A stretch of 64,000 nucleotides of DNA from Akkermansia sp. (GTDB taxonomy: Bacteria; Verrucomicrobiota; Verrucomicrobiia; Verrucomicrobiales; Akkermansiaceae), in the NCBI GenBank assembly GCA_030536145.1, contig JAUNQN010000002.1, positions 56,648 to 120,647 on the forward strand, in the 5' to 3' direction. Every line of letters begins with the position of its first letter. Positions within the stretch are counted from its first letter, which is position 1. This document shows positions 1-64,000 of the stretch, piece by piece. The position numbers and the translations under genes were made by a program. The notes under the pieces were generated by a model, which saw nothing but the letters and a program-made list of their open reading frames with translations, made no database searches and was not told the DNA's origin.

Positions 1-1332
1 GCCCAGGCACTCCAGAAGAAAATCATGGAATACTGCCTGCAAATGCCCCCCATCGTGCGTCCTGTCATGACCGTGTGCGACGAAGACGGCAAAGTCTTCG
101 TCTCCGCGGAAATCCCTCCCATCGATGTGGCAGACCGCCCGTGCTTCAAGACATCCCAGGGGCGGCTCAAAGGCGCATACGTCCGTCTGGGCGACGCCGA
201 CACGCCCATGACCGAATACGAAGTATACAGCTACGAGGCCTTCCGCAAGAAATACCGCGACGACATCCGCCCCGTGGAAGGAGTGGGCATGAACATGCTG
301 GATACCGACGCACTGGAGCAGTACATGGAAAAGGCCCGCAAGGACCGGCCGCACCTGGCCCGCGTGCCGGAAGCGCAGCAGTACGAGCTGATGGGAATCA
401 CCCAGGGAGAAAACATCACCCGGGCCGGACTGTTCATGTTCGGCCTGTTCCCCCAGGGCTATTACCCCTGCCTGTGCATCACCGCCACGCGCGTACCCGG
501 CACGGAAATAGGCATGGTAGACGAATTCGGCCACCGCTTTCTCGACTCCAAGCGCATAGAAGGCACCATACCGGAAATGCTGGAGGCCACCCTGGAATTC
601 GTGGAAAAGAACATGCGCATGGCCATGGGGCTGGACCCGCATACGGGCAGGCGTGTGGATGACCCGGAGTATCCCATGGAAGCCGTGCGCGAAGCCGTGC
701 TGAATGCCCTGGTGCACCGCGACTACAGTATGCACACCGAAGGCATGCCCATAGAGGTGAACATGTACGAGGACCGGATGGAAATCCTCAACCCCGGCGG
801 CCTGTACGGGCGGCTTACCGTGGACAAGCTGGGCCATGCCCAGCCGGATACGCGCAACCCCGCCCTAGTGAGAGCCATGGAACTGTTGGGGGCAACGGAA
901 AACCGCCACTCCGGCATCCCCACCATTCGGCGCGCCATGGAGCAGCGCAGGCTGCGGCCGCCCGTGTTCATCAACAGGTACGGCGGGTTCAAGGTCGTTT
1001 TGTACAACGACTTCGACCCGCCGCCGATGGACTTCATGGCAGCGGAAGAGGAACATCCCTACGGTGAGGACACCCCCCCGTACCCCGCGGCCCCGGTGGC
1101 ACCCGTCCGCAAGCCGGCACCGCCAGCCGTGGGGGATGAAAAGCAGCTGCTGGAGTTCTGCCGCACCCCGCGCACGCGTGCAGAAATCGTGGCCTACCTC
1201 AATATCGCCTCCGCCGCATACGCCCTGCGGCGGTACCTGGACCCGCTGCTGCAAAGCGGAGCCATCCGCATGACCATTCCGGAGCGCCCTCGCTGCCACA
1301 GCCAGCGCTTTGTCACGGTGGAGCGCTGGTAA
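1..1332 (+). CDS. AlbA_2/HATPase_c_4 ATP-binding regulator, 5' truncated
   Basis: The frame is open to the first base of the window, so the true start lies upstream and the N-terminal part is missing; the first ATG in view (25) is internal. The visible part begins inside a Schlafen-type AlbA_2 nucleic-acid-binding domain (segment around VFVSAEIPPIDVADRP, then GRLKGAYVRLGD). It continues into a C-terminal GHKL-like ATPase of the HATPase_c_4 type (EAVREAVLNALVHRDY, then EILNPGGLYG). The last 100 residues are a Pro/Ala-rich linker and a small winged-helix-like end. Such proteins are often annotated as RecG-like helicases or transcriptional regulators although they lack helicase motifs. Role here unknown. 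The domain call is solid; the function is not. Confidence 0.8.
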   Translation, partial: AQALQKKIMEYCLQMPPIVRPVMTVCDEDGKVFVSAEIPPIDVADRPCFKTSQGRLKGAYVRLGDADTPMTEYEVYSYEAFRKKYRDDIRPVEGVGMNMLDTDALEQYMEKARKDRPHLARVPEAQQYELMGITQGENITRAGLFMFGLFPQGYYPCLCITATRVPGTEIGMVDEFGHRFLDSKRIEGTIPEMLEATLEFVEKNMRMAMGLDPHTGRRVDDPEYPMEAVREAVLNALVHRDYSMHTEGMPIEVNMYEDRMEILNPGGLYGRLTVDKLGHAQPDTRNPALVRAMELLGATENRHSGIPTIRRAMEQRRLRPPVFINRYGGFKVVLYNDFDPPPMDFMAAEEEHPYGEDTPPYPAAPVAPVRKPAPPAVGDEKQLLEFCRTPRTRAEIVAYLNIASAAYALRRYLDPLLQSGAIRMTIPERPRCHSQRFVTVERW

Positions 1333-1358
1333 CAGCACCCCCGTTGCATCAAAGGCAG

Positions 1359-1420
1359 TACCACCCGCCCCGCGGGCATATCCCGGCAAAAGGGTTTGCC
1401 ATGGGGCGGGGCGGGTGGTA
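1359..1420. repeat. 15-bp inverted repeat around the ROK kinase promoter
   Basis: TACCACCCGCCCCGC at 1359-1373 is perfectly complementary to GCGGGGCGGGTGGTA at 1406-1420, with a 32-nt loop. The right arm covers the promoter spacer and the first bases of the -10 box of the downstream kinase gene. It could terminate the upstream gene, although no U-tract follows, or be an operator. Confidence 0.6.
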
Positions 1421-1424
1421 TACT
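1396..1424 (+). promoter_or_regulatory. sigma70-type promoter of the ROK kinase gene
   Basis: TTGCCA at 1396-1401, 17-bp spacer, TATACT at 1419-1424 preceded by TGG (extended -10). The start codon is 16 nt downstream of the -10 box, so the leader is about 10 nt. Confidence 0.7.
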
Positions 1425-1440
1425 GTGGAAAAAACAAGTT

Positions 1441-2385
1441 ATGGCCAAGGCAATAGGAGTAGATTTCGGTGGCACGAGCATCAAGATTGGTGTGACGTGC
1501 GGGAGCGAGGTGGTGGAAAAGGCTGAACCGCTGCCCACGCAGGCGTTCGACAGCCCGCGCAGCATTATGGATGCCATGTGCGCCAGCATCCGCGGGCTGA
1601 TGGAGCGCCACCCGGATGCGGTGGCGGTGGGGCTGGGCATGCCCGGCTGGGTGGATTTCTACCGCGGCGTGCTCTACCAGCTCACCAACGTACCCGTGTG
1701 GTCGCAGCAGGAACCCGTGCGTGAAATCATGGGAGAGGCCCTGGGCCTGCCCATTGTGCTGGACAATGATGCCAACTGCATGGCCTACGCAGAGTGGAAG
1801 CTGGGGGCAGGGCGCGGCATGGAGAACATCGTGTGCCTGACCCTGGGCACCGGCATCGGCGGCGGCATGGTGGTGAACAACCGCATGCTGCGCGCCAAGA
1901 ACGTATCCTGCGCGGAGCTGGGGCAGACCAGCATCGACTACCGCGGCAAGGTGGGCACCTTCGGCAATATCGGCGCGGTGGAGGAATACATCGGCAACAA
2001 CGAGATTGCCGCCTATGCCAGCGAGTGCTACAAGGCCGCCGGCATAGACAAGGCCCCTGCGGAGTGTACGCCCTACCTGCTGGATGTGGCAGCCCGCGCA
2101 GGGGACACGCTGGCGCGCGGCGTGTACCGCGATGTGGCGGAAAAGCTGGCCTGCTTGATGATGAACGTGATGTACGCCTTTGCGCCGGAAGCCTTTATCC
2201 TGGGTGGCGGCGTGGCAAAGGCCGGGGACCTGCTGTTCGGCCCGCTGGAGGAGATACTGCGCCGACAGCTGTTCCCTGTGCACGCAGCCAACCTGCGTAT
2301 CATGCCGGCGCAGTTCGGCGCGGATTCCGGGCTGGTGGGGGCCGGGCTCATGGCTGCGGACTATGCCGCAGGCACGCTGGAATAA
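1441..2385 (+). CDS. ROK family sugar kinase (glucokinase-like)
   Basis: A 314-residue ROK kinase that phosphorylates glucose or a related hexose with ATP in the cytoplasm. It shows the N-terminal phosphate-binding motif GVDFGGTSIKIG, the catalytic region VLDNDANCMAYAE, and the second phosphate motif LTLGTGIGGGMV. The usual zinc-binding CxCGxxGC segment of ROK proteins is replaced by GTFGNIGAVEEYIG with no cysteines. I therefore expect a zinc-free variant. I chose ATG 1441 over the in-frame ATG 1402 because it gives the canonical MAKAIGVDFGG start and 1402 lies inside the promoter spacer. Substrate (glucose, N-acetylglucosamine, N-acetylmannosamine) cannot be fixed from the sequence. Confidence 0.88.
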   Translation: MAKAIGVDFGGTSIKIGVTCGSEVVEKAEPLPTQAFDSPRSIMDAMCASIRGLMERHPDAVAVGLGMPGWVDFYRGVLYQLTNVPVWSQQEPVREIMGEALGLPIVLDNDANCMAYAEWKLGAGRGMENIVCLTLGTGIGGGMVVNNRMLRAKNVSCAELGQTSIDYRGKVGTFGNIGAVEEYIGNNEIAAYASECYKAAGIDKAPAECTPYLLDVAARAGDTLARGVYRDVAEKLACLMMNVMYAFAPEAFILGGGVAKAGDLLFGPLEEILRRQLFPVHAANLRIMPAQFGADSGLVGAGLMAADYAAGTLE

Positions 2386-2464
2386 CGGATATTTTTTGTC
2401 ATACTCTGAACAGGCACCCCCTGAGCCGGGTTCTATGTAGGTAGGAACCCTTACCAAGAACGCT

Positions 2465-4357
2465 ATGGAAGAAGAGCAAAACACAGCCGAGACCGCCGCA
2501 GGCCAGCCTGCTGCGGAGCCATCCCCTGCCGCCCCCAAGTTGTCCGCAGCAGTGCTGCCGAAGGAGCCCACCAAGCCCGGACTCAAGCCCACCGGCCCGG
2601 CGGAGGACCCCTCCTGGTGGCGCGCAGGCTGGATTCCGCTGGTGGTGCTGGTGCTGGTTGCTGTTTCCGCAGACCTGCTCTGGCCGCGCATCTGCACGGG
2701 CAGCGGTGATTTCCCGGCCCTGGGGTTGGGTGCCGCGCTGGGCGGCGTGCTGTACCTGGCCGCTATTCTGATACTGCGGCGGGACCTTTCCCGCGGGGAG
2801 CAGCTGCTGCTGGGCGGCATGGGCCTGGTGGGCATGGTGGCGCTGCTGTACTGTGGCAGCACCTTTGCCTGGATAGGGCTTATGCTGCTTCCCCTGCTGG
2901 TGATAGTCCTGGGCAACTCCGCCATACCGGTGGACAACACCAGGCGCTATCGCTCCTGGTGGGGATACTGGCTGGCGCGCCGCAATGCGGAAGACCCGGC
3001 CCGTGCGCGCTGGCGCGCCGTGCTGCCCACCCTGGTCAGCGTGGTGGTGGGCGTGGTGCTCTTTGCCGCTTTCCTGGGTATCTTTGCCAGCGGCAACCCG
3101 GTGGTGGAAAAGGTGTTTGATGCCGTACGCGATGCCTGGAACCGCCTGCTGGAGTACCTGAACCTGGACTGGGACCTGTGGCTGCACGTGCTGCGCTGGA
3201 TAGCCGGTATCCTGGGTTTCGGCCTGCTCACCCTGCGCCGCAGCGGCATGTCTGCGCCTGCGGCTGCCCCCGCCGCCCCGGCCAAGCCTGCGGGTGTCTC
3301 CCTGCTGCCGCAGCTGCCGCTCATGTCCCTCATCGGCATCAACCTGGCTTTCCTGGTGGCCACCTCCACGGATATCGCCTTCCTGTGGTTCGGCAAGGTG
3401 CCGGAGGGAATCTCCCAGACCGCCTACCTGCATGACGGCGCAGATTCCATCACCTGGGCCTCCGTGCTGGCGGCGGGTATTCTGGTGTTCCTGTTCCGCA
3501 GCGGCGGCAGCTCCCGCACGCGGGGCTCCTGCCGTTTCCTGGGCTTTTTCCTAGTGCTGCAAACCTTCCTGCTGGCGCTGAGCGTGTACCTGCGCCTGTA
3601 CCACCAGATCGCGGATTTGGGTTTCACGCAGCGCCGTATCCTGGCGGCGGAATTCATGCTGCTGGGCCTGGCTGGCCTGGTCATCCTGGTTACCTATATG
3701 ATGCGCGGCGGTGCGTTCCGGCGCTATGTGGGCTACTGCGTGGGCATCATGGGGCTCATGTGCTTCTCCTTTGCCGTTAATCCCCCCGCCTCCCTGGCGG
3801 CGGACCTGAACATGGCTTTCATGGATTCCCACCGCCACTGGAAGTTTGAGCCGCGTGATTTCGCCAATGGGCGTTTCGACCCCGCAGACAACCTGGAATT
3901 CGCCCTCCGCGTGTATGATGATTCCGCCCGCCCGGGCCACCCGGTGGTGATGGCTGAGGATACGAAACCCGAGCGCGAATTCCTGGCGCGGAAGATGCAC
4001 CTTGCCGCCCGTGAGGTGGAGTCCCGCCACAAAGAGGACCGCTGGACCCTGTGGAACTGGCGCATGCAGAAGAACCTGCCCGCCGCTGCCAAAATCAAGG
4101 CCCGTTTCGACTGGGATGAAAACGGCCGGGTGAAGGACAACCAGGCGGGTTCCCGCCCGGAGGCCCAGCAGACTGCCGAAGCGGCTCCCGCGCCCGCCGC
4201 TCAGCCCGCAGCCGAGCCTGCGCCGGAAGCAGCACCGGAAGTTGCAGTTCCTGCCGAAGCGGCTCCCGCGCCCGCCGCTCAGCCCGCAGCCGAGCCTGCA
4301 CCGGAAGCGGCACCGGAAGGCGCGGCTCCTGCCGAGCCGGCCGCCGCGCAGGAATAG
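2465..4357 (+). CDS. DUF4173 polytopic membrane protein
   Basis: A 630-residue inner-membrane protein. After an Ala/Pro-rich cytoplasmic N-terminus of about 55 residues come roughly ten hydrophobic segments, with the conserved DUF4173-like stretch LLVIVLGNSAIP and a hydrophilic region near RRYRSWWGYW. The later half carries a soluble segment with FEPRDFANGRFDP and an Ala/Pro/Glu-rich tail. That tail contains a 26-residue tandem duplication (see repeat). DUF4153/DUF4173 proteins are widespread but biochemically undefined. It starts 79 nt after the ROK kinase and may be co-transcribed with it. A clear terminator follows the stop codon. Function unknown. Confidence 0.75.
   Translation: MEEEQNTAETAAGQPAAEPSPAAPKLSAAVLPKEPTKPGLKPTGPAEDPSWWRAGWIPLVVLVLVAVSADLLWPRICTGSGDFPALGLGAALGGVLYLAAILILRRDLSRGEQLLLGGMGLVGMVALLYCGSTFAWIGLMLLPLLVIVLGNSAIPVDNTRRYRSWWGYWLARRNAEDPARARWRAVLPTLVSVVVGVVLFAAFLGIFASGNPVVEKVFDAVRDAWNRLLEYLNLDWDLWLHVLRWIAGILGFGLLTLRRSGMSAPAAAPAAPAKPAGVSLLPQLPLMSLIGINLAFLVATSTDIAFLWFGKVPEGISQTAYLHDGADSITWASVLAAGILVFLFRSGGSSRTRGSCRFLGFFLVLQTFLLALSVYLRLYHQIADLGFTQRRILAAEFMLLGLAGLVILVTYMMRGGAFRRYVGYCVGIMGLMCFSFAVNPPASLAADLNMAFMDSHRHWKFEPRDFANGRFDPADNLEFALRVYDDSARPGHPVVMAEDTKPEREFLARKMHLAAREVESRHKEDRWTLWNWRMQKNLPAAAKIKARFDWDENGRVKDNQAGSRPEAQQTAEAAPAPAAQPAAEPAPEAAPEVAVPAEAAPAPAAQPAAEPAPEAAPEGAAPAEPAAAQE
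4181..4336 (+). repeat. two tandem 78-bp in-frame repeats
   Basis: The 78 bases at 4181-4258 recur with a few differences at 4259-4336. Each encodes 26 residues (beginning AAPAPAAQPAAEPAPEAAPE) in the C-terminal tail of the DUF4173 protein. The period is a multiple of three, so changes in copy number would keep the frame. Confidence 0.9.
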
Positions 4358-4390
4358 TCCCGGGTATCCGTCCCTCCTTTTGGCAAATCA

Positions 4391-4422
4391 CGTCCGCCCC
4401 GCAGCAGGGGCGGACGCTTTTT
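4391..4422 (+). terminator. intrinsic terminator of the DUF4173 gene
   Basis: Perfect 10-bp stem (cgtccgcccc / ggggcggacg) with a 6-nt loop, followed by CTTTTTAT. It sits 33 nt after the stop codon. Confidence 0.9.
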
Positions 4423-4446
4423 ATGGCCGCCGCAGGTGAAAACAAG

Positions 4447-4475
4447 TTGCCATGCCGCCGGGGAAGTGGTATAGT
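4447..4475 (+). promoter_or_regulatory. sigma70-type promoter, near-leaderless
   Basis: TTGCCA at 4447-4452, 17-bp spacer, TATAGT at 4470-4475 with TGG before it. Only 7 nt separate the -10 box from ATG 4483, so transcription should begin at or next to the start codon. Confidence 0.75.
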
Positions 4476-4482
4476 GCCGTGT

Positions 4483-4902
4483 ATGAAGATAACCCCTTTA
4501 CAGAGCAGCAAGGCGGTGGGCTACCCCGTGCGCGCGCTGGCGCTGGCCGCAGCGGCTGCAGCACTATCCTCTTGCGAGCAGCAGGTAGTGGGCAGCGAGC
4601 CCAACCAGGCGGCGGAGCCCACGCCACCCCCGCAGAAACTGCCCGGCAAGTATCCGGCCAAGGGGGATACTCCCGCCAAGCAGGAACCTAGGCAGGCCCC
4701 CAAGCCGCAGCCCCTGCCTGGCGCCCGGGCGGTACCGGGTGAAAGTTCCGTGCGGGAGCCGGAGCTCCCGCCCCAGCCCCTGCCGGGCGAGCCCCCTGAG
4801 CCGTCTCCCAAGGCCCCTGAGGGTTCCAATGCCATCCCGCCGGATGAGGTTCCCCAGGCCCTGGGCGGGGATGTGCCCATGCTGATCAAGGAGAAGGAGT
4901 GA
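4483..4902 (+). CDS. small proline-rich lipoprotein
   Basis: 139 residues. The N-terminus is a lipoprotein signal peptide: positive residues, a hydrophobic Ala/Leu run and the lipobox LSSC at about residues 25-28. The rest is dominated by Pro, Glu and Lys (for example EPTPPPQKLPGKYP) with no recognisable domain, so it is probably an extended, disordered envelope protein. ATG 4483 is preferred to an in-frame ATG at 4423: 4423 lies upstream of the -35 box, whereas 4483 gives a standard signal peptide and sits right after the -10 box. It converges with the phosphofructokinase gene across a shared hairpin. Function unknown. Confidence 0.7.
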   Translation: MKITPLQSSKAVGYPVRALALAAAAAALSSCEQQVVGSEPNQAAEPTPPPQKLPGKYPAKGDTPAKQEPRQAPKPQPLPGARAVPGESSVREPELPPQPLPGEPPEPSPKAPEGSNAIPPDEVPQALGGDVPMLIKEKE

Positions 4903-4984
4903 GTTCCGCTCCCGTGCCTTTCCAAGCGCCGTGTCCCGCTGCGGGGCTCGGCCTTTTTTGCACCCCTGTGCCGCAGGAATGCAG

Positions 4985-5016
4985 AAAGGGCAGCAGCCGT
5001 TCGGCTGCTGCCCTTT
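4985..5016. terminator. hairpin between convergent genes, probable bidirectional terminator
   Basis: Perfect 14-bp stem (aaagggcagcagcc / ggctgctgcccttt) with loop GTTC. It lies between the stop codons of the convergent lipoprotein and phosphofructokinase genes. The U-tract is only the CCCTTT of the stem in either direction, so termination may be partial. Confidence 0.65.
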
Positions 5017-5042
5017 GAGGTGTTGTGAAGCGCGTGCGGGGC

Positions 5043-6296
5043 TTAGGCCTCCGGGGAGGCAAGCACCTTGCGCAGGCGGGCAAAGCGGGGCAGGGCCTGC
5101 ACGGTCTTCATGCCAGTGTCACCCTGGATAAGGGGCAGGGCGTAGTCGATGAAGGCCATCTCGATGCCGTTGCCGGCAGCGTTGATCCACTCGCGGGGAA
5201 CCTTGCGCTCAAAGTTGGCCACGCTCTCCAGGGGCAGGAGCTTGGTGTTGCACACATACTGCCCGTACAGGGTGTTGCGCTCAAAGGCAACCATCTTGTC
5301 GGTGTCGCCCTCGATGGCGGCGGTCACAGCCGTCTTGCCGGCCAGGTAGGCCTCCATGGCATCCGTGGTGGAGGCCAGGTGGGTGGCGCAGCGCTGCAGC
5401 AGGGAGGGCTCGATGGCGCGGACCTTGGCGGACTTGATGCGCTCGCGCACCACCTCGGCCAGCTTGTTGGCCAGGCCGCCCAGCTGGGCGTGGCCGAAGC
5501 CGTCGTTGCCGTTGGTCTTGGCCTCGGAGATGAACTTGCCGTCCTTGTCGTGGATGCCCTCGGACACCACCACCATGCACTTGCTGGTGGCGTTGTAGAT
5601 GCGCTCCACGTCATCCAGGAAGGCGTCCATGTCGAAGTCCACCTCCGGGAGGTAGATCAGGTCCGGACCCTCACCGGCGTAGTTGGCCAGGGCGGCGGCG
5701 GCGGTGAGCCAGCCGGCGTGGCGGCCCATCACCTCGATGATGGTGACCATGCCGGTGTCGTAGCAGCTGGCGTCATGCTTCACCTCCATGCAGGAGGTGG
5801 CGATGTACTTGGCGGCAGAGGCGTAGCCGGGGCAGTGGTCGGTGCCGAAAAGGTCGTTGTCGATGGTCTTGGGAATGCCCATCACGCGGCACTCGTAGCC
5901 GCTCTTCTGCATGAACTTGGAAATCTTGTTGCAGGTGTCCATGGAGTCGTTGCCGCCGTTGTAGAAGAAGTAGCGGACATCGAACTTCTTGAAGGTCTCC
6001 AGAATCTTCTCGTAATCGGTGGGGTCCACATCGGGGTCCTTCATCTTGTAGCGGCAGGTGCCCAGGGCGGAGGAGGGGGTGAACTTGAGCAGCTCCAGCT
6101 CCACGGGGTCTTCCATGCTCATATCATAGAGCTGCTGGTTGAGTACGCCGGTGATGCCGTGGGCGGCACCGAAGACGCGGGTAATCTGGGGAGCGTTGAG
6201 GGCGGTCTGGATAGCGCCCAGGATGCTGGCGTTGATCACGGCGGTGGGGCCGCCGGACTGGCCGATGATACATGCACCTTTGAGTTCTTTGTTCAT
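5043..6296 (-). CDS. pfp: diphosphate-type 6-phosphofructokinase
   Basis: A 417-residue phosphofructokinase converting fructose 6-phosphate to fructose 1,6-bisphosphate in glycolysis. Phosphate-donor determinants: GGND at residues 114-117 and PKTIDND at 142-148. The Lys in PKTIDND, where ATP enzymes have Gly, is the classic mark of PPi-dependent enzymes. The usual GGDD is GGND here, so the donor (PPi or ATP) should be treated as predicted. The substrate motif MGRHAGW is present. Length fits the family. It is transcribed alone from a promoter 74 nt upstream, giving a leader of about 68 nt that can fold into a GC-rich hairpin. Confidence 0.9.
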   Translation of the reverse strand: MNKELKGACIIGQSGGPTAVINASILGAIQTALNAPQITRVFGAAHGITGVLNQQLYDMSMEDPVELELLKFTPSSALGTCRYKMKDPDVDPTDYEKILETFKKFDVRYFFYNGGNDSMDTCNKISKFMQKSGYECRVMGIPKTIDNDLFGTDHCPGYASAAKYIATSCMEVKHDASCYDTGMVTIIEVMGRHAGWLTAAAALANYAGEGPDLIYLPEVDFDMDAFLDDVERIYNATSKCMVVVSEGIHDKDGKFISEAKTNGNDGFGHAQLGGLANKLAEVVRERIKSAKVRAIEPSLLQRCATHLASTTDAMEAYLAGKTAVTAAIEGDTDKMVAFERNTLYGQYVCNTKLLPLESVANFERKVPREWINAAGNGIEMAFIDYALPLIQGDTGMKTVQALPRFARLRKVLASPEA

Positions 6297-6370
6297 AATC
6301 GAGAAAACGAGAGATTGTTTTTTCCTTTCTGTTGCGCCGGTAGGGCAGGGGTGCCCGCTGCGCGCGGGCG

Positions 6371-6399
6371 ATTCTACCTGAAAAGCGGCCGCATGGCAA
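6371..6399 (-). promoter_or_regulatory. sigma70-type promoter of pfp
   Basis: Read on the minus strand: TTGCCA (6394-6399), 17-bp spacer, TAGAAT (6371-6376). Confidence 0.7.
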
Positions 6400-6449
6400 G
6401 CCCAAAATCTGCTATGTGCAGCGTTTTTGGCGCAGCGGTGAATGAAATG

Positions 6450-6478
6450 TTGACAACGCGCGACGGGTGGTGTTCAAT
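6450..6478 (+). promoter_or_regulatory. sigma70-type promoter, leaderless start
   Basis: TTGACA at 6450-6455, 17-bp spacer, TTCAAT at 6473-6478. ATG 6485 follows after 6 nt, so the predicted transcription start coincides with the start codon. Confidence 0.7.
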
Positions 6479-6484
6479 GGGGGC

Positions 6485-6961
6485 ATGCGTATTTGCCTCT
6501 CCCTGCTTGGCCTGACCTGCCTGCTTGCCGCGTGCACCCAGGTGCGCACCACCCGTATCACGGATGTGACGGACCTGCCGCTCAAGACCACGGAGGTGCC
6601 GGACTGGAGCTGGGAGAAAAGCCCCCTGCGCGCCAATGCGCGCTATGCCATGTACCGCGCCCACACCGCCACCCAGAAAAAGGCTCGCCTGGGGGACTAC
6701 TACTACCTGGACTGGTATGACGCGGAGCCGGACAAGCCCGTGCGCGTGGTCATGAGCTACACGCAGGCTGCCACCGGCTCCCGCGTGCTTACCCGCACCG
6801 TGGAGTACGCCCAGCCGCGCCCCAAGCCCGGCAAGCGCAGCAACCACTTCTTCTTTGACGGAGAGGACCGCGCCAAGGGCGGCGATATCATGACCTGGCG
6901 CATGGACCTGTACTGCGACGGCCGCCCGGTGGACCACCGCCAGTCCTACCTCTGGCAGTAA
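6485..6961 (+). CDS. small envelope lipoprotein
   Basis: 158 residues beginning with a clear lipoprotein signal peptide (MRICLSLLGLTCLLAAC, lipobox LAAC). The mature part is hydrophilic with many Arg, Tyr and Trp and ends at YLWQ. I see no known domain; the mix of short polar strands resembles small outer-membrane-attached lipoproteins. ATG 6485 is chosen over ATG 6467 because it starts exactly at the signal peptide and immediately after the -10 box; 6467 lies in the promoter spacer. It is followed at 67 nt by lepA, which has its own promoter. Function unknown. Confidence 0.75.
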   Translation: MRICLSLLGLTCLLAACTQVRTTRITDVTDLPLKTTEVPDWSWEKSPLRANARYAMYRAHTATQKKARLGDYYYLDWYDAEPDKPVRVVMSYTQAATGSRVLTRTVEYAQPRPKPGKRSNHFFFDGEDRAKGGDIMTWRMDLYCDGRPVDHRQSYLWQ

Positions 6962-6987
6962 AGCGCGGGGAAATCCTGGGAATGTTC

Positions 6988-7016
6988 TTGACTTGCGGCC
7001 CGTTTGCCTGTATCCT
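6988..7016 (+). promoter_or_regulatory. sigma70-type promoter of lepA
   Basis: TTGACT at 6988-6993, 17-bp spacer, TATCCT at 7011-7016. The start codon is 11 nt downstream, so the leader is about 5 nt. Confidence 0.75.
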
Positions 7017-7027
7017 CCCCGCGCACT

Positions 7028-8833
7028 ATGGCTACGGATATCAGGCTCAAGCGTAATTTCTCCATCATCGCGCACATCGACCACGGCAAGACGACCCTCT
7101 CCGACCGCTTGCTGGAGTTCACCCATACCATCGGTGAGCGTGACAAGCAGGACCAGCTGCTGGATGCCATGGACCTGGAGAGGGAGAAGGGCATCACCAT
7201 CAAGTCCCACCCGGTCACCATGCGCTACAAGGCCAAGGACGGCCAGGTGTATGAGCTGAACCTGCTGGATACGCCCGGGCACGTGGATTTCTCCTATGAG
7301 GTATCCCGCTCCCTGGCCGCGTGCGACGGCGCCCTGCTGATTGTGGATGCCGCGCAGGGTGTGGAGGCCCAGACCCTGGCCAACATGCACCTGGCGCTGG
7401 ACCAGCAGCTTGCCATCGTGCCCGTGGTGAACAAGATTGACCTGCCCAGCGCCAACCTGCCCAGCGTGTACCACCAGCTGGAGGATGTGGTGTGCATTCC
7501 GCGGGAGGAGGCCATCCTCTGCTCCGCGAAGGCCGGCATCGGCATCGAGGAGGTGCTGGAGGCCGTGGTGACCCGCATGCCCGCCCCCAAGCCGGCGGAG
7601 GACGACCGCCTGCGCGCGCTGGTGTTCGATTCCGTGTACGATGCCTACCGCGGCGTGGTCTCCTACGTGCGCCTGGTGAGCGGCACCGTCTCCCGCGGCA
7701 TGAAGGTGAAACTCTTTGCCACGGATGACACGTACGAGGTGAAGGAAGTGGGCATCTTTACCCCCAAGATGCAGGCCGTGGATTCCCTGGAGACGGGAGA
7801 CGTGGGCTACATCATCGCCAACATGAAAACGGCCGCCGATGTGAAGATTGGCGACACGTACACCAACCTGATGAACCCGTGCGACGAGCCGCTGCCCGGT
7901 TTCAAGGAAATCCGCCCCATGGTGTTCTCCGGCATCTACCCCGTGGATTCCGCGGACTATGAGGCACTGAAAGCCGCCATGGCCAAGCTGCAGATCAATG
8001 ATGCGGCTTTCACCTACATGGGTGAGAGCTCCGTGGCGCTGGGATTCGGTTTCCGCTGCGGTTTCCTGGGCCTGCTCCACATGGAGATTATCCAGGAGCG
8101 CTTGCGCCGCGAGTTCAACATGGACGTGATTTCCACCTATCCCTCCGTGATTTACGAGGTGACCAAGACCGACGGCACGGACCTGACGGTGGACAACCCC
8201 AGCATCCTGCCGGACCCGCAGGAAATCCAGGAAATCCGTGAGCCCATGGTGAAGGTGTTCATCATGATTCCCAGCACGTACATCGGGGATATCATGCGCA
8301 TTGTCATGGAGAAGCGCGGAGAGGTCAACCACACGGAAACCATCGACGACACCCGCGTGATGCTCACCTGCCGCATCCCCATGGCGGAAATCCTGGTGGA
8401 TTTCAACGACAAGCTCAAGAGCACCACCCGCGGCTACGGCTCCATGGATTACGAGTACGACGGCTACCAGGCCGCCAAGCTGGTGAAGATGGACATGATG
8501 ATTGCCGGAGAGCCGGTGGATGCCTTCTCCATGATTGTGCACCGTGACCGCGCGGAATCCCAGGGCCGTGAGCTGGCGCAGAAGCTCAAGGAGGTGATAC
8601 CCCGCCAGCTTTTCACCGTGGCCATCCAGGCCTGCATCGGCGGCAAGATTATTGCCCGTGAGAGCATTTCCCCCATGCGCAAGAACGTGACCGCCAAGTG
8701 CTACGGAGGCGACGTGACCCGCAAGCGCAAGCTGCTGGAGAAGCAGAAGGAGGGCAAGAAGCGCATGAAGGCCATCGGCAAGGTGAACATCCCGCAGGAG
8801 GCGTTCATCAACGTGCTCAAGAGCGGGGATTGA
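7028..8833 (+). CDS. lepA: elongation factor 4 (LepA), ribosome back-translocase GTPase
   Basis: 601 residues, the usual LepA length. GTPase motifs are intact: P-loop AHIDHGKTT, switch [10 protein letters not shown] and [11 protein letters not shown]-like domains follow, and then the LepA-specific C-terminal domain ending [14 protein letters not shown], with the characteristic [20 protein letters not shown]. It binds ribosomes and helps resolve stalled or mistranslocated complexes. I chose ATG 7028 ([12 protein letters not shown]): the in-frame ATG at 7004 lies between the -35 and -10 boxes and would add residues absent from the family. A terminator follows at 8859. Confidence 0.97.
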
Positions 8834-8858
8834 TTCCCCTGCACAGGACTTTTCCACA

Positions 8859-8890
8859 GGGGGCGCGGCCGCAGCGGCTGCGCCCCTTTT
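8859..8890 (+). terminator. intrinsic terminator of lepA
   Basis: About 12-bp GC-rich stem (ggggcgcggccg with one G-U pair) and a 3-nt loop, followed by CCCCTTTT. Confidence 0.8.
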
Positions 8891-8922
8891 GCGTCATCAC
8901 GCGCGCGCAGGGCACTATGCGC

Positions 8923-8950
8923 TTGCATGCGCGGGGAAAAAGCCTATAAT
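8923..8950 (+). promoter_or_regulatory. sigma70-type promoter of the malic enzyme gene
   Basis: TTGCAT at 8923-8928, 16-bp spacer, TATAAT at 8945-8950, close to consensus. Leader about 22 nt, with no clear Shine-Dalgarno site. Confidence 0.75.
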
Positions 8951-8978
8951 TCCCGCCGAACATTCCGCGTATAGAAAA

Positions 8979-10295
8979 ATGAGTACGAATCTGGAAGAAA
9001 AAGCATTGCAATACCATGAGACCCCGCGCCCCGGCAAGCTGGAGGTGCTGCCCTGCAAGTCCTGCTTCACCATAGACGACCTTACCGTGGCCTATTCCCC
9101 CGGCGTGGCTGTTCCCTGCCTGGAGATTGAGAAGGACAAGGCCAATTCCGCCCGCTATACCAACCGCAGCAACCTGGTGGGTGTCATCAGCAACGGTACC
9201 GCCGTGCTCGGCCTGGGCAACATCGGCGCGTATGCCTCCAAGCCCGTGATGGAGGGCAAGGGCCTGCTGTTCAAGATTTATGCAGACGTGGACGTGTTCG
9301 ACATCGAGCTGGACATCTCCAAGCCGGAAACCCTTATCGAGGTCATCAAGACCATGGAACCCACCTTCGGCGCCATCAACCTGGAGGATATCAAGGCCCC
9401 GGAATGTTTCTACGTGGAGCAGCGCCTGCGTGAGGAAATGAACATCCCCGTGTTCCATGACGACCAGCACGGCACCGCCGTGATTACCGGCGCCGCCCTG
9501 CTGAACGCCGCCCACCTGACCGGCCGCATGCTGCAGGACATGAAGTGCGTGGTGAGCGGCGCCGGTGCCGCCGGCATTGCTTGCGCCAAATTCTACATGG
9601 CCCTGGGTGTGCGCCGTGAGAATATCTACATGTTTGATTCCAAGGGTCTTATCCATGTGGGCCGCCTGGACCTGCACCCCACCAAGGCCATGTTTGCCCA
9701 GAGCGAGGACTGCACCATGGAGGTGGCCTTGCAGGGCGCGGATATCTTCCTGGGCCTTTCCAAGAAGGGCCTGCTCAAGCAGGATATGGTGCGCAGCATG
9801 GCTCCCAATCCCATCATCTTTGCCTGTGCCAACCCGGACCCGGAAATCACCTACACGGAGGCCAAGGAGGCCCGCCCGGACTGCATCATGGGTTCCGGCC
9901 GCAGCGATTGGCCCAACCAGGTCAACAACGTGAGCTGCTTCCCGTACATCTTCCGCGCCGCGCTGGATATGCAGGCCACCACCATCAATGAGGCCATGAA
10001 GATTGCCGCCGCCCGCGCCTTGGCAGACCTGGCCCGCGAATCCGTGCCCGCAGAGGTGGTGCAGGCCAACGGCGGCGTGCCCCTGGAGTTCGGCCTGGAC
10101 TACATCATCCCCAAGCCCTTCGACCCGCGCATGATCGAGTACCTGTGCCCCGCCATTGCAGAGGCCGCCGTAATCTCCGGCGTGGCCCGCCGCCCCATGC
10201 CGGACAAGGCAGAATACATTGCCCACCTCAAGCAGCGCGTGGAGTCCGTGCACCAGCGCACCCACGCCCTGGTGGACAGCTACAAGGCCAACTGA
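8979..10295 (+). CDS. NADP-type malic enzyme (decarboxylating)
   Basis: 438 residues, the short malic enzyme without the C-terminal phosphotransacetylase-like domain of MaeB. It oxidatively decarboxylates malate to pyruvate, producing NAD(P)H. Conserved segments: the active-site tyrosine region [16 protein letters not shown], the metal/malate-binding [10 protein letters not shown] and [11 protein letters not shown], and a Rossmann-type nucleotide site near [12 protein letters not shown]. Start ATG 8979 ([13 protein letters not shown]) is placed downstream of the -10 box; in-frame upstream ATGs fall within the promoter. The gene is single, and ends at a bidirectional terminator shared with the convergent DUF4190 gene. 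Confidence 0.93.
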
Positions 10296-10321
10296 TTCGC
10301 CACGCGCTCTCGGTAAATGCC

Positions 10322-10358
10322 AAAAATCCCCGCACCTGGCCAGTGCGGGGATTTTTTT
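10322..10358. terminator. bidirectional intrinsic terminator
   Basis: 14-bp stem (aaaaatccccgcac / gtgcggggattttt) with loop CTGGCCA and T-runs on both strands. It serves the convergent malic enzyme and DUF4190 genes. Confidence 0.92.
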
Positions 10359-10379
10359 GTCTCTTGATAGGGAAGGGGG

Positions 10380-10793
10380 TTACTTGAGATACTTGGACAT
10401 GGATTCCTCCACGGCCTTTTCCACCTCCTTCTGGCCCTCCGGGCCATGCAGGTACTCCAGGAACTCCGTGTCGCTCATCTCCGGGTGGTTGGCGCGCACG
10501 GACGTCTGGATCTCGTTCAGGGAACTGCCGATAAAGACACCGTACGCCACGCCGGCGGCGAGAATCAGGCCGCTGATGGCCAGGCCGATGATGCTCAGGA
10601 GCTTGCCGGTGCTCTTGGCGGGATAGGTGCAAAGGCCGATGATGCCAAGGATCAGGCCCACGGGCAGGCAGAATACGGAGCAAACGATGGACAGGATACC
10701 CAGGACAACGCCGGACTGTTTCTGCGGGGCGGGAACGGCGGCGGGAACGGCAGCCGTGGCGTTTTCAGGAATGGGGGGCAATTCTTCAGACAT
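10380..10793 (-). CDS. DUF4190-type small membrane protein
   Basis: 137 residues. A Pro/Ala-rich N-terminus of about 25 residues is followed by two transmembrane helices with the DUF4190 pattern (GVVLGILSIVCSVFCLPVGLILG, shortened here to GVVLGILSI, then TGKLLSIIGLAISG). The C-terminal region is soluble and charged (SMSKYLK end). The second short DUF4190 protein at 11353-11577 shares the same core. Family members are membrane proteins of unknown role, sometimes near secretion or envelope genes. It has its own promoter and a shared bidirectional terminator. Confidence 0.75.
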   Translation of the reverse strand: MSEELPPIPENATAAVPAAVPAPQKQSGVVLGILSIVCSVFCLPVGLILGIIGLCTYPAKSTGKLLSIIGLAISGLILAAGVAYGVFIGSSLNEIQTSVRANHPEMSDTEFLEYLHGPEGQKEVEKAVEESMSKYLK

Positions 10794-10823
10794 GGTTCTT
10801 GTGTTTCAATGGTTGGTGCGCCC

Positions 10824-10852
10824 ATTCTACGCTACGCCGCAGGGCTGGTCAA
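10824..10852 (-). promoter_or_regulatory. sigma70-type promoter of DUF4190 gene
   Basis: On the minus strand TTGACC (10847-10852), 17-bp spacer, TAGAAT (10824-10829). Confidence 0.7.
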
Positions 10853-10908
10853 GCGCAAAAGGCGCGGCAGCTCCCGGCTGTGCGCGAACTGTTAGGATTG
10901 CCGCCGGT

Positions 10909-11274
10909 TCAGGGGCGCAGGCAATCGAAGGCGGGCAGGGGGATGTTCCTCAGCACCATGTAGAGCAGCAGCACCCCCATGCCGACGTACAGCATGGCGT
11001 TGAACCGCTGGGGGTGGCGGATGAAGCACAGGGCCGGCAGCCAGGCCAGGCTGGGCAGCAGCAGCAGGTTGCACTGCAGCGAGTACGCCCATTCTCCGCG
11101 CATGAGTGCGTATACCGCCCGCGTGCTGCCGCAGCCGTAGCACAGCAGCCCCGTGTGCTCATGCAGCAGGCACTTGGGCAGCCACGGCGTATGCACGTCT
11201 GTGCAGAGGGCCACCAGTATAACCAGCAGGACCAGGCCGCAAAGGATGGATGCAGGGTGGAACAGGTTTCTCAT
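10909..11274 (-). CDS. DUF2752 membrane protein
   Basis: 121 residues with three hydrophobic segments. The DUF2752 signature LLCYGCGSTRAVYAL (a CxxC-like cysteine pair followed by GSTRA) lies around residues 44-58. Family members are small inner-membrane proteins of unknown function, common in Bacteroidota and Verrucomicrobiota. I start at ATG 11274 (MRNLFHP); the longer in-frame start at 11352 would run through the terminator hairpin of the upstream gene. Conserved cysteines suggest metal binding or redox chemistry, but that is only inference. Confidence 0.75.
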   Translation of the reverse strand: MRNLFHPASILCGLVLLVILVALCTDVHTPWLPKCLLHEHTGLLCYGCGSTRAVYALMRGEWAYSLQCNLLLLPSLAWLPALCFIRHPQRFNAMLYVGMGVLLLYMVLRNIPLPAFDCLRP

Positions 11275-11283
11275 GTCAGAACC

Positions 11284-11323
11284 AAAATACCGGCACTGCG
11301 CCCGGGCGGGGCGGTGCCGGTAT
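11284..11323 (-). terminator. intrinsic terminator of the short DUF4190 gene
   Basis: On the minus strand a 9-bp stem (taccggcac / gtgccggta) with a 17-nt GC-rich loop, followed by TTTT. It lies between 11353-11577 and the DUF2752 gene. Confidence 0.75.
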
Positions 11324-11352
11324 GGTAGGGAACGTGCGGTGGAATCCCGCAA

Positions 11353-11577
11353 TTACAGGAGTTGCAGCATAATGGAGCCGACAACGCCGATGGCACCCAG
11401 CACGAGACCGATGATGCTCATGGTGCGCCCGGAGGAACCGGCGGGGTACTTGTTGATGCCGATAATGCCGAGAACCACGCCGACAATGCCGCAAAAGAGG
11501 CCGGTAATCAGGGCCCAGATGGCCAAGGCATTGGACTGGGGCTGCTGGGGCTGCTGCTGAATCTGTTCGTTTTCCAT
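11353..11577 (-). CDS. short DUF4190 membrane protein
   Basis: 74 residues: a Gln/Asn-rich N-terminus (MENEQIQQQPQQPQ) then two transmembrane helices with the core GVVLGIIGINKYPAGSSGRT and MSIIGLVLGAIGVVG. It matches the DUF4190 fold of the 137-residue protein at 10380-10793 but lacks its C-terminal extension. Unknown function. It has its own promoter, a leader of about 41 nt, and a terminator. Confidence 0.75.
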   Translation of the reverse strand: MENEQIQQQPQQPQSNALAIWALITGLFCGIVGVVLGIIGINKYPAGSSGRTMSIIGLVLGAIGVVGSIMLQLL

Positions 11578-11625
11578 AAAAATACAGGTTATTGAGTTTT
11601 ATCGGACAAAAAAGAGTCCACCGCC

Positions 11626-11654
11626 ATGATAGCACGGATTCGGATACTGTACAA
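11626..11654 (-). promoter_or_regulatory. sigma70-type promoter of short DUF4190 gene
   Basis: On the minus strand TTGTAC (11649-11654), 17-bp spacer, TATCAT (11626-11631) preceded by TGC. Confidence 0.7.
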
Positions 11655-11708
11655 TCCCAAATTGCCTCAGGCTCGCGTTTGTGAAAAAATACCCTAATGC
11701 AGGCGCGT

Positions 11709-12977
11709 TCAGTCCTCTCCCTTGTCCGTGTAGATGAACAGTGCAATGGCGGCGCTGGAGACGGCCAGGATGGCGCACTGCCACTGGGGGAGGATTCCGG
11801 CGCTCTTCATGGCTCCCTGGATGACCACGGCCAGCATGCCCACAAAGCAGTCCATCAGGTTTCCGGCGGCAATGACATCGCCGCGCTTGTCGTCGTCCGC
11901 GCGGTCTTGCAGGCGGGCGTTCAGGGGCACCAGGTAGCCGGAGGCCGTGAACCCGGTGAAGGTGAGTGCCAGGTAGAACACGGGGGTGCCGTAATCCACC
12001 AGTGCCATGGCGGTGCAGCCTGCCACCATGCCCATGCCGCCCGCGTGCGCCACCCACATGCGGATTTTGGAGGCGCAGATGATGGAGGCCGCCAGGCCGC
12101 CCAGGATGGCGCCGCCGCTCAGCCAGGCAAAGAGCACGGCGGAATCCTTCTGCTGGCCCAGCACCTGCATGAAGTCGGCGGTGCTTTCCACGGGGTTGGC
12201 CTCTGCCGCCATTTGCAGCACAATGAGCATCATGATGCCCGCTATGAACCAGAAGTAGGAGACGCCGATGGCGCTGTTGCGCAGCACGCGCGTGCCCCAC
12301 AGCATGCGCAGCTGGGTGAAGTGCTGCCAGAGCAGGCTCCACTGGAAGGGGCGCGTGCCCTGCGGCTTGAAGCGCGGCATCCACAGCCCCAGCAGGAATA
12401 CCAGCACGGCGCCTGCGGTGCATACCGCGCAGGGCAGGGCGGCGGCCTCCCACCCGTGGGAGGGACCCCACTCCCGCAGCAGCATGTACACCACGGAGAG
12501 CGCGCCGATCTGCCCGCCCAGCAGCGCCAGCATGGAGGTGATTTCCAGTATGCCGCTGGCAAAGCCGATGTTTTCCGAACCCACGATGTCCTTTACCAGC
12601 CCCTTCTTGGCAGGGCTGAAGAACATGGCCTGGATGCAGAAGCCCGTGAAGCAGCCCAGCGCCAGCCACAGGTTGTGCAGGTACAGGCCTGCGGTCATGC
12701 CCGCCAGCACCACCACCTGCAGCAGCACCATGTACTGCAGCAGGCGCGTCTTGCAGTAGCGGTCCGCCAGCCACCCGCCCAGGGGGGAAAAGAGCACGAA
12801 GGGCAGCACCACCAGGATGGAGAGCGGGTACTGCAGCTCCTGCGCCATCCATATTCCCAGCGCTATCAGCAGGAACTGCACCCCTTTCTCATTCAGGGAA
12901 TTCATGCACTGGATCACCACCAGGCTCCAGAAAGCCCCCCATGGTGATTTGTTATGAGTCTGCTCCAAATCGGCCAT
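11709..12977 (-). CDS. MFS transporter, LplT-like (lysophospholipid carrier)
   Basis: 422 residues with about twelve transmembrane helices. The segment MFFSPAKKGLVKDIVG and the neighbouring helix resemble the YSPAKYG motif of LplT, the carrier that flips lysophospholipids inward for re-acylation by Aas. This fits the two Aas-like proteins encoded at 50.7-56.5 kb, although they are 38 kb away. The start is set at ATG 12977 (MADLEQT): the first in-frame ATG (12989) overlaps the -10 box and so cannot be in the transcript. MFS is certain; the substrate is inferred. Confidence 0.75.
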   Translation of the reverse strand: MADLEQTHNKSPWGAFWSLVVIQCMNSLNEKGVQFLLIALGIWMAQELQYPLSILVVLPFVLFSPLGGWLADRYCKTRLLQYMVLLQVVVLAGMTAGLYLHNLWLALGCFTGFCIQAMFFSPAKKGLVKDIVGSENIGFASGILEITSMLALLGGQIGALSVVYMLLREWGPSHGWEAAALPCAVCTAGAVLVFLLGLWMPRFKPQGTRPFQWSLLWQHFTQLRMLWGTRVLRNSAIGVSYFWFIAGIMMLIVLQMAAEANPVESTADFMQVLGQQKDSAVLFAWLSGGAILGGLAASIICASKIRMWVAHAGGMGMVAGCTAMALVDYGTPVFYLALTFTGFTASGYLVPLNARLQDRADDDKRGDVIAAGNLMDCFVGMLAVVIQGAMKSAGILPQWQCAILAVSSAAIALFIYTDKGED

Positions 12978-12984
12978 GCCTGCC

Positions 12985-13013
12985 ATCATACCCTACTCAC
13001 CCTGCCGTGAAAA
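12985..13013 (-). promoter_or_regulatory. sigma70-type promoter, near-leaderless, for MFS gene
   Basis: On the minus strand TTTTCA (13008-13013), 17-bp spacer, TATGAT (12985-12990). The -10 box ends 7 nt before ATG 12977. Confidence 0.6.
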
Positions 13014-13036
13014 GCCAAAAGCGCGGCACGCACGGG

Positions 13037-13067
13037 CAAAAAAAGCGCGCCCCGCTTGGGGCGCGCT
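13037..13067 (-). terminator. intrinsic terminator of the Sel1-repeat gene
   Basis: Perfect 10-bp stem (agcgcgcccc / ggggcgcgct) with a 4-nt loop. On the minus strand it is followed by TTTTTT. Confidence 0.88.
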
Positions 13068-13090
13068 GAAAGGGGGGATGCGGGGGAGGG

Positions 13091-13723
13091 TTAGTTCCAG
13101 CCCTGGTCCTGCATGAAGAGGGCGGCGTTCTTGTGGCCGCCGGCAGCGGCCTTGCTCACCCACATGCGGGCGGTTTCTGCGTTCTGCGGCACGCCTGTGC
13201 CGTGGAAGTAGCAGCGGCCCAGGTTGTACATGCCGTTGGTGTTGCCGCCCTTGGCTGCGGCCTGGAAATACTGGGCGGCCTTGGCTTCGTCCTGTGCCAC
13301 GCCCTCGCCGTTCTGGTAGCAGAGCCCCACGTTGTTCTGGGCCTTGGCGTTGCCCTGTTCAGCGGAGCGGTTGTACCAGTAGAAGGCGGTCTGGAGGTTG
13401 CGGGGCACGCCGGCGCCGTCCAGGTAGCAGCCGCCCAGGTTGTTCTGGGCATCGGCGTTGCCGTTCTCTGCGGCCTTGGCGTACCACTGGGCGGCCTTGG
13501 CGGTGTCCTGGGGCACGCCGTGGCCAAAGTCGCAGCACTTGGCAAGCATGAGCTGGGATTCTGCGTTGCCGGCCTGGGCCTCCTTCAGGAACAGGGGGAT
13601 GGCCTGTGCGTACTGGCCTGCGTTGTACAGGGCCTGGGCTTCCCGCACGGCGGCGGACTGGGTGGTGCAGGATGCCAGCAGGCCGGCGGCGGCCATGGAG
13701 AGGATGATGGCGTATGTTTTCAT
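13091..13723 (-). CDS. Sel1-repeat lipoprotein
   Basis: 210 residues. The signal peptide ends in the lipobox LLASC (residues about 15-19). The mature protein is a TPR-like solenoid followed by four Sel1 repeats of about 36 residues, each with the pattern A..NLG.CY..G.GV..(D/N)...A..W(Y/F).KAA..GN. Sel1 proteins act as protein-protein scaffolds, often in envelope processes. The start MKTYAII at 13723 gives the signal peptide; an upstream in-frame extension would overlap trxB. It lies 29 nt after trxB and is probably co-transcribed. Confidence 0.85.
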   Translation of the reverse strand: MKTYAIILSMAAAGLLASCTTQSAAVREAQALYNAGQYAQAIPLFLKEAQAGNAESQLMLAKCCDFGHGVPQDTAKAAQWYAKAAENGNADAQNNLGGCYLDGAGVPRNLQTAFYWYNRSAEQGNAKAQNNVGLCYQNGEGVAQDEAKAAQYFQAAAKGGNTNGMYNLGRCYFHGTGVPQNAETARMWVSKAAAGGHKNAALFMQDQGWN

Positions 13724-13752
13724 AGTGCGGTGTTGTGTGGGGAAAGGAGGGG

Positions 13753-14691
13753 TCAGTCCAGGGTGTTCAGGTAGCGCTCTGCATCCAGCGCGGCGCGGCA
13801 GCCCATGCCGGCGGCGGAGATGGCCTGGCGGTACACGGGGTCGCCCACGTCGCCGGCCACAAAGAGGCCGGGGGTCTTGGTGGCCGTGGAGCCGGGGTTG
13901 GAGATGATGAATCCGGCGGCATCCACATCCACCAGGTTGCCGAGGAACTTGCTGTTGGGCACGTGGCCGATGGCCATGAAGACGCACTTGAGCTCCAGCT
14001 CCTTCTGCTCACCGGTGACGGTGTCCTGCAGGGTGATGGAGCTTACCTCGCCGGCATCGTCCGTATGGTAGGCGGCGATGGTGCTGTTCCACACGGGCTG
14101 GATCTTGGGGGCGTTCAGCACGCGCTGCTGCATGGCCTTGCTGGCGCGCAGCTGGTCACGGCGGTGGATGAGGTAGACCTTGGAGGCGAAACGGGTGAGG
14201 AAGGATGCCTCCTCACAGGCGCTGTCGCCGCCGCCTACCACGCACACGGGAACATCACGGTAGAAGGCACCGTCACACGTGGCGCAGGCGGTCAGGCCGT
14301 GGCCGATGAGCTCCTTCTCCCCCTCTATGCCCAGGTAGCGGGCGGTGGCGCCGGTGGCCACGATGACGGCCTGTGCTTGGTAGGCACCGCCGGAGGTGGT
14401 GACGGTGAAGAGTCCGCTGCAGGCTTCCTGCGTGACGGAGAGCACCTCCTCAAAGGCGTAGCGGGTACCGAATTTCTCCGCCTGCTGGTACATGTTGTAC
14501 ATCAGGTCCGGGCCGTTGATACCCTCCGGGAAACCGGGGAAGTTCTCAATCTCCGTGGTGGTGGTGAGCTGGCCGCCAATCTGGCCGCCGGTGAACACCA
14601 GGGGCTTCAGGTCCGCGCGTGCGGCATAGATGGCAGCCGTGTACCCGGCAGGGCCGGTGCCGATGATGATAAGCTTTTCTGCACTGTTCAT
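13753..14691 (-). CDS. trxB: thioredoxin reductase
   Basis: 312 residues, standard for low-molecular-weight thioredoxin reductase. It uses NADPH and FAD to reduce thioredoxin in the cytoplasm. Motifs: FAD site IIIGTGPAGYTAAIYAAR at the N-terminus, redox-active CATC at residues 136-139, NADPH site VVGGGDSACEEA, and the C-terminal FAD motif GLFVAGDV. Start ATG 14691 (MNSAEKLIII) lies 6 nt after the -10 box. It precedes the Sel1-repeat lipoprotein gene in a likely two-gene operon. Confidence 0.96.
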   Translation of the reverse strand: MNSAEKLIIIGTGPAGYTAAIYAARADLKPLVFTGGQIGGQLTTTTEIENFPGFPEGINGPDLMYNMYQQAEKFGTRYAFEEVLSVTQEACSGLFTVTTSGGAYQAQAVIVATGATARYLGIEGEKELIGHGLTACATCDGAFYRDVPVCVVGGGDSACEEASFLTRFASKVYLIHRRDQLRASKAMQQRVLNAPKIQPVWNSTIAAYHTDDAGEVSSITLQDTVTGEQKELELKCVFMAIGHVPNSKFLGNLVDVDAAGFIISNPGSTATKTPGLFVAGDVGDPVYRQAISAAGMGCRAALDAERYLNTLD

Positions 14692-14697
14692 GGCAGG

Positions 14698-14726
14698 AGT
14701 ATAGCATACCGCGCGCGCGGTGGAAA
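14698..14726 (-). promoter_or_regulatory. sigma70-type promoter of trxB, leaderless
   Basis: On the minus strand TTTCCA (14721-14726), 17-bp spacer, TATACT (14698-14703) with TGC before it. Only 6 nt separate the -10 box from ATG. Confidence 0.7.
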
Positions 14727-14773
14727 GCCCAAAATCCGTGCCTTTTCCCGTGGTCGCGCGAGGGACTGCGGGT

Positions 14774-15994
14774 TCAGAAGCTGATGGCGACCTGCATGCC
14801 GCCAATGAATTCCGCCGGGGTGGCGGCCCCGGAGGGACGGAAGATGTATTCCGCATGGGGAAGGAGCGTCATGTGGGGGGCCACGGCCCAGGAGTACATG
14901 AGCTCCACCGCGCATTCGCGCCGGTGGTCCTGCCCGCCGGCGGGGGCACCGTCTGCGGAGGTGCGCCCGTACGGCGGGCAGCCCTTGGCCAGGGAGGCGG
15001 CCAGTCCCAGGAAGTCCGCATCACTATCGGCAAACGGGTAGAATTTGAACCCCAGGGAAATTTCTGCGGTGGGGGCATCCTGCTGCCGCAGGCAGTACCC
15101 GGCGCGGGCGAACATGCTGAGCTCATGGCTGAGGTCGCAGTCCACGCTGCATTCAATGCCGAAGGCATCCCGGTTCAGCCCGCCGGAGTGGGCGGCGGAG
15201 AGGTGGCGGTAGAACGGGGCAATGCGGTATTCCGTGGAATCCCCGTGCCACAGGCCGTATTCCGCCACCACGCAAAAGCCGTCCAGCTCCCGGTTGCGGA
15301 AGGGGTTGTCCTGCCGCAGGTAGCTGCTGCCCGTGTAGGAGGCGGCAATCTGGATGAAATCGTTGTGCCCCAGCTCCTGCTGGATGATGATGCCGACGTT
15401 GCCGTCCGGCATGGGGAGTACGGATGAGGCGTTGAGGGCGCCGTTTGCAAAGCCGGCGGAGGTGCAGAGCAGGTCCAGGTAGTTGCTGGTATCCAGCACG
15501 CCGGCAATGATGCCGGAGCGCCTGTGGTTCAGGAACTGGATGACGGAGCATTCCGGTATGCCGTAGTTGGGCTTTTTCTCCCGCTTCCACTGCGGGGTGG
15601 CGATGCAAGCTGCCCCTTCTCCCAGCGCGTGGCCGTGGCGCGTGCGGTGGCTCAGCGGGGCGCGTCCGCTGAACTGGGCGCGCAGCCAGGTGCCGCCGTG
15701 GCCGGTGTCTGCCAGCACCCGCTGGGTGAGCTGCAGGTCTGCCAGCAGGTATTCCCGCCCGGTTGTTCCCGTATCCGTGTGGTCCGCATGCCAGGCGGAG
15801 AGCTTGAGGCAGGCCCCCCACTGCAGGCCCAGGTTCCTGTATGCCGCCTGCTTGTACGCAGGAAGGTTTTCCGGGGGGGCGCAGGCGTCCAGCTGGTCCA
15901 GCCACTCGCCGGGTTTCATGTCTGCCAGGGTGCAGGGGCTTCCTGTCAGCAGCGCAGCTGCCAGGAACAGGGGGCGGATGGTGTGGTGTTTCAT
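14774..15994 (-). CDS. OprB-like outer-membrane carbohydrate porin
   Basis: 406 residues. A Sec signal peptide (cleavage near TLADMKPG) is followed by a beta-barrel-type sequence of alternating residues ending in Phe (GGMQVAISF), the usual outer-membrane C-terminus. The pattern LDTSNYLDLL, then YRIAPFYRHLSA and a near-C-terminal barrel strand, resembles the carbohydrate-selective porin OprB family. It probably lets sugars or oligosaccharides cross the outer membrane. Start ATG 15994 (MKHHTIRP) gives the signal peptide. It lies 19 nt after a small lipoprotein gene and downstream of malQ on the same strand. Confidence 0.7.
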   Translation of the reverse strand: MKHHTIRPLFLAAALLTGSPCTLADMKPGEWLDQLDACAPPENLPAYKQAAYRNLGLQWGACLKLSAWHADHTDTGTTGREYLLADLQLTQRVLADTGHGGTWLRAQFSGRAPLSHRTRHGHALGEGAACIATPQWKREKKPNYGIPECSVIQFLNHRRSGIIAGVLDTSNYLDLLCTSAGFANGALNASSVLPMPDGNVGIIIQQELGHNDFIQIAASYTGSSYLRQDNPFRNRELDGFCVVAEYGLWHGDSTEYRIAPFYRHLSAAHSGGLNRDAFGIECSVDCDLSHELSMFARAGYCLRQQDAPTAEISLGFKFYPFADSDADFLGLAASLAKGCPPYGRTSADGAPAGGQDHRRECAVELMYSWAVAPHMTLLPHAEYIFRPSGAATPAEFIGGMQVAISF

Positions 15995-16013
15995 GGCGGG
16001 GCGGCGGGGGCAA

Positions 16014-16244
16014 TCAGTACGCGCTGCGCGGGGTGCGGGGCAGGATACGCCGCAGGGCTGCGGCACGGCGGGCCTTGGGCTGCGGGCGGTGGTGCTTGTG
16101 CCGCGCGTGGCCGGGGCTGCCATCGGGCCGGGCTGCGGTGCCTGCGGCACCGGGCGCTTCCGGGGGCGGCGCGGCGCTGTGCCGGCAGGAGCCCAGCCCG
16201 CCGGATACCAGGAGACAGGCGCAGAGGAGCAGGAGGTTTCCCAT
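16014..16244 (-). CDS. small basic lipoprotein candidate
   Basis: 76 residues starting MGNLLLLCACLLVSGGLGSC, a convincing lipoprotein signal with lipobox GLGSC. The mature part is short, rich in Ala, Pro, Arg and His (GHARHKHHRPQPKARR) and looks disordered. A longer in-frame start exists at 16292 (MKKISSQG) but would put 16 polar residues before the signal. It sits between malQ (67 nt upstream) and the porin gene (19 nt downstream), all on the minus strand. No family recognised; the open frame could also be fortuitous in this GC-rich DNA. Confidence 0.5.
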   Translation of the reverse strand: MGNLLLLCACLLVSGGLGSCRHSAAPPPEAPGAAGTAARPDGSPGHARHKHHRPQPKARRAAALRRILPRTPRSAY

Positions 16245-16310
16245 GCTTACCGGTCTACGCCCGCTGTGCCCCTGTGAGGAGATTTTTTTCATGGTTGCTG
16301 TGCTGGAAAA

Positions 16311-18026
16311 TCATGCGCGCTCCGCCTCCCGGGAGAGGCCGCGTATCCATGCACTCTGGGGCATCTGCACCGCCTGGGCCGCCGTGAACGGCATGCGGGG
16401 GCGCCAGTTGGTGCCGCCCTCTGTGCCGGGGGTGTTCAGGCGCACGGGCAGGTCGAACAGCTCTGTCCACATCAGGCAGGCGAAGGCGGAGCGGCAGCGG
16501 AGCAGGGCGCGGATGAGCGCGTCCTTGATGTCCGCATCCCACGCGCGCAGGCTCTGCATGCGGTCCAGCCCGGCGTAGTCCCCCAGCCAGCAGAGCACGC
16601 GGGCGCAGTCACGCCCCACCAGAATGCGGCGGCGCAGCTCCTGCGGATCCAGCGTGGTGTCGTGCACGGCCTCCTCCGCCGCCTTCACGTTGGCGTACCA
16701 GTCGTTCCAGTCGTTGCACAGGGGCGGGAAATCATGTGTGGCGTATGTGGCAAAGGAGCAGGGGGAGTAGGTGTGGCCTTTCACAATCTGCTGCTTGGCA
16801 TCTATCTCCCAGTGGGGAATCTTGAACCCGGCGATGCGCAGGAAGGAGAGGTCCGGGCGCACATAGTCCGGCACGCAGCCCAGGTCCTCGCCGATGACGA
16901 TTTGCTCCGGCGCGGCCTTGAGAATCTGGCGCAGCAGGTGGTCCCCCTGCATCAGGTTGGCCTTGCGGTCCGCGGCTTCCCAGTCCGGGCGGGGGCGGAA
17001 CCCGGGGCGGCGCCCGCCGCAGCGCGCGGCGGCCTCGTCCGGGGAGAGGTTCAGGAATTCCGGGTTGCGGTCCGGCATCCAGGGGAAGGCGTAGATGCGG
17101 TAGAAGCCCAGGATATGGTCTATGCGGTACATTCGGAAGATTTCCGCCAGCTTGCGCACGCGGCGGTTCCACCAGGAGAACCCGTCGCGCTCCATCACAT
17201 CCCAGCGGTACAGGGGTATGCCCCAGTTCTGCCCCCACTTGGCGGTGAAGGGGTCCTCCGCAAAGTTGCCCTCCGCAGGGGCGCCGCCGCTCCAGTCCAT
17301 GTCAAACAGGTAGCGCTGGAAGAACACGTCCGCGCTGGCCACGGAGATGCCGATGGGGATATCACCCATGAGCAGCACGCCGGCGGCATCCGCATGGGCG
17401 CGCACCATGGCCCATTCCCGCGCGCAGAGCCACTGCAGCCACTGCTGGTAGCGCTTCTGGTCGCGGGCATCCTCCGTGTCGTTTGCCATGCGGCGGATGA
17501 TATCCGGGTTCTGCTCCGGCCAGGTCCACCAGGCTGCGGAGCCGAAGGCGATGCAGGCCACGCGGAAGCAGGCGTAGTCGTCCAGCCAGTCCTGCCCGGC
17601 GCACCAGGCATCAAACTCCGCGCGGGCGGCGGCGTGCTCCTCCCCGTCCCGGAAACGGCGCCAGGCCTGGGCAAACAGGTGGCGCTTGTAGGTGCGCACG
17701 CGTGCGTAGTCCACATAGTCCCGCCCGCCGGGCAGCTGCTGCGGGGGCAGGTCATGCGGGTAGGGCGGTATTTCCCCCATGCCGGGAATGCGCTCCAGGG
17801 TAAGGTAGAGCGGCTCCAGCGCCACGGAGCTGATGGCGGAGTAGGGGGAGGGGGCGTCATCCTCTCCCACGGCGTTCACGGGCAGCAGTTGCAGGAATCC
17901 CACCCCGCTCTGCGCCGCCCAGTCTATCCACTCCTCCAGGGCCGCCAGGTCGCCTATGCCGCCGTCATGGGCGCGGCGCAGGGAAAACAGCGGTATCAAT
18001 ACTCCGGTTTTGCGTTCCAGCTTCAT
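16311..18026 (-). CDS. malQ: 4-alpha-glucanotransferase (GH77 amylomaltase)
   Basis: 571 residues, a little longer than plant and Thermus D-enzymes. It transfers alpha-1,4-glucan segments between maltooligosaccharides in glycogen/maltodextrin metabolism. GH77 catalytic motifs are intact: the nucleophile region YRIDHILGFYR, the acid/base region VIGEDLGCVPDYV and the stabiliser region ATHDFPP. The N-terminal GVLIPLFSLR, then GIGDLAALEEWIDWA is family-typical. It is expressed from a near-leaderless promoter. The two genes downstream (small lipoprotein, porin) may belong to the same transcript. Confidence 0.95.
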   Translation of the reverse strand: MKLERKTGVLIPLFSLRRAHDGGIGDLAALEEWIDWAAQSGVGFLQLLPVNAVGEDDAPSPYSAISSVALEPLYLTLERIPGMGEIPPYPHDLPPQQLPGGRDYVDYARVRTYKRHLFAQAWRRFRDGEEHAAARAEFDAWCAGQDWLDDYACFRVACIAFGSAAWWTWPEQNPDIIRRMANDTEDARDQKRYQQWLQWLCAREWAMVRAHADAAGVLLMGDIPIGISVASADVFFQRYLFDMDWSGGAPAEGNFAEDPFTAKWGQNWGIPLYRWDVMERDGFSWWNRRVRKLAEIFRMYRIDHILGFYRIYAFPWMPDRNPEFLNLSPDEAAARCGGRRPGFRPRPDWEAADRKANLMQGDHLLRQILKAAPEQIVIGEDLGCVPDYVRPDLSFLRIAGFKIPHWEIDAKQQIVKGHTYSPCSFATYATHDFPPLCNDWNDWYANVKAAEEAVHDTTLDPQELRRRILVGRDCARVLCWLGDYAGLDRMQSLRAWDADIKDALIRALLRCRSAFACLMWTELFDLPVRLNTPGTEGGTNWRPRMPFTAAQAVQMPQSAWIRGLSREAERA

Positions 18027-18034
18027 GGTGGACT

Positions 18035-18063
18035 ATACTACCACACCCACCCCCGCCTGACAA
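18035..18063 (-). promoter_or_regulatory. sigma70-type promoter of malQ, near-leaderless
   Basis: On the minus strand TTGTCA (18058-18063), 17-bp spacer ending GTGTGG, TAGTAT (18035-18040). ATG follows after 8 nt. The spacer resembles those of the cysK and prepilin promoters. Confidence 0.7.
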
Positions 18064-18146
18064 ACGGAAAAAGCGCATTCTGCCCCCTGTGGCGAGGGAT
18101 GCGCGGGCGGCGGGGCAAAAATCTATAGCATACATGCAAAATGTGC

Positions 18147-18175
18147 TTGAAAAAGCACGGCTCCTGTGGTATTTG
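18147..18175 (+). promoter_or_regulatory. sigma70-type promoter of the DksA-like gene
   Basis: TTGAAA at 18147-18152, 17-bp spacer, TATTTG at 18170-18175. The leader of about 59 nt contains a ggcggt/accgcc hairpin near 18194. Confidence 0.5.
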
Positions 18176-18240
18176 AGGGGACGGCCTGACGCAGGCGGTG
18201 CCAGAACCGCCGGGCCGGAACCTTAACACAATAGCTAGTC

Positions 18241-19086
18241 ATGACCAAGAAGGAAAGCGCTCCCGCCAAGAAAGCCGAGCCTGCCAAGAAGGCCTCCCCG
18301 GCCAAGAAAGCCTGTGCCGCCAAGAAAAAGCCTGCCGCCGCCGATGCCGTGAAAGAGGAGGCTCCTGCCATGAAGGCCGCCGCCGCCAAGCCTGCCGCTC
18401 CCAAGGCCAAGGCAGAGCCCAAAAATACCAAGGCTGCTGACAAGAAGCCCAAGCCCGCGGGCGAAAAGCCGGCAGCCGGCAAGCCTGCGGCTGAGAAAGC
18501 CAAGCCGGCCGATGCCAGGAAGCCCAAGCCGGAGGCTCCTGCCAAGGAGCAGCTCTCCGAGGTGGAGAAGGCCAGGATTGTCAAGCTCCGCGCCACTATG
18601 GACCTGCTGAAGGCAGATCCGGAGTGGCCCGCCTTCCTGCAGGAGCAGAAAGCCGCCCTGCTCAAGCTGCGCGACAGCATCCTGCCCAACATGCAGAACG
18701 TGACCCGCGACCACCTGCGCAGCGGCAACTCCAATGTCTCCTCCTCCTCCGGCCAGCACATCGGCGATGCCGGCAGCGAGGCCGAGGTGCGCGACCTCAC
18801 CATCCGCCTGCTGGACAAGGACCGCGAGCAGCTTTTCGAGATTGACGCCGCCCTGGAGCGCATACGCTTAGGGTTTTACGGCATCTGCGAGGTCTCCCTG
18901 GAGCCCATTCCCAAGAAACGCCTGCAGGTCCGCCCCTTCTGCCGCCTGACCGTGAAATGCCAGGAGGAGTACGAGAAGAAATACGGCTCCTACGCCAACT
19001 ACAAGGCCAAGAACAGGGATGACGTCGGCTTCGGGAATATACAAAATAGCATGGAAAATGCAATTTCTCTTGACGACGACGAATAA
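18241..19086 (+). CDS. DksA/TraR-family protein with histone H1-like N-terminal tail
   Basis: 281 residues, about twice the length of DksA. Residues 1-105 form a Lys/Ala/Pro-rich tail with repeats such as PAKKA, resembling histone H1 C-termini and likely to bind nucleic acid. Residues 106-210 are helical with the DksA-like coiled-coil pattern. The C-terminal domain has GFYGICEVSLEPIPKKRL, typical of the DksA/TraR zinc finger. Of the four zinc ligands (C216-x2-x219-x17-x237-x2-C240), positions 219 and 237 are Ser and Thr, with an extra Cys at 234, so canonical zinc binding is doubtful. DksA proteins act on RNA polymerase; here a chromatin or RNAP role is inferred. It is followed by the L33-S18 genes. 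Confidence 0.85.
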   Translation: MTKKESAPAKKAEPAKKASPAKKACAAKKKPAAADAVKEEAPAMKAAAAKPAAPKAKAEPKNTKAADKKPKPAGEKPAAGKPAAEKAKPADARKPKPEAPAKEQLSEVEKARIVKLRATMDLLKADPEWPAFLQEQKAALLKLRDSILPNMQNVTRDHLRSGNSNVSSSSGQHIGDAGSEAEVRDLTIRLLDKDREQLFEIDAALERIRLGFYGICEVSLEPIPKKRLQVRPFCRLTVKCQEEYEKKYGSYANYKAKNRDDVGFGNIQNSMENAISLDDDE

Positions 19087-19097
19087 TCGTGTAAAAT
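19070..19097 (+). promoter_or_regulatory. sigma70-type promoter of rpmG-rpsR
   Basis: TTGACG at 19070-19075 (inside the end of the DksA-like gene), 16-bp spacer, TAAAAT at 19092-19097. Leader about 24 nt. Confidence 0.65.
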
Positions 19098-19127
19098 AGG
19101 CGCCCCGCAAGTCAACAATCGTTATTT

Positions 19128-19301
19128 ATGCCAAGAGATATCATCATCCTCGAATGCACCGAAGCCAAGGCGGAAGGCAAGACGCCCTCCCGCTACGTCA
19201 CCACGCGTAACAAGAAGAGCCTCCGTACCCCCGGCCGTCTTGAGAAGGTCAAGTTCAACCCCTACCTCAAGCGCCGCACTCTTCACCGCGAGATGCGCTA
19301 A
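19128..19301 (+). CDS. rpmG: 50S ribosomal protein L33
   Basis: 57 residues ([17 protein letters not shown] at the N-terminus, ending [10 protein letters not shown]). The pattern [18 protein letters not shown], then [19 protein letters not shown] is diagnostic of bacterial L33. Only one Cys is present, so this is the zinc-free (C-minus) form. It is followed 27 nt later by the S18 gene, and the two are probably co-transcribed. It is too short for many automated gene lists. Confidence 0.95.
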
Positions 19302-19328
19302 ACCCCTACCATAGAAAACAAGCAAGCT

Positions 19329-19574
19329 ATGATGACCGAATTCAAGAGCGTTGAGCGTCGTATCCGTTTCCGCACCTGCAACAAGTCCATGCCGCACCGC
19401 CGCATCGACATCCCCGCCGGTGCCGTGGATATGTGCAACCCCGAATTCCTCTCCAAGTTCACCTCTGAGACGGGTAAGATCCTGCCCCGCCGCGTCACTG
19501 GCGTGTCCGCCAAGATGCACCGCAAGATCACGCGTGAGATTCGCCGCGCCCGTGCCGTGAACCTTCTTCCCTGA
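19329..19574 (+). CDS. rpsR: 30S ribosomal protein S18
   Basis: 81 residues, or 80 if the second of two adjacent ATGs (19332) is used. The family pattern is [19 protein letters not shown] (residues about 40-58), then [20 protein letters not shown] at the C-terminus. It binds 16S rRNA in the platform of the small subunit. It lies directly after rpmG and is followed by a strong terminator. The N-terminal extension before the conserved core, with two cysteines (FRTCNKS, VDMCNPE), is somewhat longer than in E. coli. Confidence 0.96.
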
Positions 19575-19632
19575 TTTTAGCAGCTCAGGGCTGTCTCGAC
19601 GCGCATAGGGCCGTCGTTGACTGAGCGCGAAA

Positions 19633-19676
19633 CGGAGCTTGTGCGCCTAGGCATGCAAGCTCCGCTGCTTTTTTTC
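19633..19676 (+). terminator. intrinsic terminator of rpmG-rpsR
   Basis: Perfect 9-bp stem (cggagcttg / caagctccg) with a 14-nt partly paired loop, then CTGCTTTTTTT. Confidence 0.85.
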
Positions 19677-19700
19677 CAAGGAAGGAAACACCGCAGTAGC

Positions 19701-20498
19701 ATGAAGGAACTCAAGGACACGCAGAACGAGCCGGATACCCGTCAGGTCTCCATAGACCGCGTGGGTGTACGCGGTATCCGCTTTCCCATAGTGGTGAGCG
19801 ACAAGGAGCACCGCACGCAATCCACGGTGGCCACCGTATCCCTGATGGTGGACCTGCCGGAGGAGTACAAGGGCACGCACATGAGCCGCTTTGTGGAGGC
19901 CCTGCATGAGCACAAGCGCTACCTGGACGTGCACACGGCCGTGCGCCTGCCGAACCGCCTGCTGGACAAGCTGGCCGCGCAGCGCGCGCACGTGGAGATA
20001 GAGTTCCCCTTCTTCCGCACCAAGAAAGCCCCCGTGACCGGCATGGAGGGCATGATGGACTATGACGTACGCTTCGTCATCGATGCCGACCGCGACGGCG
20101 GCAACCAGTTCACGCTGACCATCAAGGTGCCGGTGACCACGCTGTGCCCGTGCTCCAAGGCCATGAGCGAGCGCGGCGCGCACAACCAGCGCGGCATAGT
20201 GACCTATTCCGTGCGGTTCAGCGGTTCCGCGGTGTGGATTGAGGACCTGATAGACCTGATAGAGGGCTGCGCCAGCTGCCAGCTGTATAGCCTGCTCAAG
20301 CGCCCCGATGAGAAGTACGTGACGGACCGCGCGTATGAGAACCCGGTGTTTGTGGAGGACCTGGTGCGCAACGTGGCGGTGGCCACGGAGCACTACAAGG
20401 CCTTCAGCTGGTACCGCGTGGAGGCGGAGAACTTCGAGTCCATCCACAACCACAGCGCCTACGCCATGGTGGAGCGCAAGCTGGACCGGGAGCCGTGA
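19701..20498 (+). CDS. folE2: GTP cyclohydrolase I type IB (FolE2)
   Basis: 265 residues. It converts GTP to 7,8-dihydroneopterin triphosphate, the first step to folate (and queuosine), using a metal other than obligatory zinc. Family motifs: TTLCPCSKAMS with the catalytic Cys, GAHNQRG, and the C-terminal EAENFESIHNHSAYA. I start at ATG 19701 (MKELKDTQNEPD), which follows an AAGGAAGG-like purine run; an upstream in-frame ATG at 19617 would precede the rpsR terminator. The stop codon overlaps the next gene's GTG start by 4 nt, showing translational coupling. Confidence 0.94.
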   Translation: MKELKDTQNEPDTRQVSIDRVGVRGIRFPIVVSDKEHRTQSTVATVSLMVDLPEEYKGTHMSRFVEALHEHKRYLDVHTAVRLPNRLLDKLAAQRAHVEIEFPFFRTKKAPVTGMEGMMDYDVRFVIDADRDGGNQFTLTIKVPVTTLCPCSKAMSERGAHNQRGIVTYSVRFSGSAVWIEDLIDLIEGCASCQLYSLLKRPDEKYVTDRAYENPVFVEDLVRNVAVATEHYKAFSWYRVEAENFESIHNHSAYAMVERKLDREP

Positions 20499-21433
20499 AC
20501 GTTTTCTCCACCTGCTGGAACAGCTCCCGCCACAAGGACGGCGGGGCCATGTGCGACGAAATCCGCGAGCTGGGGTTCGACCGCATAGAGGCATCCCACG
20601 GCCTGGCCCTTTCCATGATGCCGGGCATAATCAAGGCCGTGGAGGAGAAGCGCATACGCGTGGAAGGCGTGCACAATTTCTGCCCGGCACCCATTGATGT
20701 GCCCGGTGATGCGCCGGATGCGTACCAGTTCACCTCCTACCGCGCAGAGCGGCGTGAGCGCGCCATGCGGCTCACGCAGGAGACGCTGATGGTGGCCGCG
20801 CGCCTGGAGGCGCGCTATGTGGTGCTGCACATGGGCTCCATAGACCTGTTCAAGCGCCGCCATGCCACGCGCCCGCTGGAGCGCATGGCGCGCAACGGCG
20901 AGGTGGGCACCAGGGAGTACGCCCGTATCAAGGGCGAGCTGGTGCGCAAGCGCTACAAGCTGGCCCCGCTGTATTACGAGCGCGCCAGGGAGACCCTGCA
21001 CCAGCTGGCGGAGCAGGCTGCCAAGTACAACCTGGTGCTGGGGGTGGAGGGCCGCAGCCATTTCGAGCAGGTGCCGGGGGAGCTGGAAATGCCCCGCTTG
21101 ATGGAGGAGTTTGCAGACAATCCTCACGTGATGTACTGGCATGATTTCGGTCACATACAGCGCAAGCACAACCTGCTGCTGCTCAACCATGACCAGTATT
21201 TGAAAAAGCTCAGCCCGTACATGTACGGCGGGCATGTGAATGATGTGCAGTGGCCCAGCCGTGACCACCGCGCCCCCTTCTACGGCGGGGATGTGGATTT
21301 CCGCAGCCTGCTGCCGCGCTATTTCCGCCGCTCCATGCCGCTCACTTGGGAGCTTTCATCCTCCGTGAAGCGGGAGGATATCCTGCATGCTAAGGTGCTG
21401 TGGGACGAGCTGATGCAGCAGGTGCCGGAGTAG
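20495..21433 (+). CDS. TIM-barrel sugar isomerase/endonuclease-like protein
   Basis: 312 residues of the AP endonuclease 2/xylose-isomerase-like TIM-barrel superfamily: MNVFSTCWNSSR at the start, IEASHG, VVLHMGSIDLF, LVLGVEGRSHFEQ, MYWHDFGHIQRK and MYGGHVND, which line up as metal-binding His/Glu/Asp positions at strand ends. The exact reaction is unknown; members include sugar isomerases, epimerases and DNA endonuclease IV. Start is GTG 20495, overlapping the folE2 stop (GTGA), so the two are coupled. Whether it acts in pterin metabolism or merely shares the transcript is unclear. Confidence 0.75.
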   Translation: MNVFSTCWNSSRHKDGGAMCDEIRELGFDRIEASHGLALSMMPGIIKAVEEKRIRVEGVHNFCPAPIDVPGDAPDAYQFTSYRAERRERAMRLTQETLMVAARLEARYVVLHMGSIDLFKRRHATRPLERMARNGEVGTREYARIKGELVRKRYKLAPLYYERARETLHQLAEQAAKYNLVLGVEGRSHFEQVPGELEMPRLMEEFADNPHVMYWHDFGHIQRKHNLLLLNHDQYLKKLSPYMYGGHVNDVQWPSRDHRAPFYGGDVDFRSLLPRYFRRSMPLTWELSSSVKREDILHAKVLWDELMQQVPE

Positions 21434-21444
21434 GGTGCTCCCTC

Positions 21445-22554
21445 TTACTTGCGGTTAATCCTGATTTGCAGGATGGGGAGGAAACTGAAGAGATAGACCC
21501 CCATCCGGTTGCGGCTTTTCTTGATTTTCAGGCAGGGAAGCCCGAAAATGTAGACGCGTGTGGCATCCTCCTTTGCCTTGATGGTCAGCAGCGGAAGCAG
21601 GTAGAACAGATTCCAGGTGGTGCGTGTGTGCCAATATTTTGCAGAATTTTCATCCAGCCCCCATTGGGGGGTCTTGGCCGGCCTGCCGGAGGCGATGTGT
21701 GTCTTGCCCTGCCACGGCCCCAGTGCATAACCGTGCAGCTGGGCGGCTACCACGGGATGGACCAGCCCCTCTATGGTGCGCAGGAGCTCCACGGGCACGG
21801 CGGGATAGGGCTCCCATATCCACTTCATATCGTCTGTGGATCCCATGTAGGCACCGAAGTGCTCCCGGATAATCGACTCCACCTCCCTGTGGCTGATGTT
21901 CACGCTCTCGTCATCCGTGGAGAACCCGCCCAGGCGGAAACTGGTGAAATTGTGCGGCACGTACACCGGCTTGGCCCCACTGAGCAGCAGGCGCACCACC
22001 AGGTCGTAATCTGCGGCGCTGCGGTATTGTGGAAAGCGGAAACCGCCGTGCCGGCGCAGCAGGTCCGTGCGCGTGAACATGGTCTGGTGGCAGAACGGCA
22101 TGGTGTATGGGAATGATCCTATCTGCGGGTACTCCACATACTGGGGTTTCCCTTCCAGGCTGATGCAGGTGCGGGGGGCGTAGGAGAAATCCGCCTGGGC
22201 ACGCTCCAGCATTTCCACGCTGCGCGCCACGCCCTCCGCATCATGCCAGAAGTCGTCCGAGTTCAGGAAGGCCACATACTTTCCCCTGGCCAGGCGGATG
22301 CCCTTGTTCATGGCATCGTAGATTCCCTTGTCCGGCTCTGAAATGCAGGTCAGCCGGCCGTTGCCCTCATACTCGCGGATGAGCTCTACGGTGCCGTCTT
22401 GCGAGCCTCCGTCTATCACCAGGTGCTCGATATTCGGGTAAGTCTGACCCTGCACGGATTCCACGCTGGTGCGGAACTGGGATTCGCGCTGCCCTTTGAC
22501 GAGCTGGTAGGTTACGGTAATGACAGTTACCAGGGGATTGCTAGGGTCACTCAT
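21445..22554 (-). CDS. GT2 family glycosyltransferase
   Basis: 369 residues with a GT-A fold. N-terminal TVITVTYQLVKGQ, VIDGGSQDGT, ISEPDKGIYDAMNKGI and the DxD-containing AFLNSDDFWHD match GT2 enzymes of the WcaA/Hyl type. The C-terminal 40 residues hold two copies of a hydrophobic-basic motif (YIFGLPCLKIK, then YLFSFLPILQIR) shared with other glycosyltransferases here. Third gene of a minus-strand trio, 15 nt after its neighbour. It probably adds a sugar to a surface polysaccharide; donor unknown. Confidence 0.88.
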   Translation of the reverse strand: MSDPSNPLVTVITVTYQLVKGQRESQFRTSVESVQGQTYPNIEHLVIDGGSQDGTVELIREYEGNGRLTCISEPDKGIYDAMNKGIRLARGKYVAFLNSDDFWHDAEGVARSVEMLERAQADFSYAPRTCISLEGKPQYVEYPQIGSFPYTMPFCHQTMFTRTDLLRRHGGFRFPQYRSAADYDLVVRLLLSGAKPVYVPHNFTSFRLGGFSTDDESVNISHREVESIIREHFGAYMGSTDDMKWIWEPYPAVPVELLRTIEGLVHPVVAAQLHGYALGPWQGKTHIASGRPAKTPQWGLDENSAKYWHTRTTWNLFYLLPLLTIKAKEDATRVYIFGLPCLKIKKSRNRMGVYLFSFLPILQIRINRK

Positions 22555-22569
22555 GGAGGCGGGGCTGCT

Positions 22570-23736
22570 TTAGTGTCTGGGAGAACGGCGCCATACGGGG
22601 ATGCCGAGGAATTTCCACACGCTGGTGCCGGAAACGCGGTGGTTGATATCCAGGAAGGGAATCAGGCCGAAAAGGTACCAGCGCATGCGCTTGCGGGCAA
22701 ACTGCATGGTGAAGCCGAGCATGGGCAGGAAGCCGAAGACCTGGTAGAGGCGCATGCCGGACTTGAGGGTGCGGGTGCGGAGAACCGGCAAACCCAGGAG
22801 GGAGGAATAGCGCCACCCGTGCCCCATGTGCGGCACGTTGTTGAGGATGCAGTCCTGGCTCACGATGCGCTCCATGCGCTGCAGGCGGCGCAGGCCGTCC
22901 ATGTTGGCAGGGCCGTATGCATCTGCCAGACTGCGTATGGCGGCAGGGTGGAGCAGGCCGGTGAGCGTACGGAAAAGCTCCTCCGGCATGTAGCCGCATT
23001 CCAGCTCGTCCAGAATGGGAGAAGGCATGAGCGGCTGCAGCTGGCGCTCCCGCGCCTTGCGGGATTCCCGGATGGTGGTTTCCGGCTGGGTGAAGGATGC
23101 ACCGCCCCTGCGGAACGTGGTGAAAGTCAGGGGGACGTACACGGGCTTTGCCCCGTTCACCAGCAGGTGCAGGATCATGTCGTAATCCGCTGCAATGCGG
23201 AACTCCCCATCCGCAAATCCTCCTGCGGCGCGCATGGCGTCCACCCGCGTAAGCATGGTCTGGTGGCAGAACGGCATGGCACTGCACACGCTGCCCAGCT
23301 CCGCCATGGCATAGCCGGCCTCCCGGCCGTTGTCATACAGGTTGCGGCAGGGGGCGTAGGAGAACACGGCCTGCGCGCGCTCCAGGCACTCCACGGAGTA
23401 GGCGGCGCCGCGCGGGTCGTGCCAGTAGTCGTCTGAATTCAGGAAGGCGATGTACTTTCCTGTGGCAGCCCTCAGGCCCTTGTTCATGGCATCGTATATG
23501 CCGGAATCCGGCTCAGAGATGATGCGTATGCCGCGCTTGCCCTCATACTCCTTCAGGATATCCAGGGTTCCGTCGGTGGAGGCACCGTCCACGATGATGT
23601 GCTCAATGTCCGGGTGGGTTTGCTGCAGGACGGAATCGATGCACTGGCGGAGGTATTCCACGCGCCGGCCGTGCACGATGTTGAACACCACCGTGACTAC
23701 CGTGAGCCTAGGCAGGGGCTGGTTGGCGTTTGTCAT
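22570..23736 (-). CDS. GT2 family glycosyltransferase
   Basis: 388 residues, clearly paralogous to the next gene on this strand: TVVTVVFNIVHGRR, VDGASTDGT, ISEPDSGIYDAMNKGL, AFLNSDDYWHD. The C-terminus carries repeated tag-like segments (LLGLPVLRTRT, YLFGLIPFLDI, FLGIPVW). I set the start at ATG 23736 (MTNANQ), whose ATGA overlaps the upstream gene's stop codon; alternative starts at 23745 and 23784 exist. Middle gene of a three-gene GT operon driven from 24770-24798. Donor and acceptor unknown. Confidence 0.88.
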   Translation of the reverse strand: MTNANQPLPRLTVVTVVFNIVHGRRVEYLRQCIDSVLQQTHPDIEHIIVDGASTDGTLDILKEYEGKRGIRIISEPDSGIYDAMNKGLRAATGKYIAFLNSDDYWHDPRGAAYSVECLERAQAVFSYAPCRNLYDNGREAGYAMAELGSVCSAMPFCHQTMLTRVDAMRAAGGFADGEFRIAADYDMILHLLVNGAKPVYVPLTFTTFRRGGASFTQPETTIRESRKARERQLQPLMPSPILDELECGYMPEELFRTLTGLLHPAAIRSLADAYGPANMDGLRRLQRMERIVSQDCILNNVPHMGHGWRYSSLLGLPVLRTRTLKSGMRLYQVFGFLPMLGFTMQFARKRMRWYLFGLIPFLDINHRVSGTSVWKFLGIPVWRRSPRH

Positions 23737-24704
23737 CTGCTCCATCGTTTGAGAAGGCGGGTAAGGCGTTTCCAGTAGTACCACGGCCCCAGGGCGGCGC
23801 TGCCGCAGAGTACCTTTTGCAGCAGTCGGCGGTTCTTGTCGGACAATGTATCCGGCAGGGTTTCCGGGGTGAGGGAGAGCTTTCGCAGGGCAGCCCTCAC
23901 CTTGGCGGCACAGGTGCGCTGGGCACGGTGGGGCGCCATGGAGCGTATGCGGCGCAGGGCGTGGGCGGCAAAGTCAGTCAGGTATGACTCCCGCTGAGCC
24001 GCTGCGGGGTGGGCTGCCAGGTGGCACGCCAGGTGCCTGGTGGCATTTGCCAGGTCAGCGCAAAGCATGCAGCCGCGGGAGGAGAGGGAATCCGGGCATG
24101 CGTGGTAGGAGTAGCCGCAAGAGGGGCTGAGTATGATTTCCCGGCACAGGGGGAATGCCATGTGGGTGAACAGGGTGTCCTCCCCGTAGCTCACGTCCTC
24201 TGCGAAGCGTATGCCGTGTTCCCGCAGCATGGCGGTGCGGTACAGCTTGCCCCAGGCATACAGGCGCAGCTGCATGCCCGGCCGGGAGCTGGCCTTGGCC
24301 TCTCCGGTGCAGGCGGGGCGCGGTGTGCTTGCCTCTCCGCTGCACCTGCAGTGCCCGCCTATGATACAGTCCGCCAGCGGGTGGTTCTGCGTCTCGGCCA
24401 GCAGTTCCGGCAGGAAATCCGGTTCCACGCTGTCATCCCCGTCCACAAAACAGATGTAGTCTCCCGTGGCCGCGTCCATCCCGGCGTTGCGCGCAGCGGA
24501 AACGCCGCTGTTCTCCTGGTGGATGACCCGTATGCGCGGGTCTTCTGCGGCCATCTTGTCCAGCAGCTTGGCAGAGTCGTCGGACGAGCCGTCGTTCACG
24601 CATATAATCTCCATGTCCTGCACGGGGGAGGCGCACACGCTCCCCAGGCTCCTGTGCAGGAAAGGAGCTGAATTGTACACGGGGATGATGACGGAAAGTT
24701 GCAT
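23733..24704 (-). CDS. GT2 family glycosyltransferase
   Basis: 323 residues. Canonical GT2 start MQLSVIIPVYNSAPFL, then VNDGSSDDSAKLLD, ENSGVSAARNAG and the DxD region FVDGDDSVEPDF. The C-terminal half is Ala/Arg-rich and unlike the other two GTs of the operon. Start ATG 24704 was chosen because it gives the canonical beginning; a longer frame to 24764 overlaps the probable transcription start. It is first in the operon, preceded by a leader of about 59 nt containing a GC-rich hairpin. Sugar donor unknown. Confidence 0.87.
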   Translation of the reverse strand: MQLSVIIPVYNSAPFLHRSLGSVCASPVQDMEIICVNDGSSDDSAKLLDKMAAEDPRIRVIHQENSGVSAARNAGMDAATGDYICFVDGDDSVEPDFLPELLAETQNHPLADCIIGGHCRCSGEASTPRPACTGEAKASSRPGMQLRLYAWGKLYRTAMLREHGIRFAEDVSYGEDTLFTHMAFPLCREIILSPSCGYSYHACPDSLSSRGCMLCADLANATRHLACHLAAHPAAAQRESYLTDFAAHALRRIRSMAPHRAQRTCAAKVRAALRKLSLTPETLPDTLSDKNRRLLQKVLCGSAALGPWYYWKRLTRLLKRWSR

Positions 24705-24769
24705 GTCTACCGGGGAAGCCCTCCTAAGGGCCGGTGCGGCGCGGGGCTTGCCCCCGCGCTGCAATTGCC

Positions 24770-24798
24770 AGTATAGGATTAGTGGGGAAACTAGTCAA
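24770..24798 (-). promoter_or_regulatory. sigma70-type promoter of the GT2 trio
   Basis: On the minus strand TTGACT (24793-24798), 17-bp spacer, TATACT (24770-24775). The transcribed leader contains a gcgcgggg/ccccgcgc hairpin (about 24739-24760) and a TAGGAGG sequence near 24720. Confidence 0.78.
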
Positions 24799-24813
24799 GC
24801 CCGAAAGGAATGC

Positions 24814-24842
24814 TTGTCATGCAACGATGTATCTGATACAAT
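24814..24842 (+). promoter_or_regulatory. sigma70-type promoter of the ABC exporter pair
   Basis: TTGTCA at 24814-24819, 17-bp spacer, TACAAT at 24837-24842. It is divergent from the GT2 trio promoter, with the two -35 boxes 15 bp apart. Confidence 0.72.
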
Positions 24843-24882
24843 AGCGGTGTTGGCTGAAACTGTACAGGGCAAGAAGCAAGGC

Positions 24883-26712
24883 ATGGGCGCGGTGATGCTC
24901 CCTGTCATCCGGCGCTATGTGTTCAGTACTGCCCGGGTGAGGCGCATGGTAGTGGGTGGAGTGGTGGCGGGTGTCTTTGCAGCTGCCGCCTCCGGTTTCG
25001 GCCTGCCGGTCATGCTCCAGAAGGTGCTGCCGGTGGTGTTCGGCAAGGAACCCCCTCCGGAGCTGCTGCAGGGATGGCTGGTGCGGCATGTGGCCCCGGA
25101 GCAGATGGACTCTGTGCTGATGTGGGGCGCCGCCCTGTTTATACCGCTGGTGATGGCGGTGCGCGGCATATCCACCTACCTGAACACCTACCTGCTGACC
25201 CGTGGCGGCATGCTGGCGCTGTCGGATATGCGTACGGACCAGTTTGCGCGCCTGCAGTGGCTTTCCTTTTCCTTCCATGACCGCCGCAGCCGCGGTGACC
25301 TGATGACTGCGGTTATCCAATACACCCAGAATGTGCAGCAGGGCATGATAGGCGTGATGAATGACCTGGTGCTCCAGCCGCTCACCCTGGTGGCAGCCGC
25401 CGCGTACCTGGCATACGCGGCGCTCACCAGCCATGCCGGGGCCATGCTGCTGGGCAATATCGTTATCTCCGCCGCCTGCATCCCGGTCATCCACTTTGTG
25501 GGCAAGAAACTTATCAAGCACGTCCGCAAGGCCCTCGTCGGCATGAATGTCATCACCTCCATTGTGGAGGAAACCCTCTCCGCCCAGCGTGAGGTGCGTG
25601 CCTTTAACCTGGAGAGCCTGCGTGAGCAGATGCTGAAGGAGGCCATCCGCTATTTCAATCGCCTGCTGATACGCGTGGCGGCCTGGCAGCAGTCCCTTGC
25701 CCCGCTGGTGGAGATAGTGACGGCGCTGGCTCTCTCCTACGCCCTGTTCCACGGGGCGCATGACGGGCTGAGCCTGGAGCAGTTCAGCGCCATAGCCACG
25801 GCCTTCTATTTCTGCTATGATCCCGTGAAGCGCCTGGGTGCCACGGCCAACAGCTGCCAGATGATACGCGTGGGTGTGGAGGGGTTGAACGATATCCTGC
25901 TGGCGAAGGACGAGACCCCGGAGCCGGCAGAGCCGCTTTCCCTGCCGCAGCCCACACCGGGCGCGGTGGCGTTCCGCAACGTGCGGTTCAGCTATGAGCC
26001 GGATACCCCCGTGCTGAAGGATATCACCGTGAGCGTGCCGGCGGGGCAGGTGGTGGCCCTGGTGGGTCCCAGCGGTTCCGGCAAGACTACCTTTATCAAC
26101 CTGATATGCCGCTTTTATGATGTGGACAGCGGCAGTGTGGAGATAGACGGTGTGGATGTGCGCCGCCTGACGCGTACGGAACGTACCGGGGCCATTGCCC
26201 TGGTATCCCAGTTTGCCGCCCTGTTCCGCGGCACCATCCGTGAGAACATAGGCGCGGGACGCCCCGCCGCCGCTGCGGATGAGGTGGAGCAGGCCGCCAG
26301 CCGCGCCCGGGTGGACGAGTTTGCCCTGCAGGACCCCGCCGGGTACGACCGCATGCTGGAGGAGGGCGGAGCCGGGCTTTCCGGCGGGCAGCGCCAGCGT
26401 GTCTCCATTGCCCGTGCATTCCTGAAGAATGCCCCCATCCTCATCCTGGATGAGGCTACCTCCGCCCTGGATATGAAGAGCGAGGCCGCCATCCAGGAAT
26501 CCCTGGAGGAGCTGGCCAAGGGCCATACCACCTTCATCATCGCCCACCGTTTCAGCACCATCCGCATGGCGCAGCGCATCCTGGTGTTTGAGCACGGGCG
26601 CATAGTGGCAGACGGCACGCATGACACGCTGTACCGGGAGTGCATGCTCTACCGCCACCTGTATGATGAGCAGGTGCGGCAGGCGCAGGAAGGAAAGGAG
26701 GCGGCATGCTGA
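24883..26712 (+). CDS. ABC exporter (MsbA-like half transporter)
   Basis: 609 residues: an N-terminal six-helix ABC exporter membrane domain (about 1-330) and a C-terminal nucleotide-binding domain. Walker A GPSGSGKTT, signature LSGGQRQR, Walker B ILILDEATS with catalytic Glu, and the H-loop AHRFST are all intact. Start ATG 24883 (MGAVMLPVIRRY) is a choice; an in-frame GTG at 24847, right at the predicted transcription start, would add 12 residues. The stop overlaps the next gene's start by 7 nt, so the two half transporters probably form a heterodimer. Likely cargo is a lipid or glycolipid. Confidence 0.9.
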   Translation: MGAVMLPVIRRYVFSTARVRRMVVGGVVAGVFAAAASGFGLPVMLQKVLPVVFGKEPPPELLQGWLVRHVAPEQMDSVLMWGAALFIPLVMAVRGISTYLNTYLLTRGGMLALSDMRTDQFARLQWLSFSFHDRRSRGDLMTAVIQYTQNVQQGMIGVMNDLVLQPLTLVAAAAYLAYAALTSHAGAMLLGNIVISAACIPVIHFVGKKLIKHVRKALVGMNVITSIVEETLSAQREVRAFNLESLREQMLKEAIRYFNRLLIRVAAWQQSLAPLVEIVTALALSYALFHGAHDGLSLEQFSAIATAFYFCYDPVKRLGATANSCQMIRVGVEGLNDILLAKDETPEPAEPLSLPQPTPGAVAFRNVRFSYEPDTPVLKDITVSVPAGQVVALVGPSGSGKTTFINLICRFYDVDSGSVEIDGVDVRRLTRTERTGAIALVSQFAALFRGTIRENIGAGRPAAAADEVEQAASRARVDEFALQDPAGYDRMLEEGGAGLSGGQRQRVSIARAFLKNAPILILDEATSALDMKSEAAIQESLEELAKGHTTFIIAHRFSTIRMAQRILVFEHGRIVADGTHDTLYRECMLYRHLYDEQVRQAQEGKEAAC

Positions 26713-28493
26713 AGCGCTACCTGTATTTTGCGCGGCAGTTCCTGGTGCCGCACCTGGTGCTGCTGGGCGTGGTGTTTCTCACGGGTATCGTGGCGGCCTC
26801 TGCCAGCGGCCTGGGAGTGCCCATGATGGTGAAATACGTGTTCCCGCTGGTGTTCAACAGTGACACCGGGGCCACGCCGGAGCTGGTGCAGCGCGTGCCG
26901 CGCCTGGCGGAGCTGGACCGCTCCACGCTGCTGTGGTGCGCCTGTGCGCTGCTGCCGCTGGTGTTCCTGGTGCGCGGGTTTGCCCTGTGGGCAAATGCCG
27001 TGCTGGTGAACCTGCTGGGCCTGCGTATCCTGGAGAGCCTGCGCATGAAGGTGTTCCGCCGCGTGCAGGAACTGCCTGTGGCCTTTATGGAGAAGCGCCG
27101 CAAGGGAGATGTGATCAGCCGTATTGTGGCAGATACGCAGAACGTGCAGATGATTCTCTCCAACGTGGCCAACGACCTGATCAAGCAGCCCATTACCGCA
27201 CTTTGCGGCATGGTGGCGTTTATCTCCCTGCTGGTGATGAGCGGGAACGGCCTGCTGTTCTTCGTGAACATCATCTTCATTGCCCTGGCAGCATGGCCCA
27301 TTGTGTCCTTCGGCAAGCGCATCACCCGCAAGGCCCTGCTGGCCCAGCAGGGGCTGGGTGAGCTGAATACAACCCTGCAGCAGAACCTGGAAACCCAGCG
27401 TGAGGTGCGTGCCTACGCCATGGAGGAAAAGGAGATAGCTGCCTTCCGCGGTGCCTCCGACAACTATTGCAGCCAGTACGTGAAACTGGTGAAATACCAG
27501 AAGGCCCTGGTACCGGTCATGGAGATTGTGACCGCCGTGGCCCTGGCCGTGCTCATGGTGCGCGGGCGCCTGTGCAACATGAAGCTGGATGATTTCATGG
27601 CCATGGCGGGTGCCCTCTTCTTTGCCTTTGACGGCCTGAAGCGCGCCGGAAACGCCTTCAACCGCTTCAACGAGGCCCAGGGTTCCCTGCAGCGCCTTTC
27701 TGAAATCCTGCTGGAGCCCAACGATATGCCCGACCCGGAGCAGCCCGTGGAGCTGCCGGAGCGCGTGCAGGGTGAGATTGCCTTCCGCCATGTCACCTTT
27801 GCCTATGATGAGCAGCACACCGCGCTGCGGGATATAGACCTGGTGATTCCCCCCGGCCAGATTGTGGGGTTGGTGGGCCCCAGCGGCGCAGGAAAGACCA
27901 CCTTTGCCAACCTGATCCCCCGTTTCTATGATGCCACCGCCGGCGCGGTGGAGGTGGACGGCGTGAACGTGAAGGATGTGCGCGCCGCAGACCTGCGCCG
28001 CCAGCTGGCCTATGTGGGGCAGCAGGCCCTGCTGTTCACCGGCAGCATACGGGAGAACATAGCCCTGGGCAAGCCCGGCGCCACGGAGCAGGAGGTGCTG
28101 GCTGCGGCGGATGCCGCCGCCGTTTCCAAGTTCCTGGATTCGCAGACGGAAGGTATTGATACTCAGCTGGGGCAGGGCGGCAACGGGCTTTCCGGCGGCC
28201 AGCGCCAGCGCGTGGCTATTGCCCGCGCCTTTGTGAAGGATGCCCCCATCCTTATCCTGGACGAGGCCACCGCCTCCCTGGATGCGGAGAGCGAGCGCGA
28301 GATCCAGCAGGAGCTGGACCGCCTGGCCCAGGGCAGGACCACGCTCATCGTGGCCCACCGGTTCAGCACCATCCGCCATGCCCACCGTATCCTGGTGTTT
28401 GATGCAGGCCGCATTGTTGCAGATGGTACGCACGCGGAGCTGTATGAATCCTGCCCGCTGTACAAGGAGCTGTACGACCGCCAGGGCCTGTGA
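26706..28493 (+). CDS. ABC exporter (MsbA-like half transporter), partner
   Basis: 595 residues with the same architecture as its neighbour: membrane domain (about 1-330), then Walker A GPSGAGKTT, signature LSGGQRQR, Walker B ILILDEATA and H-loop AHRFST. Both partners keep catalytic residues in both motifs, unlike many heterodimeric exporters with one degenerate site. Its ATG lies inside the end of the previous gene (7-nt overlap). A TolC-like lipoprotein gene follows after 55 nt. Position next to glycosyltransferase genes suggests export of a glycan or lipid-linked product. Confidence 0.9.
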   Translation: MLKRYLYFARQFLVPHLVLLGVVFLTGIVAASASGLGVPMMVKYVFPLVFNSDTGATPELVQRVPRLAELDRSTLLWCACALLPLVFLVRGFALWANAVLVNLLGLRILESLRMKVFRRVQELPVAFMEKRRKGDVISRIVADTQNVQMILSNVANDLIKQPITALCGMVAFISLLVMSGNGLLFFVNIIFIALAAWPIVSFGKRITRKALLAQQGLGELNTTLQQNLETQREVRAYAMEEKEIAAFRGASDNYCSQYVKLVKYQKALVPVMEIVTAVALAVLMVRGRLCNMKLDDFMAMAGALFFAFDGLKRAGNAFNRFNEAQGSLQRLSEILLEPNDMPDPEQPVELPERVQGEIAFRHVTFAYDEQHTALRDIDLVIPPGQIVGLVGPSGAGKTTFANLIPRFYDATAGAVEVDGVNVKDVRAADLRRQLAYVGQQALLFTGSIRENIALGKPGATEQEVLAAADAAAVSKFLDSQTEGIDTQLGQGGNGLSGGQRQRVAIARAFVKDAPILILDEATASLDAESEREIQQELDRLAQGRTTLIVAHRFSTIRHAHRILVFDAGRIVADGTHAELYESCPLYKELYDRQGL

Positions 28494-28514
28494 CGCGCGT
28501 GACAGGATGGGAGC

Positions 28515-28542
28515 TTGCAACGGTGGTGAAATCTGATATGAT
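28515..28542 (+). promoter_or_regulatory. sigma70-type promoter, leaderless GTG start
   Basis: TTGCAA at 28515-28520, 16-bp spacer, TATGAT at 28537-28542. GTG 28549 follows after 6 nt, which supports the non-ATG start. Confidence 0.68.
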
Positions 28543-28548
28543 AGGGAC

Positions 28549-29799
28549 GTGAAAGCGCTGTTGTGTGCAAGTTTGGCGATAGCTGCTGTGGTCCTGCAGG
28601 GCTGCAGCCTTCAGAAGCGTTTGTCCCGTGCCACGGCCAGGATGGAGGCGCGCTATGAGAAGCTGGAAACCTGGGAGAACCTGCCCGTGCGCACCATCTC
28701 TTGGAACCAGGCCGTGGCCATCATGCGCACCGGGAACCAGGAAATCATCTCTGCAAACAACTCTGTCACCAGGGCCCACCGGGAATCCATGCGTATTTAC
28801 ACGGATCTGATTCCCACTGTCTCCTACTATGCGTACATGAACCGCACCCTGGAGGACTTGACACGCTCATGGGACGGCTCATCGCTGTATTCCAACGTCA
28901 ACGTCAATTTCTTCCTTCCCACGCTTACCCAGCTCCCTTACCGCGTGTATTCCAACAAGGTGACCGCCTTCAGCGCCGTGAAATCCGTGGAGGCAGCGGA
29001 GCGTGAGGCTGTATCCAAGCTTTACCAGATGGTGCGCAAGCGTGAGCTGGCGCTCCGGCTCCGTGAGCTGGAATCCGCCCAGCCTGTAGAGGAGGGTGCC
29101 AAGCAGGGCCTGGAGGCGGAATCCGTGAAAGGTGACCTGGAATACTACCAGGCGGTGGCCAAGGTGCTGGGCAATGCCTCTGCCCGCTGGAATATCCTGC
29201 CGGAGACCATGCCGCGCCTGCAGTGGAAGGACTACCGCCACCGCTTGGACAAGCTGGATTCCCTGGTGGTGCTCAAGTTTGTACTGGACCTGGAGCGCAG
29301 CCGCATGGAGCAGTACGGTATAGCCCTGCAGTACCTGCCCACGCTGAATACCAGCCTGTACAGCCCCTCCCTGTTCAGCTCCTCCGGCGGCACGTACCAG
29401 GGCACCTTCCTCAGTTCCAAGGATACCCGGCTCAACCTGAGTTTGAGCTACTCCCTGGATACGCGCATGGATATCTGGACGCGTTTCCGCGATTCCCAGG
29501 ACCGCTACCGCCTGGCGCAAAGGAAGGTGGAGCTGGACATGCGGGAGCACAAGAGTAAGATAGATGCCCTGAAGCGCAGTGTGGACGAGTATGAAAACTG
29601 GAAGGGCTACATGGCCAAGCGCATGGAGTTCATCCGCACTACCCCGGCGGAGGATGCGGATTCCTTCCTGGAGCGCAACAAGGCGCTGGCGGATATGAGG
29701 CGTGAGCTCATCAAGCAGGAGCAGCAGGCCGTAGATACGGAGGCCGCGCTCATCCTGGAGTACGGCATGCCCGGGCTCACCCCCATGAAGTTTGAGTAA
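28549..29799 (+). CDS. TolC-like outer-membrane lipoprotein
   Basis: 416 residues. The GTG start gives a lipoprotein signal (MKALLCASLAIAAVVLQGC, lipobox VLQGC). The mature protein is mostly long amphipathic helices with two central stretches of short beta-strand character (SYYAYMNRTL, LNLSLSYSLDTRMDIW), the layout of TolC/OprM efflux factors. It lacks an obvious second internal repeat of full length, so the match is structural rather than certain. Directly after two ABC exporters, it could form the outer-membrane exit of the same export system. Confidence 0.6.
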   Translation: MKALLCASLAIAAVVLQGCSLQKRLSRATARMEARYEKLETWENLPVRTISWNQAVAIMRTGNQEIISANNSVTRAHRESMRIYTDLIPTVSYYAYMNRTLEDLTRSWDGSSLYSNVNVNFFLPTLTQLPYRVYSNKVTAFSAVKSVEAAEREAVSKLYQMVRKRELALRLRELESAQPVEEGAKQGLEAESVKGDLEYYQAVAKVLGNASARWNILPETMPRLQWKDYRHRLDKLDSLVVLKFVLDLERSRMEQYGIALQYLPTLNTSLYSPSLFSSSGGTYQGTFLSSKDTRLNLSLSYSLDTRMDIWTRFRDSQDRYRLAQRKVELDMREHKSKIDALKRSVDEYENWKGYMAKRMEFIRTTPAEDADSFLERNKALADMRRELIKQEQQAVDTEAALILEYGMPGLTPMKFE

Positions 29800-29808
29800 C
29801 CCGCGCCC

Positions 29809-30735
29809 TCACCCGAACAGGGGGGTGGAGTAGTAGCGGTCTGCGGAATCCGGCAACAGGGCCACCACGGTCTTGCCCGCCATGTCCTCCCGGCAGGCCA
29901 CCTGTGTGGCCGCGTACAGCGCTGCCCCGCCGGAGATGCCCACCAGCACGCCGTCCAGCCGCCCCAGTTCCCGCGCCGTGGCAAAGGGCGCCTCGTCATC
30001 CACCGCCACCAGCTCGTCATACGCGGTGCGGTCCAGCGTGGCGGGTACAAAGTTGGCACCTATGCCCTGGATTTTGTGCGGGCCGGCCTGGCCGCTCCCC
30101 AGCAGGGGGGAGGATGCCGGCTCCACGCCGATGATGCGCACGCCCGGCTTCTGCTCCCGCAGGTAGCGGGCCACTCCGGTAATGGTGCCGCCGGTGCCTA
30201 TTCCGGCCACAAAGGCATCCACCGTGCCATCCGTATCCCGCCAAATCTCCGGCCCCGTGGTGGCATAGTGCGCGGCGGGGTTCACGGGGTTCTCAAACTG
30301 CCCGGCAATCAAGGAGCCGGGCAGGGCGGCCTGCAGCTCCTGCGCCTTGGCCACGGAGCCTGCCATGCCCTGCGCCCCGGGGGTGAGCACTATCTCCGCT
30401 CCGTATGCCTTCAGGATATTGCGGCGCTCCACGCTCATGGTGTCGGGCATGACCAAGATGGCCCGGTACCCGCGCGCGGCCGCCACCATGGCCAGGCCAA
30501 TGCCCGTGTTGCCGCTGGTGGGCTCTATGATGGTGCCGCCCTTCTGCAGGCGCCCGCTGCGCTCCGCCTCATCTATGATGGCCAGCCCCACGCGGTCCTT
30601 CACGGAACCGGCCGGATTCAGGTACTCCAGCTTGACCAGCAGGCGCGCCTTCACACCGTGCGCGGCGTTGTAGTTCACCGGTTCCAGCAGCGGCGTGCCG
30701 CCTATCAGCTCCTCTATCCTGGTGTAGATTCTCAT
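29809..30735 (-). CDS. cysK: cysteine synthase A (O-acetylserine sulfhydrylase)
   Basis: 308 residues. The PLP enzyme forms cysteine from O-acetylserine and sulfide. The PLP lysine is K46 in NPAGSVKDRVG; EPTSGNTGIG (71-80) binds the substrate; GIGTGGTITG binds the PLP phosphate. Length and motifs are standard for CysK, and there is no CBS-domain extension. The start MRIYTRIEELIG is consistent with the family; a GGAG Shine-Dalgarno-like sequence precedes it. It converges with the TolC-like gene (9 nt between stops). Confidence 0.95.
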   Translation of the reverse strand: MRIYTRIEELIGGTPLLEPVNYNAAHGVKARLLVKLEYLNPAGSVKDRVGLAIIDEAERSGRLQKGGTIIEPTSGNTGIGLAMVAAARGYRAILVMPDTMSVERRNILKAYGAEIVLTPGAQGMAGSVAKAQELQAALPGSLIAGQFENPVNPAAHYATTGPEIWRDTDGTVDAFVAGIGTGGTITGVARYLREQKPGVRIIGVEPASSPLLGSGQAGPHKIQGIGANFVPATLDRTAYDELVAVDDEAPFATARELGRLDGVLVGISGGAALYAATQVACREDMAGKTVVALLPDSADRYYSTPLFG

Positions 30736-30757
30736 GGCGTTGTTCTCCTATCCGCCC

Positions 30758-30786
30758 ATGCTACCACATCTGCCCCGCCTTGGCAA
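30758..30786 (-). promoter_or_regulatory. sigma70-type promoter of cysK
   Basis: On the minus strand TTGCCA (30781-30786), 17-bp spacer, TAGCAT (30758-30763) preceded by TGG. The spacer is almost identical to that of the prepilin promoter at 57487-57515. Confidence 0.75.
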
Positions 30787-30805
30787 GCACGCGCTTGAAG
30801 CCATG

Positions 30806-30841
30806 CCAAACAGGCGGGCGGAGCCTGTGCGGCCCCGCCCG
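30806..30841 (-). terminator. intrinsic terminator of the His-rich lipoprotein gene
   Basis: On the minus strand an 11-bp stem (cgggcggggcc / ggctccgcccg, one G-U) with a 5-nt loop, followed by CCTGTTT. Confidence 0.7.
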
Positions 30842-30874
30842 TCCCATCGCTGTCCTTCCTGCTTGCCCCGGCCT

Positions 30875-31045
30875 TTAGCGGCGGTGGTGATGGTGGTGCT
30901 GCGGAGCCGGCGCGTGGTGGTGGTACCCGCCATTGTACCCCATGTGGGCTACATGCCCTGCATGGTGGTGGTGCCAGCAGCAGGAGGAGGAAACGGCGGC
31001 AAGCACGGCAATGGCCGCGCACTTGATGATGTTCTTCATATTCAT
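30875..31045 (-). CDS. tiny histidine-rich lipoprotein
   Basis: 56 residues found by reading the minus strand directly. The signal peptide MNMKNIIKCAAIAVLAAVSS ends in the lipobox VSSSC (Cys22; Cys23 follows). The mature peptide of about 35 residues has 14 histidines in clusters (WHHHH, YHHH, HHHHH), plus Gly, Pro and Tyr, and ends RR. ATG 31045 or the second ATG 31039 could be the start. Its own terminator lies 34 nt downstream. Histidine clusters suggest binding of Zn, Ni or Cu at the cell envelope, but no family is recognised. The gene is short and is proposed on the signal peptide, composition and terminator. Confidence 0.65.
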   Translation of the reverse strand: MNMKNIIKCAAIAVLAAVSSSCCWHHHHAGHVAHMGYNGGYHHHAPAPQHHHHHRR

Positions 31046-31251
31046 GGTATGCAGGTTCTGATTTGATGGTTCATGCCGCCTTGCAGGCGGCCTTCATCTA
31101 CTCGGCGCGCTAGGAACGGATTTTTGTTTTGTTTTTTATCTGTTTTGGAAATTAATTTGTTTTTCCGTGCCAGCCTGGCAAGCCTCCAATGCGCGCATGT
31201 TAGGCGAATTTTCTTGACTTCGGCGCGCTTGGAAGCTAGGATGGCGGCGGT
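31046..31251 (+). other. AT-rich intergenic region upstream of the rml operon
   Basis: Unusually AT-rich for this window (T-runs at about 31110-31165), with a gccgcc/ggcggc inverted repeat near 31076-31093. It holds the promoter at 31214-31242. No gene is evident. The AT-rich patch could act as an UP element or as a binding site for a nucleoid protein. Confidence 0.6.
31214..31242 (+). promoter_or_regulatory. sigma70-type promoter of the rml/polysaccharide operon
   Basis: TTGACT at 31214-31219, 17-bp spacer, TAGGAT at 31237-31242. rmlA starts 213 nt downstream. An ATG at 31252 lies at the near-leaderless distance (9 nt). Confidence 0.72.
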
Positions 31252-31440
31252 ATGGAAGTTGTTCTCCTTTTCCTCTGTCCGGCGGTCACCTTCGGCTTGC
31301 ACGAGAGCGTGGATAAATCTTTCGCCGGTGCGCAGGCTTGCAGCTCCGTCCTCAGAGCGTACAGTATGCAGGGGGACGTAGCCTCCATAGGGAATGCCTC
31401 TGCCGGCGGTGGTGCCGAGGCCGGGTACAAGGCTCTGTAA
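31252..31440 (+). CDS. possible leader ORF before rmlA
   Basis: 62 codons starting 9 nt after the -10 box and ending 15 nt before rmlA. The product begins with a signal-peptide-like hydrophobic run (MEVVLLFLCPAVTFGL) and ends in a Gly/Ala-rich stretch. Its position suggests either a leaderless small gene or a translated leader that controls the operon. There is no family match that I recognise. The alternative is that this is simply the untranslated leader of rmlA. Confidence 0.35.
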   Translation: MEVVLLFLCPAVTFGLHESVDKSFAGAQACSSVLRAYSMQGDVASIGNASAGGGAEAGYKAL

Positions 31441-31455
31441 TTCATTCACTTCGAT

Positions 31456-32343
31456 ATGAAAGGTATTGTGTTGGCAGGCGGCTCCGGGACGCGCTTGTAC
31501 CCCATCACCAAGGGGGTTAGCAAGCAGATGCTGCCTGTGTTTGACAAACCCATGATCTACTACCCGGTTTCCACGCTCATGTTGGCGGGAATCCGGGAAA
31601 TCCTCATCATTTCCACCCCGCGTGACCTGCCCGCTTTCCGTGAGTTGCTGGGAGACGGGAGTGATTTCGGTGTGCAGTTTTCCTATGCGGAGCAGCCCTC
31701 GCCGGATGGCCTGGCGCAGGCCTTTATCATCGGCAAGGATTTCATCGGCGATGATTCTGCCTGCCTGGTGCTGGGTGACAACATCTTCTTCGGTGAAGGG
31801 CTGCGCGGCAAGCTGGTTACCGCTGTGCAGAATGCGGAACATGAGGACAAGGCCACCGTGTTCTGCTACTTTGTGGCAGACCCGGAGCGCTACGGCGTGG
31901 CGGAATTCGATAAGGACGGGAACTGCATCTCCATCGAGGAGAAGCCTGCCGAGCCCAAGAGCAACTATGCCGTTGTCGGCCTGTACTTCTACCCCAACGG
32001 GGTGGTGAAGGTGGCTGCCGGCATCAAGCCGTCCGCCCGCGGTGAGCTGGAAATCACCTCCGTCAACCAGGCCTTTCTGGAAAAGAACGCCCTGAAGGTG
32101 CAGACCATGGGGCGCGGCTACGCGTGGCTGGACACAGGCACGCATGATTCTCTGAGCGAGGCCTCCACCTTTGTGGAGGTTATAGAAAAGCGCCAGGGGC
32201 TCAAGATTGCCTGTCTGGAGGGTATTGCATACGAGCAGGGGTGGATTTCCGCCGACAAGCTCCGCGAGCTGGCGCAACCGATGCTCAAGAATCCCTACGG
32301 CCAATATCTCCTTTCCCTTTCCAAGAAACGCATCCGCAAATGA
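31456..32343 (+). CDS. rmlA: glucose-1-phosphate thymidylyltransferase
   Basis: 295 residues. The first enzyme of dTDP-L-rhamnose synthesis joins dTTP and glucose 1-phosphate. The nucleotide-binding signature [20 protein letters not shown] is at the N-terminus; [36 protein letters not shown] and [19 protein letters not shown] are all typical RmlA. First gene of rmlACDB, with its stop overlapping the rmlC start (ATGA). dTDP-rhamnose is a donor for surface rhamnan-type polysaccharide, consistent with the RgpF-like genes downstream. Confidence 0.97.
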
Positions 32344-32909
32344 ACGTTATCCCTACCGCTATTCCCGGCGTTGCCATCATCGAGCCCCGTGTGTTTGGTG
32401 ATGAGCGTGGCTATTTCTTTGAATCTTTTTCTTCCGAGTCCTTCCGCAAGGAGGTGTGCGATACCGTGTTTGTGCAGGACAACGAGTCCAAGTCCTGCTA
32501 CGGCGTGGTGCGTGGTTTGCACTACCAGAAAGCGCCGCATTGCCAGAGCAAGCTGGTGCGCGTGGTGAAGGGTGCTGTGCTGGACGTGGCGGTGGACATC
32601 CGCAAGGGCTCCCCCACCTACGGCCAGCACGTGGCCGTGGAGCTGACGGCGGAGAACCACCGCCAGCTCTTCATCCCCCGCGGTTTTGCCCATGGTTTTG
32701 CCGTATTGAGCGAGGAGGCCGTGTTCCAATACAAGTGTGACAACTACTACGCCCCGCAGAGCGAGGGCGGCATCGCGTGGGATGACCCCGCCCTGGGCAT
32801 AGACTGGAAGCTGCCCAAGGGGGCTATCATCCTCTCCGCCAAGGACACCGGCCGCTGTGCGCTGGCCGATGCCCCCGCTGATTTCGATATCAACACCCCC
32901 CTCTACTGA
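32340..32909 (+). CDS. rmlC: dTDP-4-dehydrorhamnose 3,5-epimerase
   Basis: 189 residues, a cupin-fold enzyme. Motifs: GVVRGLHYQ with the catalytic His, [20 protein letters not shown], and [21 protein letters not shown] with the catalytic Tyr/Asp environment. Third enzymatic step of the dTDP-L-rhamnose pathway. ATG 32340 overlaps the rmlA stop, showing coupling; longer in-frame starts lie inside rmlA. It is followed by rmlD after 5 nt. Confidence 0.96.
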
Positions 32910-32914
32910 TAGCC

Positions 32915-33781
32915 ATGAATGTTCTAGTGACAGGAGCAAACGGCCAGCTGGGCAACGAGATGCGCCGCATAGCCGCAAGCGGTGCCACGCCCCACCGCTA
33001 CATCTTTACCGATGTGGCCGAGCTGGATATCACCGACCCCGCCGCCATCGGGGCGATGCTTGGCGCGGAACAGGTGGATGCTATCGTCAACTGTGCCGCC
33101 TACACCAACGTGGACAAGGCGGAGGAGGATGCCGCCACGGCCGACCTTATCAACAACAAGGCCGTGGCCAACCTGGCCGCCGCCGCCAAGGCGCGTAATG
33201 CGCTGCTGGTGCATGTCTCCACGGACTATGTGTTCGGCGGTGACGGCAACCTGCCCCGCCGGGAGGACGATGCCGTGAATCCCCTGGGCGTATACGGCGC
33301 AACCAAGCTGGCCGGTGAACAGGCAATCGCCGCAGCAGGCTGCCGCAGCGTAATCCTGCGCACGGCGTGGCTCTACTCTGTGCATGGCAAGAATTTTGTC
33401 AAGACCATGCTCAATCTCATGGCAACGCGCCCTGAGTTGAAGGTGGTGTTCGACCAGGTGGGTACACCCACCTACGCCGGTGACCTGGCGGATGCCATAG
33501 CTGTCATCCTCTGTGACCCGCAGGTGAACGGCAAGCTCGGCACCTACCACTTCTCCGACGAGGGGGTCTGCTCCTGGTTTGATTTTTCTACCGCTATTGC
33601 GGAGCTCTCCGGCTCCGCCTGCGTTGTGAAACCCTGCCACAGCGACGAGTTCCCCTCCAAGGTTACTCGCCCCGCTTTCTCCGTGCTGGACAAGACAAAG
33701 ATCAAGCAGGCCTTCGGCCTCTGCATCCCCCATTGGCGTACCAGTCTCGTCCTGTGCCTGAACGCCCTGAAAAACGCCTGA
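32915..33781 (+). CDS. rmlD: dTDP-4-dehydrorhamnose reductase
   Basis: 288 residues of the short-chain dehydrogenase family. N-terminal NAD(P)H site VTGANGQLGNEM, STDYVFGGDG, the active-site YxxxK in VYGATKLAGE, and the substrate region AWLYSVHGKNFVKTM. It reduces the 4-keto sugar to dTDP-L-rhamnose using NAD(P)H. Five nt after rmlC and 16 nt before rmlB, within the operon. Confidence 0.96.
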   Translation: MNVLVTGANGQLGNEMRRIAASGATPHRYIFTDVAELDITDPAAIGAMLGAEQVDAIVNCAAYTNVDKAEEDAATADLINNKAVANLAAAAKARNALLVHVSTDYVFGGDGNLPRREDDAVNPLGVYGATKLAGEQAIAAAGCRSVILRTAWLYSVHGKNFVKTMLNLMATRPELKVVFDQVGTPTYAGDLADAIAVILCDPQVNGKLGTYHFSDEGVCSWFDFSTAIAELSGSACVVKPCHSDEFPSKVTRPAFSVLDKTKIKQAFGLCIPHWRTSLVLCLNALKNA

Positions 33782-33797
33782 TTCCGTTAGATACACC

Positions 33798-34862
33798 ATG
33801 AGCTTCTCACGCAATATCCTCATCACCGGCGGTGCCGGTTTCATCGGCTCCCACGTTGTCCGTCTCTTTGTCAACAAGTACCCGGACTACCATATCATCA
33901 ACCTCGACAAGTTGACCTACGCCGGCAACCTGGCCAACCTCAAGGACATAGAGGACAAGCCGAACTACACCTTCGTACGTGCCGATATCTGTGATTTCGA
34001 CACCATGTGCGCCCTCTTTGCCGGGCATCGTATCGACGGCGTGATTCACCTTGCCGCCGAGTCGCATGTCGACCGCTCCATCAAGGACCCCTTCACCTTT
34101 GCCCGCACGAATGTGATGGGCACGCTCTCCCTGTTGCAGGCAGCCAAGCGGGCGTGGAATGGTGACTGGGAGGGAAAGCTCTTCTACCACATCTCCACGG
34201 ACGAGGTGTACGGCGCGTTGCAGTTTGACGATACCCTGTTCACGGAGACAACCAAGTACGACCCCCACAGCCCCTACAGTGCATCCAAGGCCTCTTCCGA
34301 CCACTTTGTGCGCGCCTACCATGATACCTACGGTATGCCCACGCTGGTCACGAACTGCTCCAACAACTACGGCCCCTACCAGTTCCCCGAGAAGCTGATA
34401 CCCCTCTTCATCAACAATATCCGCCACGGCAAGCCGCTGCCTGTCTACGGCAAGGGAGAGAATGTGCGCGACTGGCTCTACGTGGTGGACCACGCCCGCG
34501 CCATTGATGTCATCTTCCACCGTGGCAAGGTGGGTGATACCTACAACATCGGCGGCTTCAACGAGTGGAAGAATATCGACATCATCAAGGTCATCATCAG
34601 TACGGTGGACCGCCTGCTGGGCAATGCTCCCGGCACGAGCGACCACCTCATCACCTACGTCACCGACCGTGCCGGACACGACTTGCGCTACGCCATCGAC
34701 TCCCGCAAGCTCAAGGCAGAGCTGGGCTGGGGGCCCAGCCTGCAATTTGAGGAAGGTATCGAAAAGACGGTGAAGTGGTACCTTGACCATCAGGATTGGA
34801 TGGACAACATTACTTCCGGTGAATACGAGAAGTACTACGAGGAGATGTACCGAAACCGCTGA
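33798..34862 (+). CDS. rmlB: dTDP-glucose 4,6-dehydratase
   Basis: 354 residues. NAD-binding motif ILITGGAGFIGSHVV, LAAESHVDRSI, and the active-site region YSASKASSDHFVRAY with the YxxxK pair. NNYGPYQFPEKLIPL and KGENVRDWLYV are characteristic of RmlB. It makes dTDP-4-keto-6-deoxyglucose, the second step of the pathway. The order A-C-D-B differs from the common B-D-A-C. Followed after 18 nt by an RgpF-like gene. Confidence 0.97.
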   Translation: MSFSRNILITGGAGFIGSHVVRLFVNKYPDYHIINLDKLTYAGNLANLKDIEDKPNYTFVRADICDFDTMCALFAGHRIDGVIHLAAESHVDRSIKDPFTFARTNVMGTLSLLQAAKRAWNGDWEGKLFYHISTDEVYGALQFDDTLFTETTKYDPHSPYSASKASSDHFVRAYHDTYGMPTLVTNCSNNYGPYQFPEKLIPLFINNIRHGKPLPVYGKGENVRDWLYVVDHARAIDVIFHRGKVGDTYNIGGFNEWKNIDIIKVIISTVDRLLGNAPGTSDHLITYVTDRAGHDLRYAIDSRKLKAELGWGPSLQFEEGIEKTVKWYLDHQDWMDNITSGEYEKYYEEMYRNR

Positions 34863-34880
34863 TATTCCCTTTGCTCCTGC

Positions 34881-35759
34881 ATGTTGCCCTATCTCGTTCA
34901 CATCCATCTCTACCACACGGAGTTTTGGCCGGAACTGCGGGATGCCTTGTCAGTCCTGGAGGGGACCCCGTATGACCTGTATATCACTTTCAACGCATCT
35001 GCCGATGGGTTGAAGGAAAGGTTGGAGCGCGAAGTCCCGAATGCCCGCCTTCTGCCCGTCAGCAACAGGGGCTACGATGTCTATCCCTTTCTTTGTGTCC
35101 TGAAGGAGGTGGAGCTTTCCCGCTACAGTTACTGCATCAAGCTGCATACCAAGCGTAACATGCCTCTGGAAGCCGCTCCCTGGAACGGGGCTCGCTGGCG
35201 CAATCTCCTGCTTGCCTTCATGCGTCCGTCTCATTTTTCCCGTTGTGTTCGCGAGATGGGGAAAAACAGGAAAATAGGCATGACAGGGCATCAGGATCTG
35301 ATTCTTGACTGGGAGCCCACATCGTACGATTTCCGCTCCCGGGTCGGGAATCTCTTAAACCGCACAGGGCTGTCGCTGAAAGAATATCGCTTCATAGCGG
35401 GGACCATGTTCCTGTGCCGTGCCCATCTGCTGGAGCCGCTGAAGAAGCTGGGATTTCGGGAAGACGACTTTATGGTTCCTGATAGAAAGGTGGATGATGA
35501 ACGTTCCCTGCCGCATGTGTTGGAACGTTATTTGGGCTGTCTGGTAATCGCGCAGGGCTATACCGTGGAAGACTGTTTCACGACACAGCCTACGCGTAGG
35601 GTATCGAAGATTGAATGCTGCGCCAGAACGTGTGCCTATCAACTCGTCCGCTTCCTTTATCAGAACAAGATAACGAAAAGGGGGGACCATATTATCAAAG
35701 TCTGTAAAATTCCTGTCTTTGTAAGACGGAGAAAAAAGGATACTACTGCCGAAGAATGA
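34881..35759 (+). CDS. RgpF-like rhamnan synthesis protein
   Basis: 292 residues resembling the rhamnan synthesis F (PF05045) family: HIHLYHTEFWPEL, NRGYDVYPFLCVL, YCIKLHTKRN, AGTMFLCRAHLLEPL, and ERYLG near the C-terminus. Members add rhamnose or modify rhamnose polymers. The C-terminal tail RFLYQNKITKRGDHIIKVCK, followed by a basic end, recurs in the next gene. It is in the rml operon, its last 4 nt overlapping the next start codon (ATGA). Precise linkage unknown. Confidence 0.85.
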   Translation: MLPYLVHIHLYHTEFWPELRDALSVLEGTPYDLYITFNASADGLKERLEREVPNARLLPVSNRGYDVYPFLCVLKEVELSRYSYCIKLHTKRNMPLEAAPWNGARWRNLLLAFMRPSHFSRCVREMGKNRKIGMTGHQDLILDWEPTSYDFRSRVGNLLNRTGLSLKEYRFIAGTMFLCRAHLLEPLKKLGFREDDFMVPDRKVDDERSLPHVLERYLGCLVIAQGYTVEDCFTTQPTRRVSKIECCARTCAYQLVRFLYQNKITKRGDHIIKVCKIPVFVRRRKKDTTAEE

Positions 35760-38700
35760 AAAAACGCCTGCTACTGTACGTGTTATGGGAGAAAAACGGG
35801 GAGGTGCGTGATTTTGTCGCCTATTCGTTGGAGCAGTATCGTGCCTTCGCCGGGGATGTGCTGGTCATTGCCAACGGCGGCTTGTCTGCGCGCGGGCGCA
35901 GCCGCCTGGAATCCTTGGGCGTACGGTACATCGAGCGTGAAAACACAGGGCTGGATTTTGCGGCGTGGAAAGCCGCTATCGAGCAGGAGGGGTGGGAAAA
36001 GCTTGCCGGGTTGGATGAGCTGATCCTGGCAAATTGCTCATGCTACGGCCCCTTCTTTCCCCTGCAAGGGGTGTTTGGGCGGATGGAAACCGATGCCTGT
36101 GATTTTTGGGGGATGACGCGGCATCCCGATTCTGCCAACTGCGTGATACCGGAGGAGCCTGCCACCCGCATTATTTCCCACTTGCAGTCGTATTTCCTGG
36201 TGTTCCGCCAGTCTGCAATCTGCTCGGCGTGCTTCCGCCGCTGGTGGGAAACGCTGGTGCCTGCGGCAAGCTACCTGGAAGAAGTGGGGTATCATGAGGT
36301 GCAGTTTACCCGCTACCTGGAACAGGGCGGTTTGCGGGCGGCCTCCTATTATGAGGATGCGAGCTCCCTTGCAGAGAACCCGACGGTGTTCTCGGATATG
36401 GAGGAGGTGCTGGAACATCAGATGCCCTTGATCAAGGTCAAGATGTTCAGCGATTTCCTGCCTTATTACCAATGGGCGGGCGTAAGCGGTTTCCCGTGGC
36501 GGTTCCTGGAGAGGCTGGGGGAGTATACCGCCTATCCCATGGACAACATATGGAGAAACATAGCGGATGACATGGGCTATACTTCCCTCCCGCAGCCCGA
36601 ACTGGAGTGGGGAAATGCGGCTGCCGTGGTGCAGCTGGCATGCAGCGGGGACCGCATGAAGTTCCTGCTGGAAGCTCCTTCCGGGAAAGCTGTGACCGCC
36701 AGTTGTGGCGGAGAAACGTATGAACCCTGCCAGGTTGCCGGAGCGGGTGGCGGACGTCAACTGTTGACCTTTGCTCTGCCGTTGGCGGTGAATACATGGG
36801 TGGAGCTCCGGCAGGCCGCGGAGCCTTTGCCCCTGCGCATGGCGGCGCCGTGGAATATGGCGCTGCGCTATATGCTGCTGCGGCGCAACCGCCTGAAGGT
36901 GCTGAACCGCGCGGCCTATATGCGGGCATTGGGCCTGTCTCCGTCAGCCCCTGCCATGTGGCGCCTGCGGCACCGTGTGGCTCATGCTCCGCAGAATACC
37001 ATGTTGTTTGTGGAGACGGGGATTCCCAACAAGGCACTGCGGCTGCTGGCTCTTTCTGCCGCAGCCCTGGGTGCGCGCGTGCGCTTCATGTCGCAATGGT
37101 CGGTGCAGGAATCGCTGCCCCGGAATTTGCATGCGCACGTGGAGGAGTATGCTCCCGGTACTTTTGCCAAATGGGCGTATAGGGCCTCACTCGTGGTGTG
37201 TGACGGTGTCCTGCCGCCGTGCAGAGTCAAGGAATGTCTCTACCCCATGCTGCGTGCCCGCGTGGTGCTGGCCTACCCGCAGGCGGCGGAGCTGCTGGGA
37301 GATGCCCATAAGAGGCTGCTGAGGTATCAGATGCCGGTGGAAGTGTTTGCTGCCTCTTCCGAAGAAGCCCGATGGTACGGGGAGTTCCTTGCTTGCCCCT
37401 ATCAGGCTGCTCCCCCTGCGGGAGCCGCTGCCCGACTGCTGATGCACGGGCAGCAAGGCGCCACTCCCGCAGCGCAGGAAGCATGGCGGCGGTTGACGGA
37501 AATTTCCGATGCGGCACAGGTGGTGGGCTTCCATGGGACCAGCCATGCCGGACAGCCGCCTGTCGAGCCCTCGGCCCTCCTCGTTTCCCACCTTTTGGAT
37601 TATACCGGAGCTCCCATTGCCCTGCTGGGTTTGGTGGAGCCCCTGCGGCGTATGGGGCTGGCGGTGGTGGTGCTTTCCCCTGTGGATGGACCCTTGCGGC
37701 AGGCGTTTGAGCAGAAGGGGTGCCGCGTGCTGATTGCCCCACGCCCGCAGGATATTGATCCGCAATGCTTCCGCCTGATGGGGGTGGAGCTGTGCATCTG
37801 CAATACCGTGGTGATGGGGATGTGTTTCGCCGCCTATTCCTCCGCCCTGCCCTCCCTGCTGTGGATTCATGAGAACATGACACCGCCTGATACGGAGCGG
37901 GATGGGGAAATCCCTTTCACTGACGATGAGTCCATGTACGGCTGGGAATCCGCATCATACGGGGTGATGAACCCCCGCCTGTTGCAGGCCTTGCAGCCCC
38001 TGCAGAAGCGGGTGGCTTTCTGTTCTGAACTTGCCGGAACCCCCTTCCGCAAGCTGCTTCCCGAAGCGTCCCGGATGCCGTACGTCATCCGCAATCAGGC
38101 GGAGGCAGATGAAGCTGCGCTGCCCTCTCCTCGCGGCGGGGATTTCGTTCACTTCGCCTTTGTCGGCTCGTTTAACCGGCGCAAGTCGCCGCACCTGATT
38201 CTGGAAGCCTTGGCCATGATACCACCGGCCCTGCGCCGCCGTTGCCGTATCAGTCTGGTGGGGCGTCCTGCGGAACCGGATGAATATGCCCTGCAGCTGG
38301 AAACGCAGGCGGCTCCCTTTGCAGAGGTGCAAATCCTGCCGATGATGGAGCCGCAGGATGTGCAGCGGTTCTACAAGACGGTGGATGTGCTGCTGTGCCC
38401 CTCCCAGTCGGACCCCATGCCCCTGGTGGTGACCGAGGCGTGGATGCACGGCTGCCCCGTTGTGATGACCGGGAACGTGGGGCAGCGGAGCATGGCGGAG
38501 GCGGGGGATTCACGCAACGCCTATGTGATACCCGTGGGGGATGCCGCCGCGCTTGCCGCTGCCATGCAGCACCTGGCGGAGCACCCGGAGGAGTTGCCGC
38601 TGCTCTCCCGAAATGCCCGCCGCACGTATTGCCGCTATTTTGATGAGGAGAACGCTGCCCGCCGTTGGATGGAATTGGCGGCACAGTTGCGTGTGCAGGC

Positions 38701-39466
38701 GGTGGATATGCCCGCACAGCCCGTTGTAACGGCGGAGGATGTGCAGGCTGCCATGCCGGCTGCGCCCTTGCTTGTCCACCTGCACGGGCAGCGCGGGTGC
38801 CGCTATTTGCCGTGTTATTTGCCGGCCTTGGCTCCATATCCCTATGAATTGGTGGTAACGCTTCCCGCCGGTTGCACTGCAGAGCGTGCCCGGATAGCGG
38901 CACTTTGTCCGCAGGCTGTAATCGTGGAGCTTCCGGAGGGGGGCACGGCGTGCGCCAATCCCCTGTCTCATGTGCTGCAGCAGGTGGAGCGTTCCAAGTA
39001 CAGTCTTTACATTTCGTTGAATGCCGAGACCTGGGAGGATGCGGAGCGGTCCGCCGCCTTGTTGCGCCCGCGCTACCTGGCGGCCGTGCTGTCTGCGTTC
39101 CTCAACCTCCCCGCACTGGTGGTGGTGGGCCACCGCGCCGATGTGTGCCTTTGCGAGCCCGGCGGAGCGCCTGCTGCGCAGGTTGTTGCCGCAGAGCGGA
39201 GAGACCTTGACCATGCCCTGCCGGGATGTCTTGAGTCTGCCCGCAACGTGTTTATCTGCCGTGCTTTCTTGTTGGCGTCGGTGGCGGAATTGACGATGCC
39301 GGACACGCCTCCTCTCCAGCCCCCGCCCAAGGCCTGCGCACCCCTCTCCAAGTGGCGCCGTATAGTCCGCTTCCTGTATCAGGACAAAACCACCGCCAAG
39401 AGACACCGTATCATCAAAATCTGCAAGGTTCCCGTCTACATCAGCAAGCGCAAGCAGTATGACTGA
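35756..39466 (+). CDS. large multidomain glycosyltransferase (RgpF domain + GT4)
   Basis: 1236 residues. Residues 1-270 are RgpF-like (NTGLDFAAWKAAIE, LILANCSCYGPFFPL, SYFLVFRQSAIC). Residues about 280-600 are poorly recognisable. Residues about 610-990 form a GT4 (GT-B) enzyme: VGSFNRRKSPHLILEAL, RISLVGRP, and the donor-binding DVLLCPSQSDPMPLVVTEAW. The final 240 residues include a second RgpF-like-looking segment (PYPYELVVTLPAG, SKYSLYISLN). The extreme C-terminus RFLYQDKTTAKRHRIIKICK mirrors the preceding protein. A single chain with several transfer sites suggests a processive polysaccharide assembly enzyme. Last gene of the rml operon. Confidence 0.8.
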   Translation: MKKRLLLYVLWEKNGEVRDFVAYSLEQYRAFAGDVLVIANGGLSARGRSRLESLGVRYIERENTGLDFAAWKAAIEQEGWEKLAGLDELILANCSCYGPFFPLQGVFGRMETDACDFWGMTRHPDSANCVIPEEPATRIISHLQSYFLVFRQSAICSACFRRWWETLVPAASYLEEVGYHEVQFTRYLEQGGLRAASYYEDASSLAENPTVFSDMEEVLEHQMPLIKVKMFSDFLPYYQWAGVSGFPWRFLERLGEYTAYPMDNIWRNIADDMGYTSLPQPELEWGNAAAVVQLACSGDRMKFLLEAPSGKAVTASCGGETYEPCQVAGAGGGRQLLTFALPLAVNTWVELRQAAEPLPLRMAAPWNMALRYMLLRRNRLKVLNRAAYMRALGLSPSAPAMWRLRHRVAHAPQNTMLFVETGIPNKALRLLALSAAALGARVRFMSQWSVQESLPRNLHAHVEEYAPGTFAKWAYRASLVVCDGVLPPCRVKECLYPMLRARVVLAYPQAAELLGDAHKRLLRYQMPVEVFAASSEEARWYGEFLACPYQAAPPAGAAARLLMHGQQGATPAAQEAWRRLTEISDAAQVVGFHGTSHAGQPPVEPSALLVSHLLDYTGAPIALLGLVEPLRRMGLAVVVLSPVDGPLRQAFEQKGCRVLIAPRPQDIDPQCFRLMGVELCICNTVVMGMCFAAYSSALPSLLWIHENMTPPDTERDGEIPFTDDESMYGWESASYGVMNPRLLQALQPLQKRVAFCSELAGTPFRKLLPEASRMPYVIRNQAEADEAALPSPRGGDFVHFAFVGSFNRRKSPHLILEALAMIPPALRRRCRISLVGRPAEPDEYALQLETQAAPFAEVQILPMMEPQDVQRFYKTVDVLLCPSQSDPMPLVVTEAWMHGCPVVMTGNVGQRSMAEAGDSRNAYVIPVGDAAALAAAMQHLAEHPEELPLLSRNARRTYCRYFDEENAARRWMELAAQLRVQAVDMPAQPVVTAEDVQAAMPAAPLLVHLHGQRGCRYLPCYLPALAPYPYELVVTLPAGCTAERARIAALCPQAVIVELPEGGTACANPLSHVLQQVERSKYSLYISLNAETWEDAERSAALLRPRYLAAVLSAFLNLPALVVVGHRADVCLCEPGGAPAAQVVAAERRDLDHALPGCLESARNVFICRAFLLASVAELTMPDTPPLQPPPKACAPLSKWRRIVRFLYQDKTTAKRHRIIKICKVPVYISKRKQYD

Positions 39467-39481
39467 TTGCAGAACCGTGGC

Positions 39482-39510
39482 TTGTCTTTCGGGCCAATGT
39501 GTGCTAGTGT
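39482..39510 (+). promoter_or_regulatory. sigma70-type promoter of the terminal GT2 gene
   Basis: TTGTCT at 39482-39487, 17-bp spacer, TAGTGT at 39505-39510 preceded by TGC. The leader of about 15 nt includes GGGAGAAC. Confidence 0.6.
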
Positions 39511-39531
39511 TTCTGGGAGAACACAAGTCCT

Positions 39532-40395
39532 ATGCCTAAAGTTTCCGTTCTCATGCCGCTTTACAACACGCAGGAAGAGCACCTGCGTGCAGCTATCGAC
39601 AGTGTCCTGGCTCAAACCTACGCGGATTTTGAGCTCCTGCTCCTCAATGATTCCCCGCAGAATACCCGCTTGGCGGAAATTGTGGCAGAATACAAGGATG
39701 AGCGTATCCGCTTCAGCTGCAATGAGCGCAATATCGGTATCACGGATTCCCGCAACAGGCTTATCGAGATGGCGCAGGGAGAATATCTGGCCGTGATGGA
39801 CCATGATGACATCTCCCTGCCGGAGCGCCTGGCAAAGCAGGTGGCCTATCTGGAGACCCACCCGGAGGTGGGAGTGGTGGGTGCCCGGGTGCGGAACATG
39901 GGTGAGCGCAACAACCTCAGCACTTATCCTGAGGATGCGCACCAAGTGAAGCTGGGACTAATGTGCGGCTGCGTGGTGCCTCACTCCTGCGCCATGATTC
40001 GCCGCAGTGTGTTGATGGAGACCGGTATCCAGTACGAGTCCGTGTTTTCCCCTGCGGAGGACTACGCACTCTGGTGCCGCCTGATTCCGCACACGGAACT
40101 GGTGAACCTGCCGGATGTGTTGCTGCATTACCGGTTGCATGACAGCAACGTTTCCAAAAAACAAGCCGACCGCATGATTGCGGCCACGGCGGCTGTCCGC
40201 GCCTATGCCCAGACGGAGTATCCCGCCCTCTTCTGCGAGTACCGCCAGTACGCCACGCATGACACCCGCATTACCTTCCTGGGTATTCCCCTGCTTAAAA
40301 TCACGGGCACTCAGCATGAGCGCCGCTACCTCCTCTTCAACCATATTCCCGTTGCGCGCGTTCGCCATACCTGCAAGATTTACGGCAAAAGGTGA
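39532..40395 (+). CDS. GT2 family glycosyltransferase
   Basis: 287 residues. Typical GT2 sequence: VSVLMPLYNTQEEHLRAAIDS (shortened: SVLMPLYNTQ), QTYADFELLLLNDSP, NIGITDSRNRLI, and the DxD region YLAVMDHDDISLPERLAKQ. HSCAMIRRSVL and SPAEDYALWCRL match the acceptor half. The C-terminal 40 residues carry the shared tag (FLGIPLLKITG, YLLFNHIPVARVR). It has its own promoter although it follows the rml operon by 65 nt. It probably adds a sugar to the same polysaccharide. Confidence 0.88.
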   Translation: MPKVSVLMPLYNTQEEHLRAAIDSVLAQTYADFELLLLNDSPQNTRLAEIVAEYKDERIRFSCNERNIGITDSRNRLIEMAQGEYLAVMDHDDISLPERLAKQVAYLETHPEVGVVGARVRNMGERNNLSTYPEDAHQVKLGLMCGCVVPHSCAMIRRSVLMETGIQYESVFSPAEDYALWCRLIPHTELVNLPDVLLHYRLHDSNVSKKQADRMIAATAAVRAYAQTEYPALFCEYRQYATHDTRITFLGIPLLKITGTQHERRYLLFNHIPVARVRHTCKIYGKR

Positions 40396-40434
40396 ATTTT
40401 TTCCGCACATCGCGGAGCATGACCGCGCGTGAGC

Positions 40435-40463
40435 TTGCATGCGGCGGGTGATTGGTGTAGGAT
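40435..40463 (+). promoter_or_regulatory. sigma70-type promoter of the flavoprotein gene
   Basis: TTGCAT at 40435-40440, 17-bp spacer, TAGGAT at 40458-40463; ATG 24 nt downstream. Confidence 0.65.
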
Positions 40464-40487
40464 AGGGGGGAACCCCATTTTGAACCG

Positions 40488-41030
40488 ATGATGAAGAAAG
40501 TAACCGTAATCAGTACCAGCCTGCGGGCCGGGAGCAATTCAGAGACACTGGCGCAGGAGTTTGCACGCGGCGCGGCAGAGGCCGGGCACAGCGTGACCAC
40601 CATCACCCTGGCGGGCAAGCGGCTGGAGTTCTGCCGCGGCTGCCTGGCATGCCAGAAACTGGGCCGCTGTGTGGTGGATGATGATGCCAATGCCATAGCG
40701 GAGCAGGTGCTGGGGAGTGATGTGGTGGTGTTTGCCACGCCCGTGTACTACTATGGCATGAGCGGGCAGATGAAGACCCTGCTGGACCGCATGAACAGCC
40801 TGTACCCCAAGGATTACCGCTTCCGCGACGTGTACCTGGTGGCCAGTGCGGCGGAGGATACGCCGGATGCGCTGGAGCGCACCGTGGGCGGGCTCACGGG
40901 CTGGGTGGAATGCTTTGAGAAGGCCCGCCTGGCGGGTGTGGTGCAGGGCCACGGCAACAGCAACCCCGGCGATGTGAAATCCAACCCCGCCCAGCTGGAG
41001 GCTGCCTACCGCGCCGGTGCGGCGGTGTAA
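40488..41030 (+). CDS. flavodoxin-like NAD(P)H-dependent FMN reductase
   Basis: 180 residues of the NADPH-dependent FMN reductase/iron-sulfur flavoprotein group. The FMN phosphate loop STSLRAGSNSETLA is at the N-terminus. A cysteine cluster CRGCLACQKLGRC lies at about residues 49-61, as in multimeric flavoproteins. PVYYYGMSGQMKTLLDR forms the flavin-binding loop. Two ATGs lie in tandem (40488 and 40491). Its physiological substrate is unknown; relatives reduce quinones, nitro compounds or act in redox relay. Single gene. Confidence 0.87.
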   Translation: MMKKVTVISTSLRAGSNSETLAQEFARGAAEAGHSVTTITLAGKRLEFCRGCLACQKLGRCVVDDDANAIAEQVLGSDVVVFATPVYYYGMSGQMKTLLDRMNSLYPKDYRFRDVYLVASAAEDTPDALERTVGGLTGWVECFEKARLAGVVQGHGNSNPGDVKSNPAQLEAAYRAGAAV

Positions 41031-41058
41031 TTCCCCTTTTTGCCTGCTCCCGTGCGGG

Positions 41059-42624
41059 TTACTCCCCGATGGGGAGGGTGAGGATGAAGGTGGTGCCCTG
41101 GGGGGTGGATTTCTCCAGCGCCAGGTCACCGCCTATGGAGCGGGCGATATCACGGGAGAGCGCCAGGCCCAGGCCCACGCCGGGCTTGCGGTTCAGGTCC
41201 GCCTGGGAGGAGCGGGAGAAGGGGCGGAACAGGCGCTTGCGGATTTCCTCCTGCATGCCGGGGCCGTTGTCTGCCAGGCGGATGACCAGGTTGCGGGTGT
41301 TTCTGACGGTGGAGATGGCCATGGAGGGGGAATCCACCGTGCCTGCGTACTTGATGGCGTTGTCCACCAGGTTGGTGAGAATCTGGTCCAGGGAGACCAG
41401 GTCCGTGCGCAGGGAGACGAGAGCGGTGCGGGTGTCCTGTGTGACGGTGACCTTGAACCCGGCCTCGCGCAGGCGGTCTGCGTGCTTGGCAAAGGCGGAA
41501 TCCAGCAGCTGGCGGCAGGGGCCGGAATCCTGGCGGCCGCGCTCCTTGCCGCGGGTCAGGCGTGCAAAGGCCAGCACATTCTCCACCAGGTGGGAAAGGC
41601 GCTTGCTTTCCCGGAACAGGTTCTCATGGTATTCCGGTATCTTCTCCTCTGCCACCAGGCCGTTGTGCAGCATCTCCGTCATCAGCTGGAAGGAGGTGAG
41701 CGGCGTGCGCAGCTCATGGGTCACGGCGGAGACAAAGTCGCTGCGGCGGCGCTCCAGGCGGGCATAGAAGGCCAGCAGGGCAAAGAGGATGGCAATGGTG
41801 AGCAGGGCAATGAGCCAGGCGGAGACCACCATGCCGCGCGCGGCATCATGGCGGGCATCCGTGGCCGGTATGTCCACGGCCTTTCCGGGGCGCAGCACCA
41901 GGGGCAGGGGGTGCAGGTTGGCGGCCTCCCCGCGCTGCACGCGGGAGATGCTGGCCTGCTTGAGCCCCGGCTCCACCAGGGGCATGAGCTCTGCGGCCAG
42001 TTTCCTGGCATCCATCACAAACCCCTCTGCGGCCATGCCGTGGGTGGTGGGCACGCTGCGCATGTACACAATGTCGTCCAGGTAGTTCCAGGCAAAGAAG
42101 GGGCCGGGCTCTCCCTTCAGGGCCAGGGGGGCCTCCAGGTCCGCATCATTCACATCATACACGTGCATCACGCCCTGCTGGCCGGCGGCCACCTTGGTGG
42201 TGTCGTTCGGGTTCAGCACGGGTGCGGCGGGGTTGAAGGCCTTCCTGCGGGCGGTATCCAGCAGGGTGGCGTTCTCCGTGAGCTCCTTCATGAACTCCTG
42301 CTGTTCCTGCGGCACGCGCAGGCCGTCCGGCAGGACCAGGAAAAAGCCCTTGTTGAAATCTGCGGCGCCGCCACCGGGCAGGGGGTAGTCCATGCCGGAA
42401 AGGTCCGGTGCCTTGCCCAGCTTGGTGCGCTCTGCGGTGAGCATGGCGGAGAGCAGCTCCTGCATGCGGGGCAGGGAGAGCTCCGTCAGGCGGTCGATCT
42501 GGCACTGCTCGTCGATGGCGCGCAGGCGGGCATCCAGCGTGGCGGCCTCATGCGCCTGCCAGAAGGCGCCGAACAGGGTGAGCAGGGCAAAGAGCCCCAG
42601 GATGATGGAAAGCTTGGATTTCAT
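41059..42624 (-). CDS. membrane sensor histidine kinase
   Basis: 521 residues. An N-terminal transmembrane helix (about 7-25), a periplasmic sensing domain of about 230 residues, and a second helix near 265-285 precede the dimerisation domain with the phosphorylated His in SAVTHELRTPLTS. The ATPase domain has N-box NLVDNAIKYA, G1 DNGPGM and G2 GVGLGLALSRD. No HAMP domain is obvious. It sits 14 nt downstream of its response regulator gene, so the pair is co-transcribed. The signal sensed is unknown. Confidence 0.93.
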   Translation of the reverse strand: MKSKLSIILGLFALLTLFGAFWQAHEAATLDARLRAIDEQCQIDRLTELSLPRMQELLSAMLTAERTKLGKAPDLSGMDYPLPGGGAADFNKGFFLVLPDGLRVPQEQQEFMKELTENATLLDTARRKAFNPAAPVLNPNDTTKVAAGQQGVMHVYDVNDADLEAPLALKGEPGPFFAWNYLDDIVYMRSVPTTHGMAAEGFVMDARKLAAELMPLVEPGLKQASISRVQRGEAANLHPLPLVLRPGKAVDIPATDARHDAARGMVVSAWLIALLTIAILFALLAFYARLERRRSDFVSAVTHELRTPLTSFQLMTEMLHNGLVAEEKIPEYHENLFRESKRLSHLVENVLAFARLTRGKERGRQDSGPCRQLLDSAFAKHADRLREAGFKVTVTQDTRTALVSLRTDLVSLDQILTNLVDNAIKYAGTVDSPSMAISTVRNTRNLVIRLADNGPGMQEEIRKRLFRPFSRSSQADLNRKPGVGLGLALSRDIARSIGGDLALEKSTPQGTTFILTLPIGE

Positions 42625-42638
42625 GGAAAGCGGGTGGT

Positions 42639-43337
42639 TCAGGTGGGGGAGTTCCAGCGGTAGCCGCGGCCGCGCACGTTCTCAAAGCAGCCGGCGGCCT
42701 CTTCTCCCAGCTTCTCTTTCAGGCGTGCCAGGGTCACGGCCACGGTGCGGGTCTTGTCCTTCTTGTCCCGCTTCTCCTCCATGCCCCACACGCGCATCAG
42801 CAGCTCTGCCTGGGTAATCAGGCGGTCCGGGTGGGTCAGGAAGTAGCGGAACAGCTTGAACTCCATATCCGTGAGCGCGGTTTCCCCCCCCGCCGTGAAC
42901 ACGGCGCAGCGGCGCTGGCTGTCCAGGCTGCCGCCGGGGAAGGCAAGGTCCTGCACGGCCATGGGCGCGCGGGTGGGGTAGCGGCGCAGCACCGCGCTGA
43001 TGCGGGCCAGCAGCTCCGCCACGCTGAACGGTTTCACCACGTAGTCGTCCGCCCCCAGCTCCAGGCCCTTCACGCGGTCCTTCTCCTCCCCGTGGGCGGT
43101 GAGTACAATGCTGGGTATGCCGGGGCATTCCTTGGCCATAATCTTGAGCAGCTTGAACCCGGTGACCACGGGCATGTTCACATCCAGCAGGGCCAGGTCC
43201 ACCGGCTGGGAGAGCAGGGTGGCCAGGGCCTTCTCGCCATCGGAGGCGGTCAGCACGGCATAGCCTGCACCCTCCAGTGCATCCGTGAGCCCGCGGCGGA
43301 TGCTGGAGTCGTCTTCTGCTACCAGGATTGTACGCAT
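42639..43337 (-). CDS. OmpR/PhoB-family response regulator
   Basis: 232 residues. Receiver domain (1-115) with EDD at 8-10, phosphoacceptor D52 in LLDVNMP and the conserved Lys in DDYVVKPF. The winged-helix DNA-binding domain follows (LTDMEFKLFRYFLTHPDRLI, VRGRGYRW). Partner of the downstream histidine kinase. The coding strand contains a G8 run at 42884-42891 at the start of the DNA-binding domain. It has a near-leaderless promoter. Target genes unknown. Confidence 0.95.
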   Translation of the reverse strand: MRTILVAEDDSSIRRGLTDALEGAGYAVLTASDGEKALATLLSQPVDLALLDVNMPVVTGFKLLKIMAKECPGIPSIVLTAHGEEKDRVKGLELGADDYVVKPFSVAELLARISAVLRRYPTRAPMAVQDLAFPGGSLDSQRRCAVFTAGGETALTDMEFKLFRYFLTHPDRLITQAELLMRVWGMEEKRDKKDKTRTVAVTLARLKEKLGEEAAGCFENVRGRGYRWNSPT

Positions 43338-43345
43338 ACGCGCGT

Positions 43346-43374
43346 ATTCTATACGGAAACGGGGCGTGCCTCAA
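43346..43374 (-). promoter_or_regulatory. sigma70-type promoter of the two-component operon, near-leaderless
   Basis: On the minus strand TTGAGG (43369-43374), 17-bp spacer, TAGAAT (43346-43351); ATG after 8 nt. Confidence 0.65.
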
Positions 43375-43485
43375 CCCAAAAAATGCCCGCATGCGCGGAA
43401 AAACGCAAAATAACGCAGAAAAAGCTGTACAAGGCGGCACCGGTGAGAGTAGACTCCACCCCGGCAGGATACGCTGCCCGTAGAT

Positions 43486-44589
43486 ATGTCACAAAAAACC
43501 CAGCGAATCTACAGCATTGATGCCGTGCGCGCTACGGCCCTGCTGCTTATACTCATGGCGCACTCCTTTGTAGCATTCGGTTCCCACACCATGAGCTGGG
43601 CCTGTACCACGCAGGCGGATACCGTGAGCCGCTTCCTCTTTGATTACCTGTTCCTGGGCAACGGGTTCATGATGTTCTCCTTCCTGTTCGGCCTGAGTTT
43701 CTTTTTCCAGATGGACCATGCGGACGCCAAGGGGATAGACTTCCGCGGGCGCTTTTGCTGGCGCCTGGCGCTGCTGCTGGTGTTCGGCATCATCCACAAT
43801 GCGTTCTATGCCTCAGATATCCTGATGATATTTGCCCTGGCCGGTTTTATGCTGGTGCTGGTGCACAAGGTGGGGACCCGGTGGCTGGTGGCGCTCCTGG
43901 CGGTGATGCTGGCGCAGCCCCTGGTGCTGGACGGGGCCATAGCGCACTACAACGGCACCTGGGTGCCCGGTACGCCGCTGGTGCAGACCCCGCCTGCGGA
44001 TCCGGCCACGCTGTGGGAGGCCATCAAGCTGAACTCCACGGACCTGCTGCTGTGGAAGGCGCAGTACCAGTGGGAATCCGGCCGCTTGTTCTATACGCTG
44101 GGCATGTTCCTGCTGGGTACCATCACCGGGCGCCTGCGCCTGTTTGAGCAGCCGCGCGCCAAGTACCTGCCGCGGGTGGCGGCGGGCGGGCTGGTGTTCC
44201 TGCTGGCCATGGTGGCGGTGGAGAATGCGGTGCCGCAAGATTTCAAGTACTACATGGAGGGCTGGCGCCAGGTGGCCACGGTGGCCACGCTCATTCCCTT
44301 CCTGGCCTGGTTCTACGGGCTGCCCTGCCTGCAGAAGTTCCTGCAGCCGCTCTATTCCATTGGCCGCAGCACGCTTACGGCCTATATTATGCAGGGCGTG
44401 GTGCTCACGCTGGTGTTCTATGCGTACGGCCTGGGCTGGGGCGGCACCACCACCATGGGGGAGCGCCTGCTGATTGCCCTGGGCTTCTACGTGCTCCAGA
44501 TGCTCTTCTTCACCCTGTGGCTGAAGTACAACAAGTTCGGCCCGCTGGAGGGCGTGTGGCGCAGGCTCACCCGCATCGGCATGAAATAG
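43486..44589 (+). CDS. DUF418 (YeiB-like) membrane protein
   Basis: 367 residues with about nine transmembrane helices. The N-terminal RIYSIDAVRATALLLILMAH and the C-terminal PLYSIGRSTLTAYIMQ, then KYNKFGPLEGVWRRLT, are hallmarks of DUF418/YeiB proteins. These share a fold with acyltransferase-3 enzymes. The substrate is unknown; relatives are suspected of acylating or transporting envelope components. It ends at a bidirectional terminator shared with RNase D. Start ATG 43486 is the only reasonable one. Confidence 0.85.
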   Translation: MSQKTQRIYSIDAVRATALLLILMAHSFVAFGSHTMSWACTTQADTVSRFLFDYLFLGNGFMMFSFLFGLSFFFQMDHADAKGIDFRGRFCWRLALLLVFGIIHNAFYASDILMIFALAGFMLVLVHKVGTRWLVALLAVMLAQPLVLDGAIAHYNGTWVPGTPLVQTPPADPATLWEAIKLNSTDLLLWKAQYQWESGRLFYTLGMFLLGTITGRLRLFEQPRAKYLPRVAAGGLVFLLAMVAVENAVPQDFKYYMEGWRQVATVATLIPFLAWFYGLPCLQKFLQPLYSIGRSTLTAYIMQGVVLTLVFYAYGLGWGGTTTMGERLLIALGFYVLQMLFFTLWLKYNKFGPLEGVWRRLTRIGMK

Positions 44590-44602
44590 TGCAGCCTGCC
44601 GG

Positions 44603-44649
44603 AAAATCAAAAGCTCCCTCCTGTCCGCAGGCGGGCGCTTTTGATTTTT
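44603..44649. terminator. bidirectional intrinsic terminator
   Basis: 12-bp stem (aaaatcaaaagc / gcttttgatttt) with a 22-nt loop; A/T ends give U-runs on both strands. It lies between the DUF418 and RNase D genes. Confidence 0.85.
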
Positions 44650-44662
44650 GGGGAAAGGGGGA

Positions 44663-45718
44663 TTACCGGAGCAGACCCTGCTGCCAGTCCATGAGGGCGG
44701 CCAGGCCTTCCTCCTCGTTGTTGGCAATGTGCTCCAGCTGCACGCGGGAGGCAATGAGCATGGGCTCTATGTCCAGCTCTGCGGCGATGCGGTCCCGCTT
44801 GGCGGACCAGTGCTCCATGTGCTGCTCAAAGAGCGGGTGCTGCGTGTGGCGCTCAAACTTGGGGAGCTTGGGGTAGTCGTGCTCGTCCATGAGCTGGAAC
44901 TGTGTCACGGCCTTGCGGAAACGGGCGGCGCGCTGGGCGTGCATGCGGATGCGGGGCTCCACCACGCGGAATTCCTGCAGGGCCTGGGCCCAGCGGAGCA
45001 AGTCGTTGTTCCCGCATACCATGAAGGCGGGGCGGTCCACTGCGTCTGCCTCATGGTAGCGCCAGGTCCACAGGGCGCGCAGGGCGGCCAGGCCGCGGCG
45101 GTTGAACTTGCCGCAGCCCTTGATGCGCCACGGCTCGTCGTTCACGGTGGCAAAGCGCTGGCGACCGTGCTCCAGGTTGCAGGCGCAGCTCTCCAGGAAC
45201 CAGTCGTACCGGCCCAGCTCCTTCAGGCTGGCGGAGAGCTTGTCCGCCATCTCCATCATGTACTTCACATCCCCGGAGGCGTATTCCTGCAGGGCAGGGG
45301 GTATGGGGCGCTTGCCCCAGTCCGCCTTCTGGTTCTTCTTGCTCAGCACAATGCCGTAGTAGTGCTCCACCAGGGCGGCCAGGCCGAACTGGCGGAATCC
45401 CAGCAGGCGCGCGGCTATCTGCGTATCCAGAATCATGTGCGGCAGCACGCCGTATGCGCCCTGGAACAGGCTCATGTCATAGTCCGCACCGTGCATCCAC
45501 ACGTCTGCGCCCTGCAGCCAGCGGGTAAAGTCTCCCATGTCGTCCACGGCCAGCGGGTCGATGATGCACACGCCGTCCTCATCCGCATACTGGATAAGGC
45601 AGAGCTTTTCACGGTGGCGGTGCAGGCTGTCAGCCTCCAGGTCCAGCACGGTGCGGCCCTGCGGCTGCCTGTCGGCGCGCAGTTTCCAATCGTGCAGCTG
45701 CTCACGGGTCTCAATCAT
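44663..45718 (-). CDS. rnd: ribonuclease D
   Basis: 351 residues. DEDDy 3'-5' exoribonuclease: D26 and E28 in VLDLEADSL, the Asp of HGADYDMSL, DTQIAARLLG, and the Y/D pair in EYASGDVKYM. It trims tRNA and other RNA 3' ends. The C-terminal half contains an HRDC-like helical domain. Transcribed alone, divergently from the fucosyltransferase operon; the intergenic region of 142 bp contains both promoters. Confidence 0.93.
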   Translation of the reverse strand: MIETREQLHDWKLRADRQPQGRTVLDLEADSLHRHREKLCLIQYADEDGVCIIDPLAVDDMGDFTRWLQGADVWMHGADYDMSLFQGAYGVLPHMILDTQIAARLLGFRQFGLAALVEHYYGIVLSKKNQKADWGKRPIPPALQEYASGDVKYMMEMADKLSASLKELGRYDWFLESCACNLEHGRQRFATVNDEPWRIKGCGKFNRRGLAALRALWTWRYHEADAVDRPAFMVCGNNDLLRWAQALQEFRVVEPRIRMHAQRAARFRKAVTQFQLMDEHDYPKLPKFERHTQHPLFEQHMEHWSAKRDRIAAELDIEPMLIASRVQLEHIANNEEEGLAALMDWQQGLLR

Positions 45719-45730
45719 GGGAACGCGCGT

Positions 45731-45759
45731 ATGCTACCACAGGAACGGGCGGATGGCAA
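45731..45759 (-). promoter_or_regulatory. sigma70-type promoter of rnd, near-leaderless
   Basis: On the minus strand TTGCCA (45754-45759), 17-bp spacer, TAGCAT (45731-45736) with TGG before it; ATG 12 nt downstream. Confidence 0.72.
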
Positions 45760-45800
45760 GGACAAAGGGGGGCTTTTGGCGATATGTGCGGCATTTGAAC

Positions 45801-45829
45801 TTGCACCGCGTGCCTGTATGGGCTATACT
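45801..45829 (+). promoter_or_regulatory. sigma70-type promoter of the fused glycosyltransferase operon
   Basis: TTGCAC at 45801-45806, 17-bp spacer, TATACT at 45824-45829. ATG 45861 is 31 nt downstream. Confidence 0.7.
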
Positions 45830-45860
45830 GGCGGCGGTAACACTTGTATCCGCACGCCTG

Positions 45861-47789
45861 ATGGAATACAGCAGAAAGGAAGGCTCCGGGGAAATCCTGG
45901 TGAAAGTCATCACGCCCAGTTGCGATGATGCGTACGACTATGTCTTCAAGCTGGGGGCCTGCGTGTTCATCTCCTCCGCCTCCTGCCGGGATTACGACTG
46001 GGTGGTGGTGTATGACGATTTTCCGCGCAAGGACATGGGGAGCGTGGTGGGGGAGCTGGAGAAGCTGGCCTGCCCGCAGAGCCACACCATCCTGGTGACC
46101 CAGGAGCCGCCCAGCATCAAGCTGTACCCCGCCTGCTATGTGCGGCAGTTTGAGTACGTGCTGACCACGCACAGCCCGGAGGTGATGCCGCACCCGCGCC
46201 ACCTGTACGGGGAGGGCAGCCTGCACTGGCAGGCCGGCTATTCCCTGGAGGAGGCGTTCAGCATGCCGGACTACGCCAAGACGAAGGAAATCTCCACCGT
46301 GTGTTCCGCCAAGCAGATGCGCCACACGGAGCACCACAACCGTTTCAGCCTGGTGAGCTACTTGGCCAAGCACCTGCCGGAGATGGACTGGTACGGCCGC
46401 GGCGTGAAGGAGATTGCCTGCAAGGCAGAGGCCCTGGGCCCCTACAAGTACCATGTGGCGGTGGAGAACTGCATAGCCCCCTACCACTGGACGGACAAGA
46501 TTTCAGACCCGCTGCTGGCGCATTGCCTGACCTTCTATGCGGGGGACCCGCGCCTGGGTGAAATCCTGCCGCCGGAGAGCTTTATCCCCATTCCCCTGCA
46601 TGACCCGGAGGAAGCCCTGCGCATCATCCGCGAGGCCGTGGCCAACAACGAGTACGAGAAGCGCGAGCCCTATATCAAGGAGGCGCGCCGGCTCATGATT
46701 GGGCGCTACAACTTCTACCGCCAGGTGGAGCGGGTAATCCTGGGGCATGACGAGACCAAGGCCTGGCACCGCAGGGAGCACGGAGAGCTGGCCGGGCGCC
46801 ACCGCCTGCGCCGGAACCCGCTGAACATGCTGCGCCAGTCCTATGATTTCAGCTGCTACCGTCTCCGCACCCGCTTGTTCGGGGAGAAGACGGTTCACGG
46901 CGGGGAGAAGGTGGTGAAGCTGTCCGACGGCCTGGGCAACCAGATGTTCCAGTACGCCTTTGCCAAACTGCTGGAGAAATACTGCCCCGGGCAGGTGAAG
47001 CTGGATGTGGGCTGGTTCCCGGAGTTTGGCGGCAGGCTGCGGTGCGCCACGCCGCGCAGCTATGCGCTGGGTCAGTTCCGGCTGAGCCTGCCGGTGGTGG
47101 AGCCCGCCCATACCACGCGCCTGGTGTACGGCTCCCTGCTGCCGGGGCTGTGGCGCAGTCTGCACCTGCGCCGCAACCTGTACAAGGAGCGTGACCTGTA
47201 CCTTACGGAGCAGAGCCTTACCTCGCTCCCCCGCGTGAGCGTGCTGCGCGGCTTTTTCCAGAAGGCCGCGTTTGCAGAACCGGTGCGCGCAGAGCTGCTG
47301 CGTGATTTTGTGGTGGACAACAGCACGCTGGATGAGGCCAACCGCGCCATGCTGGAGCGCATAGCCGCCGCGGGGGACGGTGCCGTGGCCGTGCACGTGC
47401 GCCGCGGGGATTACCTGAACCCCAAGAACAGCGCCGTGTTCGGCGTATGCCCGCCGGAGTACTATGCGGAGGCGGAGCGCCGCCTGCAGGAGCGCGTGGA
47501 TGCCCCGCTGCACCTCTTCATCTTCTCCGACGACCCGGACTGGGTGGAGCAGAACTACGCCACGGACCTGCCTTTCACCTGCGTGCGGGTGAACACGGTG
47601 GAGAATCCCGTGCAGGACCTGAACCTGATGCGCCACTGCCGCCACGCCATCATAGCCAACAGCACGTTCAGCTGGTGGGGTGCCTGGCTCATGGAGCACC
47701 CGCAGCGCGTGGTGGTGGCTCCCCGCCTGTGGGCGGAGCGCAACCCGGAGGCCCGGGGTATCCTGCCGCAGGATTGGCTGCGGGTTTAA
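45861..47789 (+). CDS. fused GT10-GT11 bifunctional fucosyltransferase
   Basis: 642 residues. Residues 1-340 match GT10 alpha-1,3/4-fucosyltransferases: the donor-binding segment YHVAVENCIAPYHWTDK (about 199-215) and FYAGDPRLGEILPPESFIPI. Residues about 350-642 match GT11 alpha-1,2-fucosyltransferases: GLGNQMFQYAFAKLLE, the GDP-fucose motif HVRRGDY (from residue 512), and NSTFSWWGAWL near 600. Both halves look complete, so one chain could place two fucoses on neighbouring sugars, as in Lewis b or Lewis y. ATG 45861 is preferred because upstream in-frame codons precede the promoter. It is followed after 20 nt by the GT25-GT4 gene. No GDP-fucose synthesis gene is in the window. Confidence 0.85.
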   Translation: MEYSRKEGSGEILVKVITPSCDDAYDYVFKLGACVFISSASCRDYDWVVVYDDFPRKDMGSVVGELEKLACPQSHTILVTQEPPSIKLYPACYVRQFEYVLTTHSPEVMPHPRHLYGEGSLHWQAGYSLEEAFSMPDYAKTKEISTVCSAKQMRHTEHHNRFSLVSYLAKHLPEMDWYGRGVKEIACKAEALGPYKYHVAVENCIAPYHWTDKISDPLLAHCLTFYAGDPRLGEILPPESFIPIPLHDPEEALRIIREAVANNEYEKREPYIKEARRLMIGRYNFYRQVERVILGHDETKAWHRREHGELAGRHRLRRNPLNMLRQSYDFSCYRLRTRLFGEKTVHGGEKVVKLSDGLGNQMFQYAFAKLLEKYCPGQVKLDVGWFPEFGGRLRCATPRSYALGQFRLSLPVVEPAHTTRLVYGSLLPGLWRSLHLRRNLYKERDLYLTEQSLTSLPRVSVLRGFFQKAAFAEPVRAELLRDFVVDNSTLDEANRAMLERIAAAGDGAVAVHVRRGDYLNPKNSAVFGVCPPEYYAEAERRLQERVDAPLHLFIFSDDPDWVEQNYATDLPFTCVRVNTVENPVQDLNLMRHCRHAIIANSTFSWWGAWLMEHPQRVVVAPRLWAERNPEARGILPQDWLRV

Positions 47790-47809
47790 TCCCTGTTCCC
47801 TTGTAGCCT

Positions 47810-49831
47810 ATGGAGCATGTATCTGACAGCCTCTGGGAGTTTGTTGACGGGGTGGTCCTCATCAACATGGACAGCCGCCCGGACCGCCTGGAATCCTTTA
47901 TGGCGAATGTGGGTTGCCATATCCCGGCGCACCTGCTGCACCGCATGAGCGCCGTGGTGGGGCGGGAGATTCCCGGCTACGGGGAACCGCCCTGGTTTAC
48001 GGCCCGCACCGGGGAGCGCGCCGGCTACTGGGCCGGGGCCGCCGGCTGCACCCTGTCCCACCGCAAGGCTATTCTCATGGCCAGGGAGGCCGGCTGGCGT
48101 CGTGTGCTGATATTGGAGGATGATGTGGTGTACACCCCGCAGCAGGGCGCGGCAGGGCTGCTTGCGCGTGCCGTGCAGCAGCTGGGCGGGCCGTATATGC
48201 TCTACTGGGGGTTCAACCGCCCGGCCCCGCGTGGGCACCGCTGCCTGGGGGGCGGCGGGCTTGACCTGTGGCAGGTGGACGGGGTGCTGGCCACGCATGC
48301 CTATGTGCTTTCCGCAGAGGCGTATGATGCCGTGCTGGCCGCCCTGCCGGAGGGGCGGGACGTGTGGGGCTGGCTGGCCCGCTACCGCGCGGTGGATACA
48401 TTTTACCGCAATTACCTGGGGGATGCCCTGGGGGTGGAGGTGTATGCCCTGTACCCCACGCTGTTTTCCCAGGGCGGCACCGTTTCAGACATAACGGGCG
48501 GCACGGAGGATGCCGCCTGCACGGAGCCCCCGCGCGGGCGCGGCCCTGCTGGGCGGGTGCTGCATGCCGCGCTCAAGCCGCTGCGGCGGCTGAAGGTGTG
48601 GCTCAATTCTGTGCGGACAAGCCGCCGTGCCGCACGCGGCGGGCTGCCGGGCGGCCGCCGGTCCCCCCCCCGGGCGGCGGCCCGGCGCGAGAAGGTGGGG
48701 TTGCGGTTAGAGAGCCTGGAGGGCGGCGGTGCGGAGAAGGTGCTTGCCACCCTGGTGCATTTTCTGGACAAGGCGCGTTACGAGGTGACGGTGTGCTGCA
48801 TCCAGGATATCGGCGTGTACGTTCCGCAGGTGCGGGAGTATGCGGACCATTATGTGGCGCTGGTGGGGGATGTGGCCCGCATGCGCGGCTGGCGGCGCTG
48901 GTGGCAGAAAAAGAAGCGCAACCTCATCCACAAGTGGCTGCCGGGCAGCTGGGCGTACCGCCTGTTTGTGCCCAAGGGGCATGATGTGGAGGTGGCGTTC
49001 CTGGAGGGCTGCCCCACCCGCCTGCTGGGCACGGCTCCCGCACGCCCCGGCGTGCGCCGCCTGGCATGGGTGCATACGGATTTGGAGAAGATGCCCTCGC
49101 TGGAGCACTGGTTCCGCAGCCGCGCCAAGGAAAAGGCGGCGCTGGAAGGCTTTGCCGCCCTGGTCTGCGTGTCCAACAGTGCCGCCGCCGGCCTGCGCCG
49201 CCGCTACAATCCCGCAGCCAGGGTGGTGACGGTGTACAATCCCATTGATGTGGATGAAATACTGGGCAAGGCAGCGTCACCGGTGGAGCTGCCGCCGCGC
49301 CGTGCCGCCGTGCGCCTGGTGAGCTCCGGCCGCTTTACGCCGCAGAAAGGGTTCCTGCGGTTGCTGGAGTGTGTGTGCCGCCTGCGGGAGGAAGGGTGTT
49401 CCGTGGAGCTGTGGCTGCTGGGGGATGGCGCAGAGCGCCCCCTGTACGAGCAGTACGTGGCTGCCCACAATATGCAGGATTATGTGTGGCTGGCCGGTTT
49501 CCGGCAGAACCCGTACGCCTACATGGCGGCTTGTGACCTTTTTGTCTGCTCCTCCTTGCTGGAGGGGTTCAGCACCGTGGTTACGGAATCCCTGGTGCTG
49601 GGGCTTCCTGTGGTATCCACCCGCGTGTTGGCTGAGCCTGAGCGGTACCAGGATGACCTGTGCGTGGTGACGGAGAACAGTACGCAGGCCCTGCTGCAGG
49701 GCTTGCGTGGACTGCTGGCCGGGCCAGAGCGCCTGCAGGAGCTGCGCGCCCGCATAGCTGCCGCTGCCCCGCAGTTCCTGCCGGAGACGCGCATGCCGGC
49801 CATTGAGTCTGTGCTGGATGGCCGCGACTGA
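47810..49831 (+). CDS. fused GT25-GT4 glycosyltransferase
   Basis: 673 residues. Residues 1-255 are GT25-like (LPS/LOS beta-galactosyltransferase family): VVLINMDSRPDRLESF, GCTLSHRKAILMAREA, LILEDDVVY. Residues about 255-296 are a basic, low-complexity linker (RTSRRAARGGLPGGRRSPP). Residues 297-673 are GT4: LRLESLEGGGAEKVL, VSSGRFTPQKGFLRLLE, SSLLEGFSTVVTESLVLG. The linker is encoded by a C9 tract in a hairpin loop; a one-base change would stop translation after or within the linker region. GTG at about 48694 could start GT4 separately. Likely makes the core on which the fucosyltransferases act. Whether it is a true fusion or a product of a switching tract needs checking. Confidence 0.82.
   Translation: MEHVSDSLWEFVDGVVLINMDSRPDRLESFMANVGCHIPAHLLHRMSAVVGREIPGYGEPPWFTARTGERAGYWAGAAGCTLSHRKAILMAREAGWRRVLILEDDVVYTPQQGAAGLLARAVQQLGGPYMLYWGFNRPAPRGHRCLGGGGLDLWQVDGVLATHAYVLSAEAYDAVLAALPEGRDVWGWLARYRAVDTFYRNYLGDALGVEVYALYPTLFSQGGTVSDITGGTEDAACTEPPRGRGPAGRVLHAALKPLRRLKVWLNSVRTSRRAARGGLPGGRRSPPRAAARREKVGLRLESLEGGGAEKVLATLVHFLDKARYEVTVCCIQDIGVYVPQVREYADHYVALVGDVARMRGWRRWWQKKKRNLIHKWLPGSWAYRLFVPKGHDVEVAFLEGCPTRLLGTAPARPGVRRLAWVHTDLEKMPSLEHWFRSRAKEKAALEGFAALVCVSNSAAAGLRRRYNPAARVVTVYNPIDVDEILGKAASPVELPPRRAAVRLVSSGRFTPQKGFLRLLECVCRLREEGCSVELWLLGDGAERPLYEQYVAAHNMQDYVWLAGFRQNPYAYMAACDLFVCSSLLEGFSTVVTESLVLGLPVVSTRVLAEPERYQDDLCVVTENSTQALLQGLRGLLAGPERLQELRARIAAAAPQFLPETRMPAIESVLDGRD
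48646..48686 (+). repeat. GC-rich hairpin with C9 tract in its loop
   Basis: The 14-nt arms at 48646-48659 and 48673-48686 pair with one mismatch. The loop contains nine consecutive C (48663-48671). The element lies exactly in the linker between the GT25 and GT4 domains. A loss of one C makes the frame end at TAG 48708-48710; a gain of one C makes it end at TGA 48982-48984. Confidence 0.8.
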
Positions 49832-49843
49832 TTTTCCTGCCCC

Positions 49844-50599
49844 CTATTCCTGGCCGCGGAGCCAGGCGTGGCCGCCCAGGCGGCGCTTGTCCCGCGGGCC
49901 GGCAAAGATACGCCACCGGTTGTACCAGCGCACGGCTTCCTCCGGCCATACAAAGGTGGGCGGCAGCACTTTCACCGGGCGGTCCAGCAGGTAGCGGTTC
50001 AGGTGGGACTCGTCATGCCACACTGCGGTGATTCCCCGTGCCGCATCCGTATCAATCTGCTCCCGCAGGGCGCGTGCCATCTCCATGAAGGCGGCAGTGG
50101 TACCGCCGTTGAACCCGCCGGCAAAATAGTGCCGCCCGTTGCCCAGGGGAATGCAGGCGGTGGATTCCGGGCGCCGCTCGTAGGTAAAGCGGTCCGGCTT
50201 GCGCTTTACGGATACGCGGTGCAGGGCCGCCACCAGGCCGCCGTCCTGCGGTCCGGGCAGGATTTCCTGCCCTATGCGGCGGTAGAAGCGGTAGTTTGCA
50301 TTGATAAAGAACACATAGTCATACCCCTGCCACAGCCCTGCATGCTCCAGGAACAGGTGGTAGCGCATGAGCGTGGCGTGCGGCCAGGGTTTCTGCTCTG
50401 CCGGAACCACCGTCACGTCGTCCCGCTGCAGGGCGGGGTCCGTGCTGTCTGTGAATAGGATGATGTGCCGCCGGCAGTCCGGCAGGAAATAGCGCCCCGC
50501 CGTCTCGTAGAATTCCTGGAAATAGGTGATATAGCGGCCTGTGGCAATGTACAGGATAGCCACGGCCGGTGCCGGTTCTGTGCTGCATGCGGGGGTCAT
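49844..50599 (-). CDS. GT6 family alpha-1,3-Gal/GalNAc transferase (ABO-like)
   Basis: 251 residues, the short catalytic form seen in bacterial GT6. Family signatures: AILYIATGRYITYFQEF, FFINANYRFY with N100-A101-N102 where animal enzymes have DxD, FTYERRPESTACIPLG, and WHDESHLNRYLL (about 194-205). Mammalian GT6 enzymes make blood-group A/B and alpha-Gal antigens. Bacterial NAN forms are known to be metal-independent and to act on fucosylated (H-type) acceptors, which the neighbouring GT11 could supply. It converges on the GT25-GT4 gene (12 nt apart) and has its own near-leaderless promoter. Gal versus GalNAc donor is not decidable here. Confidence 0.88.
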   Translation of the reverse strand: MTPACSTEPAPAVAILYIATGRYITYFQEFYETAGRYFLPDCRRHIILFTDSTDPALQRDDVTVVPAEQKPWPHATLMRYHLFLEHAGLWQGYDYVFFINANYRFYRRIGQEILPGPQDGGLVAALHRVSVKRKPDRFTYERRPESTACIPLGNGRHYFAGGFNGGTTAAFMEMARALREQIDTDAARGITAVWHDESHLNRYLLDRPVKVLPPTFVWPEEAVRWYNRWRIFAGPRDKRRLGGHAWLRGQE

Positions 50600-50611
50600 G
50601 GTGCTGTGTGC

Positions 50612-50640
50612 AGTCTATCCCAAAATCCCTGCAGCGTCAA
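50612..50640 (-). promoter_or_regulatory. sigma70-type promoter of the GT6 gene, near-leaderless
   Basis: On the minus strand TTGACG (50635-50640), 17-bp spacer, TAGACT (50612-50617); ATG 12 nt downstream. Confidence 0.7.
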
Positions 50641-50708
50641 GCCGCTTGCGGAAGGGTGCCCGCGTTTTTCACGGCGCGCGTACTGCGCGTGTTGTTGGCT
50701 TTTGCCTA

Positions 50709-50736
50709 TTGACAACGGGCAGGGGTGTGCTATAGT
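50709..50736 (+). promoter_or_regulatory. sigma70-type promoter, near-leaderless, for Aas-like gene 1
   Basis: TTGACA at 50709-50714, 16-bp spacer, TATAGT at 50731-50736 preceded by TGC; ATG 50746 after 9 nt. Confidence 0.8.
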
Positions 50737-50745
50737 GGACGAGTT

Positions 50746-52917
50746 ATGGCAAAAGTGCGCTTATGTGGGGAGGGGAACATAACCTCCCAGCCGTCACTGT
50801 ATGTACCGTGCCGTATGGACATGGGAACGCTGCACGTCCTGGTGGAAGCGCTGGGCGGGCTGCGGAGCGTGACATTCCTGGTGGAGAAGAACCTGGCCCC
50901 GGAGCGGCGCATGATGCGCTACATGGAGCGCAGCGGCAATATGCTGTGCTTTGATTTCCGCACGAGCGACAGCCGTGAGATGCGCGTGCGGATACTGGAG
51001 GAGCACCAGCGCGGGCATGACGTGCTGTTTGTGCCGGGCACGCCGAACCGTGACATGTCATGCCTGAGTGATGTGCCGCTGCCCTTCATGGCGCAGCTGG
51101 CGGCGCTGCACCTGGCCCCGGTGCCCGTGTTTGTGGGATTTTACCGCAACAGTATCCACCATGCGTACACGGAGCGCACCAGCTATGATTCCGCCGTGGT
51201 GGAGATTATGCCCAAGCTGGCGCCCGGCCCGCTGGCGGCGGACCGCTGCCTGGAGTCATGGATGGAGGCAGGCTCCCGGCACTATGCGGTGCTGCCGCAG
51301 CTTCAGACTTCCATGGCGCGCCTGCTGGTGGAGGGGCTGCGCAAGTATTCCGGCGTGCGGCTGGAGGACGGGCTGGATGACACCGGGCTGGAGTACGGCA
51401 AGCTGCTGGGCGTGGCCATTGCCTTTTCCCGCTGGCTGAAGGAGAATGTGCATGAGCCGCGCGTGGGTATCCTGCTGCCGCCCGGCAAGGGTGGCGTGAT
51501 TGCCAATTTTGCCTGTATCATCGTCGGGCTGGTGCCGGTGAACATCAACTATACCTCGTCGGAGGCCGCCTTTGAGAGCATCAAGCGCCAGAGCGGCATC
51601 AAGCGCTTTATCACCGCCCGGCCCTTTATGGCCAAGCTGCCGCATTTCCCCTGGCCGCCCGCCGCGGAGCTGATCCTGATTGAGCGTGAGCTCAAGAACC
51701 TGGGCATGGCCAAGATAGGCTCCTGGGTGGCCTTTGCCAGGTTTGCCCCCATGGGCCTGGTGACCAGTGTGCTGGACCTGGACAAGCGCCGCGGCGCGGA
51801 TGAGCTGGCCCTGCTGTTCACCAGCGGCTCCTCCGGTGAGCCGAAGGGCGTGAGCATGACCCACACCATGCTGGTGGCGCAGGTGATGCAGATGAACTGC
51901 AAGCTGGATATGACGCACGGCAGCGCCATCCTGGCCAGCCTGCCGTTCTTCCACAGCTTTGGCTTGAGCGTGAGCATGCTGCTGCCCGCCGTGTACGGCA
52001 TCTCCATGGTCACCTATCCCAGCCCGCTGGATGCCAAGAAGCTCAATGAGCTGATAGTGAGGCACAAGTGCCGCCTGGTGGTCAGTACGCCCACCTTTGC
52101 CCGCAGCATGCTGCGCCGCGCGGATGCGGATACCTACAAGAGCGTGAGCTATTTTGTGGTGGGTGCGGAGAAGCTGCAGAAGAGCCTGGCGGAGGAGTTC
52201 CGCGACCGCTGCGGCGTGAAGCTCAAGGAGGGCTACGGGCTCACGGAGTGCTCCCCCGTGGTCTCCTGCAGCCTTACGGAAACAGGCCCCACCCCGGAGC
52301 AGCCGTTCTATGTGCAGGCCTACGGGCTGGGCACCGTGGGCCAGCTCATGCCCGGCATGGCCGCCCGTATCACGGACCCGGATGATGATGATGTGCCCCT
52401 GCCGCTTTCAGAGCAGGGCATGCTGTGGGTGAAGGGTGCCAACGTGTTCGACGGCTACGTGGGGCGGGATGACCTGAATGCCCGCGTGCTGCGCGACGGC
52501 TGGTTCAAGACCGGGGACCTGGCCAGCATGGACCTGAACGGCATGCTGACCCTGGGCGGACGCCGCTCCCGCTTCTCCAAGATAGGCGGCGAGATGGTGC
52601 CGCATGAGGTGGTGGAGCATGCCGTGGATTCCCGCCTGGTGCTGCCGGAGGGATTCACCGGCCGCCCCGTGGCGGTGATGGGTGCCCCGGATGCGCAGAA
52701 GGGAGAGGCGCTGGTGCTGCTCTCTGCCGTGCACCGCGCCAACCTGGACCAGGGGCTGGAGGTCATCCGCGAGCAGCTGGTGGCCGCCGGAATCCCCCGC
52801 CTGTGGTGCCCGCGGGAGATTATTCCCGTGGAAAACATACCCGTGCTGCCCACCGGAAAGCTGGACCTGAAAGGCTGCCACCTGCTGGTGTGCGAGGCCC
52901 TGAACCTTCCCCGCTGA
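50746..52917 (+). CDS. Aas-like acyl-ACP synthetase with degenerate acyltransferase domain, copy 1
   Basis: 723 residues. The N-terminal 210 residues align in layout with the PlsC domain of Aas, but the HxxxxD motif reads CRMDMGTL and the FPEGR motif reads VPGTPNR, so acyltransferase activity is doubtful. The AMP-binding domain is intact: LLFTSGSSGEPKG, PFFHSFGLS, KEGYGLTECSPVV, GGRRSRFSKIGGEMVP, and the catalytic Lys in LPTGKLDLK. It probably activates fatty acids with ATP onto ACP or CoA for lipid recycling. Near-identical layout to copy 2 at 54347. It is followed by ispH after 30 nt. ATG 50746 sits 9 nt from the -10 box; an in-frame ATG at 50725 precedes the -10 box. Confidence 0.85.
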   Translation: MAKVRLCGEGNITSQPSLYVPCRMDMGTLHVLVEALGGLRSVTFLVEKNLAPERRMMRYMERSGNMLCFDFRTSDSREMRVRILEEHQRGHDVLFVPGTPNRDMSCLSDVPLPFMAQLAALHLAPVPVFVGFYRNSIHHAYTERTSYDSAVVEIMPKLAPGPLAADRCLESWMEAGSRHYAVLPQLQTSMARLLVEGLRKYSGVRLEDGLDDTGLEYGKLLGVAIAFSRWLKENVHEPRVGILLPPGKGGVIANFACIIVGLVPVNINYTSSEAAFESIKRQSGIKRFITARPFMAKLPHFPWPPAAELILIERELKNLGMAKIGSWVAFARFAPMGLVTSVLDLDKRRGADELALLFTSGSSGEPKGVSMTHTMLVAQVMQMNCKLDMTHGSAILASLPFFHSFGLSVSMLLPAVYGISMVTYPSPLDAKKLNELIVRHKCRLVVSTPTFARSMLRRADADTYKSVSYFVVGAEKLQKSLAEEFRDRCGVKLKEGYGLTECSPVVSCSLTETGPTPEQPFYVQAYGLGTVGQLMPGMAARITDPDDDDVPLPLSEQGMLWVKGANVFDGYVGRDDLNARVLRDGWFKTGDLASMDLNGMLTLGGRRSRFSKIGGEMVPHEVVEHAVDSRLVLPEGFTGRPVAVMGAPDAQKGEALVLLSAVHRANLDQGLEVIREQLVAAGIPRLWCPREIIPVENIPVLPTGKLDLKGCHLLVCEALNLPR

Positions 52918-52947
52918 TTCACTGATACAACATACACACACAGAACC

Positions 52948-54153
52948 ATGAACGACAAGAAGCCCCGCCGCCCCGTAAACGTACGCCGCCCGGAAATCCG
53001 CGAGCAGGTGGAAAAGGACGTGGGCCGCTACTCCAGCGAGCTGGTGGACCGCATACGTGCCAACGGAAACTGCCTGCGCATGGAGAACCTGGAGCTCTAC
53101 CTGGCGGATGCCTTCGGCTTTTGCGACGGCGTGAAGCGCGCCATCGAGATTGCCTATTCCGCCTGCCGCCTTTTCCCGGACAAGCGCATCTGGCTCATCG
53201 GTGAAATCATCCACAACCCGGAGGTGAACGCGCAGCTGGATGCCCTGGGAATGCTGCACCTGCCGTGGAATTTCAAGGACCCGCTGTATGATGCCCTGGG
53301 GGAGGATGACGTGGTCATCATGCCCGCCTTCGGCGTGCCGGTTCCCCTGCGGGAACTGTTGGAGGAGCGCGGCGTGCAGCTGGTGGACAGCACCTGCGGC
53401 AATGTCATCAAGGTGTGGCAGCGCGTGCGCACCTACGCCGCCGCAGGGGTGACCAGCGTCATCCACGGCAAGGCCAGGCACGAGGAGAGCATGGCCACCG
53501 CCTCCCAGTCCCGCGGCAAGGACGGCAAGGGCAACTACATTGTCATCTACAATGAGAAGGAGGCCAGCCTGGTGGCGGATTTCATCTGCGGCAAGCTGGA
53601 CAAGGCCACTTTCATGGAGCATTTCTCCGCCTGCGTCTCCCCGGGGTTCGACCCGGAGCTGCACCTGCAGGAGATAGGTCTGGCCAACCAGACTACCATG
53701 CTGAAGAGCGAGACTGCGCGGATTCAGGAAATGCTGCGCGCCGCCGTGGTGGCGCGCGACGGGAGCGATGCCCGTTTCCACGTGTTCGACACCATTTGCG
53801 ATGCCACCCAGGACCGCCAGGATGCCCTGTTCAAGCTGCTGGAGCAGGACCTGGACGCCATGATGATCATAGGCGGCTACAACAGCTCCAACACCACCCA
53901 CCTGGCCCAGATTGCCCACAGCAGGGTGCATACCTACTTTGTGAAATCCGCAGATTGCCTGGAGAGCGTGCAGCGCATACGCTGCTATGACTTTGAGGCC
54001 AGGGAGGAGACGGAACAGCCGCTGCCCGCCGGGGCGGCGGACATGCAGCGCGTGCTGAAAGTGGGTATCACGGCGGGGGCATCCTGCCCGGCAAATGTCA
54101 TAGGGCAGGTGATACGCCGGCTGGCGGAGTTGCGCGGCTGCAATCTGCCCTGA
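52948..54153 (+). CDS. ispH: 4-hydroxy-3-methylbut-2-enyl diphosphate reductase
   Basis: 401 residues, longer than E. coli IspH (316) but like the extended forms of Bacteroidota and plants. It makes IPP and DMAPP in the last step of the MEP isoprenoid pathway with a [4Fe-4S] cluster. The three cluster cysteines are C59 (AFGFCDG), C150 (DSTCGN) and C284 (TICDATQDR). Additional active-site residues appear in IHGKARHEES and GGYNSSNT. The first 45 residues are a basic N-terminal extension. It lies between two Aas-like genes, 30 nt after the first. Confidence 0.96.
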   Translation: MNDKKPRRPVNVRRPEIREQVEKDVGRYSSELVDRIRANGNCLRMENLELYLADAFGFCDGVKRAIEIAYSACRLFPDKRIWLIGEIIHNPEVNAQLDALGMLHLPWNFKDPLYDALGEDDVVIMPAFGVPVPLRELLEERGVQLVDSTCGNVIKVWQRVRTYAAAGVTSVIHGKARHEESMATASQSRGKDGKGNYIVIYNEKEASLVADFICGKLDKATFMEHFSACVSPGFDPELHLQEIGLANQTTMLKSETARIQEMLRAAVVARDGSDARFHVFDTICDATQDRQDALFKLLEQDLDAMMIIGGYNSSNTTHLAQIAHSRVHTYFVKSADCLESVQRIRCYDFEAREETEQPLPAGAADMQRVLKVGITAGASCPANVIGQVIRRLAELRGCNLP

Positions 54154-54180
54154 TTCATGGTGCCGGAAAACGCGTTTTTG

Positions 54181-54212
54181 GCGGCTCTCTCGCGTACGCG
54201 CGAGAGAGCCGC
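54181..54212. repeat. perfect 14-bp inverted repeat after ispH
   Basis: gcggctctctcgcg (54181-54194) and cgcgagagagccgc (54199-54212) with loop TACG. It is preceded by the palindrome AAAACGCGTTTT (54167-54178). No U-tract follows on either strand, so it may be a weak terminator of ispH or a protein-binding site. Confidence 0.7.
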
Positions 54213-54307
54213 ACGCTATGTGCTGATTCTGCGGCGCATACGGCGCGGCGGGGCAGGGGTGGCCTGCGGGGGGCTCCCCCTGTTCGGTGTTCTGGATGAA
54301 AAAGCAG

Positions 54308-54336
54308 TTGACATAAAAGCTAGAGCATGCTATAGC
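54308..54336 (+). promoter_or_regulatory. sigma70-type promoter, near-leaderless, for Aas-like gene 2
   Basis: TTGACA at 54308-54313, 17-bp spacer, TATAGC at 54331-54336 preceded by TGC; ATG 54347 after 10 nt. Confidence 0.75.
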
Positions 54337-54346
54337 ATACCCCGAC

Positions 54347-56518
54347 ATGGGCAAAGTTCATTTATACGGAGAGAATAGGCTGAGCCGCACCCCGGCTCTG
54401 TACATCCCCAGCCGCATGGATATGGATACGCTGCTCGTCCTGGTGGAGGCCATGGGCGGCACCGGCTCTGTGACTTTCCTGGTGGGCCACCATTTCCTGC
54501 CTGAGGTGGCCATGGTAGACTACATGGAGCGGGAGAGCTCCCTGATACGCTTTGATTTTGCCGGCAAGGACAGCCGCGGCCTGCGTGAGCGCATCCGCGG
54601 GGAATTTGCCGCGGGCAGGTCCGTGCTGTTCGTACCGGGCACGCCGGTCCGCCACGCCTCCTGCGTGAGTGATGTGCCGGAACCCGTCATGGAGTTTTTC
54701 TCCGCGCTGCATATTGCCCCGGTGCCCGTGTTCGTGGGCTTTTACCGGGATGGATTCGAGCGCGTGATGGCGGATGAGCCGGAGTACGACCGCGCCGTGG
54801 TGGAGGTGTGCGCCAAGCTGGCCCCCGGCCCCATGGCGGCAGAGGGCGTGCTGGATGCCTGGCTGCAGGCATCCTCCTACTATTTCTCCCACCAGCCGCA
54901 GGTGGAGACCTCCCTGGCGCGCATGCTGGTGGAGAGCATGCGCAAGTACTCCCATGTGCGCCTGGAGGAAGGCGCGGACGATACGTCCATGGAGTACGGC
55001 AAGCTGCTGGGTGTGGCCATGGCCATGGCCCGCTGGATTTCCAAGAACGTGAAGGAGCGCCGCGTGGGCGTGCTCATGCCCCCCAGCAAGGGCGGCATCA
55101 TCGCAGACCTGGCCTGTTTCCTGGCCGGTGTGGTGCCGGTGAACATCAACTACACCTCATCCGAATCCGGCTTTGAGAGCATCCGCCGCCAGAGCGGTAT
55201 CAAGCGCTTTATCACCACCCGCCCCTTCAAGGAGAAGATGAGCCTGTTCCCCTGGCCGGAGAACAAGAAGATGATTTACATGGAGGACGTGTTCAACCAG
55301 ATTGGCACGGCCAGGCTGGCCACCTGGGTGGCCTTTGCCAAGTTTGCGCCCATGTCCATGGTCAGCCGCGTGTTTGCGCTGGACAAGTACCACGGGCATG
55401 ACGAGGCGGTGCTGCTGTTCACCAGCGGCTCCTCCGGCGTGCCGAAGGGCGTGAGCCTGAGCCACCGCATGCTGGTGGGCCAGCTCATGCAGCTGCAGTG
55501 CAAGATGTTCATGCCCGTGGGCTCCGCCGTGCTGGCCTGCCTGCCTATCTTCCACAGCTTTGGCCTGGCGGTGTGCGCCCTCATGCCCCTGGCATACGGC
55601 CTTACCATGGTCACCTACCCCAGCCCGCTGGATGCCAAGCGCCTGAATGAGCTGGTGGTGAAGCACAAGTGCCGCATGATTGCCACCACCCCCACCTTTG
55701 CCCGCAGCATGATGCGCCGTGCCAACAAGGACACCTTCAAGTCCGTGGGCCATTTCATGGTGGGTGCGGAGAAGCTCCAGAAGCCCGTGGAGGATGAGTT
55801 TTTCGAGAAGTGCGGTATCCACCTCATGGAAGGGTATGGGCTCACGGAGGCCTCTCCCGTGGTGGCCTGTTGCATGCGCGTCATCGGCCCCAAGCCCGGC
55901 ATGCCCTATTTCATGCCGGAGTACAAGTTTGGCTCCGTGGGGCAGCTGCTGCCCGGCCATGCCGTGCGTATCACGGACCCGGACGACGACAACGTGCGCC
56001 TGCCCATTACCAAGCCCGGCATGCTCTGGATCAAGGGCGTGAACATTTTCCAGGGCTACATTGGCCGAGAGGACCTGAACAAGGAAATCCTGAAGGACGG
56101 CTGGCTGAAGACCGGCGACCTGGCCAGCGTGGACCTGAACGGCATCCTGAGCATCGGCGGCCGCCGCTCCCGCTTCTCCAAGATTGGCGGAGAGATGGTG
56201 CCGCACGAGGTGGTGGAGCAGTCCATCGAGTCCTGCATCACCAAGCCGGAGGGCTTTTCCGGCCGCCCGGTCATCATCATGGGCGTGGTGGATGCAAAGA
56301 AGGGCGAGGCGCTGGTGCTGCTCTCCGCCGTGCACCACTCCAAGCTTACCGATGCGCTGGCCAAGATCAAGGAGGACCTGGTGGCCCAGGGGCTGCCGCG
56401 CCTGTGGTGCCCGCGTGAGATTGTGCCCGTGGAGCGCATTCCCATGCTGCCCACCGGCAAGACGGACCTCAAGAGCTGCCAGATGCTGGCGAACGAGGCC
56501 CTGGGCCTGCCGGTCTAA
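54347..56518 (+). CDS. Aas-like acyl-ACP synthetase with degenerate acyltransferase domain, copy 2
   Basis: 723 residues, the same length as copy 1 and similar throughout (for example YPSPLDAK.LNELVV and GYGLTE.SPVV). The PlsC-like N-terminus is again degenerate (SRMDMDTL, VPGTPVRH). The adenylation motifs LLFTSGSSGVPKG, IFHSFGLA, MEGYGLTEASPVV, GGRRSRFSKIGGEMVP and LPTGKTDLK are intact. Two complete copies suggest divided specificity or duplicate dosage in phospholipid remodelling. Own promoter; a strong terminator follows. Confidence 0.85.
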   Translation: MGKVHLYGENRLSRTPALYIPSRMDMDTLLVLVEAMGGTGSVTFLVGHHFLPEVAMVDYMERESSLIRFDFAGKDSRGLRERIRGEFAAGRSVLFVPGTPVRHASCVSDVPEPVMEFFSALHIAPVPVFVGFYRDGFERVMADEPEYDRAVVEVCAKLAPGPMAAEGVLDAWLQASSYYFSHQPQVETSLARMLVESMRKYSHVRLEEGADDTSMEYGKLLGVAMAMARWISKNVKERRVGVLMPPSKGGIIADLACFLAGVVPVNINYTSSESGFESIRRQSGIKRFITTRPFKEKMSLFPWPENKKMIYMEDVFNQIGTARLATWVAFAKFAPMSMVSRVFALDKYHGHDEAVLLFTSGSSGVPKGVSLSHRMLVGQLMQLQCKMFMPVGSAVLACLPIFHSFGLAVCALMPLAYGLTMVTYPSPLDAKRLNELVVKHKCRMIATTPTFARSMMRRANKDTFKSVGHFMVGAEKLQKPVEDEFFEKCGIHLMEGYGLTEASPVVACCMRVIGPKPGMPYFMPEYKFGSVGQLLPGHAVRITDPDDDNVRLPITKPGMLWIKGVNIFQGYIGREDLNKEILKDGWLKTGDLASVDLNGILSIGGRRSRFSKIGGEMVPHEVVEQSIESCITKPEGFSGRPVIIMGVVDAKKGEALVLLSAVHHSKLTDALAKIKEDLVAQGLPRLWCPREIVPVERIPMLPTGKTDLKSCQMLANEALGLPV

Positions 56519-56552
56519 CTGCTAGCCCGCGCGCCCTTTTCCCAAACCACGG

Positions 56553-56589
56553 GCCCGCCGCTCCCCCTCACGGGAGCGGCGGGCTTTTT
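56553..56589 (+). terminator. intrinsic terminator of Aas-like gene 2
   Basis: 13-bp stem (gcccgccgctccc / gggagcggcgggc) followed by TTTTT. Confidence 0.92.
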
Positions 56590-56632
56590 CTGCGCATGCC
56601 CTCCGCCCGGGCCTTGGCGGGGGAGGGCACGG

Positions 56633-56665
56633 AAAAAAGCCGCAGTCCCTTGCGGAACTGCGGCT
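56633..56665 (-). terminator. intrinsic terminator of the prepilin gene
   Basis: On the minus strand a 9-bp stem (agccgcagt / actgcggct) with a 10-nt loop, followed by TTTTT. Confidence 0.88.
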
Positions 56666-56697
56666 GTTTGTGAATCTGTTCGGTGCAGGGGGGTGCT

Positions 56698-57459
56698 TTA
56701 CAGGTCCGGGGTGAGCACGTAGTAGTCACCGGCAATGTCGCGGCCCTTCTTGGTGGCCGGGAACACGTCCTTGCCCTTCTGCAGGGTGCCCTTGGCCTCG
56801 TCGGCGTCGTCCTCCTCCAGGCTGTCCTTCAGGTTCTTCACGGAACCGTCGCTGAACAGCACCAGGGCCTGGCCGTCGTAGGAGCTCATGTCGAACACCA
56901 TGTTGTCACCGGAGTAGGGGGTGTCGGAGGGGTACAGGCTGCAGAAAGCCAGGGGGGCGTTCAGGCGTGTGACAGCCTCCTTGCGGTTGGGGTCGTCGGT
57001 GCTCTTGCGCAGCACGTAGGACATGCCGTTCTCACCCTTGGACAGGGCGGCACCGTTGGCCACGCGCTCGTCGGCCTCCTTGGTGGCCTTGCCGGCCACG
57101 GCCAGTTTGGCGAAGAAGGGCTTCTCAGACTCGTTGGCAGCGCTGTAGAACACCTGGCGGAAGTAGTTGTTGGAGTACTCGCCGGTCAGCTCGCCGAAGT
57201 TCAGGTCAGGCTTCTCCTCCTGCAGCTTTTCAGCTGTGCTGTCGCAGGGGTAGCAGGTCTGGTCTGCCTTGAACTGGCCGAGAATCTTGTGGACGGACTG
57301 GAGGTTGGACTGAGCCACCTGGCGGTCGCCATCCTTCATGTGGCTGAGGTAGGCGTTGCCGCCGATAACAGCCATGCTGGCCAGAATGGCAATCACCACC
57401 ATAAGCTCGATGAGAGTGAAACCGGCCTTTACGTTTTTCTTAAGCGCAGATACTTTCAT
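56698..57459 (-). CDS. type IV prepilin-like protein with N-methylation signal
   Basis: 253 residues. A short leader ending KKNVKAG13 is followed by F14TLIELMVVIAIL, with E18 as the conserved +5 glutamate: the classic class III signal cleaved by prepilin peptidase. The helix continues to about residue 40, then a globular domain with cysteines CYPC and FCSLYP, and a Gly/Asp-rich end (GDYYVLTPDL). This fits major or minor pseudopilins of type II secretion or the DUF1559-like group. No other pilus gene is nearby. Own promoter and terminator. Confidence 0.85.
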   Translation of the reverse strand: MKVSALKKNVKAGFTLIELMVVIAILASMAVIGGNAYLSHMKDGDRQVAQSNLQSVHKILGQFKADQTCYPCDSTAEKLQEEKPDLNFGELTGEYSNNYFRQVFYSAANESEKPFFAKLAVAGKATKEADERVANGAALSKGENGMSYVLRKSTDDPNRKEAVTRLNAPLAFCSLYPSDTPYSGDNMVFDMSSYDGQALVLFSDGSVKNLKDSLEEDDADEAKGTLQKGKDVFPATKKGRDIAGDYYVLTPDL

Positions 57460-57486
57460 GTGTGTAAAAGTTAAGTTTACCCTGCT

Positions 57487-57515
57487 ACTCTACCACGCCT
57501 GCCCCGCCGTGGCAA
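57487..57515 (-). promoter_or_regulatory. sigma70-type promoter of the prepilin gene
   Basis: On the minus strand TTGCCA (57510-57515), 17-bp spacer, TAGAGT (57487-57492) preceded by TGG. Spacer nearly identical to the cysK promoter. Confidence 0.72.
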
Positions 57516-57560
57516 GCAGCAAAAAGCAAAAATGCAAAAAAAGTTTGCTGCGGGGCGGAA

Positions 57561-58697
57561 TCAGCGGCTCAGGTAGGCCGCTATCTCCTGCGCGTACAGC
57601 TCCGGCTCCAGCAGGAAGGAGTCATGCCCCTTCATGGATTGGATGCATTTGTACTCTGCCTCCACGCCGTTTTCCACCAGGCGGCGGTGGAACTGCTCCG
57701 CGGATTCCGGGGAGAAGCAGCAATCCGTGCTGATGGAGAAAATCATGAACGGGATGCCGTGCCGGGCAAAGCGGCGGAAGGCGGCGTCTATGTCCCCCTC
57801 TGCGCTGAATCGGGCAAAGTCGAACCCGGTCCAGAGGTTGATGATGCGGATGTAGGCGTTGGCGTCAAACCGCAGGGCGAACTTGGTGCCCTGGTGGAGC
57901 ATGTAGCTTTCCGTGTTGCGGGTGGGCTCATACCAGGTAAGCATGCCCTTGCGGTCGCACACGCCCTTGCGGGCGCGCTCCGCCAGGCCTTTCTGGTATA
58001 CGAAGAGCTTGTGGCAGATGATGCGTGCCAGGGCCAGGCCGCGGTTGGGCGGGGTGTCCAGCGGGTAGCGGCCGGCGCGGTAGTCCGGGTCCAGCTCTAT
58101 GGCCAGCACCTGCTCAAACCCGCAGAGCTGGTGGTCTATCTGCGGCTCATAGCCGGAGCCTATGCTGATGACGCTCTTGACGCGCTGCGGGCACAGGTCT
58201 GCCACGCACAGGGAGAGCATGCCGCCCAGGCTGGGGCCCACCACGTAGAAGCGGTCTATGCCGAAGCTGTCCAGCAGCATGACCTGGGCGCGCGCCTGGT
58301 CCTTGGCGTTCACCATGGGGAACCGGCTGCCCCAGGGCTCGCCGTCCGGCGCTATGGAGGCGGGGCCGGAGCTGCCGTAGCAGCTGCCCAGGTAGTTGGC
58401 ACAGATGATGAAATACTTGTCCGTATCCAGCGGCTTGCCCGGGCCTATCATGGTATCCCACCAGCCGCTGTGGTTCTCCGGCCGCCAGAAGGAGCCGGCC
58501 TCCGGCAGGTCGGCGTTGTACCCGTGGGCGTGGTGGCTGCCCGTGAGCGCATGGAAGAGCAGCAGCGCGTTCCCCTTGTCCGGCGCCAGGGTGCCGTATG
58601 TTTCATAGGCCAGCTGGATGCCGGGGAGCGTTTCACCGGAATCAAAGGTGAAATCCCCTATGGGAAAGATGCGGGTGCGGACGGTGTTCTGCTGCAT
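57561..58697 (-). CDS. metX: homoserine O-acetyltransferase (MetX type)
   Basis: 378 residues of the alpha/beta-hydrolase fold. It acylates homoserine in methionine synthesis. Motifs: IQLAYETYGTL, FHALTGSHHAHG, the nucleophile elbow VVGPSLGGM, the Asp region ISTDCCFSPES, and the catalytic His in MKGHDSFLLE. Whether it uses acetyl- or succinyl-CoA cannot be read directly. Start ATG 58697 (MQQNTVRTRIF) was chosen; the longer in-frame start at 58748 runs through the upstream terminator. No clear own promoter was seen, so some read-through from rpmJ is possible. Confidence 0.9.
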   Translation of the reverse strand: MQQNTVRTRIFPIGDFTFDSGETLPGIQLAYETYGTLAPDKGNALLLFHALTGSHHAHGYNADLPEAGSFWRPENHSGWWDTMIGPGKPLDTDKYFIICANYLGSCYGSSGPASIAPDGEPWGSRFPMVNAKDQARAQVMLLDSFGIDRFYVVGPSLGGMLSLCVADLCPQRVKSVISIGSGYEPQIDHQLCGFEQVLAIELDPDYRAGRYPLDTPPNRGLALARIICHKLFVYQKGLAERARKGVCDRKGMLTWYEPTRNTESYMLHQGTKFALRFDANAYIRIINLWTGFDFARFSAEGDIDAAFRRFARHGIPFMIFSISTDCCFSPESAEQFHRRLVENGVEAEYKCIQSMKGHDSFLLEPELYAQEIAAYLSR

Positions 58698-58702
58698 GGC
58701 GG

Positions 58703-58739
58703 AAAAGAAAAAGACCGGAACAGGGTAACTGCCGGTCTT
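58703..58739 (-). terminator. intrinsic terminator after rpmJ, before metX
   Basis: On the minus strand an 8-bp stem (aagaccgg / ccggtctt) with a 13-nt loop, followed by TTTTCTTTT. It ends 6 nt before the metX start codon. Confidence 0.75.
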
Positions 58740-58778
58740 GTTTTTCACCCTGCGCGGGGCAGGGATGGAAAGATGAGC

Positions 58779-58943
58779 TTACTTGACGCCCTTCTTGCTC
58801 AGGCGGGTGCCGGCGGTAGCGCCCTGGCGAGCCTTGAACTTGGGGTTGCTCTTGCAGATGACGTAGAGCGTACCCTTGCGCTTCACGATCTGGCAGTCAG
58901 CGTGGCGGCGCTTCATGGAGGCGAGTGAGGAAAGAACTTTCAT
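58779..58943 (-). CDS. rpmJ: 50S ribosomal protein L36
   Basis: 54 residues read on the minus strand: [20 protein letters not shown] at the N-terminus, then [21 protein letters not shown]. This is the L36 pattern with two cysteines (C17, C30) rather than the four zinc ligands of the longer-known form, plus a 13-residue C-terminal extension. Own promoter with a leader of about 50 nt and a terminator on the 3' side. Too short for many automated gene lists. Confidence 0.9.
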
Positions 58944-59001
58944 GATGTCTGTGTCTGGTTAATGGTTGATTGATGGAGAAGCTTTACGTATCGGGACGCA
59001 G

Positions 59002-59029
59002 ATTATAGCGTGAAATTCTTGTTTGTAAA
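59002..59029 (-). promoter_or_regulatory. sigma70-type promoter of rpmJ
   Basis: On the minus strand TTTACA (59024-59029), 16-bp spacer, consensus TATAAT (59002-59007). Confidence 0.75.
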
Positions 59030-59058
59030 GACAAATTTTGCAAAACGGGGCAAAAAAA

Positions 59059-60006
59059 TCAGTAGGGCCTGAGCTTGCCGTAAAAGCCGTTGTGCAGGGC
59101 GCGGAGCAGGGTGTATACATGGCGCAGGCGGAAATCACCGCCGGCGAGCATGCCGTTGCAGCAGAGGACCAGGTAGGCCATGCAGGCGGCAAAGCGCAGG
59201 GCATAGCGGTGGGGGCGCTGCAGGCGCTGGAGCCAGGCCCAGTTGCGCACCTTGTAGTAGACGCGGGAGATGGGCAGCCCCGGCTCATAGAAGAAGTGCT
59301 TGCCGCCCACGCGGTAGTGGATGAGCGGGCGGGCGGAGGAGGGGTGCTCCAGCTCAGAATCCCGCACGGTGACAAAGCGGAATCCGGCGTTGCGCACCTT
59401 CCATGGGTATTCCTCGTCCTCGCCGCGGATGAAAAGCGCCTCTGTGGGCAGGCCTGCCTTCTGCCAGGCGGCGCGGGGGTACAGGGCACCCAGCCAGCCG
59501 CCGCGGCTGGGTATCAGGTTGCCTTCCGGCAGTTCCGCACGCACGGTGGCGTTGTCCCACGGGCGGGCGGCGGAGGAGCCGGGGATGGTGAGCGGCCAGC
59601 TCAGCTCGTCTCCCTTGGCGGGATCCACCACCAGGCTCATGCGTACCAGGTCCTCCTCCTCCGGGGCGGCCAGCAGCCTCTCCAGCGTGTGCGGGCGCGG
59701 CCAGGAGTCATCGTCCAGTATCCACACGTAGTCCGCGCCTTCCGTTTCAAAGGCATACTGTATGCCACGGGCGCAGCCGCCGGCATTGCCCAGGTTGGCC
59801 TCCATCTGCAGGATACGCACAAATCCCGCGCCGAACAGCTCGTCTGCCAGGGCGCGTATCTCCGCCAGGTCGGGGTTGTCCGCGGCGGAGTTGTTGATGA
59901 CGACGATGCCATCCGCCGGGCGGGTTTGCTGTGCCAGGCGGCGCAGGCACGTCAGCGTGCGCTGCAGGCCGCAGAAATGGGTGAAGATGGCACAGGTTTT
60001 GGACAT
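59059..60006 (-). CDS. GT2 glycosyltransferase (galactofuranosyl/rhamnosyl type)
   Basis: 315 residues. Layout of WbbL/GlfT2-type GT2 enzymes: AIFTHFCGLQRTLTCL, INNSAADNPDL, NLGNAGGCARGIQYA, the metal motif VWILDDDSWPRP, and RGEDEEYPWKVRNAGF. The C-terminal third is helical with a hydrophobic segment. It probably transfers a galactofuranose or rhamnose to a lipid-linked glycan; the donor is not decidable. Transcribed from its own near-leaderless promoter, 60 nt downstream of the neighbouring GT4 gene. Confidence 0.88.
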   Translation of the reverse strand: MSKTCAIFTHFCGLQRTLTCLRRLAQQTRPADGIVVINNSAADNPDLAEIRALADELFGAGFVRILQMEANLGNAGGCARGIQYAFETEGADYVWILDDDSWPRPHTLERLLAAPEEEDLVRMSLVVDPAKGDELSWPLTIPGSSAARPWDNATVRAELPEGNLIPSRGGWLGALYPRAAWQKAGLPTEALFIRGEDEEYPWKVRNAGFRFVTVRDSELEHPSSARPLIHYRVGGKHFFYEPGLPISRVYYKVRNWAWLQRLQRPHRYALRFAACMAYLVLCCNGMLAGGDFRLRHVYTLLRALHNGFYGKLRPY

Positions 60007-60020
60007 AGGTTGCGGGCCGC

Positions 60021-60049
60021 ATTATGCGCTTTTCAAGCAGGCATTGCAA
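60021..60049 (-). promoter_or_regulatory. sigma70-type promoter of the GT2 gene, near-leaderless
   Basis: On the minus strand TTGCAA (60044-60049), 17-bp spacer, CATAAT (60021-60026); ATG 14 nt downstream. Confidence 0.6.
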
Positions 60050-60066
60050 GTGAAAAACACGACTGT

Positions 60067-61143
60067 TCAGCTATTGTTTTGCAGGGCGCGCACGCAGCGC
60101 TGCGCCACCTCCCGCCAGGTGGGGTAGGCCGGGGTGTCGTCTGTGCGCGGGTTGTCGTACGCTGCGTTCATGGTGCGGATGAAGGATTGTTCCGATGAAG
60201 AATCAAAGAGGTAGCGTGCGGGAATGTTCTCCCGGATGGGCGGCAGGTCGGAGGCCACGCAGGGCAGGCCGGCGCGCAGGCATTCCACCGGGGGCATGCC
60301 GAATCCCTCATACGCGGAGAAGTAGGCGGCGGTGCGGCAGGTTTCCCGCATCAGGCGGTCCAGTTCCTCCCCCGGCATGCGGCCGTGCTGCACCCACTGG
60401 GCAGAGGGCAGGGCGGTGCCCTGCGGCAGGCGCCCCACCAGGTGGATGCGGATATCCTGCGCATCCGGCCGCTGTGCCAGCCAGGCGCTGAGGCGCTCTA
60501 TGCCCAGCGCGGTGAGCTTGTGCGGGTAGGGGGATACGTAGAACAGGACATCACGCCCGGGCTGTGCCGGGGCGGGGCGGGCGGGGGTGTCGAACCCTAT
60601 GCCTGCCACGGCCACGTTTGCCTGCGGGTTGTAGGCGTGGTAGCGGGCCTTGTTGAACCGGGTGGAGGTGAGCACCACGTCCGCCACCTCCAGCGCGCGC
60701 AGGCCTAGGGTGCGGAAATAGAGCAGCTCATGTGCCGGGAAGGGGGAATCCCCCGGTGCGGTGGGGCCTGTGTAGTATTCCCAGTTCACGTCATGCAGGT
60801 AGCATGCCAGGCGCGTGTGCCCCAGTGCGGGGAAGAACGGCGGGAATCCCTTCGGCAGGATGGCCCAGTCCGCCCCAATGCGGCGGATGGCGTTGCACAC
60901 GCCCGCCTGGTCCCACCAGATGCGGCTGAACTTGCCCGGCACGGGCTTGTCCGCCAGGTGGATATGCACGTGCGGCGGCACATCCCGGAAATGGGAGCTG
61001 CATTCCGCATTGCCCAGTATGTGGAGCTCCTCCACCTCCGGGCACTGCATCAGCCCCTTGGCCAGGCCCATGCTCACGTTGAAGATACCCACGGACTTGG
61101 TGGCGGCAAAACTCTGGTCTGTCAGGGAAAGCACAAGCTTCAT
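60067..61143 (-). CDS. GT4 family glycosyltransferase
   Basis: 358 residues with a GT-B fold. The N-terminal MKLVLSLTDQSF, the middle VVLTSTRFNKARYH, and the donor-binding C-terminal YFSAYEGFGMPPVECLRAGLPCVASD with the E-x7-E-type motif are typical GT4. ATG 61143 was chosen because it sits 10 nt after the -10 box; a longer in-frame start at 61224 precedes the promoter. Divergent from the GH2 gene. Donor sugar unknown; likely part of surface glycan synthesis. Confidence 0.88.
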   Translation of the reverse strand: MKLVLSLTDQSFAATKSVGIFNVSMGLAKGLMQCPEVEELHILGNAECSSHFRDVPPHVHIHLADKPVPGKFSRIWWDQAGVCNAIRRIGADWAILPKGFPPFFPALGHTRLACYLHDVNWEYYTGPTAPGDSPFPAHELLYFRTLGLRALEVADVVLTSTRFNKARYHAYNPQANVAVAGIGFDTPARPAPAQPGRDVLFYVSPYPHKLTALGIERLSAWLAQRPDAQDIRIHLVGRLPQGTALPSAQWVQHGRMPGEELDRLMRETCRTAAYFSAYEGFGMPPVECLRAGLPCVASDLPPIRENIPARYLFDSSSEQSFIRTMNAAYDNPRTDDTPAYPTWREVAQRCVRALQNNS

Positions 61144-61153
61144 ACCGCCCAAG

Positions 61154-61182
61154 ACTCTGGCACACTTTCCCTGCCGCGTCAA
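61154..61182 (-). promoter_or_regulatory. sigma70-type promoter of the GT4 gene, near-leaderless
   Basis: On the minus strand TTGACG (61177-61182), 17-bp spacer, CAGAGT (61154-61159); ATG 10 nt downstream. Confidence 0.5.
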
Positions 61183-61262
61183 GCGTATACTGAATACCGG
61201 GTGCGTGCGGGTCCGCTGCGGCACGGCCTTTTTGCTCGCCTTGGCATGCCCCCTGTGCTAAC

Positions 61263-63914
61263 ATGGCGGGCATGAACGGCAGAGAGAATCCCATCCCCGG
61301 ACTGCGGCGCGCAGTGGCCGCCGTATCCCGCAACCTGGCTGTGCTGGCTGCCCTGGCGGGCGGCCTGTGTGCCGCCGGGGAACCGCGGGAGAACTTTGAC
61401 AGCGGCTGGCATTTCAAGTATTTCGGCCCCGTGGACCCCGCCTCCCTGCCGGATGCCGAGCGCTGCGCCCCCGCCATGCCGGGGTATGACGAGACTGCCG
61501 CCCCCGCCGTGCAGCCCCCCGCCGGGGTGGATGCCGCGCACTCCCCGCTGTGGGCGGCGGGGTTCCGCCCGGTGCAGGTGCCGCATGATTGGGCCGTGGA
61601 GAGCCCCGTGCTGCCCGCAGAGCCGAACGAGACGGGCAAGCTGCCCTGGAACGGCTGCGGCTGGTACCGCAAGGAGTTTGACGTGCCGGCGGATTTCTCC
61701 GCAGGCAGCGGCCGCTGGTACCTGGATTTCGACGGCGTGATGTCCCACCCCCGCGTGTTCGTGAACGGGCGCCTGGCGGGGGAATGGGCATACGGCTACA
61801 GCTCCTTCCGCGTGGATATCACCCCCTACCTGGAGCCGGGCCGGCGCAACCTGGTGGCGGTGGAGGTGAGCAACCTGCCGCTCTCCTCCCGCTGGTACCC
61901 CGGTGCGGGTATCTACCGCCATGTGTGGCTGGTGAAGAAGAAGCCCGTGCACCTGGCCCAGTGGGGCGTGCGCGTCACCACGCCGCAGGTGGGGCGGGAT
62001 TCCGCCACCGTGTGCGTGGAAACCACGGTGGAGAACCACGGTGCCGCCGCCGCCACGGTGCGCGTGCAGCAGCGGCTGGGGGAGGCTGCCGACCTTTCCG
62101 CGCCCGTAACCGTGCCCGCCGGGGGCAGTTGCACCGTCACGCAGCAGCTGGCGGTGCAGGCCCCCAGGCTTTGGAGCCCCGCCGCGCCGGAGCTGTACTC
62201 CCTGCATACCGCCCTGCTGGATGATGCCGCCGGGCTGGACTCTGCGGAGACCTCCTTCGGCATCCGCCGGATAGAGTGGCGCAAGGAGGGCTTTTTCCTG
62301 AACGGGGAGCGCGTGATGATCAACGGCGTGTGCGAGCACCATGACTTCGGCGGCCTGGGGGCAGCCTTCCATGAGCAGGCCTATGAGCGCAAGATTCTGA
62401 AACTGAAGGAAATGGGATGCAATGCCATCCGCATGTCCCACAACCCGCCCGCACCCCAGGTGCTGGACCTGTGCGACCGCCACGGCATGCTGGTGGTAGA
62501 TGAGCTGTTCGATATCTGGCAGGAGCAGAAGTACGACCGCGCCAACGGCTACAGCGTGGACTGGCCCCGCTGGTGGCGCCGGGACGTGCGCCAGCTGGTG
62601 ATGCGTGACCGCAACCACCCCTGCGTGATCATGTGGACCGGCGGCAACGAGGTGAGCGAATGCGCCACCCCCGGCGGCGTGGCTGTCTCCGCCGCCCTGC
62701 GTGAGGAGTTCCGCAAGTATGATACCACCCGCCCGTACAGCGTGGCCTGCCACACCCACGGCGTGGTGGACAACGGCTTTGCCCGCACCCTGGATGTGGT
62801 GGGATTCAACTACCGCCCCTGGTTCTACCCGGAGTTCCGCCGCCGTTTCCCGGATACCCCCTTCTTCGGCTCGGAAACCACCTCCTGCATCGGCACGCGT
62901 GACCACTACATCTTCCCCCTGAGCTGGAACCAGACAGAGGGCAACGATGCCGGCTACCAGGTCTGCGCCTACGGCACCGCAGCCCCCGCCTGGGCCGCCT
63001 GCCCGGATGTGGAGTACAAGGCCCAGGATACCACCCCGGACGTGGCCGGCATGTTCGTGTGGACCGGGTTTGACTACTACGGGGAACCCACCCCCTACAA
63101 CCGGGACCAGACCATCGCCAACAACTTCGGCGACATGCCCCAGGGGGAGCGCAAGGCGCTCATCGACGCCATGCTGGCGCGCGGGGAAGGTGCCCCCAGC
63201 CGCAGCTCCTACTTCGGTATCATGGACCTGGCGGGATTCCCCAAGGATATCTACTACCTGTACCAGGCCCGCTGGCGCCCGGAGCTGCCCCAGGCCCACA
63301 TCCTGCCCCACTGGAACTGGCCCGGGCGGGAGGGCCAGGCCACACCCGTGATGGTGTTCACCAGCGGGGATGAGGCAGAGCTGTTCCTGAACGGCAAGAG
63401 CCTGGGCGTGCGCCGCAAGGGGCAGGGGGCGGGCTCCTTCACCCAGGGCAAGGTCACCCTCCGCAAGAACGACTACCGCTTTGTCTGGGAGAACGTGGCC
63501 TATGAGCCCGGCACCCTGCAGGTGGTGGTGAAAAAGGGCGGCAAGCCCTGGTGCACCGCCACCCGCCGCACCACCGGCCCCGCCACCGCCATGCAGCTGC
63601 AGGCGGACCGCACCACCCTCCGCCCCGGTGAGCTCGCCTTCGTGGAAATCTCTGCCGCGGATGCAGCCGGCCAGGTGGTGCCCACGGATGAAAGCTCCGC
63701 CTCCTTCTCCGTTTCCGGCCCCGCGGAGCTGCTGGGCTTCTGCAACGGGGACCCCACAGACCCCGTCTGCGCCCGGAACCCGCACCAGCGCTTCTTCCAC
63801 GGCCGCCTCCTGGCCATCATCCGCGCCACCGCCCCCGGCCCCGCCACCCTCACCATCCAATCCCCCACCCTGGGTGAACACACCCTGCCGCTGGAGGTGG
63901 TTGACCCCGGATAA
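61263..63914 (+). CDS. secreted GH2 beta-galactosidase-like glycoside hydrolase
   Basis: 883 residues. A signal peptide (hydrophobic run about 22-37, cleavage near LCAAGEP) exports it. GH2 domains follow: the jelly-roll sugar-binding domain (VQVPHDWAVE, GCGWYRKEF), an immunoglobulin-like domain, and the TIM barrel with acid/base Glu in MWTGGNEVSE and nucleophile Glu in FFGSETTS. DUF4982-like and Ig-like domains complete the C-terminus. It probably removes beta-linked galactose from host or dietary glycans; other GH2 activities are possible. ATG 61263 is used, but ATG 61272 is possible. The gene ends 86 nt before the window edge. Confidence 0.9.
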   Translation: MAGMNGRENPIPGLRRAVAAVSRNLAVLAALAGGLCAAGEPRENFDSGWHFKYFGPVDPASLPDAERCAPAMPGYDETAAPAVQPPAGVDAAHSPLWAAGFRPVQVPHDWAVESPVLPAEPNETGKLPWNGCGWYRKEFDVPADFSAGSGRWYLDFDGVMSHPRVFVNGRLAGEWAYGYSSFRVDITPYLEPGRRNLVAVEVSNLPLSSRWYPGAGIYRHVWLVKKKPVHLAQWGVRVTTPQVGRDSATVCVETTVENHGAAAATVRVQQRLGEAADLSAPVTVPAGGSCTVTQQLAVQAPRLWSPAAPELYSLHTALLDDAAGLDSAETSFGIRRIEWRKEGFFLNGERVMINGVCEHHDFGGLGAAFHEQAYERKILKLKEMGCNAIRMSHNPPAPQVLDLCDRHGMLVVDELFDIWQEQKYDRANGYSVDWPRWWRRDVRQLVMRDRNHPCVIMWTGGNEVSECATPGGVAVSAALREEFRKYDTTRPYSVACHTHGVVDNGFARTLDVVGFNYRPWFYPEFRRRFPDTPFFGSETTSCIGTRDHYIFPLSWNQTEGNDAGYQVCAYGTAAPAWAACPDVEYKAQDTTPDVAGMFVWTGFDYYGEPTPYNRDQTIANNFGDMPQGERKALIDAMLARGEGAPSRSSYFGIMDLAGFPKDIYYLYQARWRPELPQAHILPHWNWPGREGQATPVMVFTSGDEAELFLNGKSLGVRRKGQGAGSFTQGKVTLRKNDYRFVWENVAYEPGTLQVVVKKGGKPWCTATRRTTGPATAMQLQADRTTLRPGELAFVEISAADAAGQVVPTDESSASFSVSGPAELLGFCNGDPTDPVCARNPHQRFFHGRLLAIIRATAPGPATLTIQSPTLGEHTLPLEVVDPG

Positions 63915-64000
63915 CCCAAAAAGTGTGGCAGCACATGCCGCTCTTGTGTTCATTGCAAGGTTAAATGCGACAGATGACATAGAGAATTGCCTTCACGCCT

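Follow-up and report, generated by a model that had tools for sequence, protein, structure and literature searches.

Three adjacent Akkermansia genes, two of them fusions, encode five glycosyltransferase domains which, on our reading of the sequence, would rather probably act on a single LOS and give it a blood-group-A-type tip, GalNAc-alpha1,3-(Fuc-alpha1,2)-Gal. The genes occupy positions 45861-50599 of the window, by which we mean the whole analyzed stretch of 64,000 nt from Akkermansia sp. (assembly GCA_030536145.1, contig JAUNQN010000002.1, positions 56,648 to 120,647, forward strand). An earlier note on this DNA had described a GT10-GT11 fusion, followed 20 nt on by a GT25-GT4 fusion on which a GT6 gene converges, and we confirmed this layout and found support for the family assignments (Table 1).

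Table 1. Glycosyltransferase domains and flanking genes, in window positions
Feature	Positions	Strand	Remarks
Ribonuclease D-like gene (rnd), other flank	44663..45718	-	
GT10 half of fused protein	45861..46865	+	Residues about 1-335; AVEN...WTDK motif; genus-wide Akkermansia subfamily
GT11 half of fused protein	46905..47789	+	Residues about 349-642; HVRRGD (47394), GLGNQ
GT25 half	47810..48679	+	Residues 1-290; LEDD at 48113
C9 tract, GT25/GT4 junction	48663..48671	+	Homopolymer scan
GT4 half (GT-B glycosyltransferase)	48695..49831	+	Pfam PF13692, 81 bits
GT6, BoGT6a type	49844..50599	-	NAN 50294-50302; catalytic Glu in HDES 50006-50017; AGG at BoGT6a 155-157
AMP-binding (acyl-ACP synthetase-like) gene and ispH	50725..54153	+	Flank

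The AMP-binding gene and ispH also lie beside glycosyltransferase genes in genomes G052 and G054. The other flanking gene, rnd, which is present in 73 of 76 Akkermansia genomes, is found less than 5 kb from GT10 in G050 and G053 as well as in the window; in G051 the distance is about 17 kb. A conserved gene order, for which the earlier note had proposed a check, was not found. In G052, which of the 76 genomes holds the most similar fused protein, the same domains are rearranged (GT8, GT6, GT4 on the opposite strand, GT25, GT10-GT11 on the opposite strand, a second GT10, the AMP-binding gene and ispH), while G046 carries GT10 and GT11 as separate genes, plus GT4 and GT6.

The GT6 resembles a blood-group-A transferase

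The best PDB match of the GT6 is BoGT6a, the blood-group-A enzyme of Bacteroides ovatus (4ayj; E 1.1e-48), to which it is 39.8% identical (94 of 236 aligned residues). It matches PF03414 with 133 bits (cutoff 25) and scores 233.5 bits with NCBIfam Gltr_6, slightly below the cutoff of 250 for that profile. We compared the 18 BoGT6a residues named in the excerpted text of PMC3961637 as ligand contacts, NXN motif or catalytic Glu, and determined that 16 are identical, including N95-A96-N97, E192, G157 and W189-H190-D191; the two mismatches are N69, replaced by A, and K231, which aligns to R with a K two residues on. The NAN sequence in place of DxD, which the earlier note had pointed out, is no oddity: NXN is the usual state in the metal-independent bacterial clade to which BoGT6a belongs, according to the same excerpts of PMC3961637; these also report that BoGT6a converts 2'-fucosyllactose to A-antigen-like products. 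We therefore predict an alpha-1,3-GalNAc transferase of the BoGT6a type, and the conserved residues favor GalNAc (A) over Gal (B) as the donor.

The GT10 half and the LOS core

The GT10 half matches its family profile and has a GT-B fold like that of FUT9 and HpFucT. The fused protein had no sequence match in the PDB at 0.001. Counting matches of at least 300 bits, we found this GT10 subfamily in 56 of the 76 Akkermansia genomes, 44 of which lack a strong GT6. Near the GT10, 13 of 43 fetched loci have an hldD, hldE or heptosyltransferase-like gene; the other 30, many of which end at contig ends, have no counted heptose gene (one 29% heptose-gene match, in L164, was left out of the count). In G054, hldD adjoins GT25, and GT10 and the AMP-binding gene lie within about 11 kb. 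GT10-GT25 fusions occur elsewhere (P0028-P0030), with P0030 scoring weakly on both profiles (GT10 20.0 bits, GT25 21.6 bits, each below its cutoff). Furthermore, the LOS inner core of A. muciniphila has one fucose, as described in the part of PMC13135019 that was available. Because the subfamily is so widespread and lies near heptose genes in part of the loci, the GT10 half, which is not clearly of Lewis type, more likely adds a fucose to the LOS core. This link to LOS is drawn from relatives and not from the window locus; no heptose genes adjoin the glycosyltransferase genes in the window itself.

The Lewis-type role proposed for the GT10 in the earlier note is thus doubtful. In a true Lewis/ABH set, the GT10 would fucosylate the GlcNAc of a LacNAc decorated by GT25, GT11 and GT6, giving ALey or ALeb ends. 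We consider this unlikely, as the subfamily is far more common than strong GT6 (14 genomes) and partly tracks LOS heptose genes, and as the GT10 half of the window, searched with E values as high as 1, shows no FucT_N domain (PF18025), which is present in other Akkermansia GT10s (such as L175:6572-7540 and that of L195).

We assign a similarly low probability to a target other than LOS, such as a capsule, an exopolysaccharide or a glycoprotein. The A. muciniphila capsule locus cps1, in the same genus, does include a GT11 for a surface glycan (amuc_2087; PMC13343947, in part), and rml genes and an RgpF-like glycosyltransferase gene lie 6-14 kb upstream of our locus in the same window. This cps1 locus is Wzy-dependent and has no GT6 or GT10 among the table rows examined. 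Against such a target, the interval between rnd and ispH in the window, which contains the three glycosyltransferase genes and the AMP-binding gene, has no Wzx/Wzy/Wza-type match, and some members of the genus have relatives of the GT10 and the GT25 alongside LOS heptose genes.

GT6 and GT11 occur together

The GT11 half matches its profile with 85 bits (cutoff 23.9), contains the HVRRGD sequence and is a predicted alpha-1,2-fucosyltransferase. A GT11 acting together with a GT6 is what the synthesis of A antigen from H requires, and this pairing, which had been suggested for the window, recurs in the genus. Strong GT6 (more than 100 bits) is present in 14 of the 76 genomes, and all 14 are among the 37 with a GT11-side match, the weakest of which score 26-28 bits (Fisher p 8.9e-6, ignoring the relatedness of the genomes). 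In 11 of the 14, the GT11 lies near the GT6: in the window and, by HMM search of fetched stretches, in 10 of the 13 others. Three of these ten loci (L175, L176 and L195) had also been used to train the GT11 HMM, and all three GT11s were confirmed by tblastn or Pfam. In the remaining three genomes (G034, G022 and G024) no GT11 was found in the fetched stretch, which for G024 stops about 0.4 kb past the GT6; a GT10-side match is absent from two strong-GT6 genomes, G034 and G024. The pairs fall into four architectures, and seven of the 11 paired genomes apparently share a common one, so that these seven pairings may represent a single event. A larger multi-domain version of the locus is apparently present in seven other Akkermansia genomes.

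It is also conceivable, with a probability slightly lower still, that GT11 and GT6 use acceptors unlike those of the host and build a bacterial fucosylated glycan that has no blood-group cross-reaction. Sequence predicts acceptors poorly, and the GT11 family is not uniform, since it also includes HhFT2, an alpha1,3-fucosyltransferase from Helicobacter hepaticus (PMC4202792, in part); against this stand the frequent GT6-GT11 pairing and the conservation of the BoGT6a residues, including H122 and T134.

Among nine database clusters of fused GT10-GT11 proteins, four have lost HxRRxD from the GT11 half, which indicates that this half can decay. That it is a decaying passenger here, leaving only the GT10 half functional, is nevertheless very improbable, as the window copy, like the other five clusters, keeps HxRRxD and its GT11 half folds with high confidence in structure prediction. 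Of the alignments made for folding, A3 was used, and A2, which mixed one-domain proteins, was left out for its poor quality. In a GT10 tree, the fused proteins form two groups (P0001-P0005 and P0006-P0009) separated by a node with a support of only 0.41, and the fusion may have arisen once or more than once.

The GT25-GT4 fusion contains a C9 tract

The GT25 half scores 17.7 bits with PF01755, below the cutoff of 24; many of its stand-alone relatives are assigned to PF01755, and its fold and EDD motif fit GT25. From fold and family, we predict a beta-galactosyltransferase that makes the Gal acceptor. GT25 enzymes may transfer Glc as well as Gal.

The C9 tract lies exactly at the junction of the two halves. 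When C/G runs of 7 or more and A/T runs of 8 or more were listed, it was the longest; C8 words are below chance in the window (3 observed, 12.5 expected). With 8 or 11 C at the tract, the GT25 frame would end at 299-300 aa, approximately the length of a stand-alone GT25, and the tract is a possible slippage site. No short form of the gene was seen among the best 120 of the 194 matches of the GT25 search, as the closest of them is only 73% identical. Phase switching at the tract was considered and set aside: P0057 keeps a 673-aa fusion with another linker (RRSRRGAAAGRKK versus RRSPPRAAARREK).

Sugar-nucleotide supply

The earlier note had made GDP-fucose supply a check on its proposal, and the genome does carry genes for a de novo route: gmd scores above its cutoff (579 bits), and the gene next to it is GDP-fucose-synthase-like (fcl-like), with 424 bits against a cutoff of 500. 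For salvage by Fkp, there is no PF07959 match in the genome. A galE gene (421.5 bits) is a putative source of UDP-GalNAc. At the gene level, the expected parts of a blood-group-A set are present together: an alpha1,2-fucosyltransferase-type gene, GT6, GDP-fucose genes, of which the fcl-like one scores below its cutoff, and galE.

Discussion

In the pathway that we favor, the GT4 half would extend the LOS core and the GT25 half, judging by fold and family, would add a beta-Gal. The GT11 half, given its family and HxRRxD motif, would place an alpha1,2-Fuc on that Gal to form H, to which the GT6, with its BoGT6a-type residues, would add the alpha1,3-GalNAc. The gene neighborhoods of its relatives suggest that the GT10 half most likely supplies a separate LOS-core fucose instead of one of Lewis type. 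With enzymes of one pathway fused, their steps would stay coordinated on one acceptor, and the A-type tip would likely give the cell a host-like surface coat.

Blood-group mimicry by bacteria is already known; the fused enzymes and the occurrence of this set in Akkermansia are a new variation on it. Among the titles and abstract openings of the literature matches listed, with subscription papers outside the scope, none deals with a locus for A/B/H or Lewis antigens, or with fused GT10 and GT11, in Akkermansia. The putative GalNAc transferase of the window differs from BoGT6a in adjoining GT11, GT25, GT4 and GT10 domains. According to the available part of PMC4202792, BgtA of Helicobacter mustelae is likewise a bacterial GT6 that synthesizes blood group A; in E. 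coli O86, WbwK (a GT11 alpha1,2-fucosyltransferase forming H) and WbnI (a GT6 forming B) serve one surface glycan; and H. pylori has both GT10 (futA/futB) and GT11 (FutC) for its Lewis LPS. In H. pylori, however, these are separate genes and not one polypeptide, and the GT10 half described here differs in that FucT_N was not found in it. The BgtA and O86 systems differ in that the GT11 in our locus is fused to a GT10 and the predicted donor is GalNAc. The organisms differ as well, Akkermansia being a mucin degrader of another phylum.

For A. muciniphila LOS, fucose, galactosamine, glucosamine, heptose and Kdo have been reported (PMC13135019 and PMC12527988, in part; the structure by Garcia-Vello and colleagues is known to us through the latter). 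The parts of these two papers available to us, which concern another species or strain, mention no A/B/H or Lewis epitope, and the words 'blood group' and 'Lewis' are absent from PMC13135019.

More tentatively, the genus may have built ABO-like loci several times, with single proteins performing two steps, as GT10-GT11 and GT25-GT4 would here. The giant proteins of other species, in which a beta-galactosyltransferase-like domain occurs with GT11, GT6, and GT10 alongside a CMP-sugar synthetase-like domain, would be further examples. Organisms that strip H antigen from host mucin might then also make H or A on their own LOS, and species might differ in 'blood type' as GT6 and GT11 are gained, lost or left to decay.

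The GT10-GT11 double enzyme is a possible tool for one-pot synthesis, and the fused fucosyltransferases can be tested. If our reading is correct, some species of a widely studied beneficial gut genus, and not others, would carry a blood-group-A-like LOS. This would matter for tolerance and natural anti-A antibodies, for the binding of phages and lectins, and for the choice of strains for Akkermansia products. The variation of GT6 and GT11 over 76 genomes would allow a comparative test of whether the blood type of a commensal matters.

Domain architecture of the locus and its relatives

The window sits at one end of contig C72 within an Akkermansia genome of 2.63 Mb that is 99.8% complete. On re-analysis, the ORF layout claimed in the earlier note was found unchanged, and its assignments to GT6, GT10, GT11 and GT4 were borne out by profile scores above cutoff, while the GT25 half scored below the Pfam cutoff (see table).

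Features of the locus, its surroundings and the multi-domain set of genome G001
Feature	Position	Strand	Observation
Protein 1 (GT10-GT11)	45861-47789		GT10 25.7 bits (cutoff 23.9); GT11 85 bits (cutoff 23.9)
Start region of protein 1	45861-45902		no clear ribosome site at the first ATG
In-frame GTG of protein 1	45900		preceded by AAGGAAGG; may be the real start
Protein 2 (GT25-GT4)	47810-49831		GT4 above cutoff; GT25 half 17.7 bits (Pfam cutoff 24)
C9 tract	48663-48671		exact GT25/GT4 junction; longest run of the homopolymer scan
Protein 3 (GT6)	49844-50599	minus	GT6 133 bits
Two AMP-binding (acyl-ACP synthetase-like) genes	50725-52917, 54347-56518		either side of ispH; seemingly paralogues
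rml genes, then RgpF-GT4 protein, then GT2	31456-40395		rmlA and rmlB confirmed by NCBIfam; two genes between them called by eye
G001 large proteins, three consecutive	L195:7429-15269		galactosyltransferase (PF01762)-methyltransferase-GT11, 751 aa; GT6 preceded by 542 residues without Pfam assignment, 787 aa; GT10 (with FucT_N)-cytidylyltransferase, 1076 aa

The GT10-GT11 fusion recurs in a second Akkermansia genome, G052 (75% match), and in database clusters P0001-P0009; in G046 the two domains are encoded by adjacent genes. Four of the nine fused clusters (P0006-P0009) lack the GT11 motif HxRRxD, the first arginine of which is critical according to the part of PMC4202792 covered here; these GT11 halves resemble natural null alleles. 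The GT25-GT4 fusion is shared with P0057 (97%), GT25 stands alone in P0174 (73%), and among the matches listed for the other 75 genomes none spans both halves. A further combination, GT10 fused to GT25, occurs in P0028-P0030 (634 aa; 49% identical to the window's GT10 and 53–55% to its GT25), with P0030 scoring 20.0 and 21.6 bits for the two domains, both below cutoff. An altered length of the C9 tract would split GT25 from the GT4 domain. Relatives of the window's GT2 directly adjoin GT6 in G034 (L203, 51%) and lie near GT10 in G059 (L184, 57%).

Sugar donor supply

The earlier note had made its reading depend on GDP-fucose being available. A gmd gene (579 bits, above cutoff) is directly followed by a GDP-fucose-synthase-like gene (424 bits, below its cutoff of 500), so that synthesis appears to be encoded; a profile search of the genome gave no match to the fucose pyrophosphorylase PF07959. 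GalE, a candidate source of UDP-GalNAc, is also present (421.5 bits, above cutoff).

GT6 and its association with GT11

The closest PDB relative of the window GT6 is BoGT6a of Bacteroides ovatus, a metal-independent enzyme that makes blood-group-A-like products (E 1.1e-48; 94 of 236 aligned residues identical), with the human ABO transferases behind it (2.5e-32). We compared 18 BoGT6a residues named as ligand contacts, NXN motif or catalytic Glu in the available portion of PMC3961637, and found 16 to be identical, the exceptions being N69 (A) and K231 (R in an ungapped stretch). A155-G156-G157, which we infer to correspond to human positions 266-268 that distinguish A from B, is unchanged. The NAN sequence singled out earlier is indeed present, but is no oddity, since the same portion of PMC3961637 leads one to expect it in BoGT6a-type enzymes. 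Across seven aligned Akkermansia GT6s (window, L175, L176, L195, L202, L203, L204) this position reads NAN (twice), NSD, NAD, NST, NGD or NGT, a natural series for probing metal dependence.

GT6 was matched at E <= 0.001 in 16 of 76 Akkermansia genomes, with more than 100 bits in 14 and less than 30 bits in the remaining two (G057, G008). Protein 1 as query matched something in 67 genomes, its GT10 side with at least 300 bits in 56 and its GT11 side in 37 (weakest 26–28 bits). All 14 strong-GT6 genomes fall within these 37 (p 8.9e-6 by Fisher test, with no correction for relatedness), and 12 also have GT10 (exceptions G034, G024). In 11 of the 14 (the window, G052, G046, G031, G001, G004, G009, G010, G011, G013 and G047), GT11 lies on the same fetched stretch as GT6; the stretches fetched around GT6 in G034, G022 and G024 gave no GT11, and that of G024 breaks off ~0.4 kb past GT6. 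Nine GT11s went into the HMM for this family, among them the copies from the window, G052, G046 and G001, all four of which were also detected without the HMM.

These 11 genomes fall into four arrangements: (i) a GT10-GT11 fusion plus GT6; (ii) separate GT10, GT11 and GT6 genes (G046); (iii) large proteins (G001 and the six genomes listed after it); and (iv) GT6 and GT11 on a 3.9 kb contig (G031). Synthesis of H (Fuc-alpha1,2-Gal) followed by A predicts such recurrent GT11-GT6 pairing, as observed.

The third arrangement looks like an independent ABH/Lewis-type set and merits separate study. Its domains were checked in G001, where the cytidylyltransferase is closest to PseF with a score far under that model's cutoff; the six similar genomes (L196-L201) were judged by GT6/GT11 match spacing and frame lengths.

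Role of the GT10 half

The Lewis-type role proposed earlier for GT10 may apply; however, we prefer addition of a core fucose. The window's GT10 subfamily is genus-wide and mostly a separate gene; G000 has no second copy, its sole other match being a weak 331-aa frame. Among GT10 loci fetched for 43 of the 55 other GT10-bearing genomes, 13 share their stretch with an ADP-heptose synthesis gene (hldD or hldE) or with a GT9 that resembles heptosyltransferases. These are L167-L174, L181, L183, L189, L215 and L217, with L215 as the source of the query proteins; a 29% heptose-gene match in L164 was left out. HldD exceeds its NCBIfam cutoff in L215 (388 bits) and L172 (409 bits), while for HldE and GT9 of L215 the NCBIfam name is the best match at scores below cutoff. 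The GT9 gene directly adjoins GT10 in G014, G015 and G030, and in G054 a region of about 11 kb holds hldD together with GT25 and GT10 as well as the AMP-binding gene. No heptose gene lies beside the window GT10, and none was counted on the stretches fetched for the other 30 of the 43 relatives. Because of the neighbourhoods in these relatives, and because the inner core of A. muciniphila lipooligosaccharide (LOS) contains one fucose, as stated in PMC13135019, a core-fucose transferase is the simplest prediction for the window-type GT10.

Eight GT10 relatives (P0025, P0026, P0031, P0034, P0040, P0042, P0043, P0047) carry an APH-type phosphotransferase domain (PF01636, precomputed annotation) and could be LOS kinase fusions.

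A predicted LOS assembly line

Domains and fusions were observed, as were gene neighbourhoods and supply genes; a putative single LOS assembly line, every linkage of which is predicted, would join them: GT4 would extend the LOS, GT25 would add Gal, GT11 alpha1,2-Fuc and GT6 GalNAc, and GT10 would add the core fucose. The set may instead serve a capsule, or its acceptors may be of a non-host-like type.

Bacterial blood-group synthesis by GT11 and GT6, and Lewis LPS made with GT10 and GT11, are already described in the part of PMC4202792 covered here. The Akkermansia locus shares these pairs with the known systems, but adds the GT10-GT11 and GT25-GT4 fusions; as far as the literature surveyed shows, the occurrence of this set in Akkermansia and both fusions look new. 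According to PMC10063614, FucOB of A. muciniphila is an alpha1,2-fucosidase that hydrolyses the H antigen, and thus the making and breaking of H may coexist within the genus.
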